The notes under the pieces are model-generated. The model saw only the letters and a list, made by a program, of their open reading frames with translations. It was not told where the DNA came from and made no database searches. A stretch of 64,000 nt of DNA from Scleroderma bovista (taxonomy: Eukaryota > Basidiomycota > Agaricomycetes > Boletales > Sclerodermataceae): contig JAYMGJ010000193.1 of the NCBI GenBank assembly GCA_037178675.1, forward strand, positions 62,001 through 126,000. Reading direction: 5' to 3'. Positions 1 through 64,000 of the stretch are shown here, in pieces (positions within the stretch are counted from its first letter, which is position 1; each line of letters starts with the position of its first letter). The translations under genes were made by a program, and so were the position numbers.

Positions 1-1231
1 GAGCTTATAGAGAGTGAGTGAGAGTGACTGTGGTCGCTTTATTGAGGGGGAAGCAGACACTTCCTTGCAGCCTTTGGCTGCTGGTTTATATACAGGAGGG
101 GCTGTGGCCCTGTAAGCACAAATGACTAAGTGCTTGGTAAGAGATTGGTAAGAAATTGGTAAGCAATCAGTAAGCAGTGTAATCAGGCTGAGTCATTGAT
201 GGGGAAAGCCTAAACAAGCTGCTGAGCCAAGGGAATGAGCAGAAACATAGGTAAAAAGGGGTGCACAACCAAGAATATGGAAAAATCATTGCATGGGGCC
301 CAAAAGAGAGGGGGGGAAAGCATGGGATGAGTAGATTGAAGCTAAATGAGCATATGCGATGACATAATGCATATGAATCATAGGGGCATGAGTCATGAAT
401 TGATAAGCAGCATAATAAGCATGATTTGAAGGATGATTGGTAAGTGATTGGTAAGGGGAGTAATGGGGATTAGTAATGCCAAGAGGGGATGAATAATGCG
501 CAGCAGAGTGAGTCAGAGTGAGCCAGAGTGACTCTGTGTGACTCAGACAGAAGGGAAGCACAACCTGTGTTTAATTGCACTTTAGATCTGGAGATGAGCT
601 TCTGAAGCAGTGCCACTGATGGGAGTGGCTGGGGGATAATAAGAGAATTGATCCGACCAGAAGAGCAGTGTCAGGGGGCCTGGAATGTCTAGAAGCACCT
701 ACTACTCCCGATTTGCGAGCCTTATTAAGCATGTACCAAAACAATATCATAATGTAAAATTTGGCTCTGTTGCTGGTTTTTCCCAACACCAGCAATAAAT
801 ATTGCACCAAATACTGTTCTCCCTTGTAAAAATCTAGTAGACCAGGTGGCGGGCCGCTGCGCTGAGTAGCCCAGCTTACTAATCCACTCCCTCCGTAATG
901 CCGCCAACATTCCTGCCCTCTTCCCACGTCCGCTGCCGCCGCGCTGATTAGCTCAGCTTACTAATACACTGACTCGACACTGCGCCCGCCCTCTAAATCC
1001 CACGTCCGCTGCCGCCGCGCTGATTAGCTCAGCTTACTAATACACTAACTCGACCCTACGCCCACCCTCTTCCCACGTCCCTGTTCCCTCTGCCTCTTCG
1101 TTGTTGTTGTCATTGCTGCCGCTGTCTAAGGGTGCACGCCGCTGTCGTGCTCGCTGTTCTCCATTCTCCCGCGCATCCCCGAATGACGCTAGCCAACGGT
1201 ACACTATCGTCAACGTCTAATGCCGCCAACA
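1..1231 (-). mobile_element. LTR-like sequence, left inverted copy (continues beyond the window)
   Basis: The first 1.23 kb is the reverse complement of about 17874-19090, with few differences (a roughly 12-nt indel near 1065-1080). Read on the minus strand it begins TGTTGGCGGC at 1231 and carries a TATA-like TATATAAAC and an AATAAA near the left edge, an LTR-like order of signals. The 3' part lies outside the window, so target duplications cannot be checked. Small open frames inside it occur identically in the other copy and look spurious. Whether it is a solo LTR or part of a full element is unknown. Confidence 0.6.
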
Positions 1232-1640
1232 ATGTCCTCACCGCTCCATCACCTGGTGTTGCCGTCGCGCCCGCTGTTCTCCATGCCCCCGCCCCTTGTT
1301 TGAAATGCTAGCCCACAGGACGCTTCCCTCAATATTGCCAGTGCTGCTGAAGTCATTTTCACGGTTCTGTCACCATCAACAATGGCCTCGCTGCCCTCGC
1401 TGTGTACGTACTCTTTCGACATTGTTTTCCAATGTCATTAATGCTTTTCTCCTCGTTTTTCAATGTCTCTAGCGCTGCCAATGCCATTCCAGCAACTCTC
1501 CAGCAATCGACAATGCCACTGTCGCTCAACGGCCGTGTCACCTTCAACAACGACCTCGCTGGTCTCAATGCTTTGTACAACGTACATACCGCTTTCAATG
1601 TTGTTTTTCAATGCCATTAACCCGAGTTGGTACTTGGTCG
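1232..1640. repeat. Degenerate repeats next to the LTR-like copy
   Basis: No convincing gene. The stretch 1258-1330 resembles 1129-1200 inside the LTR-like copy (both contain CGCTGTTCTCCAT followed by a GCTAGCC-type motif), and TTTTTCAATG/TTTCCAATGTCATT motifs recur three times. It is a decayed tandem structure that runs across the end of the inverted repeat. Confidence 0.4.
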
Positions 1641-1725
1641 AGCATGGCTAACAATACAAGACCACAAACATACGAGATACAACAAATGGTTAGTGTCACA
1701 TTAGTAATATATAAAATACCTCAAG

Positions 1726-2313
1726 CATCAACCTCCGAATTGAGGTCCGAAGCATCCATAGAGAAGTCTATCTCACTACCATCCAAGTCATCCGAATCCA
1801 CGTGTCCCCTCATCCTCTCCACTACAGTTCCCGCTAGACGTCGGAGGGCACGTGCAATCCCGAGATTGACATCAGCTTCGTGGAGTCTCTGCCCTGCTTC
1901 ATGACTTATGCTATCATAGAACTCTTTTTCAACCTTAATTCACCTTTGGCATCTCTGGATTAGGTACTTCTCCGCTCGCTGCTCCAGTCTTTGGGCCTTG
2001 ATCAAATCATACCCGAGCTCATTATTTAGAGCAAGAAGATATGATGGTAGAGAACTGTGTGGCTATCATACATTTGTGTTAATTTTTTATTTGCAATACA
2101 GCTGAAACTAGCTCATACTGTTTGTGGATCAAAATCATCTCCAATGTCAATTGGGTGAGTTGTAGGAGGAGATGGGTAAGGATCTGGAAGTTCACGAGCG
2201 ACGTGTTCACACCAGACAGTACATCTTGCCTGGTTAGAAAAGTTGGGCAAGATAAGACCTGACTTTGGGGCTAGCAAGTAGGTGGGGTTACAGTCAGAGT
2301 TGATAGAACGCAT
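1726..2313 (-). pseudogene. Decayed gene fragment, unknown function
   Basis: Two minus-strand open segments look like consecutive exons. The upstream one (2313 down to about 2113) is followed by a possible intron that starts GTATGAGC and ends near 2070 at ATAG. The downstream one (about 2069 to 1726) encodes a charged, probably helical region (motifs NELGYDLIKAQRLEQRAEKY, ALRRLAGTVVERM) ending in an acidic serine/aspartate-rich tail. A TGA interrupts the second segment where an arginine codon (CGA) would fit. I do not recognise the family. The charged tail resembles accessory proteins of fungal transposons only in composition. Confidence 0.35.
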
Positions 2314-2450
2314 CTTGTTTGGGGGTGAGCATTAGCAGTAACCACCACGATGCGGTTAAATTAGATAGCGGAGATTGTTGAGTTCTCACGACCATTGCCA
2401 AATATCCATCCGCTGTCGGAGTCACAGGTGTCCATTTTGGTCATTACAAG

Positions 2451-2665
2451 GTGCTTTCGTAAACCATAAATACTCTCATATACTCTCAACTATTCGACCA
2501 GACTTCATTTCTAATAATTTGATCAGGCATTGGGCCGCGTGGTGCAGCGGTCCCCAACTGCGAGGCTCAATCCCTTGAAGAAGTGCCTTCGTAAATCGTA
2601 AACCGCAAATACTCTCAATATGCTCTCAAGTATCCGACCAAACTCATCTCTGACAATCTAATTGG
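2451..2665. repeat. Imperfect direct repeat around a tRNA-like segment
   Basis: About 80 bp at 2451-2530 recurs at 2584-2665 (CTTCGTAAA, AATACTCTCA, TCGACCA/CCGACCA, TAAT..GGG in the same order). The spacer contains TGGTGCAGCGG and GGCTCAATCCC, which resemble the A and B boxes of a tRNA gene but sit closer together than usual. The rest of 2314-3138 shows no gene I can support. Confidence 0.4.
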
Positions 2666-3138
2666 GTAATTTCCAATGTTCTCGTCTATGGTACTGGATA
2701 CCTGATCCTCAGCCGAACAGCGTATTAAGTCATTGATCATCCATCAGCTCCATATGTATATATGTCGGCCTACCAGCAGTAGCTACAAGGATGGTATGTA
2801 GTTATTCAATACTTTCTTGTGCCTGAGTGATTGCTTTCAGATTTCAATATCTCCATGAGTCTTAGATCTAACGGGACTCATGGTTTTTTATGAGTTACTC
2901 AAGTTTCTTCCAAATGGCCTTCTAGAAGTAGCATGCGAGTATCAATGTTTGATGGAGCTTGCCAATCGCAAGAATCTGTAGTATTTGAAGGGGACCGCAT
3001 TTCGGATGAAAAATCCTCTCCTCTTTAATGGACCAGTTACTACCCATGTCCGATGGAGACCTCCAGCCTTCAGGTGAGCCATGTCTTCACTGCTTCGAGA
3101 CATTGAACCCTCCCAGCTGACAAAGTTTGCTACTCGAA

Positions 3139-3869
3139 GTATTCTTCCCCGACACTGTGAGAGTGGGTTATTTCTACGAACCGCACTCGGGACCGGGGGG
3201 AAAAGGGATTATCGGGGATTGGTTTGCTAACATATGCACAACCTTTTGCGGATCTCTTGGTAGAACCCATCTGACCTGAAATACATATGCAGGCTTTCGT
3301 ACTCCAGACGGTTCCAGACATCTATAAGAAGATCGCTTTCGTTGAGGGATCACGACCAAGGGATGACCCCTTCCCTGTATACATGTAAGTGTACCATCCT
3401 CTCAGCGGAAATAGTGGATCGATGAAAGGCTTATTAGAATATTGAACAAAATCCTGGAATCATGGTGAGTAAACAGACAAGATTGAAGTGGATAACCCCC
3501 GATCTTTCATCCACATAGGTGGATGCATTTCTGGTACCCTTTGAATGGGAGGCAATTGGTATTTACACCGACATCGGGGATCCCCACCCAAGGAGACTTT
3601 TACGTGTATGTTTTTACCTTTATCCTCTGCAAAGGCGCTGAGCATTCGACCTTGCCATCAGGATGTCAGGCACAGGGTTCCAACACCTTGGACTCATTGC
3701 ATGCAAGTCACAGCGCGCTCTCAACAGCAAGCACGGTGTTCAACTTTATCACACCAGAAGGATATTCATTCCGCGACACATCCGACAATGGAGAAGCTCT
3801 GTCGTATCACACTTCAAGGACCCAAGTAAACATGACATTCGCTCACTCACAGACCAATTTGCATTGTAG
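3139..3869 (+). pseudogene. Fragmented spliced coding sequence, unknown function
   Basis: Several short plus-strand segments look like exons of one gene: 3139-3258 (GYFYEPHSGPGGKG, GDWFAN), 3293-3384 (VPDIYKKIAFVEG), 3511-3604 (DAFLVPFEWEAIGIYTD, then GTATG) and 3662-3869 (ending TDQFAL and a stop). An intron of about 55 nt, GTATG to CAG, fits between the last two. The earlier junctions are not clean: the apparent first intron is only about 33 nt and no option keeps the frame. I therefore treat it as decayed. The family is not recognised. Confidence 0.3.
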
Positions 3870-4255
3870 GCGGTAATATGTCTCTCAGACCCAACATCTT
3901 CAGCTGTCCCAATTTGGACAATTCCTGTGGGCGATTTCAGCCCTCCTTATTACCTCTTGGGCACCTCATTTGCAGCCCATCAGTACCTCTTATTCCCATC
4001 CTCTAATCACCCGTTACAGATGGCGTCCGCTCTTCATCCATAGCCTCAACACTTCCCCTGGCCTGTGCACTTGACAATGAGGCTCTTTAGCTCTCTGTAT
4101 CGGTCTTGGTGCATCCACATCAACTGCATCATGAATGCGCACCCAAGGTACTAAGTACTTTTGACTTTTCACGTTCGACTGATGCTTGTAGGTTCAATCA
4201 TGGTTCTTTGGCATTGACAACTTGTCTAGGGACTCCATAGCAAGGCTTTGAATGC

Positions 4256-5540
4256 TTGTTGGGTGGCTCGGGCGGCACAGGTAAGTCGTTTTGTCGCCGT
4301 CTTGCATTATTGCCATATACTGATCCCCTGCAGCCCTTTCGCTCTCAACTCGACCACACCCTACACCTCTACAAGACGCTTTTCGGTTTCGCGTGTCCAG
4401 AGTTTCGAGTTTGTGTAATACAGCGCGTACGTGTCATTCCCATCGTTCGGGACATTTTAGCATTTCGACTTCGAGCCCTATAGGTGAGTTTTGAGCCCTT
4501 GGCCTCATTGACATCTTCTGATGTTTCTACTCGCGTTTTTAGCCATTTTTGGGTCATCTTTATCGCTCTGCACGTTCGTGCGAATGGTCGACATATCTGG
4601 GACACTCCCCAAGCCATCGACCTTGCACCAATAAGTAAGTTTGATAGTTTTTGCTTATTTAAGGATGCACTGATGGTTTCTCGCGTTTTTGCAATCAGTA
4701 TCACATCGATTTGAATGCTGTATATGTCCTTGTACATGCCAGACGTGTCTGAGAGGTTTCCAAGCCTCTCTGGCTCCTCTGTGCAACTTTGCACTTCTAG
4801 CAGGTGTGTACAGTGGCTTGTTTTGACTCGTTGTGGGGATTTCTGATCGATCCTAACGCGTTTTCAGGTATATTCGAGTTGTCGGCGATGCTTGGCATGT
4901 ATGTGCGCGTGTCTGACACGTCCGTCTGGCTTCCAAGCCTCACTGGGTGGTCCATGCATGGTTCTGCACCAGGTAAGTTTGAGTTTTCTGATGTGTTTGC
5001 AGATATATTCGAGCTGTCTGCATTTCTATCCTGAGTCCGTCCGACAGGTCTGAGCACGACCTTGTGCTCCTAGTAGGTGAGTCAAGCGGTTTCGCATCTA
5101 CTGAGCATGTGCTGACGCGTTCCTACGTGTCACCAGCCATATTCGTGTGGTTTGTAACGCCATGTGTGCCTGTGCGCATGTTCGGTGTGCCCACATGGTT
5201 TCTCGGCTCGAGCTAGTTGCCTCTCCCCACTCCAATAGGTGAGTTTTGCGTTTGCGTGGTATTTCCACGTGTATTGATGGATTCTATTGTGTCTGAAGTC
5301 CTATCCGTGTCATTGTGCCTGGCACGTCCCTGTACTCCCTCGAAACATCTGACCGGTTTCCAAGGCCATTCGTCACCGCTACATCGCGTCTGACATTTCT
5401 GCCATTCAATGTATCCGCTCGACTCCCAGCATCTTCGACTTCACCTGCTCGCGTTTTTGTGTCCCCAAGGCACACACTTGGTGTTGTCAGGGATCCCAGT
5501 CTCTGGCATTCCAATGCAGACGTGTTCTGCCACAGGTGCC
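4256..5540 (+). repeat. Array of diverged exon/intron-like modules
   Basis: At least six successive modules of about 160-220 bp have the same layout: GTAAGT/GTGAGT, a T-rich stretch of about 30-65 nt with a CGCGTTTTT-like tract, a CAG/TAG/AAG acceptor, then a block of about 70-110 nt beginning (C/A)CATATTCG(A/T)G or similar. Donor-like sites lie at about 4279, 4484, 4633, 4803, 4975, 5080 and 5239. On the minus strand the blocks give related peptides (RLGNLSDTS, RLGSQTDVSDT, GLGNRSDVS). No long frame joins them. It could be a decayed gene with duplicated exons or spread introner-like units. Confidence 0.4.
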
Positions 5541-5608
5541 CCGATCCACTTAGTGAGCCTTGAGGTCCGTCAGAGGGTTGCCAGAGGGTCTATTGCTTGT
5601 AGACATAT

Positions 5609-5920
5609 TGTAAGGATCTCGTCCTTACTCAGCGGATACCCAGTTCCGATTACTAATGTTGATTATACTATCATTGTTCTGGACTCACTCTAGTCTGTCG
5701 TTACTCGCTTCTAGTCTATCTTTTAGCCCGTTCATTCCGTACAGTTACCTGACCACTCTCGTTACCCGTACCTGTCCCGTACCGTATTTAAGTCGATACC
5801 CTCTGTCGTCGTAGAACAGTCTTTTCCTGAAATCCAGTCCCCATTGCTAGGTGATTGATTCAGCCTGAGAAGATTCTATTGTGACTGTGTTAGAGACTAG
5901 CTACCTCTCTCGTCGTTACA
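5609..5920 (+). repeat. 5' LTR of the Ty3-type element
   Basis: Begins TGTAAGGATC and ends CGTCGTTACA, so the termini form the short inverted pair TGTAA/TTACA. TATTTAA at about 5787 is a possible TATA box, and the sequence after 5920 leads to the first gag codon at 6033. Because the partner LTR is absent, the limits rest on termini and position only. Confidence 0.6.
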
Positions 5921-6032
5921 TATTTTTCACCTACCCAGGGAACTCTCTATCTCACTCTACTCTCTATAACCACGCCTACTCGCCGACCTACAGATTGATC
6001 AACCGCCTGGATACTCGAGTAAGCACTATACC

Positions 6033-8550
6033 ATGTCTGAAAGAATTATTAATACCCGATATAACCTGCGCCGCACTGCCCATGTGCGCGCGAGGTCAGC
6101 CCCATCCAGTCCCGAGGCTATGGCCAAGGGAAAAGATACCCCTGCCGAAGCGACTCGTCTGTACAGCGAGGTCGTCAAGGCAAAAGACGTGACATCCAGT
6201 CGTGCGTCCGACATCTCACCCGGTTTGAGGATGACCTCACCGGAGTATCCCGACGGACAAAGGTCTTCGGAGGCTATTGTAGCTGGCAAATTAACAGCCA
6301 TCCACGAAAGCGGCACTCCAACTGTGAAAGGCCTACCTGGTAGTGCTCTGACCAGCGTATATTCCACCCCAGCCTTGAAAGAAGGTGAGGAAAATGGTGA
6401 CGACCAGGGGGAATGGACTACCGTGGCGAGGAAAAGCCGTCACGGGTCGCCAGCAAAGGGAAGCCGTCATGGATCACCAGAAAGGGAAAACCCGAAGAGG
6501 AACCGATTAGGCCCAGAGCAGGAATACCATGCGAGAGGCAATAAAACAGTTGACTAAAGAACAGCGACTAAAAATACATGAGAGACAATGTGTGATTAGT
6601 ATTGCTGGAGTAAAGAAACCAACGACCAAGAGCAGCTCATCCCGAGGCGAAGGGCCGTCCAACCTGAAAGGGAAAGGACCAGACCCACGCAACTGGGGAG
6701 TCATAAGCGCGTGCGAAGATGAGTTGGACTTAGAAGCACAACGAGAAGCATTGGCATCCTGGAAAACAGCGCAGGAACTAGTCCGAAATGAGCAAGATAA
6801 GCCTGACAGAAGTCATGAAGGCACAGAGCCTGACGTTGAGGCCCAGCGGGCCGCTATTGCTGCGTGGAACAAAGTACACGAACTCGCTAAACAAGAATCA
6901 ATAAGCAGGAGCATTCCCAGCAGGAACTCGCATTCAAGCAGAACCCATCCTGTACGAGTGCCATCGCCTGAAGGCACCACAAGGGCATCATCACCAGAAG
7001 GCCCCACAAAGATCTTACCATCTGGAGGACACGTCAAGGTGTTGTCACCAGAAGCTAGGAATAAAGCTGGGGACAATAGGCAAGCAGTCCCGAAGCCAAA
7101 CAAGGAAAAGGGGAGACGAACTGTTAAGACACCAGACCCCGTCCGTGCCCTAGTTGACAAAGCGATAGCACAAGATACGACACGTCACAAACGGTATAAA
7201 ACCCAACGGGCAACGGAACCTGTGGAGCAAATTGACCCAAAAAGTTACATTGGATTAGCGTTTGAGCGCCTCGGAGGGAGAGAAAAGAAGACCCACTGAC
7301 CGCCAAGTCCTAGCTCCTCCGATGAATCTTCAAACTCATCCGAGCGAAGGCGGCCTAGGAGAAAAGGGAGGCAGGACTCCTCAAGTGACTCCTCCAGCAG
7401 CAGCTCTGGATCTGCAGAATCCTCCACGGAGACGGATGACCAGTCATACAACTCCAAGGGATCATCGAGCAGCAGTAGTACCCACTCGAACAGACGGCGA
7501 AAATACAGAAGTAAGTATAGCCGATCACGAGGCCGTGGTAGTCAAAGGACAAAGAAATCTCGATCGAAAAGACGTAAGTCCCGACAACAGATGAAGTTAA
7601 AACCAATACCCCCCGTAGAATATGATGGGTCCGTCGATTCTAAGGCATTCCATTGCTTTATAACAGAAGGAACGGCCTACGTGAAAGATGGAAAGGTATC
7701 ATCAAAGAAGCGAGCATTTATATTGGCACATTACCTCAAGGGGAAAGCTCATGAATTCTATGTGCGAGAAGTATCCGGAGACCCTTACCGTTGGAGATTA
7801 GAGACATTCTTCCGCGAGCTCTTTAACTACTGCTTCCTGGTCGACTTCCAAATCAAACTTCGGAAGAAACTGCATACTTGTTATCAGGGGAATAAGTCTG
7901 TCTGCGACTACCTATATGAACTAAATGAGATATGGAATATGATTGGGGAGTCCGATGAACGCACCAAGGTTCATAAGCTGTGGTTCGGTCTGCGGAAAGA
8001 GATACAGCATGACCTCTGGCGAGACAGGTTGAATCCAGAAATATCCTCACTACGATCGGTGATTGCAAGCGCAGAGATCATTGAAATTGCACAATCTGTG
8101 ACGGGAGGAGGACCTGAACAAAAAAACAAACGAAAGGAAGCTCAGCCAACCATTCGAAGTGCTGCTATGACCCCCGATGGAGATCGTCGACGTAAACAAT
8201 GGGAGCGTGGACGTTTGAGAAAGAAGGGACACCGAAAGGAGTCTCCAAAGTATACATACCAACAGGCAGAACAAAGCCAGCCCAAGTCTGAGAAGCACCA
8301 CAACAATAAGTATACTGAACAGAAGGCTGGCAAAAGCACCAGACCGAAGCTGAACAAAGAAGAACAAGAACGGCACAAAGCCGAAGGGCTATGCTTCATA
8401 TGCCACAAGTCAGGGCACTTCTCGCGAAACTGCCCTGACAGGAACAAGGTCCCGTCTACATCAGGTAAACCTCCTGGTGTTGCAAGTTTTGGGATTGGTG
8501 TCGATTTCGGGGACATAGAAAATCAACACGAACTGTCAACACGCTCTTGA
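6033..8550 (+). pseudogene. Ty3-type gag, broken
   Basis: Encodes the capsid/nucleocapsid precursor that packages element RNA into cytoplasmic particles. The ATG at 6033 opens a frame that continues only by shifting near 6535 and again near 7290. The pieces give a basic N-terminus, a region rich in SPE repeats, a serine- and RS-rich stretch (about 7310-7585), a gag-like helical domain (7591-8150) and one CCHC knuckle, CFICHKSGHFSRNC, at about 8393-8434. A TGA at 8548-8550 ends the frame, although coding continues beyond it in the same phase. The preceding base makes this a CGA-to-TGA candidate. Confidence 0.85.
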
Positions 8551-9390
8551 GACAGTGGCCTCGCCATCAATAATATAAATATCCTTGGTGAGGAGGATGA
8601 GCCTGAAGGTGATGATGAACTTGATGACTTACCCGAGGTCACAACCGACGATGTCAGCATAGAGAGTGATGTCACCTTGAGTGAAATAGATGACGAGACC
8701 AGCACTGAAGAAGACTCCCAAAGTTATAATCCATGGATCGGTGATCCACTGGGGAACCGTGCTGAAGAACGCCTGGCAGGGATCTGTTACCTGGGGGACG
8801 ACCACCTTTCATCTGGGATATTCGATCCCACCCGATTCTGTGTATATTTGGTCGAGGGAGACAGGCACATCATAGTCGAAAGTGACCGCGACGAACGAGG
8901 AGATGGCAACTCAATCTACACACCCGACCGCTCGCTGAGGGACCCCCGATTCGATGTAGTCTGATGGTATTGGGTACAAAAGGCTATCATAACAGGGATG
9001 AGTGAGTTGGACGCCATGCGATCGGCAGAAGAGAACTTACTGGGTAGTTCCCAGATGGGACATGCAATGGAGGAAGCCATCGAGCACAAACTGGCCAGGT
9101 ACTGCCCGACCGAAGGCGGTCAAGACAATGACGATTGGTTCTCGTGTGAGCAAACCGAAGGGGACATATATTTGATCTGGGACTTTGCCGCACGGGTAAC
9201 TATGTACATCTCACATGAACAACTAAAGTCAGGAGACTTCAACATTGTGGAATGGTATATGGAACGCCTAGAGGGCCCGGATGGGATAGAACTAAGCTAT
9301 ATGGACCTTCCGCAGGGTGAGGCCACTCACCTGGACGTCGAGTGTAACAAGGCCACCCCATCTGGTAGCGGCTATTCAGCCCTGGAATGA
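8551..9390 (+). pseudogene. Acidic linker between gag and protease, nonsense-interrupted
   Basis: Same phase as the gag knuckle. A strongly acidic stretch (runs of D/E/S, 8590-8720) leads into a less biased segment. TGA codons at 8962-8964 and 9388-9390 interrupt it. Replacing either T by C gives arginine (CGA) in uninterrupted coding sequence. I assign no separate function. In related elements this region joins gag to protease. Confidence 0.6.
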
Positions 9391-9800
9391 AATGCGGCGA
9401 TCACGAAGGACACCACAAGAACAATCCCTAAACCTGTGGTTGTGGTTGTCCATGTCAATGAGCAACCAGCACGTGCATTGGTTGACACGGGATCGCTAGC
9501 TGATTTTATGTCGCTGAATTTAGCAGAACAGCTGCAAGTGAAACGAGCTTGGCTAGAAAAACCATTACCAATTCAATTGGCTGTGCAAGGCTCCCGATCG
9601 AAGGTAAACTTTGGCGTCAACGTCTGCTTCCAGTACCAGGGAACAGACTACCAGCGATATTTCGATGTGATAAACTTGGGAAATTACGACATTATTTTGG
9701 GAACACCGTTCTTGTACCAACACCAGGCACTGGTGGGGCTAAATTCTTCGAGATTAATTATAGGATGCAAAGAACCTAAAGAAATGAGAGGACCACAGGT
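9391..9800 (+). pseudogene. Retropepsin-type aspartic protease domain
   Basis: The domain would cut the gag-pol precursor. The catalytic motif is visible as ALVDTGSLADF (about 9475-9507), and the second conserved region is YDIILGTPFL (about 9685-9715). It lies directly upstream of the reverse transcriptase in one frame. The domain itself has no internal break, but the frame entering it has a TGA at 9388 and the frame leaving it a TGA at 10126. Confidence 0.85.
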
Positions 9801-9929
9801 GTCAGTACTCGAGTCCCATGCCACCGAGGTATATGAAGAAAGTCTGGAGAAGGTCCGAAGGTACTTACATGAGTTGGCTCAACCACTGTGTCCAGAAGGG
9901 GGAGCAACGGCGCTACCACCATTCCGCGC

Positions 9930-11250
9930 CATCAATCATTCGATTCCATTGATTGATGAGTCAAAAATCTATCCGTGGCGACAATCAAAATGCCCTGAGG
10001 CTATGCGCGGACTGTGGAATGAAAAGAAGAATGCGTACCTCGAATCAGGACGTTGGAAAATCACCACGGCCCAAAATACCTGCCCCATGCTGTTAATCCC
10101 CAAGGCGGGGACACCCCCAAGGCTCTGAGTTGTGGTAGACCTACGAGAACGAAATAAAAACACTTGCAAACTGTCATCGCCGATGCGATATGGAAGGAAT
10201 CCTGAGGCGGGTAGCTAGAAAGCCATACAGATCGACCATTGACGGGCAAGACGCCTATGAACAAATACGGGAGATAACAGAGCATATACCCCGCACAGCC
10301 ATAACCACACCCAACGGGAATATGGTCAGCTTGGTCGTCCAACAAGGCGATTGTAATGCACCTGCGACGTACCAGGCACTCATGAATCACATATTTGGGA
10401 TGTACATCGGAATCTTCATGGATGTGTACTTGGACGATATTATAATATATTCCAATACACTGGAAGAACACGTGGAACATGTTACCATTATCTTGAACAT
10501 TCTCAAGCGAGAAAAACTGTACCTAAGTGAGAAGAAGCTCCACTTCCTATGTAAGGAAGTGAAGATATTGGGACGCATTGTCACCAATGATGGTATTTGT
10601 ATGGACCCAGAAAAGGTTGACGGTATTCTGAATTGGAAGGTACCGACAAACCGAACGCTATGCAAGGGATTTATAGGGTCAGTCGGGTACCTCGCGGACG
10701 ACATATTTAAAGTACGAGTACCTTTGGGAGTCTTGTCCGAGGCATGCGTGGAGACCCGACCATTTCGTTGGAGCTATATGGAACAGCGAGCATTCGACAC
10801 GATAAAACGATACATGTCCAGTTGCGCCCCACACTCCTGTGTACCACTTGAATACGGGAGCGACCAGGACCCCATATGGGTGATGACTGATGCATGTGGA
10901 AATGGAATTGGTGGTGTCATTGCCCAGGGAAAGGACTGGAAGAACGCCAAAGTGGCAGCATTCTACTCTGCAAAAATGTCTTCGGCACAACGAAATTACC
11001 CTGTGCACGAACAAGAATTATTAGCGGGTGTCGAAACGATGCTAAGACACCGTGACATACTGCAAGGCATACCGTTTACATGGGTGACCGACCATAAAGG
11101 CCTAATCCACATCTTGGATCAAAAGGGACTCTCAGGTCGCCAAGCGCAATGGATGGAAAAACTGTCCGAATTTGACTTCAAAGTTAAGTACGTGGCAGGG
11201 GAAGAGAACATACTGCCAGACGCGCTGTCACGATTATATGAATACGATGA
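9930..11250 (+). pseudogene. Ty3-type reverse transcriptase and RNase H
   Basis: Copies element RNA into DNA. The fingers begin near 9950 (PWRQSKCPEAM). A TGA at 10126-10128 sits just before VVVDLRERN, where arginine is usual, and a one-base loss near 10180-10190 shifts the frame. From 10190 the frame stays open: palm motif QQGDCNAPATYQALM, catalytic VYLDDIIIYS (about 10423-10452), thumb and connection. RNase H follows at about 10860-11230, with TDACGNGIGG, HEQELLAGVE, TDHKGL and PDALSR carrying the expected acidic residues. Length and order are normal for Ty3 elements. The two breaks are the only visible damage. Confidence 0.93.
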
Positions 11251-13273
11251 ACCAGGGACCATCCGCGCACCCGAGGAGTACTTACAATACGATGCAAATG
11301 TTGAGACGAGCACCACAAGTAAGGGATTGGTGCTGAGTGCACCACTCTTTGTGGGTGCAGAAGCACTTGCGATCTCACCAAGACGGAGCTCTCGCTTGCA
11401 ACAGGGGGCAAAAGAAGTGACACCAACCCCAGTGCCCCCCAGGTCCTCCAGGCCCACACCGCCAGCCACTAAAACAAAGCAAAGGACAGGGCAGGAGGGA
11501 CCGCCCGTAGCAAGCACATCCGCTGGAACCCAACCACGTGCGACACGAAAGGGACCCCCGCCACCTGCTGAAACTGGCCGGCCGGAAACCGGCGCCGAGT
11601 TTGCAGCACGAATGCGTGATCACTTCGTTCTCCTGGGCCCAGGCGAACGACGGAAGGGGGGAATGGGTACAGGCACCCAACACAACAACGAGCGCAACCA
11701 ACAACGTGGCTCCGTATCGCATAACACCGACACCGGCACCAATGAACAACGTTCAACAATACGCATACCGGTAACCTACCCACATGAAGAAAAACTGCTA
11801 TCGCAGATAAAGGGCCAATATCATAAAGACCCATTCTACAAGAAAATCTTGGACTCACCGCATAGTTTCAAGAACTTCGAAACACCAGACAGCGGCTACA
11901 TACACCTGAAGCTTGCAGACCGAAAAGTGTTATGCATACCAAACATTCAAGAAGGTGAACGACGCCTACAGGAAACCATCAGGCACATTCGCTACTGGCA
12001 CATTTGGGCCATAAGAAAACTCTAACCTACTTAAGGGAATATGTCTGGTGGGAGTCAATGGGACCCGACGTCCAAGCATTCTGCAATTCCTGCATAACAT
12101 GTCAGAAGAGTAAACCGATGACACAGAAACCTTACGGATTACTAAACCCGCTATCTGTACCCTCTGAACCCTGGGGGAGCAATAGGCGTAGACTTTGTTG
12201 GACCATTACCTGAATCAAAGGACAGGAACGGAGAATACGACTCGATCACCGTAATCATTGACTTGCTAACCGCCATGGTGCATCTGGTACCCAGCCGAAC
12301 GAATTATACTGCAAAGGACATAGCTGAACTAATGTTCCATGAAGTATATAGACTGCACGGACTGCCAAGGGCGATCATCAGCGATCGAGACGTTTTGTTC
12401 ACTAGCCTGTTCTGGACACACCTGAACAAACTGATAGGGATACGCCAGAAGATGTCTAGTGCATACCATCCTGAAACCGACGGATCGACCGAAAGAGCAA
12501 ATAGAACGATTGGCCAAATGCTCCGAGCATGTATCGGACCCAATCAAAAGGATTGGGTAACGCGACTGCCTGCAATAGAATTCGCGATCAATATAGCTCG
12601 GTCCGAATCGACTGGATACGCGCCTTTCTTTCTAAACACAGGGCGAATGCCGAGAGCGATGATCTGGGACAGCCCTGGAAGGAACGAGTACCTGAATGTT
12701 AGGAGCTACGCTTGGAAAATGAAGTTAGCGTTGATGGCAGCGCATGATGCCCTCCTAGCAACGCGAGCTAAACAAACTATCCAAGCGAACAAGAAGTGCA
12801 GGATGTGTCCCTTGGAAAACGGAGACCTGGTGTACATATCAACCAAGAATATTAGTTACCCGAAAGGAACATCACGGAAACTCGTACCCAAGTTCATAGG
12901 GCCGTACCGCATCACTAAAGACTTCGGGAACAACTCGTATCGCATTGACTTGCCGGACAATCTAAAACAGCGTGGCATACATAATGTCTTCCATTCATCG
13001 CTACTGAGGATACACATACCTAATGACGATAGGCTGTTCCCTGGAAGAAGGGACGATCAATTGGAAGACCTGGGAGGGACTAACCGCGAATGGGCTGTTG
13101 ATAGAATATTACAGCACCGAGGAAGCCATTCGGATGCAGAGTTTGAGATTCAGTGGACGGCAGGCAATAAATCCTGGCTGCCATACCGCGAAGTGTCACA
13201 CCTGAAAGCATTAAATGATTATTTTGAGGCTATTGGGGTGACAGGAATAGAAAACTACAGGAATCAAACCTAG
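11251..13273 (+). pseudogene. Integrase with chromodomain-like C-terminus
   Basis: A proline/threonine-rich spacer (11300-11760) precedes the integrase, which inserts the cDNA. Shifts near 12000 and 12190 split the zinc-binding region (HKKTLTYLREYVWW, CNSCITCQKSK) from the core. The core, open from about 12180 to 13273, shows GVDFVGPL, IISDRDVLFTS and ETDGSTERANR, matching the D,D,E catalytic residues. Then come a GPYRI-type module (GPYRITKDFGNNSYRIDLP) and, at about 13088-13235, a chromodomain-like segment (EWAVDRILQHRG, FEIQWTAGNKSWLPYREV) that in chromoviruses steers integration to heterochromatin. The stop at 13271 is followed by non-LTR sequence. Confidence 0.9.
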
Positions 13274-13490
13274 GATGAAACTACCTTTATCCGTCGGATA
13301 TTCTATCAACTGTAATTCGAAGCAAACAAACACTGCCCTTCATCACAAATTTACAGTCGGGGCCATACTTCTACAGCTCCCAGCAACCCAGTAAGTATTC
13401 ACTAATTATTTCGTGTGGTATATTGCTTTCATATCACGTTTAAAAAGGATGGGTTTAACCTCAGGACAACCACGTTTCCTTGCCGTGTAT
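13274..13490. other. Junction between the Ty3-type element and the LINE
   Basis: About 215 bp with no gene and no match to the 5609-5920 LTR. It probably holds Ty3 3' untranslated sequence followed by the LINE's 3' end. The LINE tail has no poly(A) run that I can see on its own strand. Confidence 0.4.
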
Positions 13491-13583
13491 ACAAGCTCAG
13501 GCCAAATAAGACCTCGCCGGCACTAACAGTAACAAAGAGTAGAGAAGAGGAGTAGAAGATAAGGAAACAAACGAGAAAAACTA

Positions 13584-15440
13584 TTACAGCAAATAGGACA
13601 GGTGCTCAGGTAAGTCCACATGCAGAACAGTAGAAGGCAAATGAAATGACTGACTACGCAGACGACGTTTAAAATCTGCCCAAATATGAGCAGCAAGACG
13701 GATGGAATGAGTATGCCATGCTTGCGCGACCCGGATGAGAACCTTCTCAGACACACTGACATTGTGAGAGCGACAAATCACAGTGAGTGATGGTAAGACC
13801 CCAAGATAATACACGGAGTGGACCTGCGGCCAAACATCCGCATCATCACAGAAGAGGCGACGAGCAACGGCACAGAGGATCTCCCCAACATAAGGCGGAG
13901 CTGCGGATAAAAGGTCACTCGTCGCTTGCACCAGAGCCTGCAGATGAGACCCCCGAACCTCAGTAAAAGCAGAGCACTGGACAAAGACGTGATGAACGGT
14001 TTCAATGGCAGCACAGCCCATACGACAGCAGAGGGCGGTGTCCCCAAGCCGCCGGTAACGGATATCTGCAGTGTCGAGTTGGGCTGAGCGCAGGTAGAGC
14101 TGGAGTACTGCCGCAAACGCAGATGTAGCATGCAGATAAGGATGAGTCGGTGGCGGATGAGAGTCGTACAGGAAATGTGGTAAACGTCGGAGTGGGCGGA
14201 AAGATGAGTCTTGGGAGAGAACGAAAGCTAAAAGATGAGGCACGCAACGAGAGAGGTTAGTTTCAATATAGCCAAAAGAAGGGTGAAAAGGTGTAAACCG
14301 ATCCATCGTGAAGCTTGGCACCGGCACAGGGGGCGGCACAAAGGGTTGATGCTGTGCCGAAGTGGCATACAAGTCGACTAGTTTGTTGGCGAGTGACGCT
14401 GGAGAGGTCGATGATGTATGAGCATAAACATGCTGAACGGAGCAATGAGGGTTAGCAACCCGAGAGACCGAAGCCATCGATACAAAGAACGTGCAGGAGA
14501 AGAGCCAAAGGATGGACACAAAGAAGATGGTACAGGAGGAGCAAAAGCAATGCAACGCACAGACGGAAGGTGATCAGAAAAGATGGATACAGGGGAAGAA
14601 GACGACGCAGATAAAAGGAAGCTCGCAATTAAAGCATAAACTTCACCATGCAGAATCGAAGCATTAAGGCCTAGAGATGACAGGGACCCAACGAGGGAAG
14701 ATGAGGCTGTTACCGTCGCAAAAGTGACGGAACAGGGCTGGTGTGGGAATGGTGATGCTGGCAGCATCGAGGCGTCACAAACCACAATTGAAGCATCTGA
14801 AAGGCGATGTGATGGGTAAGTGCTGAGACTTGACAGGGTCTTGAGATAAGCTTCAGCAGTAGCACGCCGTGCTGATGGGGAAAGCAAAAGTTCGGATGAA
14901 GGACCTTGTACAAGCTCCTCCCAAGGAAGAGACTGCAACCACTGATGGATGGATGGCCAGTCCTTGTAAGTAGGCAGGGAGTTCTGAGGAGATTTGAAAG
15001 AAATGGTTGACACCGCAGGTTATCCAAACCCCCACATCAGAGAGGTTGCGATAACCAGCTGAAGCCAAGTTAAGAAGAATGCGAGCTGAGGGAGAGCACG
15101 GAAGGAGGTTAGCAACATGACGGAGGGGCACTTCGCCACTGGAAATATATGATTGGTCAGTGTCCACAAGGGAGAGACCGAGTGAGCGTAAAGCCGGCGG
15201 GAGAGAACGGAGAAATACAGTGGTTCAGCTGACACGTCCAGTCATGGTAGGTAATACAAGCCATGGTGCAGAAAGCCAGAAGAAAGTGATTTAAGTCACG
15301 AGCGAGACCAGATACTGCAGCAGCTGCATTCAAACGCGAGATTGAAGGAAAGTCAAAGCCTCCGAAAGTAAGAGGCAGAGTGAGTAAGCGAGTATTAAAA
15401 TGGAATGGAAAGCCAAGGTATTCATGCACGCGGTGGGCGA
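13584..15440 (-). pseudogene. LINE C-terminal half: connection, RNase H and zinc knuckle
   Basis: The coding phase must jump at least three times between 15440 and 14400. Recognisable parts are LGFPFHFNTRLLTLPLTFGG (connection), an RNase H-like domain with VVCDASMLPA (about 14760-14786), LHGEVYALI (about 14633-14659) and IFSDHLPSV (about 14560-14585) supplying D, E, D, and a C-terminal knuckle CRMGCAAIETVHHVFVQC at about 13977-14035. An RNase H after the RT plus a terminal CCHC is known from several plant and fungal LINE lineages. The last frame ends with a stop just before 13584. Confidence 0.75.
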
Positions 15441-15492
15441 TCCGAAAGTCCAGGAGAAGCGCATCCGCAGGAGTAAGGGGCTGGTATGCAAG

Positions 15493-17357
15493 TCAAGGTC
15501 GGATTTGGGAAACCAGTAGCTGAGAGAACAATTTACGAAGCATTGGGAGAGGGAGATGGGTACGGAAGTCAGGAAGTCGGAAGTCAGTAATGAGGTTGTC
15601 AAGAATTAGGAATTGCCGATGAGGCGCATTGACTTGAGTGCGGAGGAACTCGACATGATCAGTCACAACTTTGACTGATTGCCAAGTGGTGGCTGACGAA
15701 GATAGATCAGATGGGTCAACAGATGGCATTTGGAACAAGGCGGGAGGGTCATGGACCTGATGAGTGTATGCTTCTGACTTTGCCCATGAAGTGACCCAGC
15801 CATATGCTCCTTGGAAGCGCTCGAGACGAAGGCAAGTTCGCTGAAGTGCTGGTAGCGTTGTGGAGAGGATCTCAGAGTCATCCATGGCTTCGACCATGGT
15901 AACGAGAAGGGAGCCAGAGTCGCTAGGTAAATGTGGGTCATGATGATGGCAAGATCTGATCCAAAGAGTGCCAGGATCATCTCGTGTGCAGTCATAAGCC
16001 CAGCAGTTGCCAAGACTAGTTGTCAGGGTTGACTTGAGAGGAGATAGAGGACCTCCCTGCTTCGTCACCCCGGAAACGGAAAACGTATCAGTGAGACCAA
16101 AGGCTGTTTTAACCTGATATGGCACATCTGTCTGTGCTGATAGATCAAAATTAATAATGGTGTCCGGCAAACCATAGGCTTGAACTGCATCATAGAACCC
16201 TTCAGGTTCAAGGCGGTCGAAGCCCTTCATTTGGTCGCGCCGCAAAGCACAAAGGGGGACATGGTGTCTATTAGACCATGCCTCCAGTTGGGAGAAAAAT
16301 GAAAGCAAATCACGGGCCTGAACACCCAGTTGTGTTGCAATCTGACCCTCTGGAATAACAAGGTGGTCAGCAAGATAAGGCAGAAGAAGACGGTTCAACC
16401 ACGCAAACGAAAGATTAACCAGGAGGTTACTGCAACAAACCCCTCGATAATTAGCGAGTTCCAAACGAGAACCTCGTTTATGAAGTGTAGAAAGTGTTGA
16501 GGCTTTAACACAAGCTGGAAAATGGGAATTCAAAACATGATAATTCAAAAGGTCAACAACGAGAGAAAGAGCATGATCAGAGAGGAGGCAAATCTGCCAC
16601 TTTTCCCATCTGTCAGGCCCAGGAGCTGGGCAGGAATTACCTTTACGAAGAAGAGCACGGAGACCAGTAACAGTGATTGGTTGTGGCCAGGAAAAGGGGT
16701 CCTGTTGAAGCTGTGACCGCAGCTTGACCACAGAAAAAGCGTTGAGCCACAGCTTTGCTACTGGGGCTCGTTGTTGCCGACTGAACAACTGGAGGAAGTA
16801 GTCCCGTGTTGCCCGGCGAACGTCTGAAGGTGCAGTGAGAAAAGACCCAGGCGTTGTAGCATCCGACAGAGCAACTGGTCCCGCAGTAAAATGATTGGGA
16901 TAGAGCCGTTTGGCAGAACCCCCACGTAGTGAAAAGCCAATGCGGGCCTGTTCAAAATCTTGTTGACGTCGGGTAAGTTCTGTCTTCACAGCTTGATATC
17001 GAAGTTTAGAAATTGAGCGTCGGATGTTCCGGAGAAAGTCATGGAAAGATGTATTTCCCGAAATTTGCAGGTGAGCCTGATAGGCCAAGCGGTATTGGTG
17101 GGCCCAAGGTTGAGTATCACATAAGACCTGTAACCAAGCTGACCCAGCCTTAAGGGCAAAGATGAGGCGACCAATGCGGCGCCCCTCACAGACCAGAAGT
17201 CGGATGGTGCAATAGCAGAGAATTGTTCCAGAGAAAATGCAGACTCCACAGTGAGTGATGAAGCGGGTGTCTGGATTGTGGGTGGAATATCTCCGTGGGA
17301 AATAATCGGATTTACGTCGGAACTTGACAGGCAGATAGACCACGGTCTAGGCTCCAT
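15493..17357 (-). pseudogene. Non-LTR reverse transcriptase
   Basis: Would reverse-transcribe the element RNA at the target site. The N-terminus is best read from 17357 (FSLEQFSAIAPSD, conserved in the second copy as FSLDHFSAIAAD). The frame then changes near 17200 to one open down to 15493. RT motifs in order: CPAPGPDRWEKWQ, NYRGVCCSNLLVNL, the motif-A region LRRDQMKGFDRL (about 16205-16245), motif B TKQGGPLSP (about 16045-16070) and motif C AMDDSEIL (about 15868-15894), where the usual F/YADD reads MDD. Downstream frames near 15500 shift again. Confidence 0.85.
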
Positions 17358-17873
17358 GATGGTATAGTCACATGCCTGATAGCTTCAAAAACGGCGGAGC
17401 TATTCAAAATATCAGAATGCCGGCACTGGGCGCCTAAATTTGACATTTGGGCACTAAAAATGATTCTTCTCTTTCTCCTTCATTTCTCAATCATTTCTTC
17501 TGCTTCTTTGGTTGTTCTGGTATGGGAGTTGGACTGCAGAAGGCTGCGCTCCTTTCTCATACCAAAAAGATCATTATTCATTGGATTCTTTCTGCTTCTT
17601 GACAGTTCTTGTGCGATAGATGACTGTCAGCGATGGCATTCATCTCTTGCATCAGGATAGTCATTCTTGTGGGATAGATGGCTACGACAAGCTTGTATTC
17701 ATTCTTCGCATAAGGATAGTCTTGACTTTGTGTGATATGGATAGCGAGGGCTGTCTGTATCCCTCAAGTCGGAACAATCTTTCAACAGATCTTGGGTGCG
17801 TTCTTTGCATTAGTTTCATTGGCTAACTTTCTCCATGTCCACAGTACCAAACACGTTTGGTGTGTGACAACGT
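17358..17873 (-). promoter_or_regulatory. LINE 5' untranslated region
   Basis: About 515 bp without a long frame, shared with the copy at about 34990-35450. Both copies contain two spaced occurrences of ATCTATCSCACAAGAA-like sequence and the tracts AACTCCCATACCAGAACAA and TTTTTAGTGCCCAAATGTCA. Such 5' regions in LINEs hold the internal promoter. That role is inferred from position only. Confidence 0.5.
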
Positions 17874-19540
17874 TGTTGGCGGCGTTAGACGTTGACGATA
17901 GCGTACCGTTGGCTAGCGTCGTTCAGGGATGCGTGGGAGAATGGAGAACAGTGAGCACGACAGCGGCGTGTGCCCTTAGACAGTGGCAGCAATGACAACA
18001 ACAACGAAGAGGCAGAGGGAACAGGGCGGGCGTAGTGTCGAGTTAGTGTATTAGTAAGCTGAGCTAATCAGCGCGGCGGCAGCGGACGTGGGATTTAGAG
18101 GGCGGGCGCAGTGTCGAGTCAGTGTATTAGTAAGCTGAGCTAATCAGCGCGGCGGCAGCGGACGTGGGAAGAGGGCAGGAATGTTGGCGGCATTACGGAG
18201 GGAGTGGATTAGTAAGCTGGGCTACTCAGCGCAGCGGCCCGCCACCTGGTCTACTAGATTTTTACAAGGGAGAACAGTATTTGGTGCAATATTTATTGCT
18301 GGTGTTGGGAAAAACCAGCAACAGAGCCAAATTTTACATTATGATATTGTTTTGGTACATGCTTAATAAGGCTCGCAAATCGGGAGTAGTAGGTGCTTCT
18401 AGACATTCCAGGCCCCCTGACACTGCTCTTCTGGTCGGATCAATTCTCTTATTATCCCCCAGCCACTCCCATCAGTGGCACTGCTTCAGAAGCTCATCTC
18501 CAGATCTAAAGTGCAATTAAACACAGGTTGTGCTTCCCTTCTGTCTGAGTCACACAGAGTCACTCTGGCTCACTCTGACTCACTCTGCTGCGCATTATTC
18601 ATCCCCTCTTGGCATTACTAATCCCCATTACTCCCCTTACCAATCACTTACCAATCATCCTTCAAATCATGCTTATTATGCTGCTTATCAATTCATGACT
18701 CATGCCCCTATGATTCATATGCATTATGTCATCGCATATGCTCATTTAGCTTCAATCTACTCATCCCATGCTTTCCCCCCCTCTCTTTTGGGCCCCATGC
18801 AATGATTTTTCCATATTCTTGGTTGTGCACCCCTTTTTACCTATGTTTCTGCTCATTCCCTTGGCTCAGCAGCTTGTTTAGGCTTTCCCCATCAATGACT
18901 CAGCCTGATTACACTGCTTACTGATTGCTTACCAATTTCTTACCAATCTCTTACCAAGCACTTAGTCATTTGTGCTTACAGGGCCACAGCCCCTCCTGTA
19001 TATAAACCAGCAGCCAAAGGCTGCAAGGAAGTGTCTGCTTCCCCCTCAATAAAGCGACCACAGTCACTCTCACTCACTCTCTATAAGCTCCCTCTCTGTC
19101 TTTGGACTTGTAGGTCACTCAGTGCTGGCCTAAAGCTCCTATATTGTTGTTTGTCAGATATATCTTGTATCTGATCAGTTCTCTAGGCTCAAGCGCAGTC
19201 TAGCTCATCCATCCACTCTATCCCATCACTGTCCATTGCATTCTTGAAGCAGGAACTGTCCCCTTGCTTCCCTGTTGTCCCATCACTGCTGTTACCCCCC
19301 TATTGCTGTTCCATCACCACTGCTCAATCCCAGGACTCTTCCTAACCACTGTGGTAGGCTGAAGAGGAGTCAATACCATCCCCAGTCGCATCTATTCCCC
19401 ATCAGAAGCCCTTCCCTTCCCTCCTGCACCTTTCCTGAAGGCGTGCAGCACCTTCCCCTGAGGAGATCATATACCAGATATGCAAAGGAAGACCACCACT
19501 CGCATATTGCTGTCATTTGGTGTTGGTTGTTGGTTGTTCT
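17874..19540 (+). mobile_element. LTR-like sequence, right inverted copy
   Basis: Starts TGTTGGCGGCG and matches the reverse complement of 1-1231 up to about 19090, where the left partner runs off the window. TATATAAAC (about 18998-19006) and AATAAA (about 19048) fit an LTR promoter and poly(A) signal. The sequence after 19090 is related to 36620-37060 (CTTTGAGTCCTTGTAGG-like, CTAGGCTCAAGCGNAGTCTAG, CCACCACTCGCA), so the LTR probably extends to about 19530. A TTTGGTGTTGGTTG-like stretch follows that could be a primer site. No internal genes follow, so this is probably a solo LTR or a remnant. Confidence 0.6.
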
Positions 19541-19556
19541 GACCTCTTCCCTCACT

Positions 19557-19960
19557 TAGGCGCACACCGCCTGCCATTTTCTGATGCTCAGAAGCAAGCT
19601 GTTCTCAACTGGGTGAAAGAACTTGGTGCCAAAGATGTTCCTTCGCTTTACGCAGTCAAGAAATGCCAAGAACATATCGAGAGTGCATTTGGAGCACCAA
19701 CGCATATGTTCAAGTCACAAACCGGCAATATATTTTATCTTAATGACGTTGCGAAGGCGGTTGCCATGGTACATCCCCATTGATTCTTTCAGCCCCAGCC
19801 ATTTACGCCTGTTGCTAGGATTATTCCAATCCACTCACTCGTTTTGAGATGCAAGATTACCCTGAAGATGGTGGCCTGGGCATGTCGGAAGTGTTCCATG
19901 GTGAAAAGATGTTGCTAGAATTGCCATCACCACATCAGGAATTTAACCAATTACTTAATC
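19557..19960 (+). pseudogene. Fragment of a transposon-associated fungal gene
   Basis: After an acceptor-like CACTTAG, a segment opens with LPFSDAQKQAVLNWVKELGA and continues through NIFYLNDVAKAVAM. A GTACAT...GCTAG intron of about 50 nt (19769-19818) joins it in frame to NPLTRFEMQDYPEDGG and EVFHGEKMLLELPSP. After about 19940 the sequence stops looking conserved. The wording is familiar to me from large uncharacterised protein families that occur with DNA transposons in Agaricomycetes, but I cannot name a domain. Both ends are lost: the LTR-like copy upstream, a repeat region downstream. Confidence 0.45.
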
Positions 19961-20379
19961 TAACTTTTTCGGCTTATTCACCCAAAAAGTTTAATAAGAC
20001 TCATTTAAGTAAGTGCAGTCTACTTCTCACATAAGCACAGCAAGTAGATTAACACTAAAAAGCGTAACAAGGTACGATTCAGTCAATTAAGTCAAACATA
20101 GGAACCAATAAGTAGCGCTTGTAACTACAAGTGTTAAAAAGTAAAATAAAAAGTAAAAAGTAACAAAAAAGGATGCCCGTCCTCTTCTCCGGATTGGCAC
20201 TAAGGGTGTTTGACTGTGGAGTGAATGCACGTATCGTACGACAAATTTGGCGCATAGGTGTGATATGTGCTTGTGGCCGTAGAAGGAGTGAGGTTGCTGT
20301 GAAATGGACATGGATTGGGGTTTCTGTTGAATAATGGAAGGAGAAAAGATAGTACTGAAAGACTGGGAGTGCTTACCAG

Positions 20380-21430
20380 GGGGGGTGACGCAGATGAGGT
20401 GGGTGGAGACGGGGGGGTTGGTTGGTTGGTTGGACAGGCCCAAGTACCGAAGCCATGAGATGTGACTGTCCGAAAGGTCGACGCCAGCTGGTGTAGGAGT
20501 GACGCAGATGAGGCGGGTGGAGATGGGGGGAGGCTGGTTGGAATAGGCCTAAGTACCAAAGCCATGAGATGCGAATGGGAGGGATAAGACTGGCCAGAAG
20601 GTCCTTAACGCCAGCTGGTGGGGGGTGACGCAGATAAGGCGGGTGAGATGGAGGGGGGGCTGGTTGGACAGGCCCAAGTACCGAAGCCATGAGATGCGAT
20701 GTCCGAAAGGTCGACGCCAGCTGGTGTGGGGGTGACGCAGATGAGGCAGGTGGAGGTGGGCCGGTTGGACAGGCTCAAGTACCAAAGCCATGAGATGCGA
20801 ATGGGAGGGATAAGACTGGCCAAAAGGTCCTCGACGCCAGCTGGTGGGGGGTGACGCAGATGATGCGGGTGAGATGGAGGCTGGTTGGACAGGCCCAAGT
20901 ACCGAAGCCATGAGATGCGACTGTCCAAAAGGTCAACACCAATTGGTGTGGGGGTGACGCAGATGAGGCGGGGTGAGATGGAGGGGGGGCTGGTTGGACA
21001 GGCCCAAGTACCGAAGCCATGAGATGCGATGTCCGAAAGGATGACGCCAGCTGGTGTGGGGGTGACGCAGATGAGGCGGATGGAGGTGGGCCGGTTGGAC
21101 AGGCTCAAGTACCAAAGACATGAGATGCGAATGGGAGGGATAAGACTGGCCAAAAGGTCCTTGACGCCAGCTGGTGGGAGGTGACGCAGATGAGGCGAGT
21201 GAGATGGAGGCTGGTTGGACAGGCCCAAGTACCGAAGTCATGAGATGCGACTGTCCAAAAGGTCGACGCCAATTGGTGTGGGGGTGATGCAGATGAGGCG
21301 GGTGGAGGTGGGGGGCAGTTGGACAGGCCCAAGTACCGAAGCCATGAGATGTGAATGGGAGGGATAAGACTGGCCAAAAGGTGCTTGACACCAGCTGGTG
21401 GGGGGTGACGCAGATGGGCGGGTGGAGATG
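20380..21430. repeat. Minisatellite with two alternating monomers
   Basis: The phrase AAGTACCGAAGCCATGAGATG, or a close variant, occurs nine times with spacings of about 101-120 bp. Two monomer types alternate with some irregularity: one continues CTGTCC(A/G)AAAGGTCGACGCCA, the other AATGGGAGGGATAAGACTGG. TGACGCAGATGAGGCGGGTG is common to both. Open frames on the minus strand simply follow the repeat. The array separates the fragment at 19.6-19.9 kb from the Plavaka gene. The flank 19960-20380 is AT-rich with no gene seen. Confidence 0.85.
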
Positions 21431-21508
21431 GGGGCTGGTTGGACCAGAGACCAGCACATTTCTCTCTCCATCTGGAACATCCCCTGCACGACGACCGACC
21501 ACGGTGCC

Positions 21509-24380
21509 CTAGCCCACGGTCTCAAACGCATGGTGGTCAGCGTACTTATTGACGTAGAACGCACGAAACACATCATAAGAGTGATGTGGCCAAATGTCAC
21601 GAGATATAGTTTGATTACCGTAGATGGGGATTAAGTGTGCGGCTCGATAAATGGCATCTATGTGGATGACCACAAAATGCGGCAAACGATTTGGTAGAGT
21701 TGATGGTCGAACCTTCCACATTCCTGTGTCTTCGTCTGGTCTATCGCCAATCTTGTCAAACCAATGGATTACTGCACAAGGGTAACGGACACTTCTGTAT
21801 GAGAAAGAAAAAAAAGCCAGTACCCGTGCGATGTCATAGGCGCGCATGCCAGTTTCTGAAGGGTCGCTTGCATTTGTACCAACGAAAATACAGTCATAGT
21901 GTGGTGCCTTGTTTCTCCACATGGGAGCTGAGCGGATAAATTCTGTCTGCATGCCACCAAGCCCGCTCAAGTCACTGGGCGCATAGAACCGTGCAGATGC
22001 TGAGTTGAACACAGATATTGATCCTTCGAAGCGGGGGCAGCCTGCAATAGGGATCTGTGATGGATCGCGTGGGTCATCGGGGTAGAGCTGGTCGAATAGA
22101 AAGCGGCGTAGCAAGGCAGCCAAGTTTGGCACCTCAATTTCAATGGCCAATGCTTCCACAGTTAGTGCACGCTTTCGCTCTGGATCATCAAGTTAAAAGT
22201 AATTTAAGCAAGGACAAATGTGGACTTATGCGGTGTCCGTGCAAGTTCTACATGCCCAGACAGGTTCGTTGGTAGGTCATCTGGTACAGCATCATCGCTG
22301 TCGTGTGTGTTTGCCGTTGGTGGGTTGGGGTTGGTGTTGGAAGGAGTAGGGGGTGGGGCCTCATTGACGCATTGTGATGCTCTGCCTCCATTTGGCATGT
22401 CGAAGGCTGAGGCTAGAATGACATAGTCAACATCAAGGAATTTCTCCAATGAAGTTTTACTTACCAAGGCACTGCAGACTTTGTAGCGTGGCTGAAAGGC
22501 AAGTTCCTTCTAACATTCCGCGCTTTTTCTCAGTCCGCACGGCAACTTGCTAGTTTATCAAGGCGTTGGTTGGTCAGAAGCATCTGACCAATCGCGTTGT
22601 ACCTGTTGGATCATCGATAAGGCTCTTTAACGGCTTTGATATGTTTGCATTTGGTGATCGAAGAACAGAGTCCATTGGGAGCACCAAAAAGACGAATAAG
22701 CTCTGGATAATGCTTGGCAGCGTGCTGCCGAGGCAAAGAGAAGGTTTCCACTACTGTAATCTCGCTGCTTTTAAAAATTTCTCGATAATGATGGAAACGG
22801 GCCAGTGCATCCTCAATATCCTTCAAAGTCTGTTCAGTAATAACATGCTGGCGGACAAGGTAACAGAACTCCAGGAATGAACGAAATGTGCGTACAATCT
22901 CGGATGGAACATAGCCTTCAATTGCTGGTAAATATACCTGCATTGAATGTTAAACCATTTGTTAGACCGCGAGGGATGGAATACGTACTTTCATCAAAGC
23001 CTTGGAGTCATCACCAGTCCATTGCTTGAAACCTCGGCCTTGTGGAAAGCGGCGCAAGCCGGCAAATGGCGCGACAGCAGCAATCCTTTGAGATAGTAGT
23101 TAGTGGACAGCAGTGACGCCGATGTAGAGCAGACCGAACATACCTCCGATCAATATCATCCAAAATGTGCTCTGCTTCTTTTGTTCTATGCCGCAATCTG
23201 AGGTATGCCTCGACCCAGTCCACAAGGTGATCTTTGAAGCAACCTTTTATTAATTGGTGGAGGATGTCGGGTGCGATGAGGCGATGGATATCAGCCCGAG
23301 GGAAGTCATTCGTGAAAGGCTTGAAGATGATATGAATATCCTAATGGTCACACCATGGCAAGGAGCGTGAACTCACCACGAGGTCGCCAACTATTCCATA
23401 TTCGTCCCACAGAATAGTAAGGGAATTCTGGGCTTCTTCAAAGAGAGCTTCGGTGAACTCGCGACAACGCAGTAGTGCATCGGCGTCCAGATCCTTGCGC
23501 GTTGCTTGGCATCTGAAAACTTGTAATTAGCATAACGAATCAAGAGTTGTAGAAGTAGTTACCTTGCACACCATCCTCGGACGATGCAGGCCAAGAGTGC
23601 CTGCTCCTCGTAATCAGCGATGTAAGGGCCAAGGCCATATATAACACGGCGATAATATCCGTCTCCGAACCTGACCACTTCAGGCGATGTCATTGCGGCC
23701 TTAAGTGGATCAAGGATCATGGAGAGGGAGCGGTGGAGTAGCTGCCGCCGGAACTTTCGAAATCCCGCGTCTGATGAATGTTCTTTTGTTGCTAGGATAT
23801 TTTGAGTTCTAAATTGCAAATGCAGTGAAATATTGGGCACTTACTTTTGGGAATTGCGAGGAAGCCCAGAAGAACAAGGGCATGTCGGTGAGCACGACGG
23901 ACATTATTGCGGACGTTGCCAATAGATATGTAAAGCGGATAGAATTCGTTATTGCCGGTGGCAACGGATACAGTTGTTTTGTCACTGCCCAAGATGATTG
24001 GGACGAACGTGCTTCCGAGTGTTGCTTCATCCTCCGAGATTATATCCTATTGAAGTAAAGTTAGTTAAGTAACGGGAAAGGAGATCCCAAATACTTACTG
24101 CCTGGTCCCAGACCCAATCGCCTGACATGAAGTCACAATATTGGCGCTGGTCGCCTTCAGATGAAAATTCCCGAAATGGATGCAGGTCCATCTCATCCGC
24201 ATAGCTCGGATTCCCAAGTATTTGATGAACAACTTCCCGAACGTCGCGATACCACACTTCGTAAGGTTGCTGCATCCAAGAAGGAGGGTTGACTGTTGGT
24301 ATCTCGCCAGTGTACTGGACCTTAAACCGTTGCCACTTGACATCAAAAACAATGACACCTGACACCAGCACCACCACTGC
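21509..24380 (-). pseudogene. Plavaka-type DNA transposase, multi-exon, N-terminally truncated
   Basis: Plavaka elements are cut-and-paste transposons of basidiomycetes related to CACTA/CMC. Conserved blocks appear in order on the minus strand: VWYRDVREVVHQILGNPSY (about 24230), VPIILGSDKTTVS (about 24000), YGLGPYIADYEEQALLAC (about 23620), DIHRLIAPDILHQLIKG (about 23270), GLRRFPQGRGFKQWTGDD (about 23040), FGAPNGLCSSIT (about 22670) and the C-terminal FYAPSDLSGLGGM...PCAVIHWF...FRAFYVNKYADHH ending at 21509. Introns of 50-65 nt (for example about 24052-24099 and 23784-23845) separate them in frame. A frame change near 22195 and loss of everything upstream of about 24380 make it probably inactive. 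Confidence 0.85.
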
Positions 24381-24399
24381 CACCACCCCTGTTGACAAA

Positions 24400-25071
24400 T
24401 GTCAACAGCCCCACCCACCAGCATAACAACAATCACTATTCCACTAGCTACCTAGGTGTCTTCCTCACCACCATGTTTGAGGCAGTCCATGTTTAGATAG
24501 TCAGGTCTCACAGGTATCCATATCATTTTTCAACAAAAAACATTGAAAATGCATTCTCCATGTTTTGGCCATAAACATGTTGAGTTTTTTTTAAAATGAT
24601 TTGTGCAATAAAATGATGTTATGCATGTAATGTTTATGGCCAGAACAAGGGATGTTTATTTAGAGTAGCATTTATTAGGATATACCTTGTGATTATAGGC
24701 TTTTTTTGTTAAGTATATAGTGTATGTGATTCACAATATTTTTTCACAGAACATTATGGTTTTTAGTCCCTAAATACAAGGAAAGTTATATTGTGTTTTC
24801 TCCATTTTGTTTTGCAAAGGATAGGCAGAAGAAAAAGATTAAATTTTTTACTGCCCTGACATAAGAAATAGTCTCAAACCATGTCTTGAGATAAAAATGA
24901 CAAAGATTATGCTGTATAATATTTGTCTTTTGTGTTAAACAAAATTGCAAATAAAAGAGTATCTCTTTCTTCTATTTTTTTACAATGTTTTGTCACAAAA
25001 CATCCACAAATGCTTGCAGTGTGCATTCTACAGCTGTAGTCGATGGCACCTATTACAGCCATTCCCCACCA
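24400..25071. other. AT-rich spacer
   Basis: Contains long T- and A-rich runs, an AACATGTTGAG/ACATGTAATGTTTATGGCC-like pair of related phrases (about 24560-24650) and no open frame of note. It separates the truncated start of the Plavaka gene from the start of the plus-strand gene at 25072 and could hold promoter sequence for either. Confidence 0.4.
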
Positions 25072-26224
25072 ATGATGACCCGAAGCTATACAAATGGGAT
25101 CCAAAGTCGTGTTCAGCAGCCTCAACTTCGTGAGGCTCGGTCTTCACCATTCCAAAGGGCCAGAGGTACAACCCAGACGATATACAACACCATCAAGCCT
25201 GAGAGACCCAAAGCCATCCATTCAATCTCATCCCCCAACTCCTTATCTGTGCGAACCACTGAAGAATCTCCTTATCTGGTGTCCACAACTCAATCTACGG
25301 GTTTGCATGGCGCTCAGGAAGCAGCTGGCACTCCTATTTCCCTCAAATGTCCCCACAACACTGCAAGCCAAACTGGAGAGAAGGTTGGCTTTGGTCAGTG
25401 GGATGCCCTTCTCAAGGAGGCCACTGGTCACGATACTTCCAAGAATCTCAACAAAGGTAATTCCCATTTTTCAAACTTCAGAAGTTTGTATCTTACTGTA
25501 GCTAAATCATGACCTGAAGATATCTGCAAGAGTATTCTAGGTTACATTGCCAAAGCTAACATAGAGGAAGTGTTGAAGGTCAGTCATTATTTGGCAGACA
25601 CCAAATAAGACTTCTATCAATCAGGAGGTGTTTCCAGATGTTGGGCCGGATGAATATGAAACAATTTCACATATCATTGAGGATATGTCGGCGATCTCCA
25701 CAAATGCTTGGTGCAATGACCTGATTTGAATGAGTTAAAATGTTCGGTTCTAATGACATCACAGGTTGACGTACGACACAGATGTCCACAGCATGATCAT
25801 TGAATTAGTGTCCCCTGTACATGAAGCACTGTTTGATGACCTGAATCACACCCTTGCCAGGATGCTGGACGAAATTCCTTACGATCAAAATGTCGTCCGT
25901 GCTTGCATACACATGAATTACCATCTATTGGTCGGAAGGTCTTCGCTTACACCTGACATGGTGATATCATTGATGGACATCCAAGGCACCACAGATGATG
26001 ATCCTCAGTACGTTCTCATTGGAGAATGTGCTTTCTCTGAGCAGAAGATGCACCTTGTCGAGAAACTGAAGAAGTATATCCGGGGACTCCCCCACCTTGT
26101 AGTTATAATCATGGTGATCGTTGAGGAGGACAGTAGCTACAATGCACCCACAAAGAATTCAGATGCATGGACTTTCTTTCAGGGCCTTGAAAACATGCTT
26201 TCACAGAAGGACTTTCTGGCTTTA

Positions 26225-27037
26225 CAATGACTCCAAAAACCCTTTCCATAACTAACCCTAACAGCAGTGCGCGAAGCACACTGCCAAACACATAGAAAAT
26301 GACACTAAGCTTTGGTGGAGTTGTAAATAGTACATGCTCTTGGCTACAATATTGCTCCCTAAGTCATGTGATTTTGTTCACACAGTCCAGAGATATGGGC
26401 ATTTTAAAACAGCAAGTCCATGGAAAGGGTTTTTTCACTTTTCAATTGGTAACTAGGATCTCATTCAAAACAGTCTATAATTGCTATTGTTTGTTGATAC
26501 AAACAAAGATACACATGTAACCAATATGTCTGAGCTTAAAAAGGTTCACACACTTCTTTGTTTTCAACCACCATCATGGTCAGATCCCTCTCTCTTACTC
26601 AACAAAACACCATTCTCTCTTTGCTTGACTCTGGCAATTCTGGTGAAGCTATTGCCAAGCAAGTAGGTGTCAGCCCTTCTGCTGTATCTAAACCTTGCTC
26701 TAAGAAGTGTTCTACCCTTCCTAGATGGTGGTTGAAAACAAAGAAGTGTGTGAACCTTTTTAAGCTCAGACATATTGGTTACATGTGTATCTTTGTTTGT
26801 ATCAACAAACAATAGCAATTATAGACTGTTTTGAATGAGATCCTAGTTACCAATTTAAAATGCCCATATCTCTGGACTGTGTGAATGAAATCACATGACT
26901 TAGGGAGCAATATTGTAGCCAAGAGCATGTACTATTTACCACTCCACCAAAGCTTAGTGTCATTTTCTATGTGTTTGGCAGTGTGCTTCACACACTGCTG
27001 TTAGGGTTAGTTATGGAAAGGGTTTTTGGAGTCACTG
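26225..27037. mobile_element. Tc1/mariner-type non-autonomous element
   Basis: 813 bp flanked by TA on both sides (26223-26224, 27038-27039) and ending in CA(A/G)TGACTCCAAAAACCC inverted termini, as in Tc1/mariner. The arms are unusually long: 26225-26575 pairs with 26724-27037. The left arm holds about 37 extra nucleotides (around 26405-26445) lacking in the right arm. The middle encodes only an N-terminal helix-turn-helix piece. It sits inside a coding exon of the 25072-27840 gene. Confidence 0.9.
26578..26735 (+). pseudogene. Tc1-type transposase N-terminal helix-turn-helix remnant
   Basis: The ATG at 26578 opens a short peptide with LTQQNTILSLLDSGNSGEAI and AKQVGVSPSAVSK, the first DNA-binding helix-turn-helix of Tc1/mariner transposases. 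After CSTLPRW the frame runs into the inverted arm. No DDE catalytic domain is present, so mobilisation would need a transposase from elsewhere. Confidence 0.75.
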
Positions 27038-28763
27038 TATGTCCAGACGCTGGACAGCCCCTTCGCCTTGGATCGCCGATTATGGTTGGAGGGCACACTT
27101 GGTGCCACATCAGTAGTGTAAACTACTATGTGTGGGTCAGACAGCCAGGGGATGGTCCAATTGATCTCGATAACACAGAGGAGGGGCATATGGCACATGG
27201 AGTAAGTCCCAGTCAGTTTCATAAATATAGTTGCATTAATATGCAGACCCTTTTCCACGAGATCAGAATGGGCAATGTGGAGGCCATGCTAGGAATGGGC
27301 CTTTCGTTCATTAAACATAGCATCATCAATTACTTTGATGATCTGAACATCCCTCTTGATCCTGCCACCACCAATGCAATTCTCGGCAGTCAGACTCCTT
27401 TACCGATTCAATGGAAGAACTTCCGGGGTGGCCTCATCGCTGCAATGAGGGTTACCGCCCACCAGCGTTATCACTGGTGGCTGGAACACGTCATCTTTCA
27501 TGGTCAGAAACATCCCTATGATACTGACTCTCCAACTGACTCCAATGTGGATGCACCATCCCCTCCCTCTAGTGACCCTCAGCAGCTACTGTCTGAAATG
27601 CCAGAGGATGCTGGAGTGGAAGCCATCCACTCACAGACCCAATCTGATCTGTTGGGCTCACCTGTTCGTGCAGGTGATCGGACCCTCAGCCAGCCGATGG
27701 AGAGCATAGGCAGGGTCCTTTGGATGACAAAGAGGAGGGCTATTGGTAAGTAAGGCCCTGGATGCTGAATGTAACACATTATATTTTCAGGTGCCCATCT
27801 TCTGCATGCTCGCTGTTTCAAGTATGTACGTATGTGCTAAGTGATGACTCACCAGTGTTGTGTTAGTAGTCATGTGTTATTGATTCCGGTTGACAACCAT
27901 CTCCTAGAGTTGAATGTAAGTCGCCAAAGCAGTTCCCTGGAGTCTGGAGTCTGGACTGCCAGGGCCCAGGTGGTTATGCACGGTTTGGACATATATAAGA
28001 ATGCCATTGACTCAGAACTTCTCTGTCACTGCCTACATTCTTACAGGTACCCAAATGGCTGTCAGAGGGAATCATCAAACAGGCCGCCCCCACGTAGTTG
28101 CACCTGCCAGTAGTACCACCATGCCTGTCAACTCAGACAGCCCTCCAGCTCCAGTTCCTCCCCCTCCAGTAACAGCAGTGAAAGTCCACCGAAACCGACA
28201 CCACCCAGCTTGGTACCATGATACAGAGGATAGTGAGTTTATTGACATAAACAACATCAGCAAGGAGAGTGGTGATAAAGACAAGGACACTCAAGATGCT
28301 GGCCCACAGCACAGCAACCCATGCCCCCAACCAGCACCTGCTAATCTCATGGGTCTGGGAACAGGTACTGTTCCACTGGCCTCAACGATGGCTGATGAAG
28401 GTCCCTGTGAGAGTGCTGGCAACACTACTGGGGCAAGTACGTTGGACACAGAAACAACTGCAGATATTCATCACTTCTTCACCAAAACCAAAGGGAGCCC
28501 CATGGTCTGTAACAGTTGCCAGTACGTCTGACTCACCACACTATTTCAATAGCCTGACTTTGTTGTAGGGCGAAGTTCAGCTGCAACACATCCAACACCC
28601 CACTTCGTGGCCATATGATAAGGGATCACTTAGAAGAGTACCTCAATCTTGCCAAGAAGGAAAGTTGGTCCATGCAGCCTGACAAGGTCTAGAGTGCATT
28701 TAGCATGGGGTACACCTTCAGAATGCTTTGTGAAGCAGTCCAGCAAGGGAACAAACTTACCGT

Positions 28764-29919
28764 TGTAGGGGGTGAGTCCCTTGAAGGCGCGAAAATGGGT
28801 GTCCGCCCAAGGAGACCTGGTCTGGCTTGACTAGGGGAGCTAAGGAGAATAGAGCACAGGAGCGCACTCGGAGGTTCCGGGAGTCGAGAGAGAGCAGAGT
28901 AGGGGTGAGGAGCGCAGCGAAAATGCGCAGGGAGTGCGCGACTAGGGAGTAGGGAGGTTGCCTAGTGTGTGTAGACACGCGCTAGGGAGAGCTGGGAATA
29001 GCGGGATCCACCGGAAATCGTCGGAGCACCGAATAGGGTCGTCTAGGGTCGTCAGAAAACAAAGAGAGAGCGGCAGGACACGAGAGAAACGACAGAGAAA
29101 CACCGGAAACGACAGAACTCACACTTAGACACTCAGATGGGGGTGGAAAAGAAACTTCTTATTTTTGTGAGGACTAGGGCTATATACTGAAGCCTAATCC
29201 AGGGGGAAGGGTACAAGCGACCCGAAGAGAAGGAGAGAGGATAACAGCGCTAAGAGGGAACGTAATACTAACATAATGACAGCTGTCAGGGATGCTAAAG
29301 CGAGGGGAAAGGCTGAGGGACACAAAGGCAGAAGCTAAAGTGACAGGAAGAGAAGTGGAGAGCAAACCCTATGTAGTGCGACCCTATGCAGTGTGATGCG
29401 GCCCTATGCAGCGAGACCCTATGCAGGAGAGTGACCCGACCCGATGCAATGCGACCCGATGCAATGTAGCGCGACCCGATGCAATGTAGCGTGACCCGAT
29501 GCAATGTAGCGCGACCCGATGCGATGTAGTAGTGCGACTCGATGCTACTCCAAGTGACTGAGACAGTCAGGAAGGGATAGGGATGAGCTACGCATGCAGG
29601 ACCTTCGCAGGGCCCTATCGGGTGTACCAAGCTGCGCATTGGAGAGCTCTCGTGCGGGTAGGGTGCGGGTGGCTGTGCTGAGTAGCGTGGACTAGTCCAA
29701 ACAGACCCGAAGCTATTCCGAGTGATCGCGACGCTCGCAGGAAGAGATAGGGAATAGCTACTCATGCGGGACCTTCGCAGGACCCTATTGGGTGTACCAA
29801 GCTGCGCATTGGAGAGCTCTCGTGCGGGTTGGGTGCGGGTGGCTGTGCTGAGTAGCACGAGCGAGTTCGGGTGAATACTGATCGGTATATGTGCACCTAG
29901 AGACGCATGTGTCTCTACA
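28764..29919 (-). mobile_element. Solo LTR in the hAT gene (1.16 kb)
   Basis: Bounded by TGTAG...CTACA and flanked by CCGT on both sides (28760-28763 and 29920-29923; ACCGT if the end is set one base earlier). Removing it with one CCGT rejoins the hAT reading frame. Read on the minus strand it has a TATA-like AGTATATAGCC (about 29175). Inside are five tandem copies of a CGACCCGATGCAATGTAG unit (29440-29525) and a 157-bp duplication (about 29540-29695 and 29697-29855). No coding region. Confidence 0.8.
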
Positions 29920-31874
29920 CCGTGCTCCCTCCTGCTCCCTGTCCTAATGATGGAGACACCCTTCCATGTAATTTTCTGCCATCAGGTCAAGAGTCTGAGA
30001 AACACAGACTCACTGTCCCCAAGTTCTCCATTGCTGCAATGCACGAGCACCTGGTCAAGTTTATCGTTGCAGATGATCAAGTAAGTAACCACCCCTTCTG
30101 TTACCTTTGTTCCCCATAGTTTCATTAGTCCATCAATGTCATTGAATGTCCTGAATTCCGCCAACTCATCCTCCTCCTATGTCAAGACCTTCATGACACT
30201 GATATCCCACACCACACCAAAGTTCATGAGTTGATCCTCGAAGCATGGAAAGCACACTTCAACATGGTCAAACGGGATCTTGCAGTCAGCACACTAGTTC
30301 ACAACACACCATACTGACAAGAACTAATGCAATTGCAATAGAATGCAGCAGGGAGAGTGTCATTCACTACCGACATCTGGTCTGACGATAATTATTGTCC
30401 ATATCCATATCTTGCTATTACAGCACACTGGATCACTCATGAGGGTGGTTCACTCAAGATGAAGGCATCTCTCATCATGTTCCATTATTTCCCCATTTTG
30501 CACACTGGTGAAGCAGTTGCCAAGACTATCCTAGAGCTCCTTGATCGGGCAGGGGTGACATTGAAGGTATGTAGTATGTAGTATGGCTGTGGTGAGATTT
30601 TACCGTGCTTCTGTTCTAACTGGTCTCTCCTAGATAGGTCATTTTACTATGGACAATGCTGCCAACAACATTGCTGCCATGCGCAAGCTTGTGAGACTTC
30701 TTGAGGAGCATGAAGTTTTGTTTGACCCCATTGATCGCTGTGTTCCTTGCTTCCCACATATTCTAAATATCTGTGTTACTCACACTGTCAGGGCTTATAC
30801 CAAGGCCGACTTCACTGCTGTTGCAGAGACTTGGGTAGGTGCTATGGATAACAATGTAGACAAGACCACATCTCTCGAAGCCCTTGCAAAGGATCCTGTC
30901 ACTCTTGGCCATGATATTGTTCATATAATCCATGCATCTGGCCAGCATCGCAAAGGATTCTGTGACACTATCATCAATGGCAATGTCAATCAGTGGTATA
31001 TGGGGAACCCCACTCAGGTACCAGTTGTTGAACTCCTCCATGATGTCAAGACCCGCTGGGATTTGATCTACTTCATGATTAACCGACTTCGTGCTGTCCG
31101 CCTTGTGAGTTTTTCATGTTTTATCCAAGTATATACACTAACTTGCCTACCTAGGCTATTGATAGCTTCCTTTCCTTACCTCGTGGCCCAAACAATGAAC
31201 TTGCCCGACATAAGCTAACACCAATGCAGTGGGAAGTACTCCAAGACCTGGAAGTTGTCCTTGAGGTGATGTTTCTTATACTTTTTTATAGATTTACTGA
31301 CTGTTAACTCAGATGCTGTAGATCCCTCATGCTGCACAACAGTCCATGTTGAGTGAGAGCACCCCTGTCCTAGGTGGGGAAATTCCTGCCTTCAAAACGT
31401 TCATGTTGCAGTGGGATGCACTGGCCACTAATGTGCCCCATTGTGCGCCTTATATCAAGGCTGGGCTCGACCGGGCCCAAGAATACTATTGATGCATGGA
31501 CCAAACACAGGCTTATACAGTTGCCATGTGTAAGTCTTTAGTTAAATTGACTGTATTGCAGCATTGTTCCACTGATATTACATGATACATAGTTGTCGAC
31601 CCTACCATTCAACTGAGCTGGATTGACTGACACTGGGGCGAGTCTGCGGCTGCACAAGCACAAGAATATACACTGGAATTGGTAGGTTCATTAACAGTCT
31701 ATTATTTCAATATAAGCTAACCATAGGTCAAGATGATGGAATATCGGAACAAGTCGTCTGCATGTCCCGAGTCCGCCACTAAATCTTCCACTACCGATGC
31801 TGACCAGGTTTGTCCCCACTCCACATTAGCCACTCGCTACTATGGCCTTCCCACCATCAAGATTCGGCCATCCC

Positions 31875-32430
31875 TAACGGGAGGCAATGTCCACAATTGG
31901 GGAACGTGGACACTACGCAGCGGGCTCTTTGGGTAGACGGTTCTAACTTGGAATAATAACCGAAGGTGGTTTGATGGTTTGTTGATAACAACAGAGGATA
32001 AAACAGGTGGGTAAAATCCTACTATGCTACAACGAAGCACGAGGGTATTTATACGTCTGAGATGCACACAGACCATATAAAAGTAGAATGGCCATAAGAG
32101 TCCATAAATGGATAGGTAAACAAGTACCTTCCTAACATAGTATCCTGTGGAAACTCGTAGAAACTTGTAGAACACCACAGTGAGTCATAGGTAAGATAAG
32201 AGATAAGAAATGGTCTAGATTGACCTCATAGGAACGTTCTAGAAGGAACGTTATCTCTACTTATCTTGATGATGTCATAGATAAGAGATATGACTCCGGT
32301 TAGTCGGTACTTTAATAACCGGTCATGTGACAGAAGTATCACATGGAAGTTGGCGAGTCCAGACACATCACGTGTCAAGGCTCTAGGAAAGTCACGTGCT
32401 ATTGATGACTAAGCACTTACTTTCTCAACA
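31875..32430 (-). mobile_element. Solo LTR in the hAT gene (556 bp)
   Basis: Flanked by the 5-bp duplication ATCCC (31870-31874, 32431-32435). Minus strand: begins TGTTGAGAAAGTAAG, has a TATA-like CGTATAAATACCC (about 32050) and ends CCTCCCGTTA. Excision of the LTR plus one ATCCC restores the hAT frame across the exon. It is unlike the LTR at 28764-29919, so two retrotransposon families hit this gene. Confidence 0.85.
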
Positions 32431-32819
32431 ATCCCATCAAGCCCCACAGGATGTCGACCAGGAATTCAAAGCCTACATATTGGGTATGCCAAGTCCTGAA
32501 GGAACACATCCACTAGCATTTTTGGAGGTCAGTATCTGTTGTGTTACTTAATATTCTTGACTCACATTCTACGTAGCTAGCGAGAGTTTTGTTCCCAACT
32601 ATCTATGCAATTGCACTCAACTACCTGCCAATTCAAGTGTCTGCAGTCCCATGCAAACATGTTTTTTCTTCAAACAGTGAAACCAATATGAAGAAACGAA
32701 ATCACATCTCACCAGCATTAATGGAGGTGCTACAAATGCTAAAATTCTGGCTGAAGAAAGACTGGCTGGATTTCACAAAGGGCTGGATCACGCCACAGCA
32801 TGACATGCTGGTTGACGAG

Positions 32820-34757
32820 TAGTGTTCGAAGGTCCGGTCCTAGGACCGCTAAAGGACCAAGGACCGGACCAGGACCGGACCATTTTAGGACTGGACTGCA
32901 GTCCTGGTCCTACCCAATTCTAAAAAGTATCAGTCCTGGTCCTCTACTTTTCTGGGGTGCTTAAGGACTGGTCCTGGTCCGGTCCGGACCGGTCCTAGCC
33001 CCTATTTTACTTCTATTAATTGTTGTTAATGAGTGATATTTAGCCTAGCCATAACTAGCCTACATACTTAATTCAGCCATAACCCACTTAACCTAGTCAT
33101 CACTATACTACAAAACCTAAACCTACTTAACCTACTCATAACTACACAACTCCTAGTTATCACCTCAGGGGTATGGGTGTGTGTTGCCGATGGATAGCAC
33201 TGAATACACTTTGTTCACAGCTGTTCACAACACTTTACATAGTTGGTACAATAGCACAAAGGCTAGTATACATGTTTAAAAGGTGCAGGGCACATCCATT
33301 AAATTATTGGCAGAGTATACCATATTGTCAACTTGCAAACCTTTGTACACTCTGTACACTCTGTTTGCAGCTGTTCGCAGCTGTTCCACACACTCTACAT
33401 AGTTTGTACAATAGTATAAAGGCTACTACACATGTTCACAAGGTGCAGAACACCACCATCAAATCATCACCAGAGTATACCCTATAGTCAACCTGCAAAT
33501 CTTTGTACACTTTGTACACTTTGTTCGCAGCTGTTCGCAGCTGTTCCCCACACTCTACATAGTTGGTACAACAGTATAAAGGATGCTACACATGTTTACA
33601 AGGTGCAGAACACAACCATCAAATCATCACCAGAGTATACCCTATAGTAAACCTGAAAACCCTTGTACACTTTGTACACTTTGTTCGCAGCTGTTCGCAG
33701 CTGTTCCACACACTCTACATAGTTGGTACAATAGTATAAAGGATGTTACACATGTTTACAATGTGCAGAACACCACCATCAAATCATCACCAGAGTATAC
33801 CCTATAGTAAACCTGAAAACCCTTGTACACTTTGTACACTTTGTTCGCAGCTGTTCGCAGCTGTTCCACACACTCTACATAGTTGGTACAATAGTATAAA
33901 GGATGCTACACATGTTTACAAGGTGCAGAACACAACCATCAAATCATCACCAGAGTATACCTTATAGTCAACCTGCAAATCTTTGTACACTTTGTACACT
34001 TTGTTCACAGCTGTTTGCAGCTCTTCCCCACACTCTACATAGTTGGTACAATAGTATAAAGGCTGCTACACATGTTTACAATGTGCAAAACACAACCATC
34101 AAATCATCAGCAGAGTCCACCCCTATAGTGACCCCCCAACCTTTGTACACTTTGTTTGCAGCTGTTCTTAGCTGTTCTCAGCACTCTACCTAGTTGATAC
34201 AATAGTACAAAGGCTTATACAGGTGTTTACAAGGTGTAGAACATGTCCATCAAATCATCACCAGAGTTTACCCCTATAGTTGAACCCCTGGGCAAACCTC
34301 TGACAGGTCAGCACCCTTACACTGTGGAATTCCCTATAGACTACATCTGCATCTGCCAATATCATGTGCACTTGGGGGTGTACCTGCAACCCAAGGGTAC
34401 TTTTAACAATGCTTGCACTGCCACCTGAACCCACTGGGTTGTTACCCACTTGCAACTTGGACCCATGCTGCAGGTAATGGGTATGTCCTGGGCATGGGTA
34501 TGGGTAAGCCATGAGACACCCCATGCTTTTGCCTAGTCCTCATCAGTGCTGGGTGGTCCTGATATCAATCTGCACCAATCCTCTGAAAAGACCGGTCCGG
34601 ACTGGTCCTAGGACCAGCCCAGGACCAATGAGGACCGGTCCTAAGTGGTCCAGTCCTCAGTCCTCCCTTTTTCTGAGATTTGGAGGACTGGTCCTGGTCC
34701 TGGTCCTCCCAAAAAAGGGGTCCAGGACCAGACCGGACCAGACCTTAAAACACTAGT
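32820..34757. mobile_element. Element-like block with GGTCC-rich inverted ends
   Basis: The left end reads TAGTGTTCGAAGGTCCGGTCC. The right end, reverse-complemented from about 34755, reads TAGTGTTTTAAGGTCTGGTCC. Both are followed by 150-170 bp dense in GGTCC/GGACC. These termini resemble hAT-type ends, and the left one overlaps the stop codon of the hAT gene (TAG at 32820-32822), so the block may be that element's own 3' region or a separate non-autonomous copy. No 8-bp target duplication is evident. Confidence 0.5.
33195..34290. repeat. 160-bp tandem repeat array
   Basis: About seven units. The motif TTGTACACTYTGTACACTYTG starts at about 33343, 33502, 33663, 33823, 33982 and 34143 (the last shortened), giving a period of about 160 bp. 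Each unit also carries GCAGCTGTTC, CTCTACATAGTTGGTACAA and AAATCATCACCAGAGT. The central units are almost identical, the outer ones more diverged. Small open frames repeat with the array and are not genes. Confidence 0.9.
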
Positions 34758-34989
34758 CGCAACCAGGTTAGTGCTGGTGTTTTTAATGGTCATTACTCAT
34801 TAGTGCTGTCGTAGATCATAGGATGCTTTTCCCCCCATTCTCAATGCCCTTGACTCTTGAGGTCCAGGTCTAGGACATGGTGGTCATCTTGTTCTCAAAG
34901 TCGCATGATGAGTCACATCCCATCTGGGTGATAACACCATATGCACCATTTCCATGGACGATACAGAAGGTTTGGTATGTGGCAAAAAG

Positions 34990-36045
34990 GTCATTGACAC
35001 TGGCGCTGTCACGCACCAAACAGGTTTGGTACAGTGAACATGGAAGATAACACCTATATTGAATGATCCTTATGCGAAGGATAAGCACGACAGACCTTCA
35101 TCGTAGCCATCTATCGCACAAGAAGACTATCCTGATGCGAGAGATGAATGCCAATGCAGACAGTCATCTATCGCACGAGAACCGCCAAGAAGCAGAAGAA
35201 ACTGAAGGAATAATGTCAATTGTGGTATGAGAAAGGAATGCACACATCTGCAGTCCAACTCCCATACCAGAACAATCAAAGAAGCTGAAGAATTGATGGA
35301 GAAATGAAGGAGAAAGAGAAGAAATGATTTTTAGTGCCCAAATGTCATTTTTAGGCGCCCAGTGCCGGCATTCCGATATTTTGAATAGCTCCGTTGTTTC
35401 TGAAGCTATCAGGCACGTGACTATACCGTCAGAGAGCCTAGAACGTGGTCTATCTGCCTGTCAAGTTCCGACGCAAATCCATTCATTTCCCACGGAGATA
35501 TTCCCCCCGCAATCCAGACGTTCGCTTCATCGCTCACTATGGAGTCCATATTTTCTCTGGATCATTTCTCCGCTATTGCTGCAGATCTCCACTATGTCCT
35601 GCTCTTAGGACAGCCTCTCCCAGAGTTCCCATGCACTGCCTGGCACATATCTTCCCAGCCTGCTCCCTCAGTCCCTCTCGTTCATGGTCAGCGCGTTCTC
35701 CTCGTCAGTCCTGCGTCAAGGACGTACTTTGGTCATCTTAGGTCTATTGTCAAGCTTTAGAAGTCTTCTCTGGTTGTCTCTGTGTCCCCTGAGCCCTCAG
35801 CCTATGGTCCCTTCCTCCCAGATACTTGCCATGTCCATCTTCCTCTGTCGTTCGTCTCACTTCCCTGGATGCGTCGAATTCAATACTCTATCTGCTTCCC
35901 TACTTTCAGACGACGTCCCCCAGCACCATGACAGTTATTCCCCCCACTTTATAGTGCTATTAGGAAGAAGAACCCTCTCTTGTTCTTTCCCAGAAGAGAG
36001 CTCGTCAAGGGAGCCCATGGTTGCGCTTCAGCGGCGCTAGAACAC
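34990..36045 (+). pseudogene. 5' part of a second LINE copy
   Basis: From about 34990 this matches the 5' end of the minus-strand LINE at 17.9 kb: CACCAAACNNGTTTGGTAC, GACTATCCT, CATACCAGAACAA, TTTTTAGTGCCCAAATG. The protein start is recognisable as WSICLSSSDANPFISHGDIP and FSLDHFSAIAAD near 35450-35580. The frame then continues through about 36040 with two stops (after VKL near 35760, and near 35930). This part has no counterpart in the first copy, suggesting that the first copy lost an internal segment here. The RT is missing; the copy ends at an LTR-like block. Confidence 0.7.
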
Positions 36046-36061
36046 ATGCACTATACCTTAG

Positions 36062-37075
36062 TGTATGCTGACCCCCCAAAAAGACCTCTGGACCCCTGGT
36101 ACCCTTCTTGTGGCTGTTTTGTCTCAGATCAATCCCCCTATTAATCCCAGATCTTCCCCATTGTTGTCCCATCAAATTCCTGATGGTACACAGCCCCCCA
36201 TCAAACTTCTTAGGCTGTGCATCAATGACTCCTTCTGCTGTGCAGTGACTCATCTCTTGCTTACTGATGCTCTCTTGTCATCAGTATTACTCTATCCCTT
36301 TCGCATTTTTGGTATATTACTCAGCTGATGACTCACTCCCTTACCAATCAATCTTGTCATGCAGCTTACTCATTCCTTTACTCAGCAGCTTATTCATGCT
36401 TCCTATGCTTACTCATTCCTGCTTATCCCTTGCTTACTAATCGCTTACAAACCCCTTACAAAGCTCTTACCAATCCCTTACCAATCCTTGACAAATTCTG
36501 CTTACTCCCTTCTCTTTTTGTACTTTAATGCTGTGCCCCCCCATGTAGTTAAACCCCTGGGCTCAGCCCAGTGATGGAAGACCCAATTGCACGAAATTAT
36601 CCCTCTCTCAGACTCTCTCAATCAGTATCCCTTCAGTCTTTGAGTCCTTGTAGGCTTCAGTGAAGGTCTAAAGGCTCAATATTGTCAAGTTTATCCAAGT
36701 TATTCAAGATCTATTCTTTATACTAGGCTCAAGCGGAGTCTAGGCTTCATACCAGTCAATCTTCCTCGCCTCTGGACATCAGAGGCATCCCTGCCCCTTT
36801 GCTGCACCAATCTCTAGGTGTGGTATCGCTGTTTCAGTCTCAGTCTACCCAATCCCCGCTTTGACACTTCCTAGGCTTTAGGAAGAGTCCAGACCCCTAT
36901 CCCCTTCGTCTTCTATTACTCCTGTACCCCAGGAGTATCCTGCATCATCATCTGCATCACCTTGTTGGTGTAGATCCCCTTCCCCCCTCCTCAGCACATC
37001 CTCTCTGGACACTGCGGAGGTAAACCACCACTCGCACATTTTCGTAGTCCTTTGTTGGTGTTGTGTTTGGGTTAT
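36062..37075 (+). mobile_element. LTR-like block related to the right LTR copy
   Basis: Begins TGTATGCTGACC and contains many TTACTAAT/TTACCAATC phrases (36420-36490), as does the 18.6-19.0 kb region. It shares CTTTGAGTCCTTGTAGG, CTAGGCTCAAGCGGAGTCTAG and CCACCACTCGCACATT with 19090-19510, and a TTGTTGGTGTTG stretch follows. The two are thus distantly related LTRs of one family. No internal genes adjoin it. Confidence 0.5.
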
Positions 37076-37844
37076 TACTCCGACCCAAATCCACACTTTG
37101 ACTCACAGCGCCCTCATTCTTGTCAGAAAAACAACCCTCGGCCCTTGGGCCCAGAATATCTGCTTTACTTGCTTGTATTCCCTCCGCAGTCAGTTACCAA
37201 CCCATGTCCCCCATGGGCCCCACCACCCCAGTGTGACAATGACGACCAACACCAGGACCCAACACGACCACGATCCCTGTGTGTCCACAGCTTGAGCACT
37301 GCCGCTTTATCAGCAATGTGCTATGTTTTCGCAGTATATGTAGTACTATTTATGCTTTCGCATACGAGGCTATAAGGCTATAAGCCCAATGATAATTTTC
37401 ACTATGTCATAATTTTTTTTCTGTGGTTAGTCGACTTGGAGTTGCAAGTTATGACTAGTTGAGTCGAGTTGGACCATAGGTAACCTACCTGACCTGACTT
37501 CTTGGCACTTGGCTAACTGGGTCCTTGACTGCAACTCCAGTCAACTCCAAGCCGGAGTCGCGGCAACACTACCCATGGTAGTGATACCTAACATGCAGCA
37601 CTTACTGCGGTCCCAGCCCAGTTCTGCCCTGTGTTATACTGAAGCTGATTTTCAGCCTGGTGTGCCTTTGTTGGACAACCTAAGTAGGTGCATGGGGTCA
37701 TAGTGACACCTACCATGGTAGCTGCTGTGTATCATTTCCATATTAGGCATTCTTTTTTCCAAATGTTGGTTTCATTCCATTCAATATGCTAGTGGTCCCC
37801 ACACCTAATCTATGCTAGTTACATCCATCCCACGGCATTTTCAC
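37076..37844. other. Intergenic stretch
   Basis: No gene seen. It contains an inverted pair of short phrases, ACTACCCATGGTAGTG (about 37569) and CACCTACCATGGTAGCTG (about 37707), and the phrase AAGTAGGTGCATGGGG that recurs at 38904 and, varied, at 45010. Confidence 0.35.
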
Positions 37845-37849
37845 CTGAC

Positions 37850-38489
37850 TGTTATGACCATGTCCAAGTCTGGATCCTATCTGGTTACTCCGGTTGCATC
37901 GCAGCCCTATAGCCCAACTCTGGTCACTCTCAGTTACTCCGGTCACGGTCGCACAGATATACCTCCGCTAACTATGACCCTTGGTCTAGCCTGCATCCAG
38001 TCCTTGACTACACTTCCCCGTCAACCCTGCTTGGTTGTGAGTTCTCTGTGTCCTCGATATATCCTGCACCTTGTATCATTTTCACCGGACCTAGTTTATT
38101 TTACCCAGACCTGACTTTATTTTCATTGGACCTGACCTAGCACTTTCTCCGGTTATCCCTTGTCTGCCTTTTAGGCTGTTTACTTGTCACCATAAATACT
38201 TGTCCCTAGTTCTTACTTAGTATAAGTACTCTGTAGATTATCCTGTACACCTCAGTCTGAAATCAACCATAGTCTCTACTCCAGTTCTTGTCTGTCTCTG
38301 TCTCTGTCTCTGTCTCCTCTTGACCAAAACCTATGCAAGGGATCAACACTCGTTATCCTTAGTCATTGAATCCGAACAGTCACCAACTCTGGCTGGACTA
38401 ATCTCTTGTCCAGCCCTCTGCCCTCTTCCTTCATCTGCTTTCATCCGGACTTGACTGGACCTCCTACCAGAGTAGACCTGGACTTGACA
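37850..38489 (+). mobile_element. Solo LTR (640 bp)
   Basis: Begins TGTTATGACC, ends GGACTTGACA, and is flanked by the perfect 5-bp duplication CTGAC (37845-37849, 38490-38494). ACCATAAATACTTG near 38190 is a likely TATA region, and a (CTGTCT)n run lies at about 38287-38310. No coding sequence. The intact duplication suggests a fairly recent LTR-LTR recombination. Confidence 0.88.
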
Positions 38490-38689
38490 CTGACCCACAG
38501 TATGTACTGCGGTGCCATTTGTTTATAGATGTCCTCTGTGCTATACTGATTTAGTTAAGCTCACCTATACACCTACATGATAACACAATATGGACTCATC
38601 CATTGACATGTATGAGAGGTAGGCCTGGGCCCACTCAAATGATATAGTGATCACAAATTATGTGCCCACATTAATGTGTAAATACTTTC

Positions 38690-38925
38690 TGAGCTCATTC
38701 ATATGATTCCATGACAATACCTAATTGGACCTATCTACCCTTCCTTTAATTGACACCCTAGCCCACCCCTAGTACATTGTGATAATATCTAAGTATGTAG
38801 CCCATCCATACCAATCGATAACAAATCATTCATGGGCTACCATCCACTGGCCTGTGACACTTGGCCAATTTTCACCTTTGGGTGGTTGTGTAAGATGGCC
38901 TAAGTAGGTGCATGGGGCCCCATGG
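38690..38925. repeat. Dispersed repeat, copy 1 (copy 2 at about 44805-45030)
   Basis: Both copies contain TTCATATGATTCCATGACAAT, a GGCACCCTAGCCCA-like phrase, ACACTTGGC/ATACTTGGC, ATTTTCACC and CTAAGT(A/G)GGTGCATGGG in the same order. Together with 38495-38689 and 38926-39370 this region has no supported gene. Confidence 0.6.
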
Positions 38926-39369
38926 TATCAGCTGCCTCTGCAACCACATCAACAAAGGTATCAAAGCTGTCTTTCACTGAAAATATGAATAGATTATACT
39001 TAGTGTTGCTGCAGCTCGGCTCAGCTTCACTGTTGGCTTGTGTGCAGCTTCAGTGTCTAGGGCACTCATTTCTTTGTGAATCTTAATAAATCCTATGACT
39101 GAAATGTAGCCATCAACCACCTCTATCAGATAAAAAAAGAATTATGTGAATCCATTCAGCCAATCTTGAGATATGAGCCTAACCTTAGCACCAGCTTCAC
39201 ATTAGCGTAATTGAAGCTGGCTATGGCTTAGGTGAAATAACTCAATGTTGGCTGGTCCAATCAACAAAATTATTTTTTGAGTGATAGCTGCTGCTATAAC
39301 CTACATTTCCATTATACCATGCATAGCCATACATCATGAAATGGATGAGATAAAAAATAGCAGCTTGAA

Positions 39370-39720
39370 GCTGCAGCAACACTAATTACACTGAGTGAGT
39401 TTTACTGATGTCAAAGTTGTTGATTTTCCTTGGGTGCGGCCTACAACTTCAATAGAGGTTTCAAGATGAAGATGTGCTGTAATGGATTGGGGTGGGGGCT
39501 CAGCAACCTTGTCCTCGTTGATATCAAAAATGGCTGTCTTGCATGTTGCTTTCTTCTTCTTGGAAGCTGCTGGCTTTGGCAAAGATGGGGATTCATTCTT
39601 GGAATGCTTGCACTTTTGGCTGCCTTTGCCTTTCTTTGGTAGGGCTTGACAGGGCTAGCAATTGGTGTAGACACCAGTGAATCAATTTCAATTTCTGGGA
39701 TATAACTGTCATTAATGAAG
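39370..39720 (-). pseudogene. Small decayed coding fragment
   Basis: On the minus strand, EIEIDSLVSTPIASPVKPYQ leads into a lysine/alanine-rich stretch and then, after a frame change near 39580, KPAASKKKKATCKTAIFDIN and ETSIEVVGRTQGKS. The composition is typical of N-terminal tails of fungal transposon proteins. The family is not recognised. Confidence 0.25.
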
Positions 39721-39764
39721 ACAAATTTTTGAGGTTCTCAGCTGGCTGTGGGTGCAAGTGTGTA

Positions 39765-42700
39765 CATCAGCAAACAAACCCTCCCCTGGACAGTCCTGGA
39801 CAGCTATCCCAGAACCCCAGCTTTTCCAACAAGGTACCTAACTGGGTAGCTTAGTACAGACTGTCCCAGGCTGTTCCAGCTGTCCCAGACTGTCCTAGAA
39901 TGCTCACAGTACATCAGGAAAAACACATTGCTATGTAGCATAGCCACTGAGGTACCTAGTCACCTGGAGGCTTGGTTGTAATATATTGCATCAGGCACAT
40001 GATCTGGAGTGCTATCCAGCTGTCACTGTGTGACAGATAGCACACAGTTGCCACTATTGTTGACAGCACCATTCAGATAGCTCACTATAGCCACTGTAGC
40101 TCATGTTCATACTATGCATCTGCCAGAGACAAGGTAGCCTATCTTGTTGTCTTAAGTCACCCCATAAACTCAACAAGAGTCAAGCAAGTTTATTAAGTAG
40201 GATAAGTGACTAGTAAGGTTTACAAACCAAGTAATACATGTGGCTACTGCATGTTAGTGGGGGGAAGTGATGGCTGTTCATGTTGGTGTTAAAGATGGTA
40301 GCCATTGACAGACGTGTCGAACAGTGCTGAAAGACTGGAATTGGCCATGGAAACAGTGCATGCACGTACCTGGGTGCTGAAGACACGAGACAACGTGTAC
40401 TTGACCCTGAGCGCCTCAACGGCCCCATGGATGAGTTGAACAGCGCCAGAAATTCAATGGATCGGTTCAGCAAGCACAGGAATGGTCATGAAAATGGCTG
40501 AAAACATGGCAATAAACATCAGAATTCATGAATGAAGCTAAAGAACAAAACTCACCTATAGAGATTGAGCTGCCTGAATGATGGAGGAGTCAGCATTGGA
40601 GACGCCAACATTTTCCTACTGCAGAGGTGGTTGTAGGCCTGGTCGATGCTAGTGGTCTCCGTCATTGCATTGGTGGCGGCAGTAGCGGTCTATTGATGGT
40701 GTGAGTGAGCAGATGCATGTGGGAGATGTGAGATGTCAATGCCAATGATGGGATTGATTGATGAGACTTGGGCAAAGTTTTGGGGAATGAATGATTACAT
40801 CAGCATGTTGAATTTTTTTCTCAACCCTCACGGGTGCACCACCCAACTTTGTCTCGACGGTGTAGAGACTGTCCTGTCTCTAGGTGTGTAGAGTTGCTGA
40901 TAGTAGTACTGACACTGGACTCTCTACCTTAGCTTATGTAGGCTTGTATTAGCTTACTAAGCAATCTCCCTCTTTCCTGTGTATATGTTTGATCTCAGTC
41001 CTGGAGTGACTGAACACCTCTACTCTCCCTATTTCCTCTAGTCTCCCCAGCCCTTGGGAGCCTTGCCAGACCTCCAGAAGCTCCTGGGTCGAATGCACCT
41101 CATCTGAGGGAGCAGCCACCCAAACACTTTGTTGTCTTTTCAACGGGGCACCTGGTGCTAGTCACACTACCAACCTCAAGCTTACTTAGCTGTAGCAACA
41201 TGGTATGTGGTTTCTGCAACAACATAGAACCAACGCTGACACCAATACACATCTCACATCCCATGCAAGGCAATGAATAGTGTTTTCAAGTCCCTGTGCA
41301 GCCACCTCACCGATGAAGACCACACGAGCAGGTAAGTAACGAACCTCCACAATGATTACTAAGACAACAACAACAACGAAGTAGCCACAAAGTCATTAAT
41401 ATGCACTGCTGCAATGCGTGTCGTGGTAAGTTTCGACCTTAGCTGCAGAAGACCCTCTTTTGACACCCTGCATTGCAAGGCCTCTGCATTCAGCCTGTAT
41501 CAGCTGTCACTCAAGCTAAGCAGATTGCTGCAGATTATTGCAAGGTAATCTCCATCTATCAATGCTGTGCTACATCTCATCAACGACCCATCACCATCAA
41601 TGCAATGATGGAGATTGCTACCATCACCAATGTGGTGATGACCATGCTCATCAAACCTCAATGTTGAGTGCATGCCACCATTGTGTGGCTAGTTGTACGA
41701 CAGTGATGACAGCCCACTTTGACCTCCCACATCCAGCAGTGTCCACGCTGACAGCCATTTTGCAGTGCAAGCATGTTCTGTATGTTTTTTATTTTATTTT
41801 CATTGTTATCTGTTCTTATGGGTCCTCTACACACACACCCTGCAGTGTGCACCTATGGGTGCGTACTTTCCTTTCTCACTATGTTCCACATCCATTACTT
41901 GAACCCTCTCCATCCCCTTATCCCTGAATTCACTCAGTCACACCGTAGTGCGCTCTCCGACACTTGTCCACACTCTCACCACCTTTTCCAATGCACCTCT
42001 CACCCCCATTCACACGGCTTCTTCAAATGCCTCCACTGAAGTCACTCTCTATCCTGTGCTGCAGATTGTGTGAGTGTATATTGATCCATGTTGACACCTC
42101 ATCATGTAGTTTGGCAGAAGACACCACTCATGTGAACTCCCCTCGACTGGCATGCTCTCAGCAGTGTATTCAATGTTGTGGACAGGAACAGGGAGCATGC
42201 CACATTTGTGGCAAGGAAGGCTGATCTCCCATGTCATATGTGGACACACGCAGCTAACAAGGATGAGCTGTATGGATCTTCCTCATTACCCTTCAGAGTC
42301 AAGAGAAACTTACACAAAAGTTATCAGGATGTTCGGTTGTCCCTATGAAGGGTGCGGTTATAAGACCCTCCAGTGTTTGAACTTGGCGACATACTTGCAT
42401 ACACAGTAAGTTAATTTGGATTCATCAAAGAATGGAGTGTCAGTTTATCCCATCCTCATTAGCACTGGTGAACGCCCCAACAAATGCTGCCATCCCGGTT
42501 GCACCTACCTGACTTCTGATCCCGGCTCCCTTATGCATCATCACAGAAGTATCCATGGGTACAAGCCCAAGGCCAAGAGATCAGTCCACTCTGAGGATAC
42601 TTGATCATCCCTGCGATGGTCACCCAGTAAGTCCCCCCCCACTTTCAACATCACCACTGACGACTATGACTACCACCACAGTGGCGTCTGTCGGTCATCT

Positions 42701-44497
42701 GCTGAGTCCCCCCCCCACCGTCACCGTCACCACCAATGACCATGACTACAACCTCCACATGGACACAACACAATGTTTGCGGCAAACTCCACCACCACTG
42801 TTGTCAACTGCATGCCCTGTTCACCACATGCTATCACTGTTGATGATGGAATTCGTCATTGGTGCTGCTCCCATGATGCACTGTTCATGACCACATCCAC
42901 TGCAAATACGATGATGTTCATTACCACCTGGTGGACCGACAATGGAGAATGGATTGGATTGGTTCATAGTAGCTAGTTTTGTCAAGTACTGTTGATTCAA
43001 TTCTATTCTGGTGGATGGTACTGTGTATTGCCTGTTGGACTGAGAAATGTAGTCTATGTTGTGCTATACTGAAGTTACAGCAGGGATACCAATTTCATGA
43101 TAGAAGGTGAGGGGTCTATATCACAATATATAGTTTTGGTAGCCTCCATAGTGGCCTTGCTACATTGGATACATATTTACATGTCAGACTATGGCTACTA
43201 TGGAGTACTATAGATTTTATGCATGGTGCTATATTGCCTTTATATTGGGTACTTGTCAATGGAGCTTTGACTGCTATAGAGGCTATATAGTACTATATTG
43301 CCAAGTAATTTTTTCCTGATGTAGTACCCATACCTTTGCTGCTTGTACCTTTTGGTCACTTTGATTCATACAATGTTTGTGTCAATCAATTTATATTAAT
43401 TCTGTACAGTACAAAGAATAAGTACTATATACAAATCAGGTCATTGTCATGTTGGTGGTGGCTTGTCCAGACATGGTCACATCATTGAGACAGGTGATGG
43501 GGTGACTATTGTCATCATCACTGGTGGCCACATCATTGGCACAAAGGTGGTGGGTTGGTCATCATCTTCATGGCTGGTGAGGTGGTCATCATCACTGGTG
43601 GTGGCCATGTCATTGACACTGGTGGGTCATCGTCGCTAGTGGGTGGTGGTTGTGTCATCATTGATGTTGGTGGTGGTAGCCACATTATCATTGATGGTGG
43701 TGGTGAGGTGGTGGTGGTGGTGGCTGCATTGTTGTCGCAGTGGTGGTCATGTTGCTGTCAACACAGGGTAAGGTGGTGGTGGTGGCTGTTGGGTGGTGGT
43801 TGATGCATGGTGTGGTGATGGAGAGAATAAGGATGAAAGACTTGGAGAAATTTTTGAAGTGTTTGTGTGTGTATGTGTTTGTGTACATGATTATATCAAC
43901 ATATTCAACTACCAATATTGCCTAATCGTATTTAGTATTTACTACACACCTCCCCATCACCACTAGTGTCATTGATGCAACCACCACCATCAGCAACAAG
44001 AATGACGACCCCACCATGGATGACAGACAATGCAGCCACCACCACTGGCATCAACAACAACCCCACCAGCCACCACCTGCATCAACGATGTGACCACCAC
44101 CACTACCAGTGATGACAACCATCCCATCAGCCACCACCACCAGTGTCAATGCAACCACCACCCACCAGCATCAACAGCATGGGCACCAGTGATGACACCC
44201 ACCAATGCAACAGGTGTTGATGATGACAATGACATCAAATTTATTACTTAGTTATTTAGTACTTGTATGATTTGACTTAATAAAACTTATTCATCTTATT
44301 AGTTTTGTGTGATCTTGAGTTTTTTTATTGGTGTTATTGCTACTATACTCTACTGAATTTAATTGCACTTGTACTGGATTGACTGGAGTACCTGTCATTA
44401 TTGTGGAAGCCTGGGCCAGTCTGTCATTGCTGTGTAAGCCTGGGCCAGACTTGCCAAACTAGGTGCTTGGCTAAGCAAAAGGGCTGGTTTGCTGATG
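39765..44497 (+). mobile_element. 4.7-kb DNA element with CATCAGCAAA termini
   Basis: The left end CATCAGCAAACAAACCCTCC is inverted at the right end (reverse complement CATCAGCAAACCAGCCCTTT). TA flanks both ends (39763-39764, 44498-44499). Subterminal sequence recurs in the smaller element 45757-46980. Content: CTGTCCCAG-rich left end, a small zinc-finger gene (42272-42604), and GTGGTGGTC/CCACCA-rich stretches (43450-43810, 43980-44220). No recognisable transposase, so mobilisation in trans is inferred. The superfamily is unclear; a 2-bp target duplication leaves several options. Confidence 0.65.
42272..42604 (+). CDS. Small C2H2 zinc-finger protein, one intron
   Basis: The ATG at 42272 begins MDLPHYPSESRETY. 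Exon 1 (42272-42405) carries finger 1, CPYEGCGYKTLQCLNLATYL. The 57-nt intron 42406-42462 (GTAAGT...TTAG) interrupts finger 1, and splicing completes its last histidine as HTHTGERPNKC, the canonical inter-finger linker. Exon 2 (42463-42604) carries finger 2 (CHPGCTYLTSDPGSLMHHH...IH) and a short basic tail. About 91 codons in all. A DNA-binding role in the nucleus is expected from the fold. It lies inside the 39765-44497 element, as cargo or as an element-encoded regulator. An unspliced reading would destroy finger 1. Confidence 0.7.
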
Positions 44498-45134
44498 TAA
44501 TGATCAAGATTTGTGAGCTTGTCTCAGAGAGAAGTTACCATTGAGGTGCTCTGGGGTGATCCCCAGCTCATCCTCTAGCTCATCTAGTGGATTATACTCA
44601 TCATCTATTGGCTGAGGGTCATTGAAAGGGTCCATGGTGATCTGGTAGTGCAATGACAAGGTGTGGAAACAGGAGGAGCATGCTGGAGGCAGGGTATCCT
44701 GTGACATTCCCAATTTGGAAGCATGCAACTTGTGAGTCAAAAAGATTCATGCAATCTCATTATACTTGGGAACGACTGTAATATGCAGCACAATCTTTTC
44801 AGGGCTTGTTCATATGATTCCATGACAATATTTAATTTGATGTATCTACCCTCCCCTTAATTGGCACCCTAGCCCATCATCATACATTGCAATAATATCC
44901 TAGTAGCTAGTGAACCCTATCAACTGATGACAACTCATCTGGGGCCCTCTGTCTGCTGGCCCATGATACTTGGCTGATTTTCACCCTTGAGTGGCCATGT
45001 AAGACAGCCTAAGTGGGTGCATGGGCTTCAAAAAGAGTAGTGCAAGAGTAGTGACAGCATAGCAAAAAAGTGTAGTTCTAGTCTAGCAAAACAATGTAGG
45101 AAAAGTTTAATGTTGATTGGGAAAAATGAGTATG

Positions 45135-47669
45135 CATCAGCAAATCCCTTGTTTTGGGACAGCGCTTACAGTAATTACCTTAATAGTACAGTATGTGACA
45201 GCAATTACAGCATACATTACTACAGGGTCCCAGTTCCATGGGAATGCAGCACTGACACAGCATGTCACAGTATGTTGATTTTTTTGCAAATTTCACTAAG
45301 TCCCGTCCCATCACTTACCCCACCCCCACTCTCCCCCACTCCACCACATAATCAATTTGCACTGTTTGTGCACAATGCTGTCCAACTACCACCCTCTTTA
45401 CCACACCAAATGATGGTGACAACAGCCACCACACTCAACAGCAACATCTACCACCACCACCACCACCACCACACCAACACCGTGTGTTGATCGCCAACAC
45501 CACTTGTCAACAGCCACCACCCCATCATCAGCATCAATGATGATGATGGCGATGGCTGCAACAACCACAGCACCAGCACACACGCACGCGGCGACGTGAC
45601 CACCACCACCACCACCACTGGTCTCGATGACCCCAGCGCCAGCACGCACATTGCAACGCGACTGCGATTGCAACCATGACCACGACTGACAATGACGAGA
45701 CAACCCCAGTCACGCACGCAGTGGCACGACCACGACTAGCAATGATGATGGCCCCACATCAGCAAACCAACCCTCCCCTGGACAGCTATCCCAGAACCCC
45801 AGCTCTCCCAACAAGGTACCTAACTGGGTGACTTAGCACAGACTGTCCCAGCACTGTCCCAGGCTGTTCCAGCTGTCCCAGACTGTTCTAGAGTGCTCAC
45901 AGTAGTACCCATAGTACCTTTGCTACTTGTACTTTTTGATCACCTTAATTCATTCAATGTTTGTGTCAATCAATTTATATTAATTCCCTACAGTACAAAG
46001 AGTTGGTCGTCACATTGTTGACCATAGTTGATGCTGGTGGGGACGTTGTTGTTGTTGTTGGCGTCGGTGGGGATGACGTCATTGTTGGTAGCCGCATTGA
46101 CAACGGTGGTGGTGGGTCATTGTCATCGTTGCGGACACAGGTGGTGGTGGCCACATCTTCATTGGCGTTGGTGGTGGTGGTCATGTCGTCGTCGATGGTG
46201 GTGGGGTGGTGGTGGTCGACGAATGAAGAGAATGAAAATGAGAGACTTAGAGAAATTTCAAGTATGTGTGTGTGCATGTGTTTGTCTAATGATTATATCA
46301 GCATATTGCACTATCAACATTTCCTAATAGTGTTTACCACGTCACTACATGCCTCGCCCACAGCCACCATCCCCACCAGCATCGTTGATGTGACCATCAT
46401 CAGCGACGACGATGATGGCTAGGCCATCACCACCACTCCACCACCAGCGTCGACAGCCACCACCAATGCGAGGGAAATGACGGCCCCACCACCAATGTCG
46501 TCGACATGGCCACTGACAACAACGACCCCCACCATCAATGTCATCAATGTGGCCATCAATGCTGGCAATGATGACAACGACAATGACCCCGCTGCCATCC
46601 CCAGCATCAACGGCGGCAACGCAACCACCCACATCCCCAGCGTTGACAGCAACAACAGGATGACTCCCATCCCAGCATCATCCGACAATGATGCCCCTCC
46701 AACGCCCACCAACCTCCCAGCCACCACACCAGCGCAGTGTCGAAGATCGCCCCCCTGTGTTCAACAACCACCCCGATCATATAAATATATTATTTAGTTA
46801 TCTACTCCATAGTTTTAGTCCTAATACATTTTTTTTTTCTTTACTGAATATTTGAATTGAGTGACAACCAGACTGGCACGGAGTCTGACAGACTGGCACA
46901 GAGTCCGACAGGCTGGGTGGTCGGCTAAGCGCTGTCAAGTGCTGTCAGCTCGGCTAATTGGAAGGGCTGGTTTGCTGATGCCAGCGCCAGCACAGATGCA
47001 ATGCAACCACCACCACCACCACTGGTGTCAACAACCCAGTGCCCACCCCATGCCTGCACACTGCGACACAACCACAATCACAACCACAATTTATGACCCA
47101 CCACCACCCACCACTAACATTGACAACCCAGTGCCCGCCCCCATGGATGTTGTGACACAACCACCACCACCACTACTGACGGCGATGACCCCAGTGCCAC
47201 CACACATGCACGTTGCGACACGACCACCACCACCACTAGTGTCAACAACCCAGCACACACACTGTGGCGTGACCACCACCACAATGACAAGGCAGCATTG
47301 ATGACGATGATGACGACAATGAGTGCATGGCCAGTGCCACAGTGGTACAACGGCGACTATGGCAAGGAGGAATGATGATTGCAACAAAGAATGGGGACAA
47401 CAACAATGCTACAGCAGATGGTGTAGAAGGAACCAATTAGTATTTAGTAGATTACAATGTAGTAGCTACAATTGAATACAGGGTTATGCAGTTTGACTAC
47501 AGAATGACACAGTGTGTTGCAAAGTGTAACAGTGCTATACAGTGGACAGCGCACGAGATTCTGTGTCACAGTGTTGTACAAATGGGGACCTATCTGTACC
47601 ACTGTGGGAACTGTAGCTGACTGTACAGCTTTGCACAGCTCAGCACAGCAACTTAGGGTTTTGCTGATG
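45135..47669. mobile_element. 2.5-kb DNA element with CATCAGCAAA termini (host of a nested copy)
   Basis: Starts CATCAGCAAATCCCTTG. The right end reverse-complements to CATCAGCAAAACCCTAAG. TG flanks both ends (45133-45134, 47670-47671). The interior is CCACCACCA-rich (45420-45620, 46990-47300) and is split by the related 45757-46980 element. No coding sequence that I can support. The same terminal decamer and the 2-bp duplication tie it to the 39765-44497 element. Confidence 0.6.
45757..46980 (+). mobile_element. 1.2-kb nested internal-deletion derivative
   Basis: Ends CATCAGCAAACCAACCCTCC and, inverted, CATCAGCAAACCAGCCCTTC. Its first about 150 bp match 39765-39910 and the remainder matches about 43320-44497, so it equals the large element minus about 3.4 kb, joined at a GTA shared by both sides. 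Flanks are CA and CC, a possible mutated 2-bp duplication. It lies within the 45135-47669 element. Confidence 0.65.
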
Positions 47670-47689
47670 TGTGTTTGATCTGATTTTGT

Positions 47690-48690
47690 GCAAATCATGG
47701 ATACCTTGCAAAACATACCATCTGATCTGCATAAATGACACATAGCAGGAAACCATGATTTGTACAAATCAGTGGGTATGTGATTTGCGCAAATCAGTGA
47801 GTATGGTGTGCGCAAGTCAGATGAATGGTTTTGCGCAAATGAATGGGTATGTGGTTTGCGCAAAACCATACCCTCTGACTTGCACACACCATACTCACTG
47901 ATTTGTGCAAATCAAATACACATTGAGTTGTGCAAAACATACCCTCTGATTTGCACACACCATACCCTCTGACTTGCGCACACCATACACACTGATTTGC
48001 ACAAATCACATACACATTGATTTGCGCAAACCATACACACTGAATTGCCCAAATCATACAAACCATGATTTGCGCAAAACCATACCATCTGACTTGAGAT
48101 AATCAGTGGGTATGTGATTTGCGCAAATTAGTGGGTATGGTTGTGCAAATCAGATGGTATGGTTTTGCGCAAATCAATGGGTATGTGATTTGCGCAAATC
48201 AGTGGGTATGGTGTGAGCGACTCAGAGGGTATGGTTTGGCGCAAATCAATGGGTATGTGATTTGCGCAAATCAGTGGGTATGTGATTTGCGCAAATCAGT
48301 GGGTATGTGATTTGCGCAAATCAGTGGGTATGGTTTGGCGCAAATCAATGGGTATGTGATTTGCGCAAATCAGTGGGTATGGTTTGGCGCAAATCAATGG
48401 GTATGTGATTTGCGCAAATCAGTGGGTATGGTGTGAGCGACTCAGATGGTATGGTTTGGCGCAAATCAATGGGTATGTGATTTGCGCAAATCAGTGGGTA
48501 TGTGATTTGCGCAAATCAGTGGGTATGGTTTGGCGCAAATCAATGGGTATGTGATTTGCGCAAATCAGTGGGTATGGTTTTGCACAAATCAGTGTGTATA
48601 GTTTGTGCAAACCCCATACCCATTCATTTGCGCAAATCATACAAACCATGATTTGCGCAAACTATACACACTGATTTGTGCAAGTTTCTT
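47690..48690. repeat. About 25-bp array built on a perfect palindrome
   Basis: Dozens of units of about 25 bp alternate between GTATGTGATTTGCGCAAATC and a GTATGGTTTGGCGCAAATC-type variant. The 16-bp core TGATTTGCGCAAATCA is its own reverse complement. Left of about 48085 most units read in one orientation (CATACNCACTGATTTG), right of it in the other (CAAATCAGTGGGTATG), so the array as a whole is a large inverted structure. No gene is present. Confidence 0.9.
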
Positions 48691-48784
48691 GTAAAAATCT
48701 CTTATTTTGCACTAAATAGTGGATCAAATGTTGGGATAACCCTGTCCAACCCTAACCAACTTAACAAATAGATATAGAATCGTG

Positions 48785-49639
48785 AGAGAGTAAACCTGGG
48801 TAGTCCCGGGTGTCACGTGATCACCGGCTATCGGTTCAATGCGGTCCGGTCACGTGATCAGGCACGAGCTGTCTGCGGGTCTAGGCCCGGTCCGACTCCG
48901 GTCGGATAAATTACTCCGATCAATCTCCGACTTTTTTCCGACAGGCACATGGCGCCCGGATAGAAGTTCTTTAACGAAGTGGGGCTAGTGCGCAACAGGG
49001 CCGATGTCCGATTGCGCCGTGACAACCGTTACTGTCACCGCCCCCCGGCTATTTAGTTATCCGCTTCTGTAGAACAATAGAATCTACAAATGGAGTTATA
49101 TCGGGTGTTCTTCGGGACAATGGCCGCTCTGCAAGCGGCGCCCGATTGGCTGGATAAGCATCGGGTCTAAAGGATCAGAAGCTCCAGAAGCATTTCCTAT
49201 TAGGTAACGCCTAATTTGGATCTTGCATTGTCCAAGACAATGGTAAGCTAAACGGTTTATTGTTCATCCTGTATATATCGGGAGTACATCACCGGGAAGT
49301 TGGTTCACCTGACGATCGGGTCGCGATCGGCTGAGTGTAGTGCCGCTCTGCCCCCACTACGTGGTTCTCGCATCGGAGACGCTTGCCAGTCTAGTAGCAC
49401 CGAACCAACGGTAACCAATGGGATAAGTCACTCTTATCAACGCTTGCGATTCGGACTCCGCTCTAAATCCCTGTCCATGCAATATATAAAGAGACGAAAA
49501 GAGGCTGATGAGACTTCAAGTCGAAAGAGCCAGCCTTCGGTGTTTACACTAAAGGCCCCTTCCTCCCTCGTCTTTTCTCATCGCCTATTAACACTGGCAA
49601 CCCGTTGGCACTACCCTGTGTGGTGTACTTCCCCCCTAA
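48785..49639 (+). repeat. 855-bp direct repeat, copy 1 (Penelope LTR-like)
   Basis: Aligns almost without gaps to 52985-53840. It starts AGAGAGTAAACCTGGG and ends at CCCCCCTAA. Many differences between the copies fall in pairs that preserve hairpins (stems at 49019-49038, 49068-49088, 49103-49144 and 49354-49364). It contains hammerhead motif 1 near its 3' end. No coding frame. It behaves like the long repeat (pLTR) of a Penelope-like element. Confidence 0.85.
49493..49572 (+). ncRNA. Hammerhead ribozyme motif 1
   Basis: Core CTGATGA (49505-49511), stem II GACTTCAAGTC (49512-49522), GAAA (49523-49526). Stem III hairpin GCCTT/AAGGC (49533-49537 with 49552-49556). Predicted self-cleavage after CUU at 49559-49561. 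Stem I has an internal loop: GACG and GAGG (49493-49504) pair with CCTC and CGTC (49562-49572). All invariant core bases are present. Hammerheads are known in Penelope-like elements. Confidence 0.85.
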
Positions 49640-50110
49640 CCGGCGTGAGTCGTCGACCGGTCATGCTCGCGATGCTACTTACCGTGGTAGCGTTCGCTGC
49701 TCCTGCGATCTAGTGTCTGGCGTAAGTCGTCGATCGACTGCGCTCACGATCGCCTACTTACGTGACGGACGTCCGCTGCTCTAGCGATCTGGTGGCAGGC
49801 GTGAGTCGTCGACCGGTTGCGCTCGCGACGGTACTTACGTTGGTAGTGCTGTTGGCAGCAGGGATCTCGTGGGGCCAGCGTAAGTCGTCGACCGAGTGTG
49901 CAGGCCCTGCTACTCACAGTGTCGGTAATGCCACTAGCAGCAGTGGTCTAATGGGCCAGCGTAAGTCGTCGACCGGTTGCGCTCCCAAAGGTCGGTACTC
50001 ACATCGGTAGTGCCACTAGCAGCAGCGGTCTAATGGGCCAGCGTAAATCGTCGACCAGGTGTGCAGGCCCTGCTACTCACCATGTCAGTAGACGAAGTCT
50101 AGTGGGTATT
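49640..50110. repeat. About 100-bp tandem repeats with GTCGTCGACCGG
   Basis: Units begin GCGTRAGTCGTCGACCG and recur at about 49644, 49720, 49800, 49880, 49961 and 50040, each followed by a GCTCGCGA-type phrase, a TACTTAC/TACTCAC phrase and GCTGCT. The array starts exactly where the first 855-bp repeat ends. No gene. Confidence 0.75.
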
Positions 50111-51165
50111 AGGTTAGCATTCCCTAGTCAGACTGGTCTACTCACAGACATCGTTTGGTTAGTGTTCCAAATGAGGAAGGTAGTGGTTCAAGGTCAAGAG
50201 AGGTTTCAGCACAGCCGCTCAGAATTGGCTGACTTTGAATTCTGTTTCCATTCATATATGGTAGGTGATTCCAGAACTGCTATCTCTAGCAACCCACTCC
50301 TGTGAGTCTGTCCATATGGAGTAATCATAGGAGTGGTGAATTGTCCCACGCTCGACGAAAAATTCCCACATTACATGACCCTTCCAAATATGGCTTTGAC
50401 ATCATCATTCCATATATGATCACGTGGCTGTGCAGTGACACTTGGTTCAAGTCTACGAGTAGGGTTGTTCGTTGGTTGACGATCTTAGTGACGCAGTCCG
50501 TCGACCGGTTGTGCTTGTCCTTGATGGTCCTCGCCGAGTAGACGACCGATGAGGCTTTATAGTTTGTTGACTCGCTGCATGCTCGGTGGTACCGGTCGTG
50601 CTGCTTATCGTCGTTTGATCGTGGCTGATGGCCATGGGCTTGCTGCACAGGTTGGTCGGTCGATTGGTCGCACCATCGTCGATGGTCGTGATTTAGTTCC
50701 CTGCATGTTCTGTTCTGTTGACTGCAACAGCCACATGAACTGAGCTGCTAAGTATCACCACTTAATATTCCCATGCTCTCATGCCTTATGACCCTTTTCA
50801 AATATGATGGTGATAATCCATTCTCTATAGTCTACTGATTCACCATCCATCCCTACTGCACACTTGATCGACTCGTTGTGCCATCCTCGCTGCGTAATCC
50901 GTCGACCAGTTGCGCAAGGTGGTCGGGCGACTCCAGTGATTTCATCCATATGATGGGTAGACATTCCCAGTGGATAACTAGTCTAGTCTACCATCCCATC
51001 TTACTGCACACTTGGTTGATCGGTTGCACCATTCATAGTCTACTTTACTCACTGCGCAATTTGTCGACCAGTTGTGCAGGCGATTCCATCTGTGTAGTGA
51101 ATTGATGATCATTTACCTAACATCTGATGGTCAACTGGTTGTGTCCATTCATAGTCTACTTGCTC
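50111..51165. other. Diverged repeat region
   Basis: About 1 kb with scattered GTCGACCGGTTG/GTCGACCAGTTG motifs (50498, 50900, 51065) in sequence that otherwise shows no period or gene. It looks like a decayed continuation of the neighbouring arrays. Confidence 0.45.
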
Positions 51166-52980
51166 TCTGCACAATCCATCGACCGGTTGTGCAGGTGATT
51201 CCAGCGATTCCAGTGGCTGTGTAGGCGATTCCAGCGATTCCAGTGGCTGTGTAGGCAATTCCAGCGATTCCGATGGCTGTGTAGGCGATTCCAGCGATTC
51301 CAGTGGCTATGTAGGCGATTCCAGTGATTCTGGTGGCTGTGTAGGCAATTCCATCTGTATAGCAGTAGGTGATTCCGTCCCCTTGTGTAGTGAGCAATTC
51401 CATCTGCATTGGTGAATCTCCACATCTGACTACACACTCGGTCGACCAGTTGCGCCATGAGTCTACTTGCTTGCTGTGTGACCCATCGACTGGTTGTGAG
51501 GGTGGTCAGGTGACTCCAGTGATTCCATCCCAGTCCTTGGTACTCTGATCTAGCTGCACACTCGGTCGACCGGTTGCGCCGTTCATGATCTACTTGCTTT
51601 CTGCACAATCCATCGACCAGTTGTGCAGGCGACTCCAGCAATTCCATTCATATAATGGTAGGCGATTCCAGCGATTCCGGTGGCTGCGTAGGCGATTCCA
51701 GCGATTCCAGTGGCTATGTAGGCAATTCCATCTGTATAGCAGTAGGCAATTCCATTCCCTTGTGTAGTGAGCAATTCCATCTGCATTGGTGAATCTCCAC
51801 ATCTGACTGCACACTCGGTCGACCAGTTGCGCCATGAGTCTACTTGCTCACCGTGTGACCCATTGACTGGTTGTGAGGGTGGTCAGGTGACTCCAGTGAT
51901 TCCATCCCAGTCCTTGGTACTCCGATCTCGCTGCACACTCGGTCGACCGGTTGCGCTGTTCACGATCTACTTGCTCTCTGCACAATCCATCGACCAGTTG
52001 TGCAGGCGACTCCAGCGATTCCGTCCATATAATGGTAGGCGATTCCAGCGATTCCGGTGGCTATGTAGGCGATTCCAGCGATTCCAGTGGCTGTGTAGGC
52101 GATTCCAGCGATTCCGGTGGCTATGTAGGCCATTCCATCTGTATAGCGGTAGGTGATTCCATCCCCTTGTGTAGTGAGTGATTCCATCTGCGTTGATGGA
52201 TCGATAATGGTCTACCATCCACGTCTGACTGCACACTCGGTCGACCAGTTGCGCCATGAAGTCTACTTGCTCGCCGTGTGACCCATCGACTGGTTGTGAG
52301 GGTGGTCATAACAAACATAAGGCCTGTGGTCGGGTGACTCGCTGCACACTCGGTCGACCAGTTGCGCCGTTCATGATCTACTTGCTCTTTGCACAATCCA
52401 TCGACCGGTTGTGCAGGCGACTCCAGCGATTCCGTCCATATAATGGTAGGCGATTCCAGCGATTCCGGTGGCTATGTAGGCGATTCCAGCGATTCCAGTG
52501 GCTGTGTAGGCGATTCCAGCGATTCCAGTGGCTATGTAGGCGATTCCAGCGATTCCAGTGGCTATGTAGGCGATTCCAGCGATTCCAGTGGCTGTGTAGG
52601 CGATTCCAGCGATTCCGGTGGCTATGTAGGCGATTCCAGCGATTCCGGTGGCTGTGTAGGCGATTCCAGCGATTCCAGTGGCTGTGTAGGCGATTCCATC
52701 TGTATGGCGGTAGGCGATTCCATCCCCTTATGCAGTGAGCGATTCCATCTGCATTGGTGAATCTCCACGTCTGACTGCACACTCGGTCGACCGGTTGCGC
52801 CGTGCGTCTACTTGCTCGCCATGTAACCCATCGACCGGTTGTGTGGGTGGTCATAACAAACATAAGGCCCGTGGTCGGGCGACTCGCTGCGCACTCGGTC
52901 GACCGGTTGCGCCGGCGATTCCGGCGATTCCGGCGATTCCGACGATTCCGTCGCCCGGAAGCCGATTCCTCGGGTAAGAA
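51166..52980. repeat. 30-bp repeats in a higher-order array
   Basis: The 30-bp monomer GTAGGCGATTCCAGCGATTC plus CAGTGGCTGT (or CGGTGGCTAT) is repeated in blocks of two to eight. Blocks are separated by a longer conserved spacer with ACACTCGGTCGACCGGTTGC and ATCTACTTGCTCTCTGCACA, so larger units start at about 51170, 51590, 51965 and 52375. The last block is the longest and ends in a pure GGCGATTCC run (about 52910-52950). Because 30 is a multiple of three, several frames stay open. None is a credible gene. Confidence 0.88.
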
Positions 52981-52984
52981 TATT

Positions 52985-53840
52985 AGAGAGTAAACCTGGG
53001 TAGTCCCGGGTGTCACGTGATCACCGGCTATCGGTTCAATGCGGTCCGGTCATGTGATCAGGCACGAGCTGTCTGCGGGCCTAGGCCCGGTCCGACTCCG
53101 GTCGGACAAATTACTCCGACCGATCTCCGACTTTTCTCCGACAGGCACATGGCGCCCGGACAGAAGTTCTTTAACGAAGTGGGGCTAGCGCAGAATAGGG
53201 CCAATGTCCGACTCCGCCGAGATAACCGTTACTATCTCCGCCCCCCGGCTATTTAGTTATCCGCTTCCGGCGGACTATTGTTCCGCTAAATGGAGTTACA
53301 TCGGAGGTTCTTCGGAACAATGTCCGCTCTGCAAGCGGACTCCGATTGGCTGGATAAGCATCGGATCTATCGGATCAGAAGCTCCAGAAGCATTTCCTAT
53401 TAGGTAACGCCTAATTTGGATCTTGCATTGTCCAAGACAATGGTAAGCTAAACGGTTTATTGTTCATCCTGTATATATCGGGAGTACATCACCGGGAAGT
53501 TGGTTCACCTGACGATCGGACTCCGACGGCTGTGTGTAGTGCCGCTCTGCCTCCTCCGACGGAGTTCTCGGCATCGGAGACGCTTGCCAGCTTGGTAGGA
53601 ACCGGACCAACGGTAACCAATGGGATAAGTCACTCTTATCAACGCTTGCGATTCGGACTCCGCTCTAAATCCCTGTCCATGCAATATATAAAGAGACGAA
53701 AGAGGCTGATGAGACTTCAAGTCGAAAGAGCCACGCTTCGGTGTTTACACTAGAGCGCCCTTCCTCACTCGTCTTTTACTCATCACCTAGCAACCTGGCT
53801 ACCCGTTGGCACTACCCTGTGTGGTGTACTTCCCCCCTAA
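52985..53840 (+). repeat. 855-bp direct repeat, copy 2 (Penelope LTR-like)
   Basis: Second copy of 48785-49639, offset by 4200 bp. It ends with CCCTAA at 53835-53840, which is followed by a second CCCTAA. It keeps the same hairpins with different bases (for example GAGATA/TATCTC at 53219-53238 where copy 1 has GTGACA/TGTCAC) and contains hammerhead motif 2. It lies about 330 bp upstream of the reverse transcriptase start. Confidence 0.87.
53695..53773 (+). ncRNA. Hammerhead ribozyme motif 2
   Basis: Core CTGATGA (53706-53712), stem II GACTTCAAGTC (53713-53723), GAAA (53724-53727). Stem III is CGCTT/GAGCG (53734-53738 with 53753-53757), where motif 1 has GCCTT/AAGGC, so two base pairs changed on both sides. 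Predicted cleavage after CUU (53760-53762). Stem I: GACG..GAGG with CCTC..CGTC. Confidence 0.88.
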
Positions 53841-53846
53841 CCCTAA
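53835..53846 (+). other. Two telomere-type CCCTAA units
   Basis: CCCTAACCCTAA directly follows the 855-bp repeat. CCCTAA/TTAGGG is the telomere repeat of many fungi. In this orientation it lies at the 3' side of the plus-strand element, as expected if cDNA was primed from a G-rich telomeric 3' end. Confidence 0.7.
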
Positions 53847-53916
53847 GTAACTTTGCCGTACCAACCCCGCTGTTTGAGATTCCGACTCAGCAACGGTCTA
53901 CGGATAAAAGAGATAA

Positions 53917-53993
53917 CGAGAAGGGCTGATGAGACAATAAGTCGAAAGGCACCCCGGTCTTCTGTCCCCGCACAGGAACCACCTTCCCTCTCG
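53917..53993 (+). ncRNA. Hammerhead ribozyme motif 3
   Basis: Core CTGATGA (53926-53932), stem II GAC-AATAA-GTC (53933-53943), GAAA (53944-53947). Stem III starts GG/CC and holds an inner hairpin CTGT/ACAG (about 53961-53974). Predicted cleavage after CUU (53983-53985). Stem I: CGAGAAGGG with CCCTCTCG, one bulged A. It lies between the telomere-type units and the reverse transcriptase gene. Confidence 0.8.
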
Positions 53994-54167
53994 CACTCGT
54001 CTCTCTAGCTCCGCAAGCTGGACATATCGCAAAAATCGCTTCGCGATTTTTGCTCCCACCTAACCTAAGCCCACATTCGCGGCACATACGAATCCTTCCG
54101 TCAGGAGCTTCCAACTCTTGCCGTGAAGATCGTCCTTCTGTCACGTGCCAAGGTAACCGCCCTCGTC

Positions 54168-57095
54168 ATGCGACAGAACAAGAAGAAGGAGGTGAAAAAC
54201 GCTGCCGACGTTATGATGAGTGACCTTTCGTCAAAGGACACCATCTTCAAAATGGTTGACAAGAGGGTCAAGCAAGCGTTGCGAACCGTCAAGGTTCAAA
54301 AAGGTACCATGAATACTCGTTCCAGAGATCCCGAGCTAACCCTCTCTCCTCTTGAACGCGTATTTCATGGTAGGTCACGGCAAAGGCAAGAAGGGCAAGA
54401 AACAGCCCCAAAGCGGTGCCGCCGCGAAGAACAAATCCCGACAAGGGAAGAAATCCTCGCCGCCGTCGACCTCGAAGAAGACGAAATCAAAGACGTCGCC
54501 CGCTCGACCTTCTGGGAGCAAGTCTCAGAAGAAGAGGTCTGGGAAGAAGTGATCTCGTTTCTTCAACAGGTACGCAATGGTAGCGCTCTCTACGATTCGC
54601 CGTCCACTTACCCAAACTTTGTCACAGAGTTGCCATTGGAATGGGGGGCCGCAGTAATCATACGAACGCTTTGTCCTGTACAGTACTTACAACACTCTTT
54701 GTTTCTACATACTGTGCACTATGGACCCGATGTCATCTTCGAATGGGAAGACATTAAGTACCTGCGTGAGCTAAGCATCGGTTGGAAGTTTATGCTTCCA
54801 CAATACGCCAACCATTCTCTCATCCCAGCGGCTTGGGAAGATCTTAAAGATCGCTTGAGATGGCGCATGCATTTCATAGAGACCTCTCTATTTAATGACC
54901 AAATGCCTACACCGTTCGAACCAGACTACGACGTTCCTCGAACACGTAAGCCGTTCAATCAGGAACCAAATTATCTCCTTGAATGGGCACTCCGCGAAGG
55001 AGACCGTTATGTAGACTCTGTCTCTACGGCATGCCAAGCGGAGAGGAAGGTCGGCACCATCCGATCTCCCACCGTCACAGCCATTCAAAATTGGATTAAA
55101 TCCAAGGGTTACGTCGTCACGCCGACAGACAAAAACCTAGGAGCTTGCGTAGTAACTGGTGACTGGCTCGATCGGGAGACCCGTAAATTAATCTTCGGAC
55201 CAAATACGGGTTACCGAGCTCTTGGCGCGGAGGAAGTCTCTGACTTCCTAAACGTCAAACTAGGCGAACTAAAGCAATCAGTGGACTACATCAAAGATGC
55301 ACTCCACGACGAAGATACTAAGCAACTCTGCCAGTATCTCCGCCAGCACTTTCCGATGGAGGTCACCCCTGAAGGGATTCGTTTGTCACAAACGAACATC
55401 ACGGGGCAGATCAAACTTCCATCGTTCTATGGGATTCCTAAGGTACATAAGAAACCCATACGCATGCGACCGATTGCACCGTGCCATTCTGCACTGCAGA
55501 ATCCATTGGCCAAGTTCGTTTCAAAAACACTTAAACCGATCGTTGCATCTGAACCGTCCATTTGCAACGGGACAAAAGAAATTGCGCTTGAGTTAACCAG
55601 CTTAACTCTCCCACAATTTGTCCCCTTATGGTTAGTTGGTGGAGATATCGTCGCATATTATCCTAATATCGACGTAAAGCGGGCAGTTCAAACGGTTACC
55701 CGCTTAACCAACATCGCGTTATGCGACCGGTTCCTACCGGCAAATCACGTCATTCGACGCCTGCCTAGGGACCATTGGTCACATATCCTTACCGCCGCTG
55801 TGTCTAACCTCGTCGTTGAACACAACGGTCTCCCCTATCTCCAAACAAAAGGTATTGCAATGGGCGTTGCATGTTCTCCGGACATCGCGAACATTTACGC
55901 AATCGAAGCGGATCAGGAAATAACGTCCCACCCCGCTGTATTATTCTATCGACGCTACATCGACGACATCTTTGCCGTCATCCAAGCGCCCACGGCCGCC
56001 GAGGCCCTGGACATTGCCAAGCAAAACTGGCACTTGGAAGGATGTTCCGTTGACTGGGCCACGCCGGGAAGATCCTTAGTCTTCCTGGACATGTTCATTT
56101 ATCTCGATGAACACAATAAGGTTCAATGGAGACCTTACCGTAAGCCCGGTAACCACCTTGAGAGAGTTCCATGGGATTCCTCACACCCGTATGACGTTAA
56201 ACGAGGAACGTTCATCGGAGAGTTATCCCGATTGGCGGTGTTGTCTAGTAAGCGGAACACTTACATGACTGCAGCTAAGAATCTCGCTGCCCTCTACCTT
56301 AGTAGAGGATACCCCGATCGCGTCGTCCGAAAGTGGTTGTCTGACCACATTCACACTCGTTGGGAAAACCGGTTTGCCATTAAAGCCGACAACGACGAGA
56401 AGGACATTATTGTCCTTAAGACCCACTTTAACGACGCTTGGAGCGATTTTTCCATATCGGAACTTCTTCGCCACATTAGTAAGCCTCTCAAAGCTGTAAG
56501 CGACAGCTGGGAGAAGGGAGATTTCGTCATTAATAATGATGAAGAGCACCCCTTACGACGATGGCAGTTTCGGCTGCCGTTCTTCCCCGAAAGTTCACAG
56601 TTCCCGAAGGATGCTTTTCCGCTCCTTGATAGGGCAACCGTCCAGAAGGACCTGTGGCACGAGTACGAAGGAGACGTCGTCTATGGACCGGTCACTTACC
56701 TTGACCTCCATACACTACTTGTGGATAATTCGAAATGGGTCGTATCCCGTAAGCGCACTAAGCGCCTCGGCGACCTTGCTCTTCTTTGGAAGAAGTCCGT
56801 CTTAGACACGTATCGGGAAGTGGAACCCGGCCCCTCTACGTACGATATCGTAAGGGGAATCGACGCCGCATATCGGCACGAACATGATATGAATCGCTTA
56901 GCCATGGATGAAGCGGAATTACTAATGTCCCGCGCTGGATTCACGGTAGCCGACTGTATCTGCGGACCACCTTGGTCTGTCGGAATACTTCAGCAACCGC
57001 CCCCTCCGTTAGTACAGGACTGGCTTAAACGATTTAATGCCACCTGGGAGGATCCAGAACCGATTAGGCAACGCCGTCGCACAGTCCGAGATTGA
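54168..57095 (+). CDS. Penelope-like reverse transcriptase, intact, no GIY-YIG seen
   Basis: About 975 codons from the first in-frame ATG (54168, MRQNKKKEV), uninterrupted. The basic N-terminus is followed by an acidic region (about residues 80-130). RT motifs in order: TPTDKNLGACVV (about 315), YGIPKVHKKPIRMRPIAP (about 420), GGDIVAYYPNID (about 491), KGIAMGVACSPDIANIY (about 561), catalytic YRRYIDDIF (about 594), FLDMFIYLD (about 639), and the Penelope hallmark YRKPGNH..HPYDVKRG with GELSRLAVLSS (about 657-690). The C-terminal 270 residues show no GIY-YIG endonuclease motif, as in telomere-associated Athena/Coprina elements. It would copy its RNA by priming, probably from chromosome ends. 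It is the only long intact frame in the window, so it may be recent or active. Confidence 0.95.
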   Translation: MRQNKKKEVKNAADVMMSDLSSKDTIFKMVDKRVKQALRTVKVQKGTMNTRSRDPELTLSPLERVFHGRSRQRQEGQETAPKRCRREEQIPTREEILAAVDLEEDEIKDVARSTFWEQVSEEEVWEEVISFLQQVRNGSALYDSPSTYPNFVTELPLEWGAAVIIRTLCPVQYLQHSLFLHTVHYGPDVIFEWEDIKYLRELSIGWKFMLPQYANHSLIPAAWEDLKDRLRWRMHFIETSLFNDQMPTPFEPDYDVPRTRKPFNQEPNYLLEWALREGDRYVDSVSTACQAERKVGTIRSPTVTAIQNWIKSKGYVVTPTDKNLGACVVTGDWLDRETRKLIFGPNTGYRALGAEEVSDFLNVKLGELKQSVDYIKDALHDEDTKQLCQYLRQHFPMEVTPEGIRLSQTNITGQIKLPSFYGIPKVHKKPIRMRPIAPCHSALQNPLAKFVSKTLKPIVASEPSICNGTKEIALELTSLTLPQFVPLWLVGGDIVAYYPNIDVKRAVQTVTRLTNIALCDRFLPANHVIRRLPRDHWSHILTAAVSNLVVEHNGLPYLQTKGIAMGVACSPDIANIYAIEADQEITSHPAVLFYRRYIDDIFAVIQAPTAAEALDIAKQNWHLEGCSVDWATPGRSLVFLDMFIYLDEHNKVQWRPYRKPGNHLERVPWDSSHPYDVKRGTFIGELSRLAVLSSKRNTYMTAAKNLAALYLSRGYPDRVVRKWLSDHIHTRWENRFAIKADNDEKDIIVLKTHFNDAWSDFSISELLRHISKPLKAVSDSWEKGDFVINNDEEHPLRRWQFRLPFFPESSQFPKDAFPLLDRATVQKDLWHEYEGDVVYGPVTYLDLHTLLVDNSKWVVSRKRTKRLGDLALLWKKSVLDTYREVEPGPSTYDIVRGIDAAYRHEHDMNRLAMDEAELLMSRAGFTVADCICGPPWSVGILQQPPPPLVQDWLKRFNATWEDPEPIRQRRRTVRD
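54367..54552 (+). other. Overlapping lysine-rich open frame
   Basis: In the +1 frame of the reverse transcriptase gene, an ATG at 54367 opens about 61 codons made almost entirely of K, S, G, P, Q and R (MVGHGKGKKGKKQPQSG). The same bases encode the acidic stretch of the main frame, because GAAGAAG-type codons read as E in one frame and K in the other. It may be a by-product of composition. A second product or a frameshift-made variant is the alternative. Confidence 0.25.
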
Positions 57096-57407
57096 TCCGG
57101 TAGCTGGGATCCTGTGTATCCACAGGACGCGTCAGCGCTCGTGTTTATCCGAATAAACATTGCCGCATTATCGGCTTTACCACTGCCTTGGATATTCCTG
57201 CGAAGGAAAAACCAATTTAGGTCATGAGCTTTATTTCCCATTGGTGCCCTGTTGTTTCAACGACACACCAGTGAGTCATGACCCGAAACAGCGGTGCCGA
57301 TCATGCTCGGTTACATCAAATATACCCCGATAAGGGGTTATTATTCACACACTTGCCCTAAGTGTGTCAACATGGCACAACACACCCTACTATTATATAA
57401 GGGTGAT

Positions 57408-57487
57408 GTAGAGAGCCACTGAAGAGTCAACCACCGACGAAAGCCCACCCCAGTGTCTACCACTTGAGGTGTCTTTGGCCACTCTAC
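57408..57487 (+). ncRNA. Hammerhead ribozyme motif 4, downstream of the gene
   Basis: Core CTGAAGA (57419-57425; the seventh core base is variable in hammerheads), stem II GTC-AACCACC-GAC (57426-57438), GAAA (57439-57442). Stem III: G/C closing pair, then CACC/GGTG (57446-57449 with 57468-57471). Cleavage after CUU (57473-57475). Stem I: GTAGAG and GCCA (57408-57418) with TGGC and CTCTAC (57476-57487). Sequence differs widely from motifs 1-3 while the architecture is the same. Confidence 0.82.
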
Positions 57488-57599
57488 GTGATTTGACTCG
57501 CTGAGTATAAACCCTATTACCCGCTGGTAAAGCTTTGCAAGATACTTGGTTTGAGACCACCGTTGACACCCGCGAAGTGTTCTTCGACACAGTCACCCG

Positions 57600-57910
57600 T
57601 TAATTTGCGCCGATGTCACCTAGGTCAAACGCAGCAGTCCTATCTTTCTTCCACCCGAACCAAGGCTTTGCGAAGTCCTTGTTGAGTTTCTCAATGACCT
57701 TCGCCTTGCGCTCAGCAAGCCAAGCGGCACGCTTATCCTTTGCCATCTTGAATACAGTGTCGTCGAACTCCTACCATAACTTGACAGCGCGAGTGGCGAC
57801 CCTGTGGATGGGTTCCCCAAGCTCCGAGTGAACAGTGAGGATACCACCGGGAGCAGCAACAATAAGGTTCTTGACGGAAGAGCTGTGCGAGCATCCTTGG
57901 CAACTATAAC
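57600..57910 (-). pseudogene. Fragment resembling fungal fatty-acid synthase
   Basis: The minus-strand frame reads LIVAAPGGILTVHSELGEPI, HRVATRAVKLW, stop (TAG), EFDDTVFKMAKDKRAAWLAE and LNKDFAKPWFGWKKD before a TAA at 57600-57602. The phrases are reminiscent of the large cytosolic type I fatty-acid synthase of fungi, but this rests on memory of the family. About 100 codons, one internal stop, no neighbouring exons: a captured or dead fragment. Confidence 0.45.
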
Positions 57911-57949
57911 ACAACTAACGAATAAAAACCTGTCTAAGGGCATGGCCCG

Positions 57950-58560
57950 CTGCGTGTTGTATTTTTCATGGGACCAGTCCCAGTGGCGCTGGCGTTGACG
58001 TTGAGAGTGCTGGTGCTGGCAGCTGGGGATGGTGCAGACGCTGGGAGACAGCTGGCATTGGTGCAGACGGTTGGGAGACGACTGGCAATGGTGCAGACAA
58101 CTGGGAGGCGGCGTACCTCGCGTTGAGATGACAGGTGCTGGCGCTAGTGCTGGTCTTGCCTGCCTGTCGTCGTCGTTGTTGTCCGCGTGTGGTATCGGGC
58201 GTCCATCGTCGTCAACGTCATCTGCGCAGTGTTGCCCGTTGTCGTTGCCGTCCGCATGTGGCATTGGCTGCCCGCCATTGTCGTTGTCGTTGTCTACATG
58301 CTGGCACTGGCTGCCCAACGTTGTCGTTGTCGTCCCGGTCTGTATGGGGGCCTTGACTTCCCGTTGTCACCGTCGTCGTCGTTCGCGTGTGGCATTGTTT
58401 ATCCGTCGTCATCGGCGACGTCTGCGCGCTGGTCTTGACTGCCTGTCGTCGGCTGTGTGTGGTAGTGCCGGTCGTCATCATCGTCCATGTGTGGCATTAA
58501 CTGCCCGTCGTCGTCAGCGTCTCCGTGGTGTGCTTGCTGTCCGTGCATGGCCCGAGGAAT
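57950..58560. repeat. GTC/CGT-rich low-complexity region
   Basis: Repeated phrases such as CTGCCCGYCRTYGTCGTTGTC, GCGTGTGG and CTGGCACTGGCTGCCC with a loose period of about 55-65 bp. Open frames on both strands follow the trinucleotide bias. No gene is supported. Confidence 0.6.
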
Positions 58561-58579
58561 CCAATTACACTGAGTGAAG

Positions 58580-59690
58580 ACAGTGCAGGTTGAGGTGGGG
58601 GCTTACCATGCATGTTGAAGAATTAAATAGAAAACCTGGATCGTATCGGAGCGGATCTAAGCTCTGACGAAGAGAGCATCAAGACTGAGCCTTCCATGAC
58701 AGGAATAGCCGTATGCAAAACCTACACAACCGTATCCATCAATTCAATTCACCCACCTATAAACCAAGTCTGGAACATACTCACATCCAAAATAATACAT
58801 TCGATTAGCTCAGGTCACTCACCTGTGACAACTCAACCAAGTACGGAACAAACGCACATCCAAAACAACTACATTCGAGGGGTGAAACTTCCAGGACAGG
58901 GGACGGAACAAACAGGAGTCAACGAAAGCCGGTCATCTGCTTAAGTATACGGAATATACAGTCATCCACTGCCACTTGAGACACCACCACCACTTGAGAC
59001 AGCAGCGTTTTTCGCATGTTTCTTCAACACAACTGATTTCCACACATCATAAGTGACTTGGAAATGGACCACTCGAGGTCCACAGCAAATACTGAGCATT
59101 GTAACCTCTAGATAAAGTAACTACAGTGCAAATAGTGCATCAAATTGAGCTGTTTTGTGTCTCAATCCATTGCAACAAGTATTTCTAACTTTCCTTTCTC
59201 TGTGGGATGTAGAAATAGGTCTGATGAAGCCCTATCCAACACCTTTCGGACTATGGACTTCGCATTGACTTGCCACATGAATGCCGGAGGAGGGTGTTTC
59301 ATGACTGCAATATCAGCAACATGATATCCCTGTTATGGTAAGGCTGACATGCGGACTTAGGGTCGGAGTGTAGGCATCGGACCATTGTCATTAGCGGAGA
59401 TACAAAAGATACTGCATTTGGGTGTCTCAAGTGCCAGTAATGACAAAGATAAAGCCACAAAATTTCCGAGCTTCACAGTTGCAAGCCTGGACCTTTGATC
59501 CCATAGCAAATTTGTTCAGGTATTCAGAAGTACTTTATTAGCCTGCTTGTCTACTCTGATCTACTTAAATTTGTGTTGTGTTGTAATAAGAGCATTCTTG
59601 ATTTTCGTGTCTCAAGTGGCAGTTGATGACTGTACTGTTCAGCTATGTAATTCGGGTAATTCAATTTGGGCTTTGTAATTATGTAATCCT
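58580..59690. other. Intergenic stretch
   Basis: About 1.1 kb. ATCCAAAAYAAYTACATTCGA occurs twice (about 58787 and 58858), each copy next to a GGAACATAC/GGAACAAAC phrase. GTGTCTCAAGTGSCAGT occurs at about 59422 and 59608. No open frame of note and no RNA gene recognised. Confidence 0.4.
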
Positions 59691-60315
59691 ACATGAAGCA
59701 GAGACAACAAATGCGGCGTTGCGGAGCTTTGGTATTTTGCTGCCATTATCTTCGCATTTGGCCGACTTCTGTCGCGTTGGCTGACCTCTGTCGCCCGTGC
59801 CGTGCTTTGATATTTTGCTGCCATTATCTTCGCATTTGGCCGACTTCTGTCGCGTTGGCCGACCTCTGTCGCCCGTGCCGTGCTTTGGTATTTTGCTGCC
59901 ATTATCTTAGCGTTTGGCCGACTTTTGTCGTGTTGGTTGACCTCTGTCGCCCGTGCCATGCTTTGATATTTTGCTGCTATTATCTTCGCACTTGGCCGAC
60001 TTCTGTCGCGTTGGCTGACCTCTGTCGCCCGTGCCGTGCTTTGACATTTTGCCGCCATTATCTTAGCGTTTGGCCGACTTCTGTCGTGTTGGCTGACCTC
60101 TGTCGCCCGTGCCGCGCTTTGATATTTTGCTGTCATTATCTTAGCGTTTGGCCGACCTTTGTCGGATTGGCTGACCTCTGTCGCCCGTGCCGTGCTTTGT
60201 ATATCTTGCTGCCATTATCTTAGCGTTTGGCCGACCTTTGTCGTGTTGGCTGACCTCTGTCGCCCGTGCCATGCTTTGATATTTTGCCACCATCCTTTTA
60301 GCGTTTGGCTTTACA
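59690..60315. repeat. 78-bp tandem repeat, eight copies
   Basis: The motif TATTTTGCTGCCATTATCTT, or a close variant, starts at about 59733, 59811, 59889, 59967, 60045, 60123, 60199 and 60279, giving a period of 78 bp (26 codons). Both strands therefore stay open: a 26-residue repeat with ARATEVSQRDRSRPNAKIMA on the minus strand and CHYLRIWPTSVALADLCRPC on the plus strand. Without flanking exons I cannot say that either is made. Confidence 0.85.
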
Positions 60316-63060
60316 AAGTTTTCGGAATCCTTGATCGTTGCGGTGGTACGTTTACCCTTTGGTTTTGGTGGCGCTGATCAGTGCGGAAGTTGCACATTTG
60401 CAACAGGACAGTTCCGGCCCAGTATGCACCCTGACGCGCACGTACGCCGCTGCACGATTCCTCTCTGGATGTCTGTTTACTGCATCCCTCTCCCAACAGG
60501 CATGCGCCGTCCTCCAATCCTGCATCAGACCCATCTTTTTACACACAACAGTGACCGAGTGGTCCACGTCATACTGGGTTAACATCCTCAAATGTGACGT
60601 ACTTTGGCCTCTCCATCAATAATGTCAATTGCGATGGGTTTGGATACGTCGATTGTGAAAAACTTGTGGGTCTGGATGGTATCACTCTCGTTAATGTTGT
60701 TACAAATCCCGCGGAGGCAACGCTTACGGGCCGGAAGGTGTTGTAGAGTGGTGAGTGTGCTCGTGGTTCGTAGTCGTGTGCGCGATGAGCTGCATTGATG
60801 CGCATTTCCGGATAATAGAGGGTTGGATGACCCCCTTCCCACTGATAAAGAAGAGTCTGATTCTAGTTCACGACGAGCCTGATGAAGCAGGTGGGTCAGT
60901 CCAGGCACTGGATCATGTACGATAAGACTGAACGCGCCGATTTTTGACAGAGCCGCTCCAGCCAGCCAGGTGCATCGCGGCTGACTCAATGTGGTGAGAC
61001 CATCGCTCCCTTGTATTGTTCAACATTTCTGGCCGTATTACTCTTCGCCTTGAAGACCCGCTTACTACTTTACTACTCCCAACTTATCCATGACCTCCCA
61101 AGTTCCCATGCCTCTCAGCTGTCCTAAATCAGCATTTACCGCTTCTTCCACACTCCTTTTTTCAAGCTCAATCACTTCAGCGACTACAGCGGCTATCCCT
61201 GACTCTCCAACAATGTCACCTGGAGTGCTCCAATCGCATTTTGACGCATTTCCTTCAAGAGACGATGCTTAGATACCAGGAGGTAAGCGAGATCGAGAAA
61301 TGGGGCCTGTTGCTGATCCTACACCTGCTAACTATTTTTGTAAGGACAGGAAGTGGTACTATGCACACCCGAGAAGCGCATACCGGAAGCGGTGTCCGTG
61401 ACGGTACACGTCACCTGCATGCACGCACACGTTTCGCCGTCGACATACGGCTCGATCGCCGTGATTACAAGCTCTTCGAACTCATTCGCACTCGACTTCC
61501 CAACCTGCATTGCCGTCCACCCCACCTAATTGACTCGTACACTCCACTGACGTGTCTGCGGATTCCCGTCGTCCATGGACCGTCTGCACGCATTCGCGTG
61601 CCCTCGCAAGTCCCCTATCTCGCCACTCACACTACCTGCCTGCTCCTCCTCGAGCGGCACTCCGTATGTGTTAGGTACGTTGTCATTCACGTCTTCATCG
61701 CGCTGATATCTCTTCACACTGTAGTTTCGTTTGTTGGAGTCATGTGCCTTTATGCTCCTTCTTGTAGCCTTCATTGACTCCATAAGCCTTCGTCACCAGT
61801 TCTCCGCCCGACACGGCCTTCCTGTCGACCTCCGGAACATTCCCGTTCATGTGCTCTTCCGTCACGACGCTTTCCGCCGCCTCCTGCACCCACTCATATG
61901 GCTGGCCGTCACCTGGCAGTCTGGTGTTTCCCGCATTTCTGCAGCCATTTTTGTGTCGCGTACCTAGTACGCCATACTGACCTCTCTCGACAGGTGCGAC
62001 TCTTGGGTCTCGGAATGCGCCTCTGCGCTCCGCGGTTTCGCAAAGACTTGCACTAACAACCCTTCCATATGGTCGACGCGCTTTTCCCCCTATATTGAGT
62101 GAGGAAGCTTTACAATAAGCCGGTGGCGAGACATGGACGCAAGTGGCCAGTGCCATGGTGGCGATGTACAGGGAGGACGCCGACGACAGTGACAACCCAC
62201 AGTAGTGGCAGCGACGATGACGACGACTCGGACGATCTGATGCAGATGACCAGTACGACCGCGACCACGACGATGATGTGATCAACGCGGTGGCCAGGTT
62301 TCTCCCTTTATGTACATGGTTTCTTTTTATATCTATGCTATGTCAATACTATGCACTCTGTGATTATATGCAGCTCGTAAGTGTTTTCAGTGGTTGGTGA
62401 GGGTAATCGGAAAAATTCGGAGGCAGGGCGGGCAGCCTGGGAGGACGCCACCTCGCAACGTCATGTGACGTTTGCTCAGTGTCAATGACGAGATGACGCT
62501 GATTTGGACGGCGATCTAACTGCTCACCCTGTTTCACTGTGTCCCACCAGGGGACCGACCATCCTTGGGTAGGAAGCACAGCCATTGTTTCGAGCGACTG
62601 CTGAAACCTGCTGAGTGCACCATCATGAACCACGCGAGGTAAGCGTGTTAACATATATCGGCAATGTCAGAGTCTCAAAGGAATACGCAGTTGGATAGCA
62701 CCGTCTTCCCATCTTCCTCATGGAAAACAGCCCAAATGATTCCTCCACAGTTGGTTGTGCCGGGCAACCCAGAGACCATGGACTGTGGTTGATCACGCGT
62801 TTGCCAGAAGGCGGTCGAACCAGCTCGCACAGCCTAGCATGAAGAAGTAGGCTCAGCCTCTGTTCAGTGGAGAGCCTGGCGAGGACTGATATAGAACGCA
62901 GGGAACACCATACGTTCATGTCGTCCCTTGGGACGGTGTTCCATGTGCAGAAGTGGTGGAAACTCGTCAGGGAGATGGGGTCGAGCGCGTACGGGGTAGT
63001 TGTGTGCGTTCACTGACAGGTGACTAACACCATATAGCAAGGCTCATTTACTCCCACATA
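60316..63060. other. Mosaic of possible gene fragments
   Basis: Short coding-like pieces occur on both strands: minus 60588-60730 ([20 protein letters not shown]), plus 61090-61270 with a donor-like GTAAGCG at about 61282, plus 61300-61680 closing with a GTACGTTG...CTGTAG intron-like stretch, and minus 62640-62919 (ISVLARLSTEQRLSLLLHAR). An Asp-rich stretch lies at 62180-62280. None can be linked into a gene or named. The mix of orphan, exon-like pieces next to a Helitron helicase would fit captured fragments. Confidence 0.3.
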
Positions 63061-63520
63061 TCTAGGTCGTTGGCGGGTCAGATATCTGGCCAGACTGTGG
63101 CCATCAAGCTGGAAACTGAGAAAACCCAGCTTGCCAAGTGGGCTCTTCGCGAGATCACGCTTCTGAGGCATTTCGCAAGTCATGAGAATATCACTGGATT
63201 GATTGACATGAATGCTATCATCTCGCCGGACTATCAAGAAATTCGTCTTCCTTCTACTGTTTACGTACGCGCAATGTTCACTTGGGCGGCAGATACATAT
63301 TCATGGACTCGTGAGTGGTTATACATTTTCCCTTGATTGCAGCGGGCCCCATCCGCACCGGATATGAAATCAGAACAGACTCTCACGAACGAGCATGTTC
63401 AACACTTTCTCTACCAATCCTTCGGGGTCCCGCTGTTCCTGATTGCATATCATGGATATTGTTCTCACTCAAGTGCTCAGGGATGAAATACATACACTCC
63501 GCTTCCGTCATCTGACATCG
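63060..63520 (+). pseudogene. Fragment of a MAP-kinase gene
   Basis: SGQTVAIKL, TQLAKWALREITLLRHF and HENITGLIDM (63075-63215) match the N-lobe of fungal MAP kinases: ATP-binding lysine in AIK, helix C, hinge approach. After damaged sequence and a possible intron (GTGAGTGG...TTGCAG, about 63312-63343), TLTNEHVQHFLYQ and, past an intron-like GTCCCG...GCTCAG (about 63429-63479), MKYIHSASVI follow. The catalytic HRD loop that should come next is replaced by helicase sequence. Intron remnants imply capture of genomic DNA, not of mRNA. It is closest in wording to cell-wall-integrity MAP kinases. Confidence 0.75.
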
Positions 63521-63528
63521 TAGACTGG

Positions 63529-64000
63529 CATTTGCAAAAAATGTTATTGGCCCTCAACCCACCCCAACTGCGCATGATCATTGCCGGCGAAGGAGGTGAG
63601 GGGAAGTCGAAAACAATCCTGACAATCACTGACAACTGTGCAAGCCGCGGAGTCGAAAGCATGCTCGTCAAGTCAGCATATACATGCATCGCAGCGTCCA
63701 TCATTGATGGAAAGACGTTACATACCAGTTAATGGGGGCAAACAATCGACGGATACAATGAAGAAGCTCGCGGAGTATTGGCAGGATGGGCAATACCTCA
63801 TCATAGACGAAATCTCGATGGTACCCTGCTAATTCTTTGCCAAGTTGATGTATATCATCGCGCGTGCGAGAGCTGGTCGTGCCATAGCGTCCTTTGGAGG
63901 ATTGAACATCATCCTTGTTGGAAACTTCCACCAATGCCCTCCTGTAGCTGGCAAGACGTCCGCACCTCTTTATTGACCATGAAAGCCTGAGAAGCCACTC
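63529..64000 (+). pseudogene. Helitron/PIF1-type helicase, broken, runs off the window
   Basis: PIF1-like helicases serve Helitron rolling-circle transposons and are also cellular. The Walker A region reads MIIAGEGGEGKSKTI (about 63571-63615), with E where T is usual (GGTGKS). GVESMLVKSAYTCIAASIID follows, then Walker B YLIIDEISMV (about 63795-63824) and IILVGNFHQCPPVAG (about 63908-63952), normally GDFHQ. The frame shifts near 63730, a stop follows Walker B, and another lies near 63976. It begins immediately after the kinase fragment, at SDIVDWHLQKML. No Rep domain or Helitron terminus is within the window. Confidence 0.8.

Follow-up and report, generated by a model that had tools for sequence, protein, structure and literature searches.

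Hammerhead ribozyme motifs in the 3' ends of a chain of Penelope-like element copies in Scleroderma bovista

The window analysed here is a 64-kb stretch of one contig (G000:C193:62001-126000) of the Scleroderma bovista genome, which is assembled as 51.8 Mb in 850 contigs. Judged by its sequence, the window carries at least four element copies in a chain (table 1): two are represented by A tails, one by a B tail, and another is a Penelope-like reverse transcriptase (RT) copy that is truncated at its 5' end and has a D tail of its own. Unit 1 (A) comes first and is separated by minisatellite sequence from unit 2 (A); unit 3 (B) follows, and then unit 4, which comprises the RT and D.

Table 1. 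Features of the chain, in window coordinates.
Feature	Position	Strand	Evidence
Unit 1, 5'-truncated A-type 3' end (3' UTR, hammerhead A1, tail)	48775..49641	+	alignments to A units
Hammerhead A1, type I, CUU, predicted cut after 49561	49493..49572	+	R1 101.5 bits (building sequence), R2 97.9 bits, strict descriptor
Unit 1 C-rich 3' end CCCCCCTAACC, without further telomeric unit	49631..49641	+	tail census
GC-rich minisatellite filler between units 1 and 2	49642..52984	.	tandem and direct repeats
Unit 2, second 5'-truncated A-type 3' end with hammerhead A2 and tail	52985..53846	+	direct repeat, alignments
Hammerhead A2, CUU, predicted cut after 53762	53695..53773	+	R1 102.6 bits (building sequence), covariation
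Unit 2 C-rich end, then telomeric repeat CCCCCCTAACCCTAA	53832..53846	+	tail census
Unit 3, short B-type 3' end: hammerhead B, strong hairpin, C-rich/telomeric end	53847..54068	+	alignments, hairpin fold
Hammerhead B, CUU, predicted cut after 53985	53915..53995	+	R1 67.9 bits (building sequence), R2 71.7 bits
Unit 3 C-rich end and telomeric repeats CCCACCTAACCTAA	54055..54068	+	sequence, tail census
RT open frame, 1008 codons, 5'-truncated	54069..57095	+	RVT_1 E 2.8e-5, below cut-off; genome copies
Hammerhead D, CUU, predicted cut after 57475	57408..57487	+	R2 50.3 bits; not found by R1; 12 genome tail rows
RT copy 3' end CCCTATTACCCGCTGG, joined to non-telomeric DNA	57512..57527	+	tail census

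Unit 1 aligns over its full length, at 96-98% identity, with A units at five other loci (L032, L035, L037, L038 and L040), over most of its length at 90% with another A unit of L035, and at 91.5% with unit 2. Its tail is followed by TAACC and then by the minisatellite filler, in which we found periods of about 79-82, 30 and 377/411 bp. These minisatellites, which lie between two element 3' ends, are of the GTCGTCGACC type and of a 30-bp unit, GTAGGCGATTCCAGCGATTCCAGTGGCTAT. Unit 3 is 97-99.6% identical to B tails in L031, L034, L036, L037, L038 and L040. The RT copy begins directly after CCTAACCTAA, a 5' truncation capped by telomeric repeats, and the stop upstream of its frame is the last TAA (54066-54068) of the unit 3 telomeric repeat. 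Reading the direct repeat at 48785 and 52985 as a pair of LTRs was rejected, the repeat being two A-type 3' ends. Contig C12 carries the same chain, with 99.8% identity to C193 over the 10 kb compared. In the assembly the chain is interior, flanked by about 110 kb in the 5' direction and about 10 kb in the 3' direction.

The left flank of the chain (46700-48774) is a repeated, palindrome-rich minisatellite element ending in ATAGATATAGAAT. C489 matches the whole searched stretch and diverges from the window past the ATAGATATAGAAT end; C181, C546 and C497 match large parts of it. On C12, an inverted A tail (L048, G000:C12:48950-49270) faces the plus-strand chain across a short copy of this left-flank element, an arrangement of two chains with facing 5' sides that would be expected from an end-to-end fusion or an assembly join. 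At other loci, three chain units (L032 4171, L032 9832 and L034 9434) all start with CTGCAAACCTAACCGGTGGC behind a tail, a hint that short non-coding A units may have a fixed 5' end. Elsewhere in the window, at 6511-17346, long frames resemble, by eye, LTR-retroelement gag, RT/RNase H and integrase as well as a LINE-like RT.

The window RT frame aligns with P0011, a protein carrying both RVT_1 and GIY-YIG, with 27% identity over 454 columns. Motifs KNLG, PxFYxIPKxHK, QxxGxAMG and RxIDD are invariant across 11 aligned sequences, the first of which is a tandem copy from the window RT's own family. From this sequence comparison the RT is assigned to the Penelope-like type, related to RT plus GIY-YIG proteins; a search for solved structural relatives returned none at E up to 1. 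We detected no GIY-YIG domain in the window frame or in three long frames from tandem copies. A genome-wide search likewise gave no GIY-YIG domain; it reads frames ignoring introns and produced zero candidates, and is hence weak evidence. With a long frame that lacks GIY-YIG, the element is classified as an endonuclease-deficient Penelope-like element (PLE). The endonuclease-deficient PLEs of fungi go by the name Coprina.

The frame has 34 matches in the genome. Some are family 1 copies (82-100% identity), others belong to a second family (34-45%), and three weak ones lie in tandem on C263. These three have equal scores and a spacing of 7973 bp (G000:C263:2330-19781), and their sequence suggests a third tandem PLE family. 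Family 1 copies arranged in tandem on C238 have frames of 1238 codons, and the window frame is short of these by about 230 codons. The tandem units are spaced at 4165 bp (C238) and 4799 bp (C8), and each contains one frame of at least 300 amino acids, the RT.

The sequence-only reading had placed four hammerhead motifs on the plus strand around a Penelope-like RT. All four are found where it put them, the third being set by our models at 53915-53995. The core CTGANGA...CGAAA matches four times in the 64-kb window, while shuffled sequences gave a mean of 0.37 and a maximum of 3, and none of 100 shuffles reached 4. A strict type I descriptor (stem II of 3 bp, GAAA, a 15.2:16.2 pair, U16.1, H17 and stem I of 4 bp) recovered exactly the same four motifs on the plus strand and none on the minus strand of the window. 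With 200 first-order Markov sequences it gave a mean of 0.005 and a maximum of 1. A chance origin of the four motifs is ruled out by these shuffle counts and the Markov expectation.

A CUGANGA...GAAA core, three helices and an open stem I place the motifs in type I, as judged by descriptor and covariation. In their common anatomy, stem I is open, stem II has 3-4 bp, GAAA is present, stem III is long and the cut site is CUU; stem III in the window hammerheads has a short segment at its base, followed by an internal loop and a hairpin in two parts. On the 3' side of each hammerhead lies a further hairpin, strong in B and C and weak in D, and then the C-rich end. Counted from the predicted cut, the C-rich run ends after 75 nt in A1, A2 and B, but after 47 nt in D. 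The uniform CUU that had seemed unusual is real: it is present in 4/4 window hammerheads and in 71 of the 72 parsed copies at the examined loci (25 distinct), the remaining one having CUC. The parse demands U16.1, a non-G at 17 and a paired 16.2 and thus selects for stem pairs, and we used it for pair types and the cut triplet only.

Scoring with the Rfam hammerhead families had been proposed as a check, and by that measure the claim would fail, with all four motifs at background. No Rfam family reached its gathering score in the 64-kb window, and no Rfam hammerhead family was listed at E up to 10 in 48.5-58.5 kb. We take this miss as a limit of the Rfam models, not as a defining feature of the motifs, because custom covariance models and covariation gave strong results. 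A first covariance model (R1) was built from four A sequences and one B sequence, among them A1, A2 and B of the window. It gave 68 matches at E up to 0.1 in 44 sequence sources (269,352 bases) and detected classes outside its building set, with C copies at 39-51 bits and 2 of 12 D copies at 29 and 26 bits. The window D motif was not found by R1 at E up to 10; a second model (R2), to which the two D copies from other loci were added, recovered it (table 1).

Pair counts were taken from the model alignment A4, because a MAFFT alignment over the four classes misaligned GAAA in C and D. Over its 27 distinct rows, 92% of cells were paired and 13 of 22 pairs showed changes on both sides, figures that lean toward the structure to which A4 was fitted and that include only two D copies. 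Slid controls were 40-51% paired with at most four both-side pairs. Compensatory change can be seen within the window, where stem III reads GCCUU/AAGGC in A1 and CGCUU/GAGCG in A2. Single-sequence folding gave z-scores against shuffles of -2.5 (A1), -2.1 (A2), about -0.3 (B, -0.25) and -2.4 (D); A1, A2 and D thus fold about 2 s.d. better than shuffles, and the B hammerhead alone no better. The exact hammerhead was the minimum-free-energy fold in 0/5 sequences, and the constrained fold was 1.4-4.7 kcal/mol worse under an energy model without terms for the hammerhead core's own contacts. The minimum-energy fold of D retains the three stems. For the A hammerheads (49490-49575 and 53691-53776), core GGCU is paired in the best fold with AGCC from the stem III internal loop, a modelled competing structure in which the core would be blocked. 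On the evidence of sequence, fold and covariation, we regard the four motifs as real type I hammerheads for which self-cleavage is predicted. Fungal PLE hammerheads were reportedly described by Cervera and de la Pena in 2014 as stable in the form of monomers.

A 3' module of hammerhead, hairpin and C-rich end recurs across the host genome, and each window motif is part of one such module. Tail rows number 43 for A, 37 for B and C together and 12 for D genome-wide; at the examined loci we followed 72 tails (36 A, 12 B, 12 C and 12 D). These tail counts are not independent events, because many copies are near-identical and C193 and C12 share one chain. A further CCTAA unit lies within 32 nt of 44 of the 60 A/B/C tails (A 26, B 10, C 8), where the count includes the tail's own CCTAA and 'further' means two or more. 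Directly abutting CnTAACnTAA was seen at 39/60. Random positions in the same loci gave 0.5% (within 32 nt) and 0.2% (abutting). Another nine A/B/C tails run into their own element's 5' start (A 5, B 1, C 3), and seven show neither outcome. Among the 12 D tails at the examined loci, none meets telomeric repeats and three run into their own start.

All 12 full 5' starts found at the examined loci follow a tail of their own class. The proposed tie to Penelope-like RTs is borne out by the genome loci, at which RT copies precede the tails: A, B and C tails elsewhere follow second-family RT frames with distinct C-termini, and D tails follow family 1. Second-family arrays lie near contig ends, which are not proven chromosome ends, with their 5' side toward the end (C247, C653, C81, C497, C836, C8, C838 and C217). 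Interior second-family matches were found once on C444 and once on C8.

The earlier picture of three ribozymes upstream and one downstream of the gene is correct for their positions. As a grouping it does not stand, since only D belongs to the window RT copy. Having three motifs upstream is not a property of the element, because each of these lies in the 3' end of a different copy (A, A and B), all stacked head-to-tail. A single element with three upstream ribozymes and one downstream would account for all motifs lying on one strand within 8 kb and for the repeat of the arrangement on C12. However, A, B and D tails occur separately elsewhere, with other neighbours, telomeric repeats follow units 2 and 3, and C12 and C193 share one chain. 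We consider a single element hardly credible.

The genomic copies also bear on whether the hammerhead was cut in the RNAs that were copied. In the A class, on which this was tested, the 43 tail rows have no start or end closer than 10 nt to the cut site, and the C-rich end is reached by 40. A 701-base A 3'-UTR query gave at least 57 rows (from the best 40 of 61 candidates), of which 19 were set aside as covering only class-shared parts; among the matches listed, 36/38 rows continue into the hammerhead, and all 36 of those pass the cut. As no A copy ends near the cut, the copied A templates were therefore uncut there, or re-ligated. A cut-and-re-ligated or circular template would leave the same junctions.

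We think it likely that the window holds a chain of at least four endonuclease-deficient PLE copies whose RNAs had a type I hammerhead, a hairpin and a C-rich end as their 3' module, with the hammerhead uncut or re-ligated in the copied RNAs. At the RNA level, the order of events that we infer begins with priming, in which the C-rich RNA end of A, B and C elements would base-pair with a chromosome's TTAGGG overhang. From the C-rich end, the RT would then copy toward the RNA 5' end, often stopping early and so leaving a 5' truncation. Telomeric repeats or the next element would be added afterwards, and copies would stack with their 3' ends inward. In such RNAs the hammerhead probably serves as a 3' fold, either to present the C-rich end or for recognition by the RT, and cleavage, if any, would act on other transcripts. 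Uncut tail RNAs would then end in CCCCCCUAACC. In support we observed recurrent tails, telomeric-repeat junctions, 5' truncations and the absence of A copies ending at the cut site. Counting against the telomere model are unit 1, which is without a further telomeric unit, the non-terminal position of the chain and the 0/12 D tails with telomeric repeats. Also counting against it, the best unconstrained fold is never the exact hammerhead, and B does not fold better than shuffles.

Alternatively, the hammerheads may be processing ribozymes of the kind proposed for retrozymes: tandem arrays would be transcribed through, the hammerheads would cut the long RNA into units, and these would be made circular and copied around the circle. 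This would agree with the same-class head-to-tail joins without extra telomeric repeats, seen for 12/12 full 5' starts, and with the 4165-bp tandem units of C238. It would also agree with a C copy (L033+789) that seems to run on upstream through a complete tail and to end within the upstream hammerhead, provided that this tail did not arise by an insertion of its own. Yet no A copy ends at the cut site, and long uncut tandem transcripts account equally well for the joins. Moreover, a linear cut unit would have the C-rich end at its 5' side, from which priming would copy only about 75 nt. We regard processing as possible but rather unlikely.

The hammerheads could instead be inherited relics of an older PLE life cycle without a present role, in keeping with uncut templates, with minimum-energy structures that depart from the hammerhead fold and with degenerate copies such as L055. 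Against this, four tail classes retain the core and the stems with compensatory changes. The canonical core is present upstream of 64 of the 72 tails at the examined loci, and at least four of the other eight are truncated copies. This makes relics improbable.

The preferred reading of a template left uncut or re-ligated has a more specific form, in which the hammerhead is competent and held uncut in the template while the 3' fold docks the C-rich end on the overhang. Cleavage would be slow or conditional, perhaps following priming or RT binding, and the hammerhead would serve for timed release of the docked tail, not as a processing enzyme. Slow or conditional cleavage was considered because of the uniform U at the cut position and the competing GGCU/AGCC pairing in A. 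We judge this form speculative and on the whole unlikely.

The telomere model does not cover the family of the window RT copy (D), because none of the 12 D tails meets telomeric repeats. The right flank of this copy (57529-58500) has a full-length 100% match at C1:52698-53669, where the chain is absent. Beyond the join the C1 flank continues differently, and GCTGG (57523-57527) is, by eye, common to both sites. Since the right flank is uninterrupted in C1 and GCTGG is shared at the join, the RT copy probably started at a broken, non-telomeric end and would later have been capped by B and A copies. Alternatively, the junction between chain and flank may be an assembly join; C12 and C193 differ to the left of the chain.

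Endonuclease-deficient PLEs are known at telomeres, also in fungi, where they are described as being primed at telomeres or breaks and as having telomeric repeats at the truncated 5' end after priming (PMC3846280). The fungal elements in that description and the copies reported here have in common a PLE-type RT without GIY-YIG and 5'-truncated copies with telomeric repeats, a likeness drawn from the description only; the window RT family (D) differs in not being joined to telomeric repeats. In the Terminons (Athena) of bdelloid rotifers, a hammerhead is reported near the RNA 3' end beside C-rich, telomere-like repeats, in chains of 5'-truncated copies (PMC6431247). The elements of this genome, too, have both a hammerhead and a C-rich end in their 3' part and form chains of truncated copies. 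Unlike Terminons, the units in this genome are not giant, measuring about 4.2-4.8 kb, with one long RT frame and without accessory ORFs of 300 amino acids or more. Here, a hairpin and a spacer lie between hammerhead and C-rich end, the cut falls 47-75 nt before that end, and stem III is long.

PLE and Terminon hammerheads are summarised in PMC7761336 and PMC6155905 as minimal, usually without helix III and perhaps acting as dimers. The motifs studied here share with those of animal PLEs their type I assignment, the core and the location in PLE terminal sequence, whereas they have a long two-part stem III hairpin. What sets them apart from the PLE and Terminon hammerheads so described is their long stem III, together with the distance at which the C-rich end lies. 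Retrozymes also carry hammerheads in repeated terminal retroelement sequence; their RNAs are described as small non-coding circles (PMC6155905), in contrast to the coding copies and mostly telomere-like A/B/C ends found here.

Four hammerhead classes were found in this genome, and their members in the window are missed by curated RNA models. The role of hammerheads in PLEs has been termed a mystery (PMC7761336). For a lizard PLE, PMC11167929 reports that insertion in vitro is normal when the ribozyme is mutated and that reverse transcription begins within the RNA. In the present genome, the points at which reverse transcription started are preserved in dozens of A copies, and in none of them is this the ribozyme cut; natural A copies thereby agree with the lizard in vitro result. 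If our reading of the D copy is true, the locus would be the record of a chromosome break patched by a retroelement.
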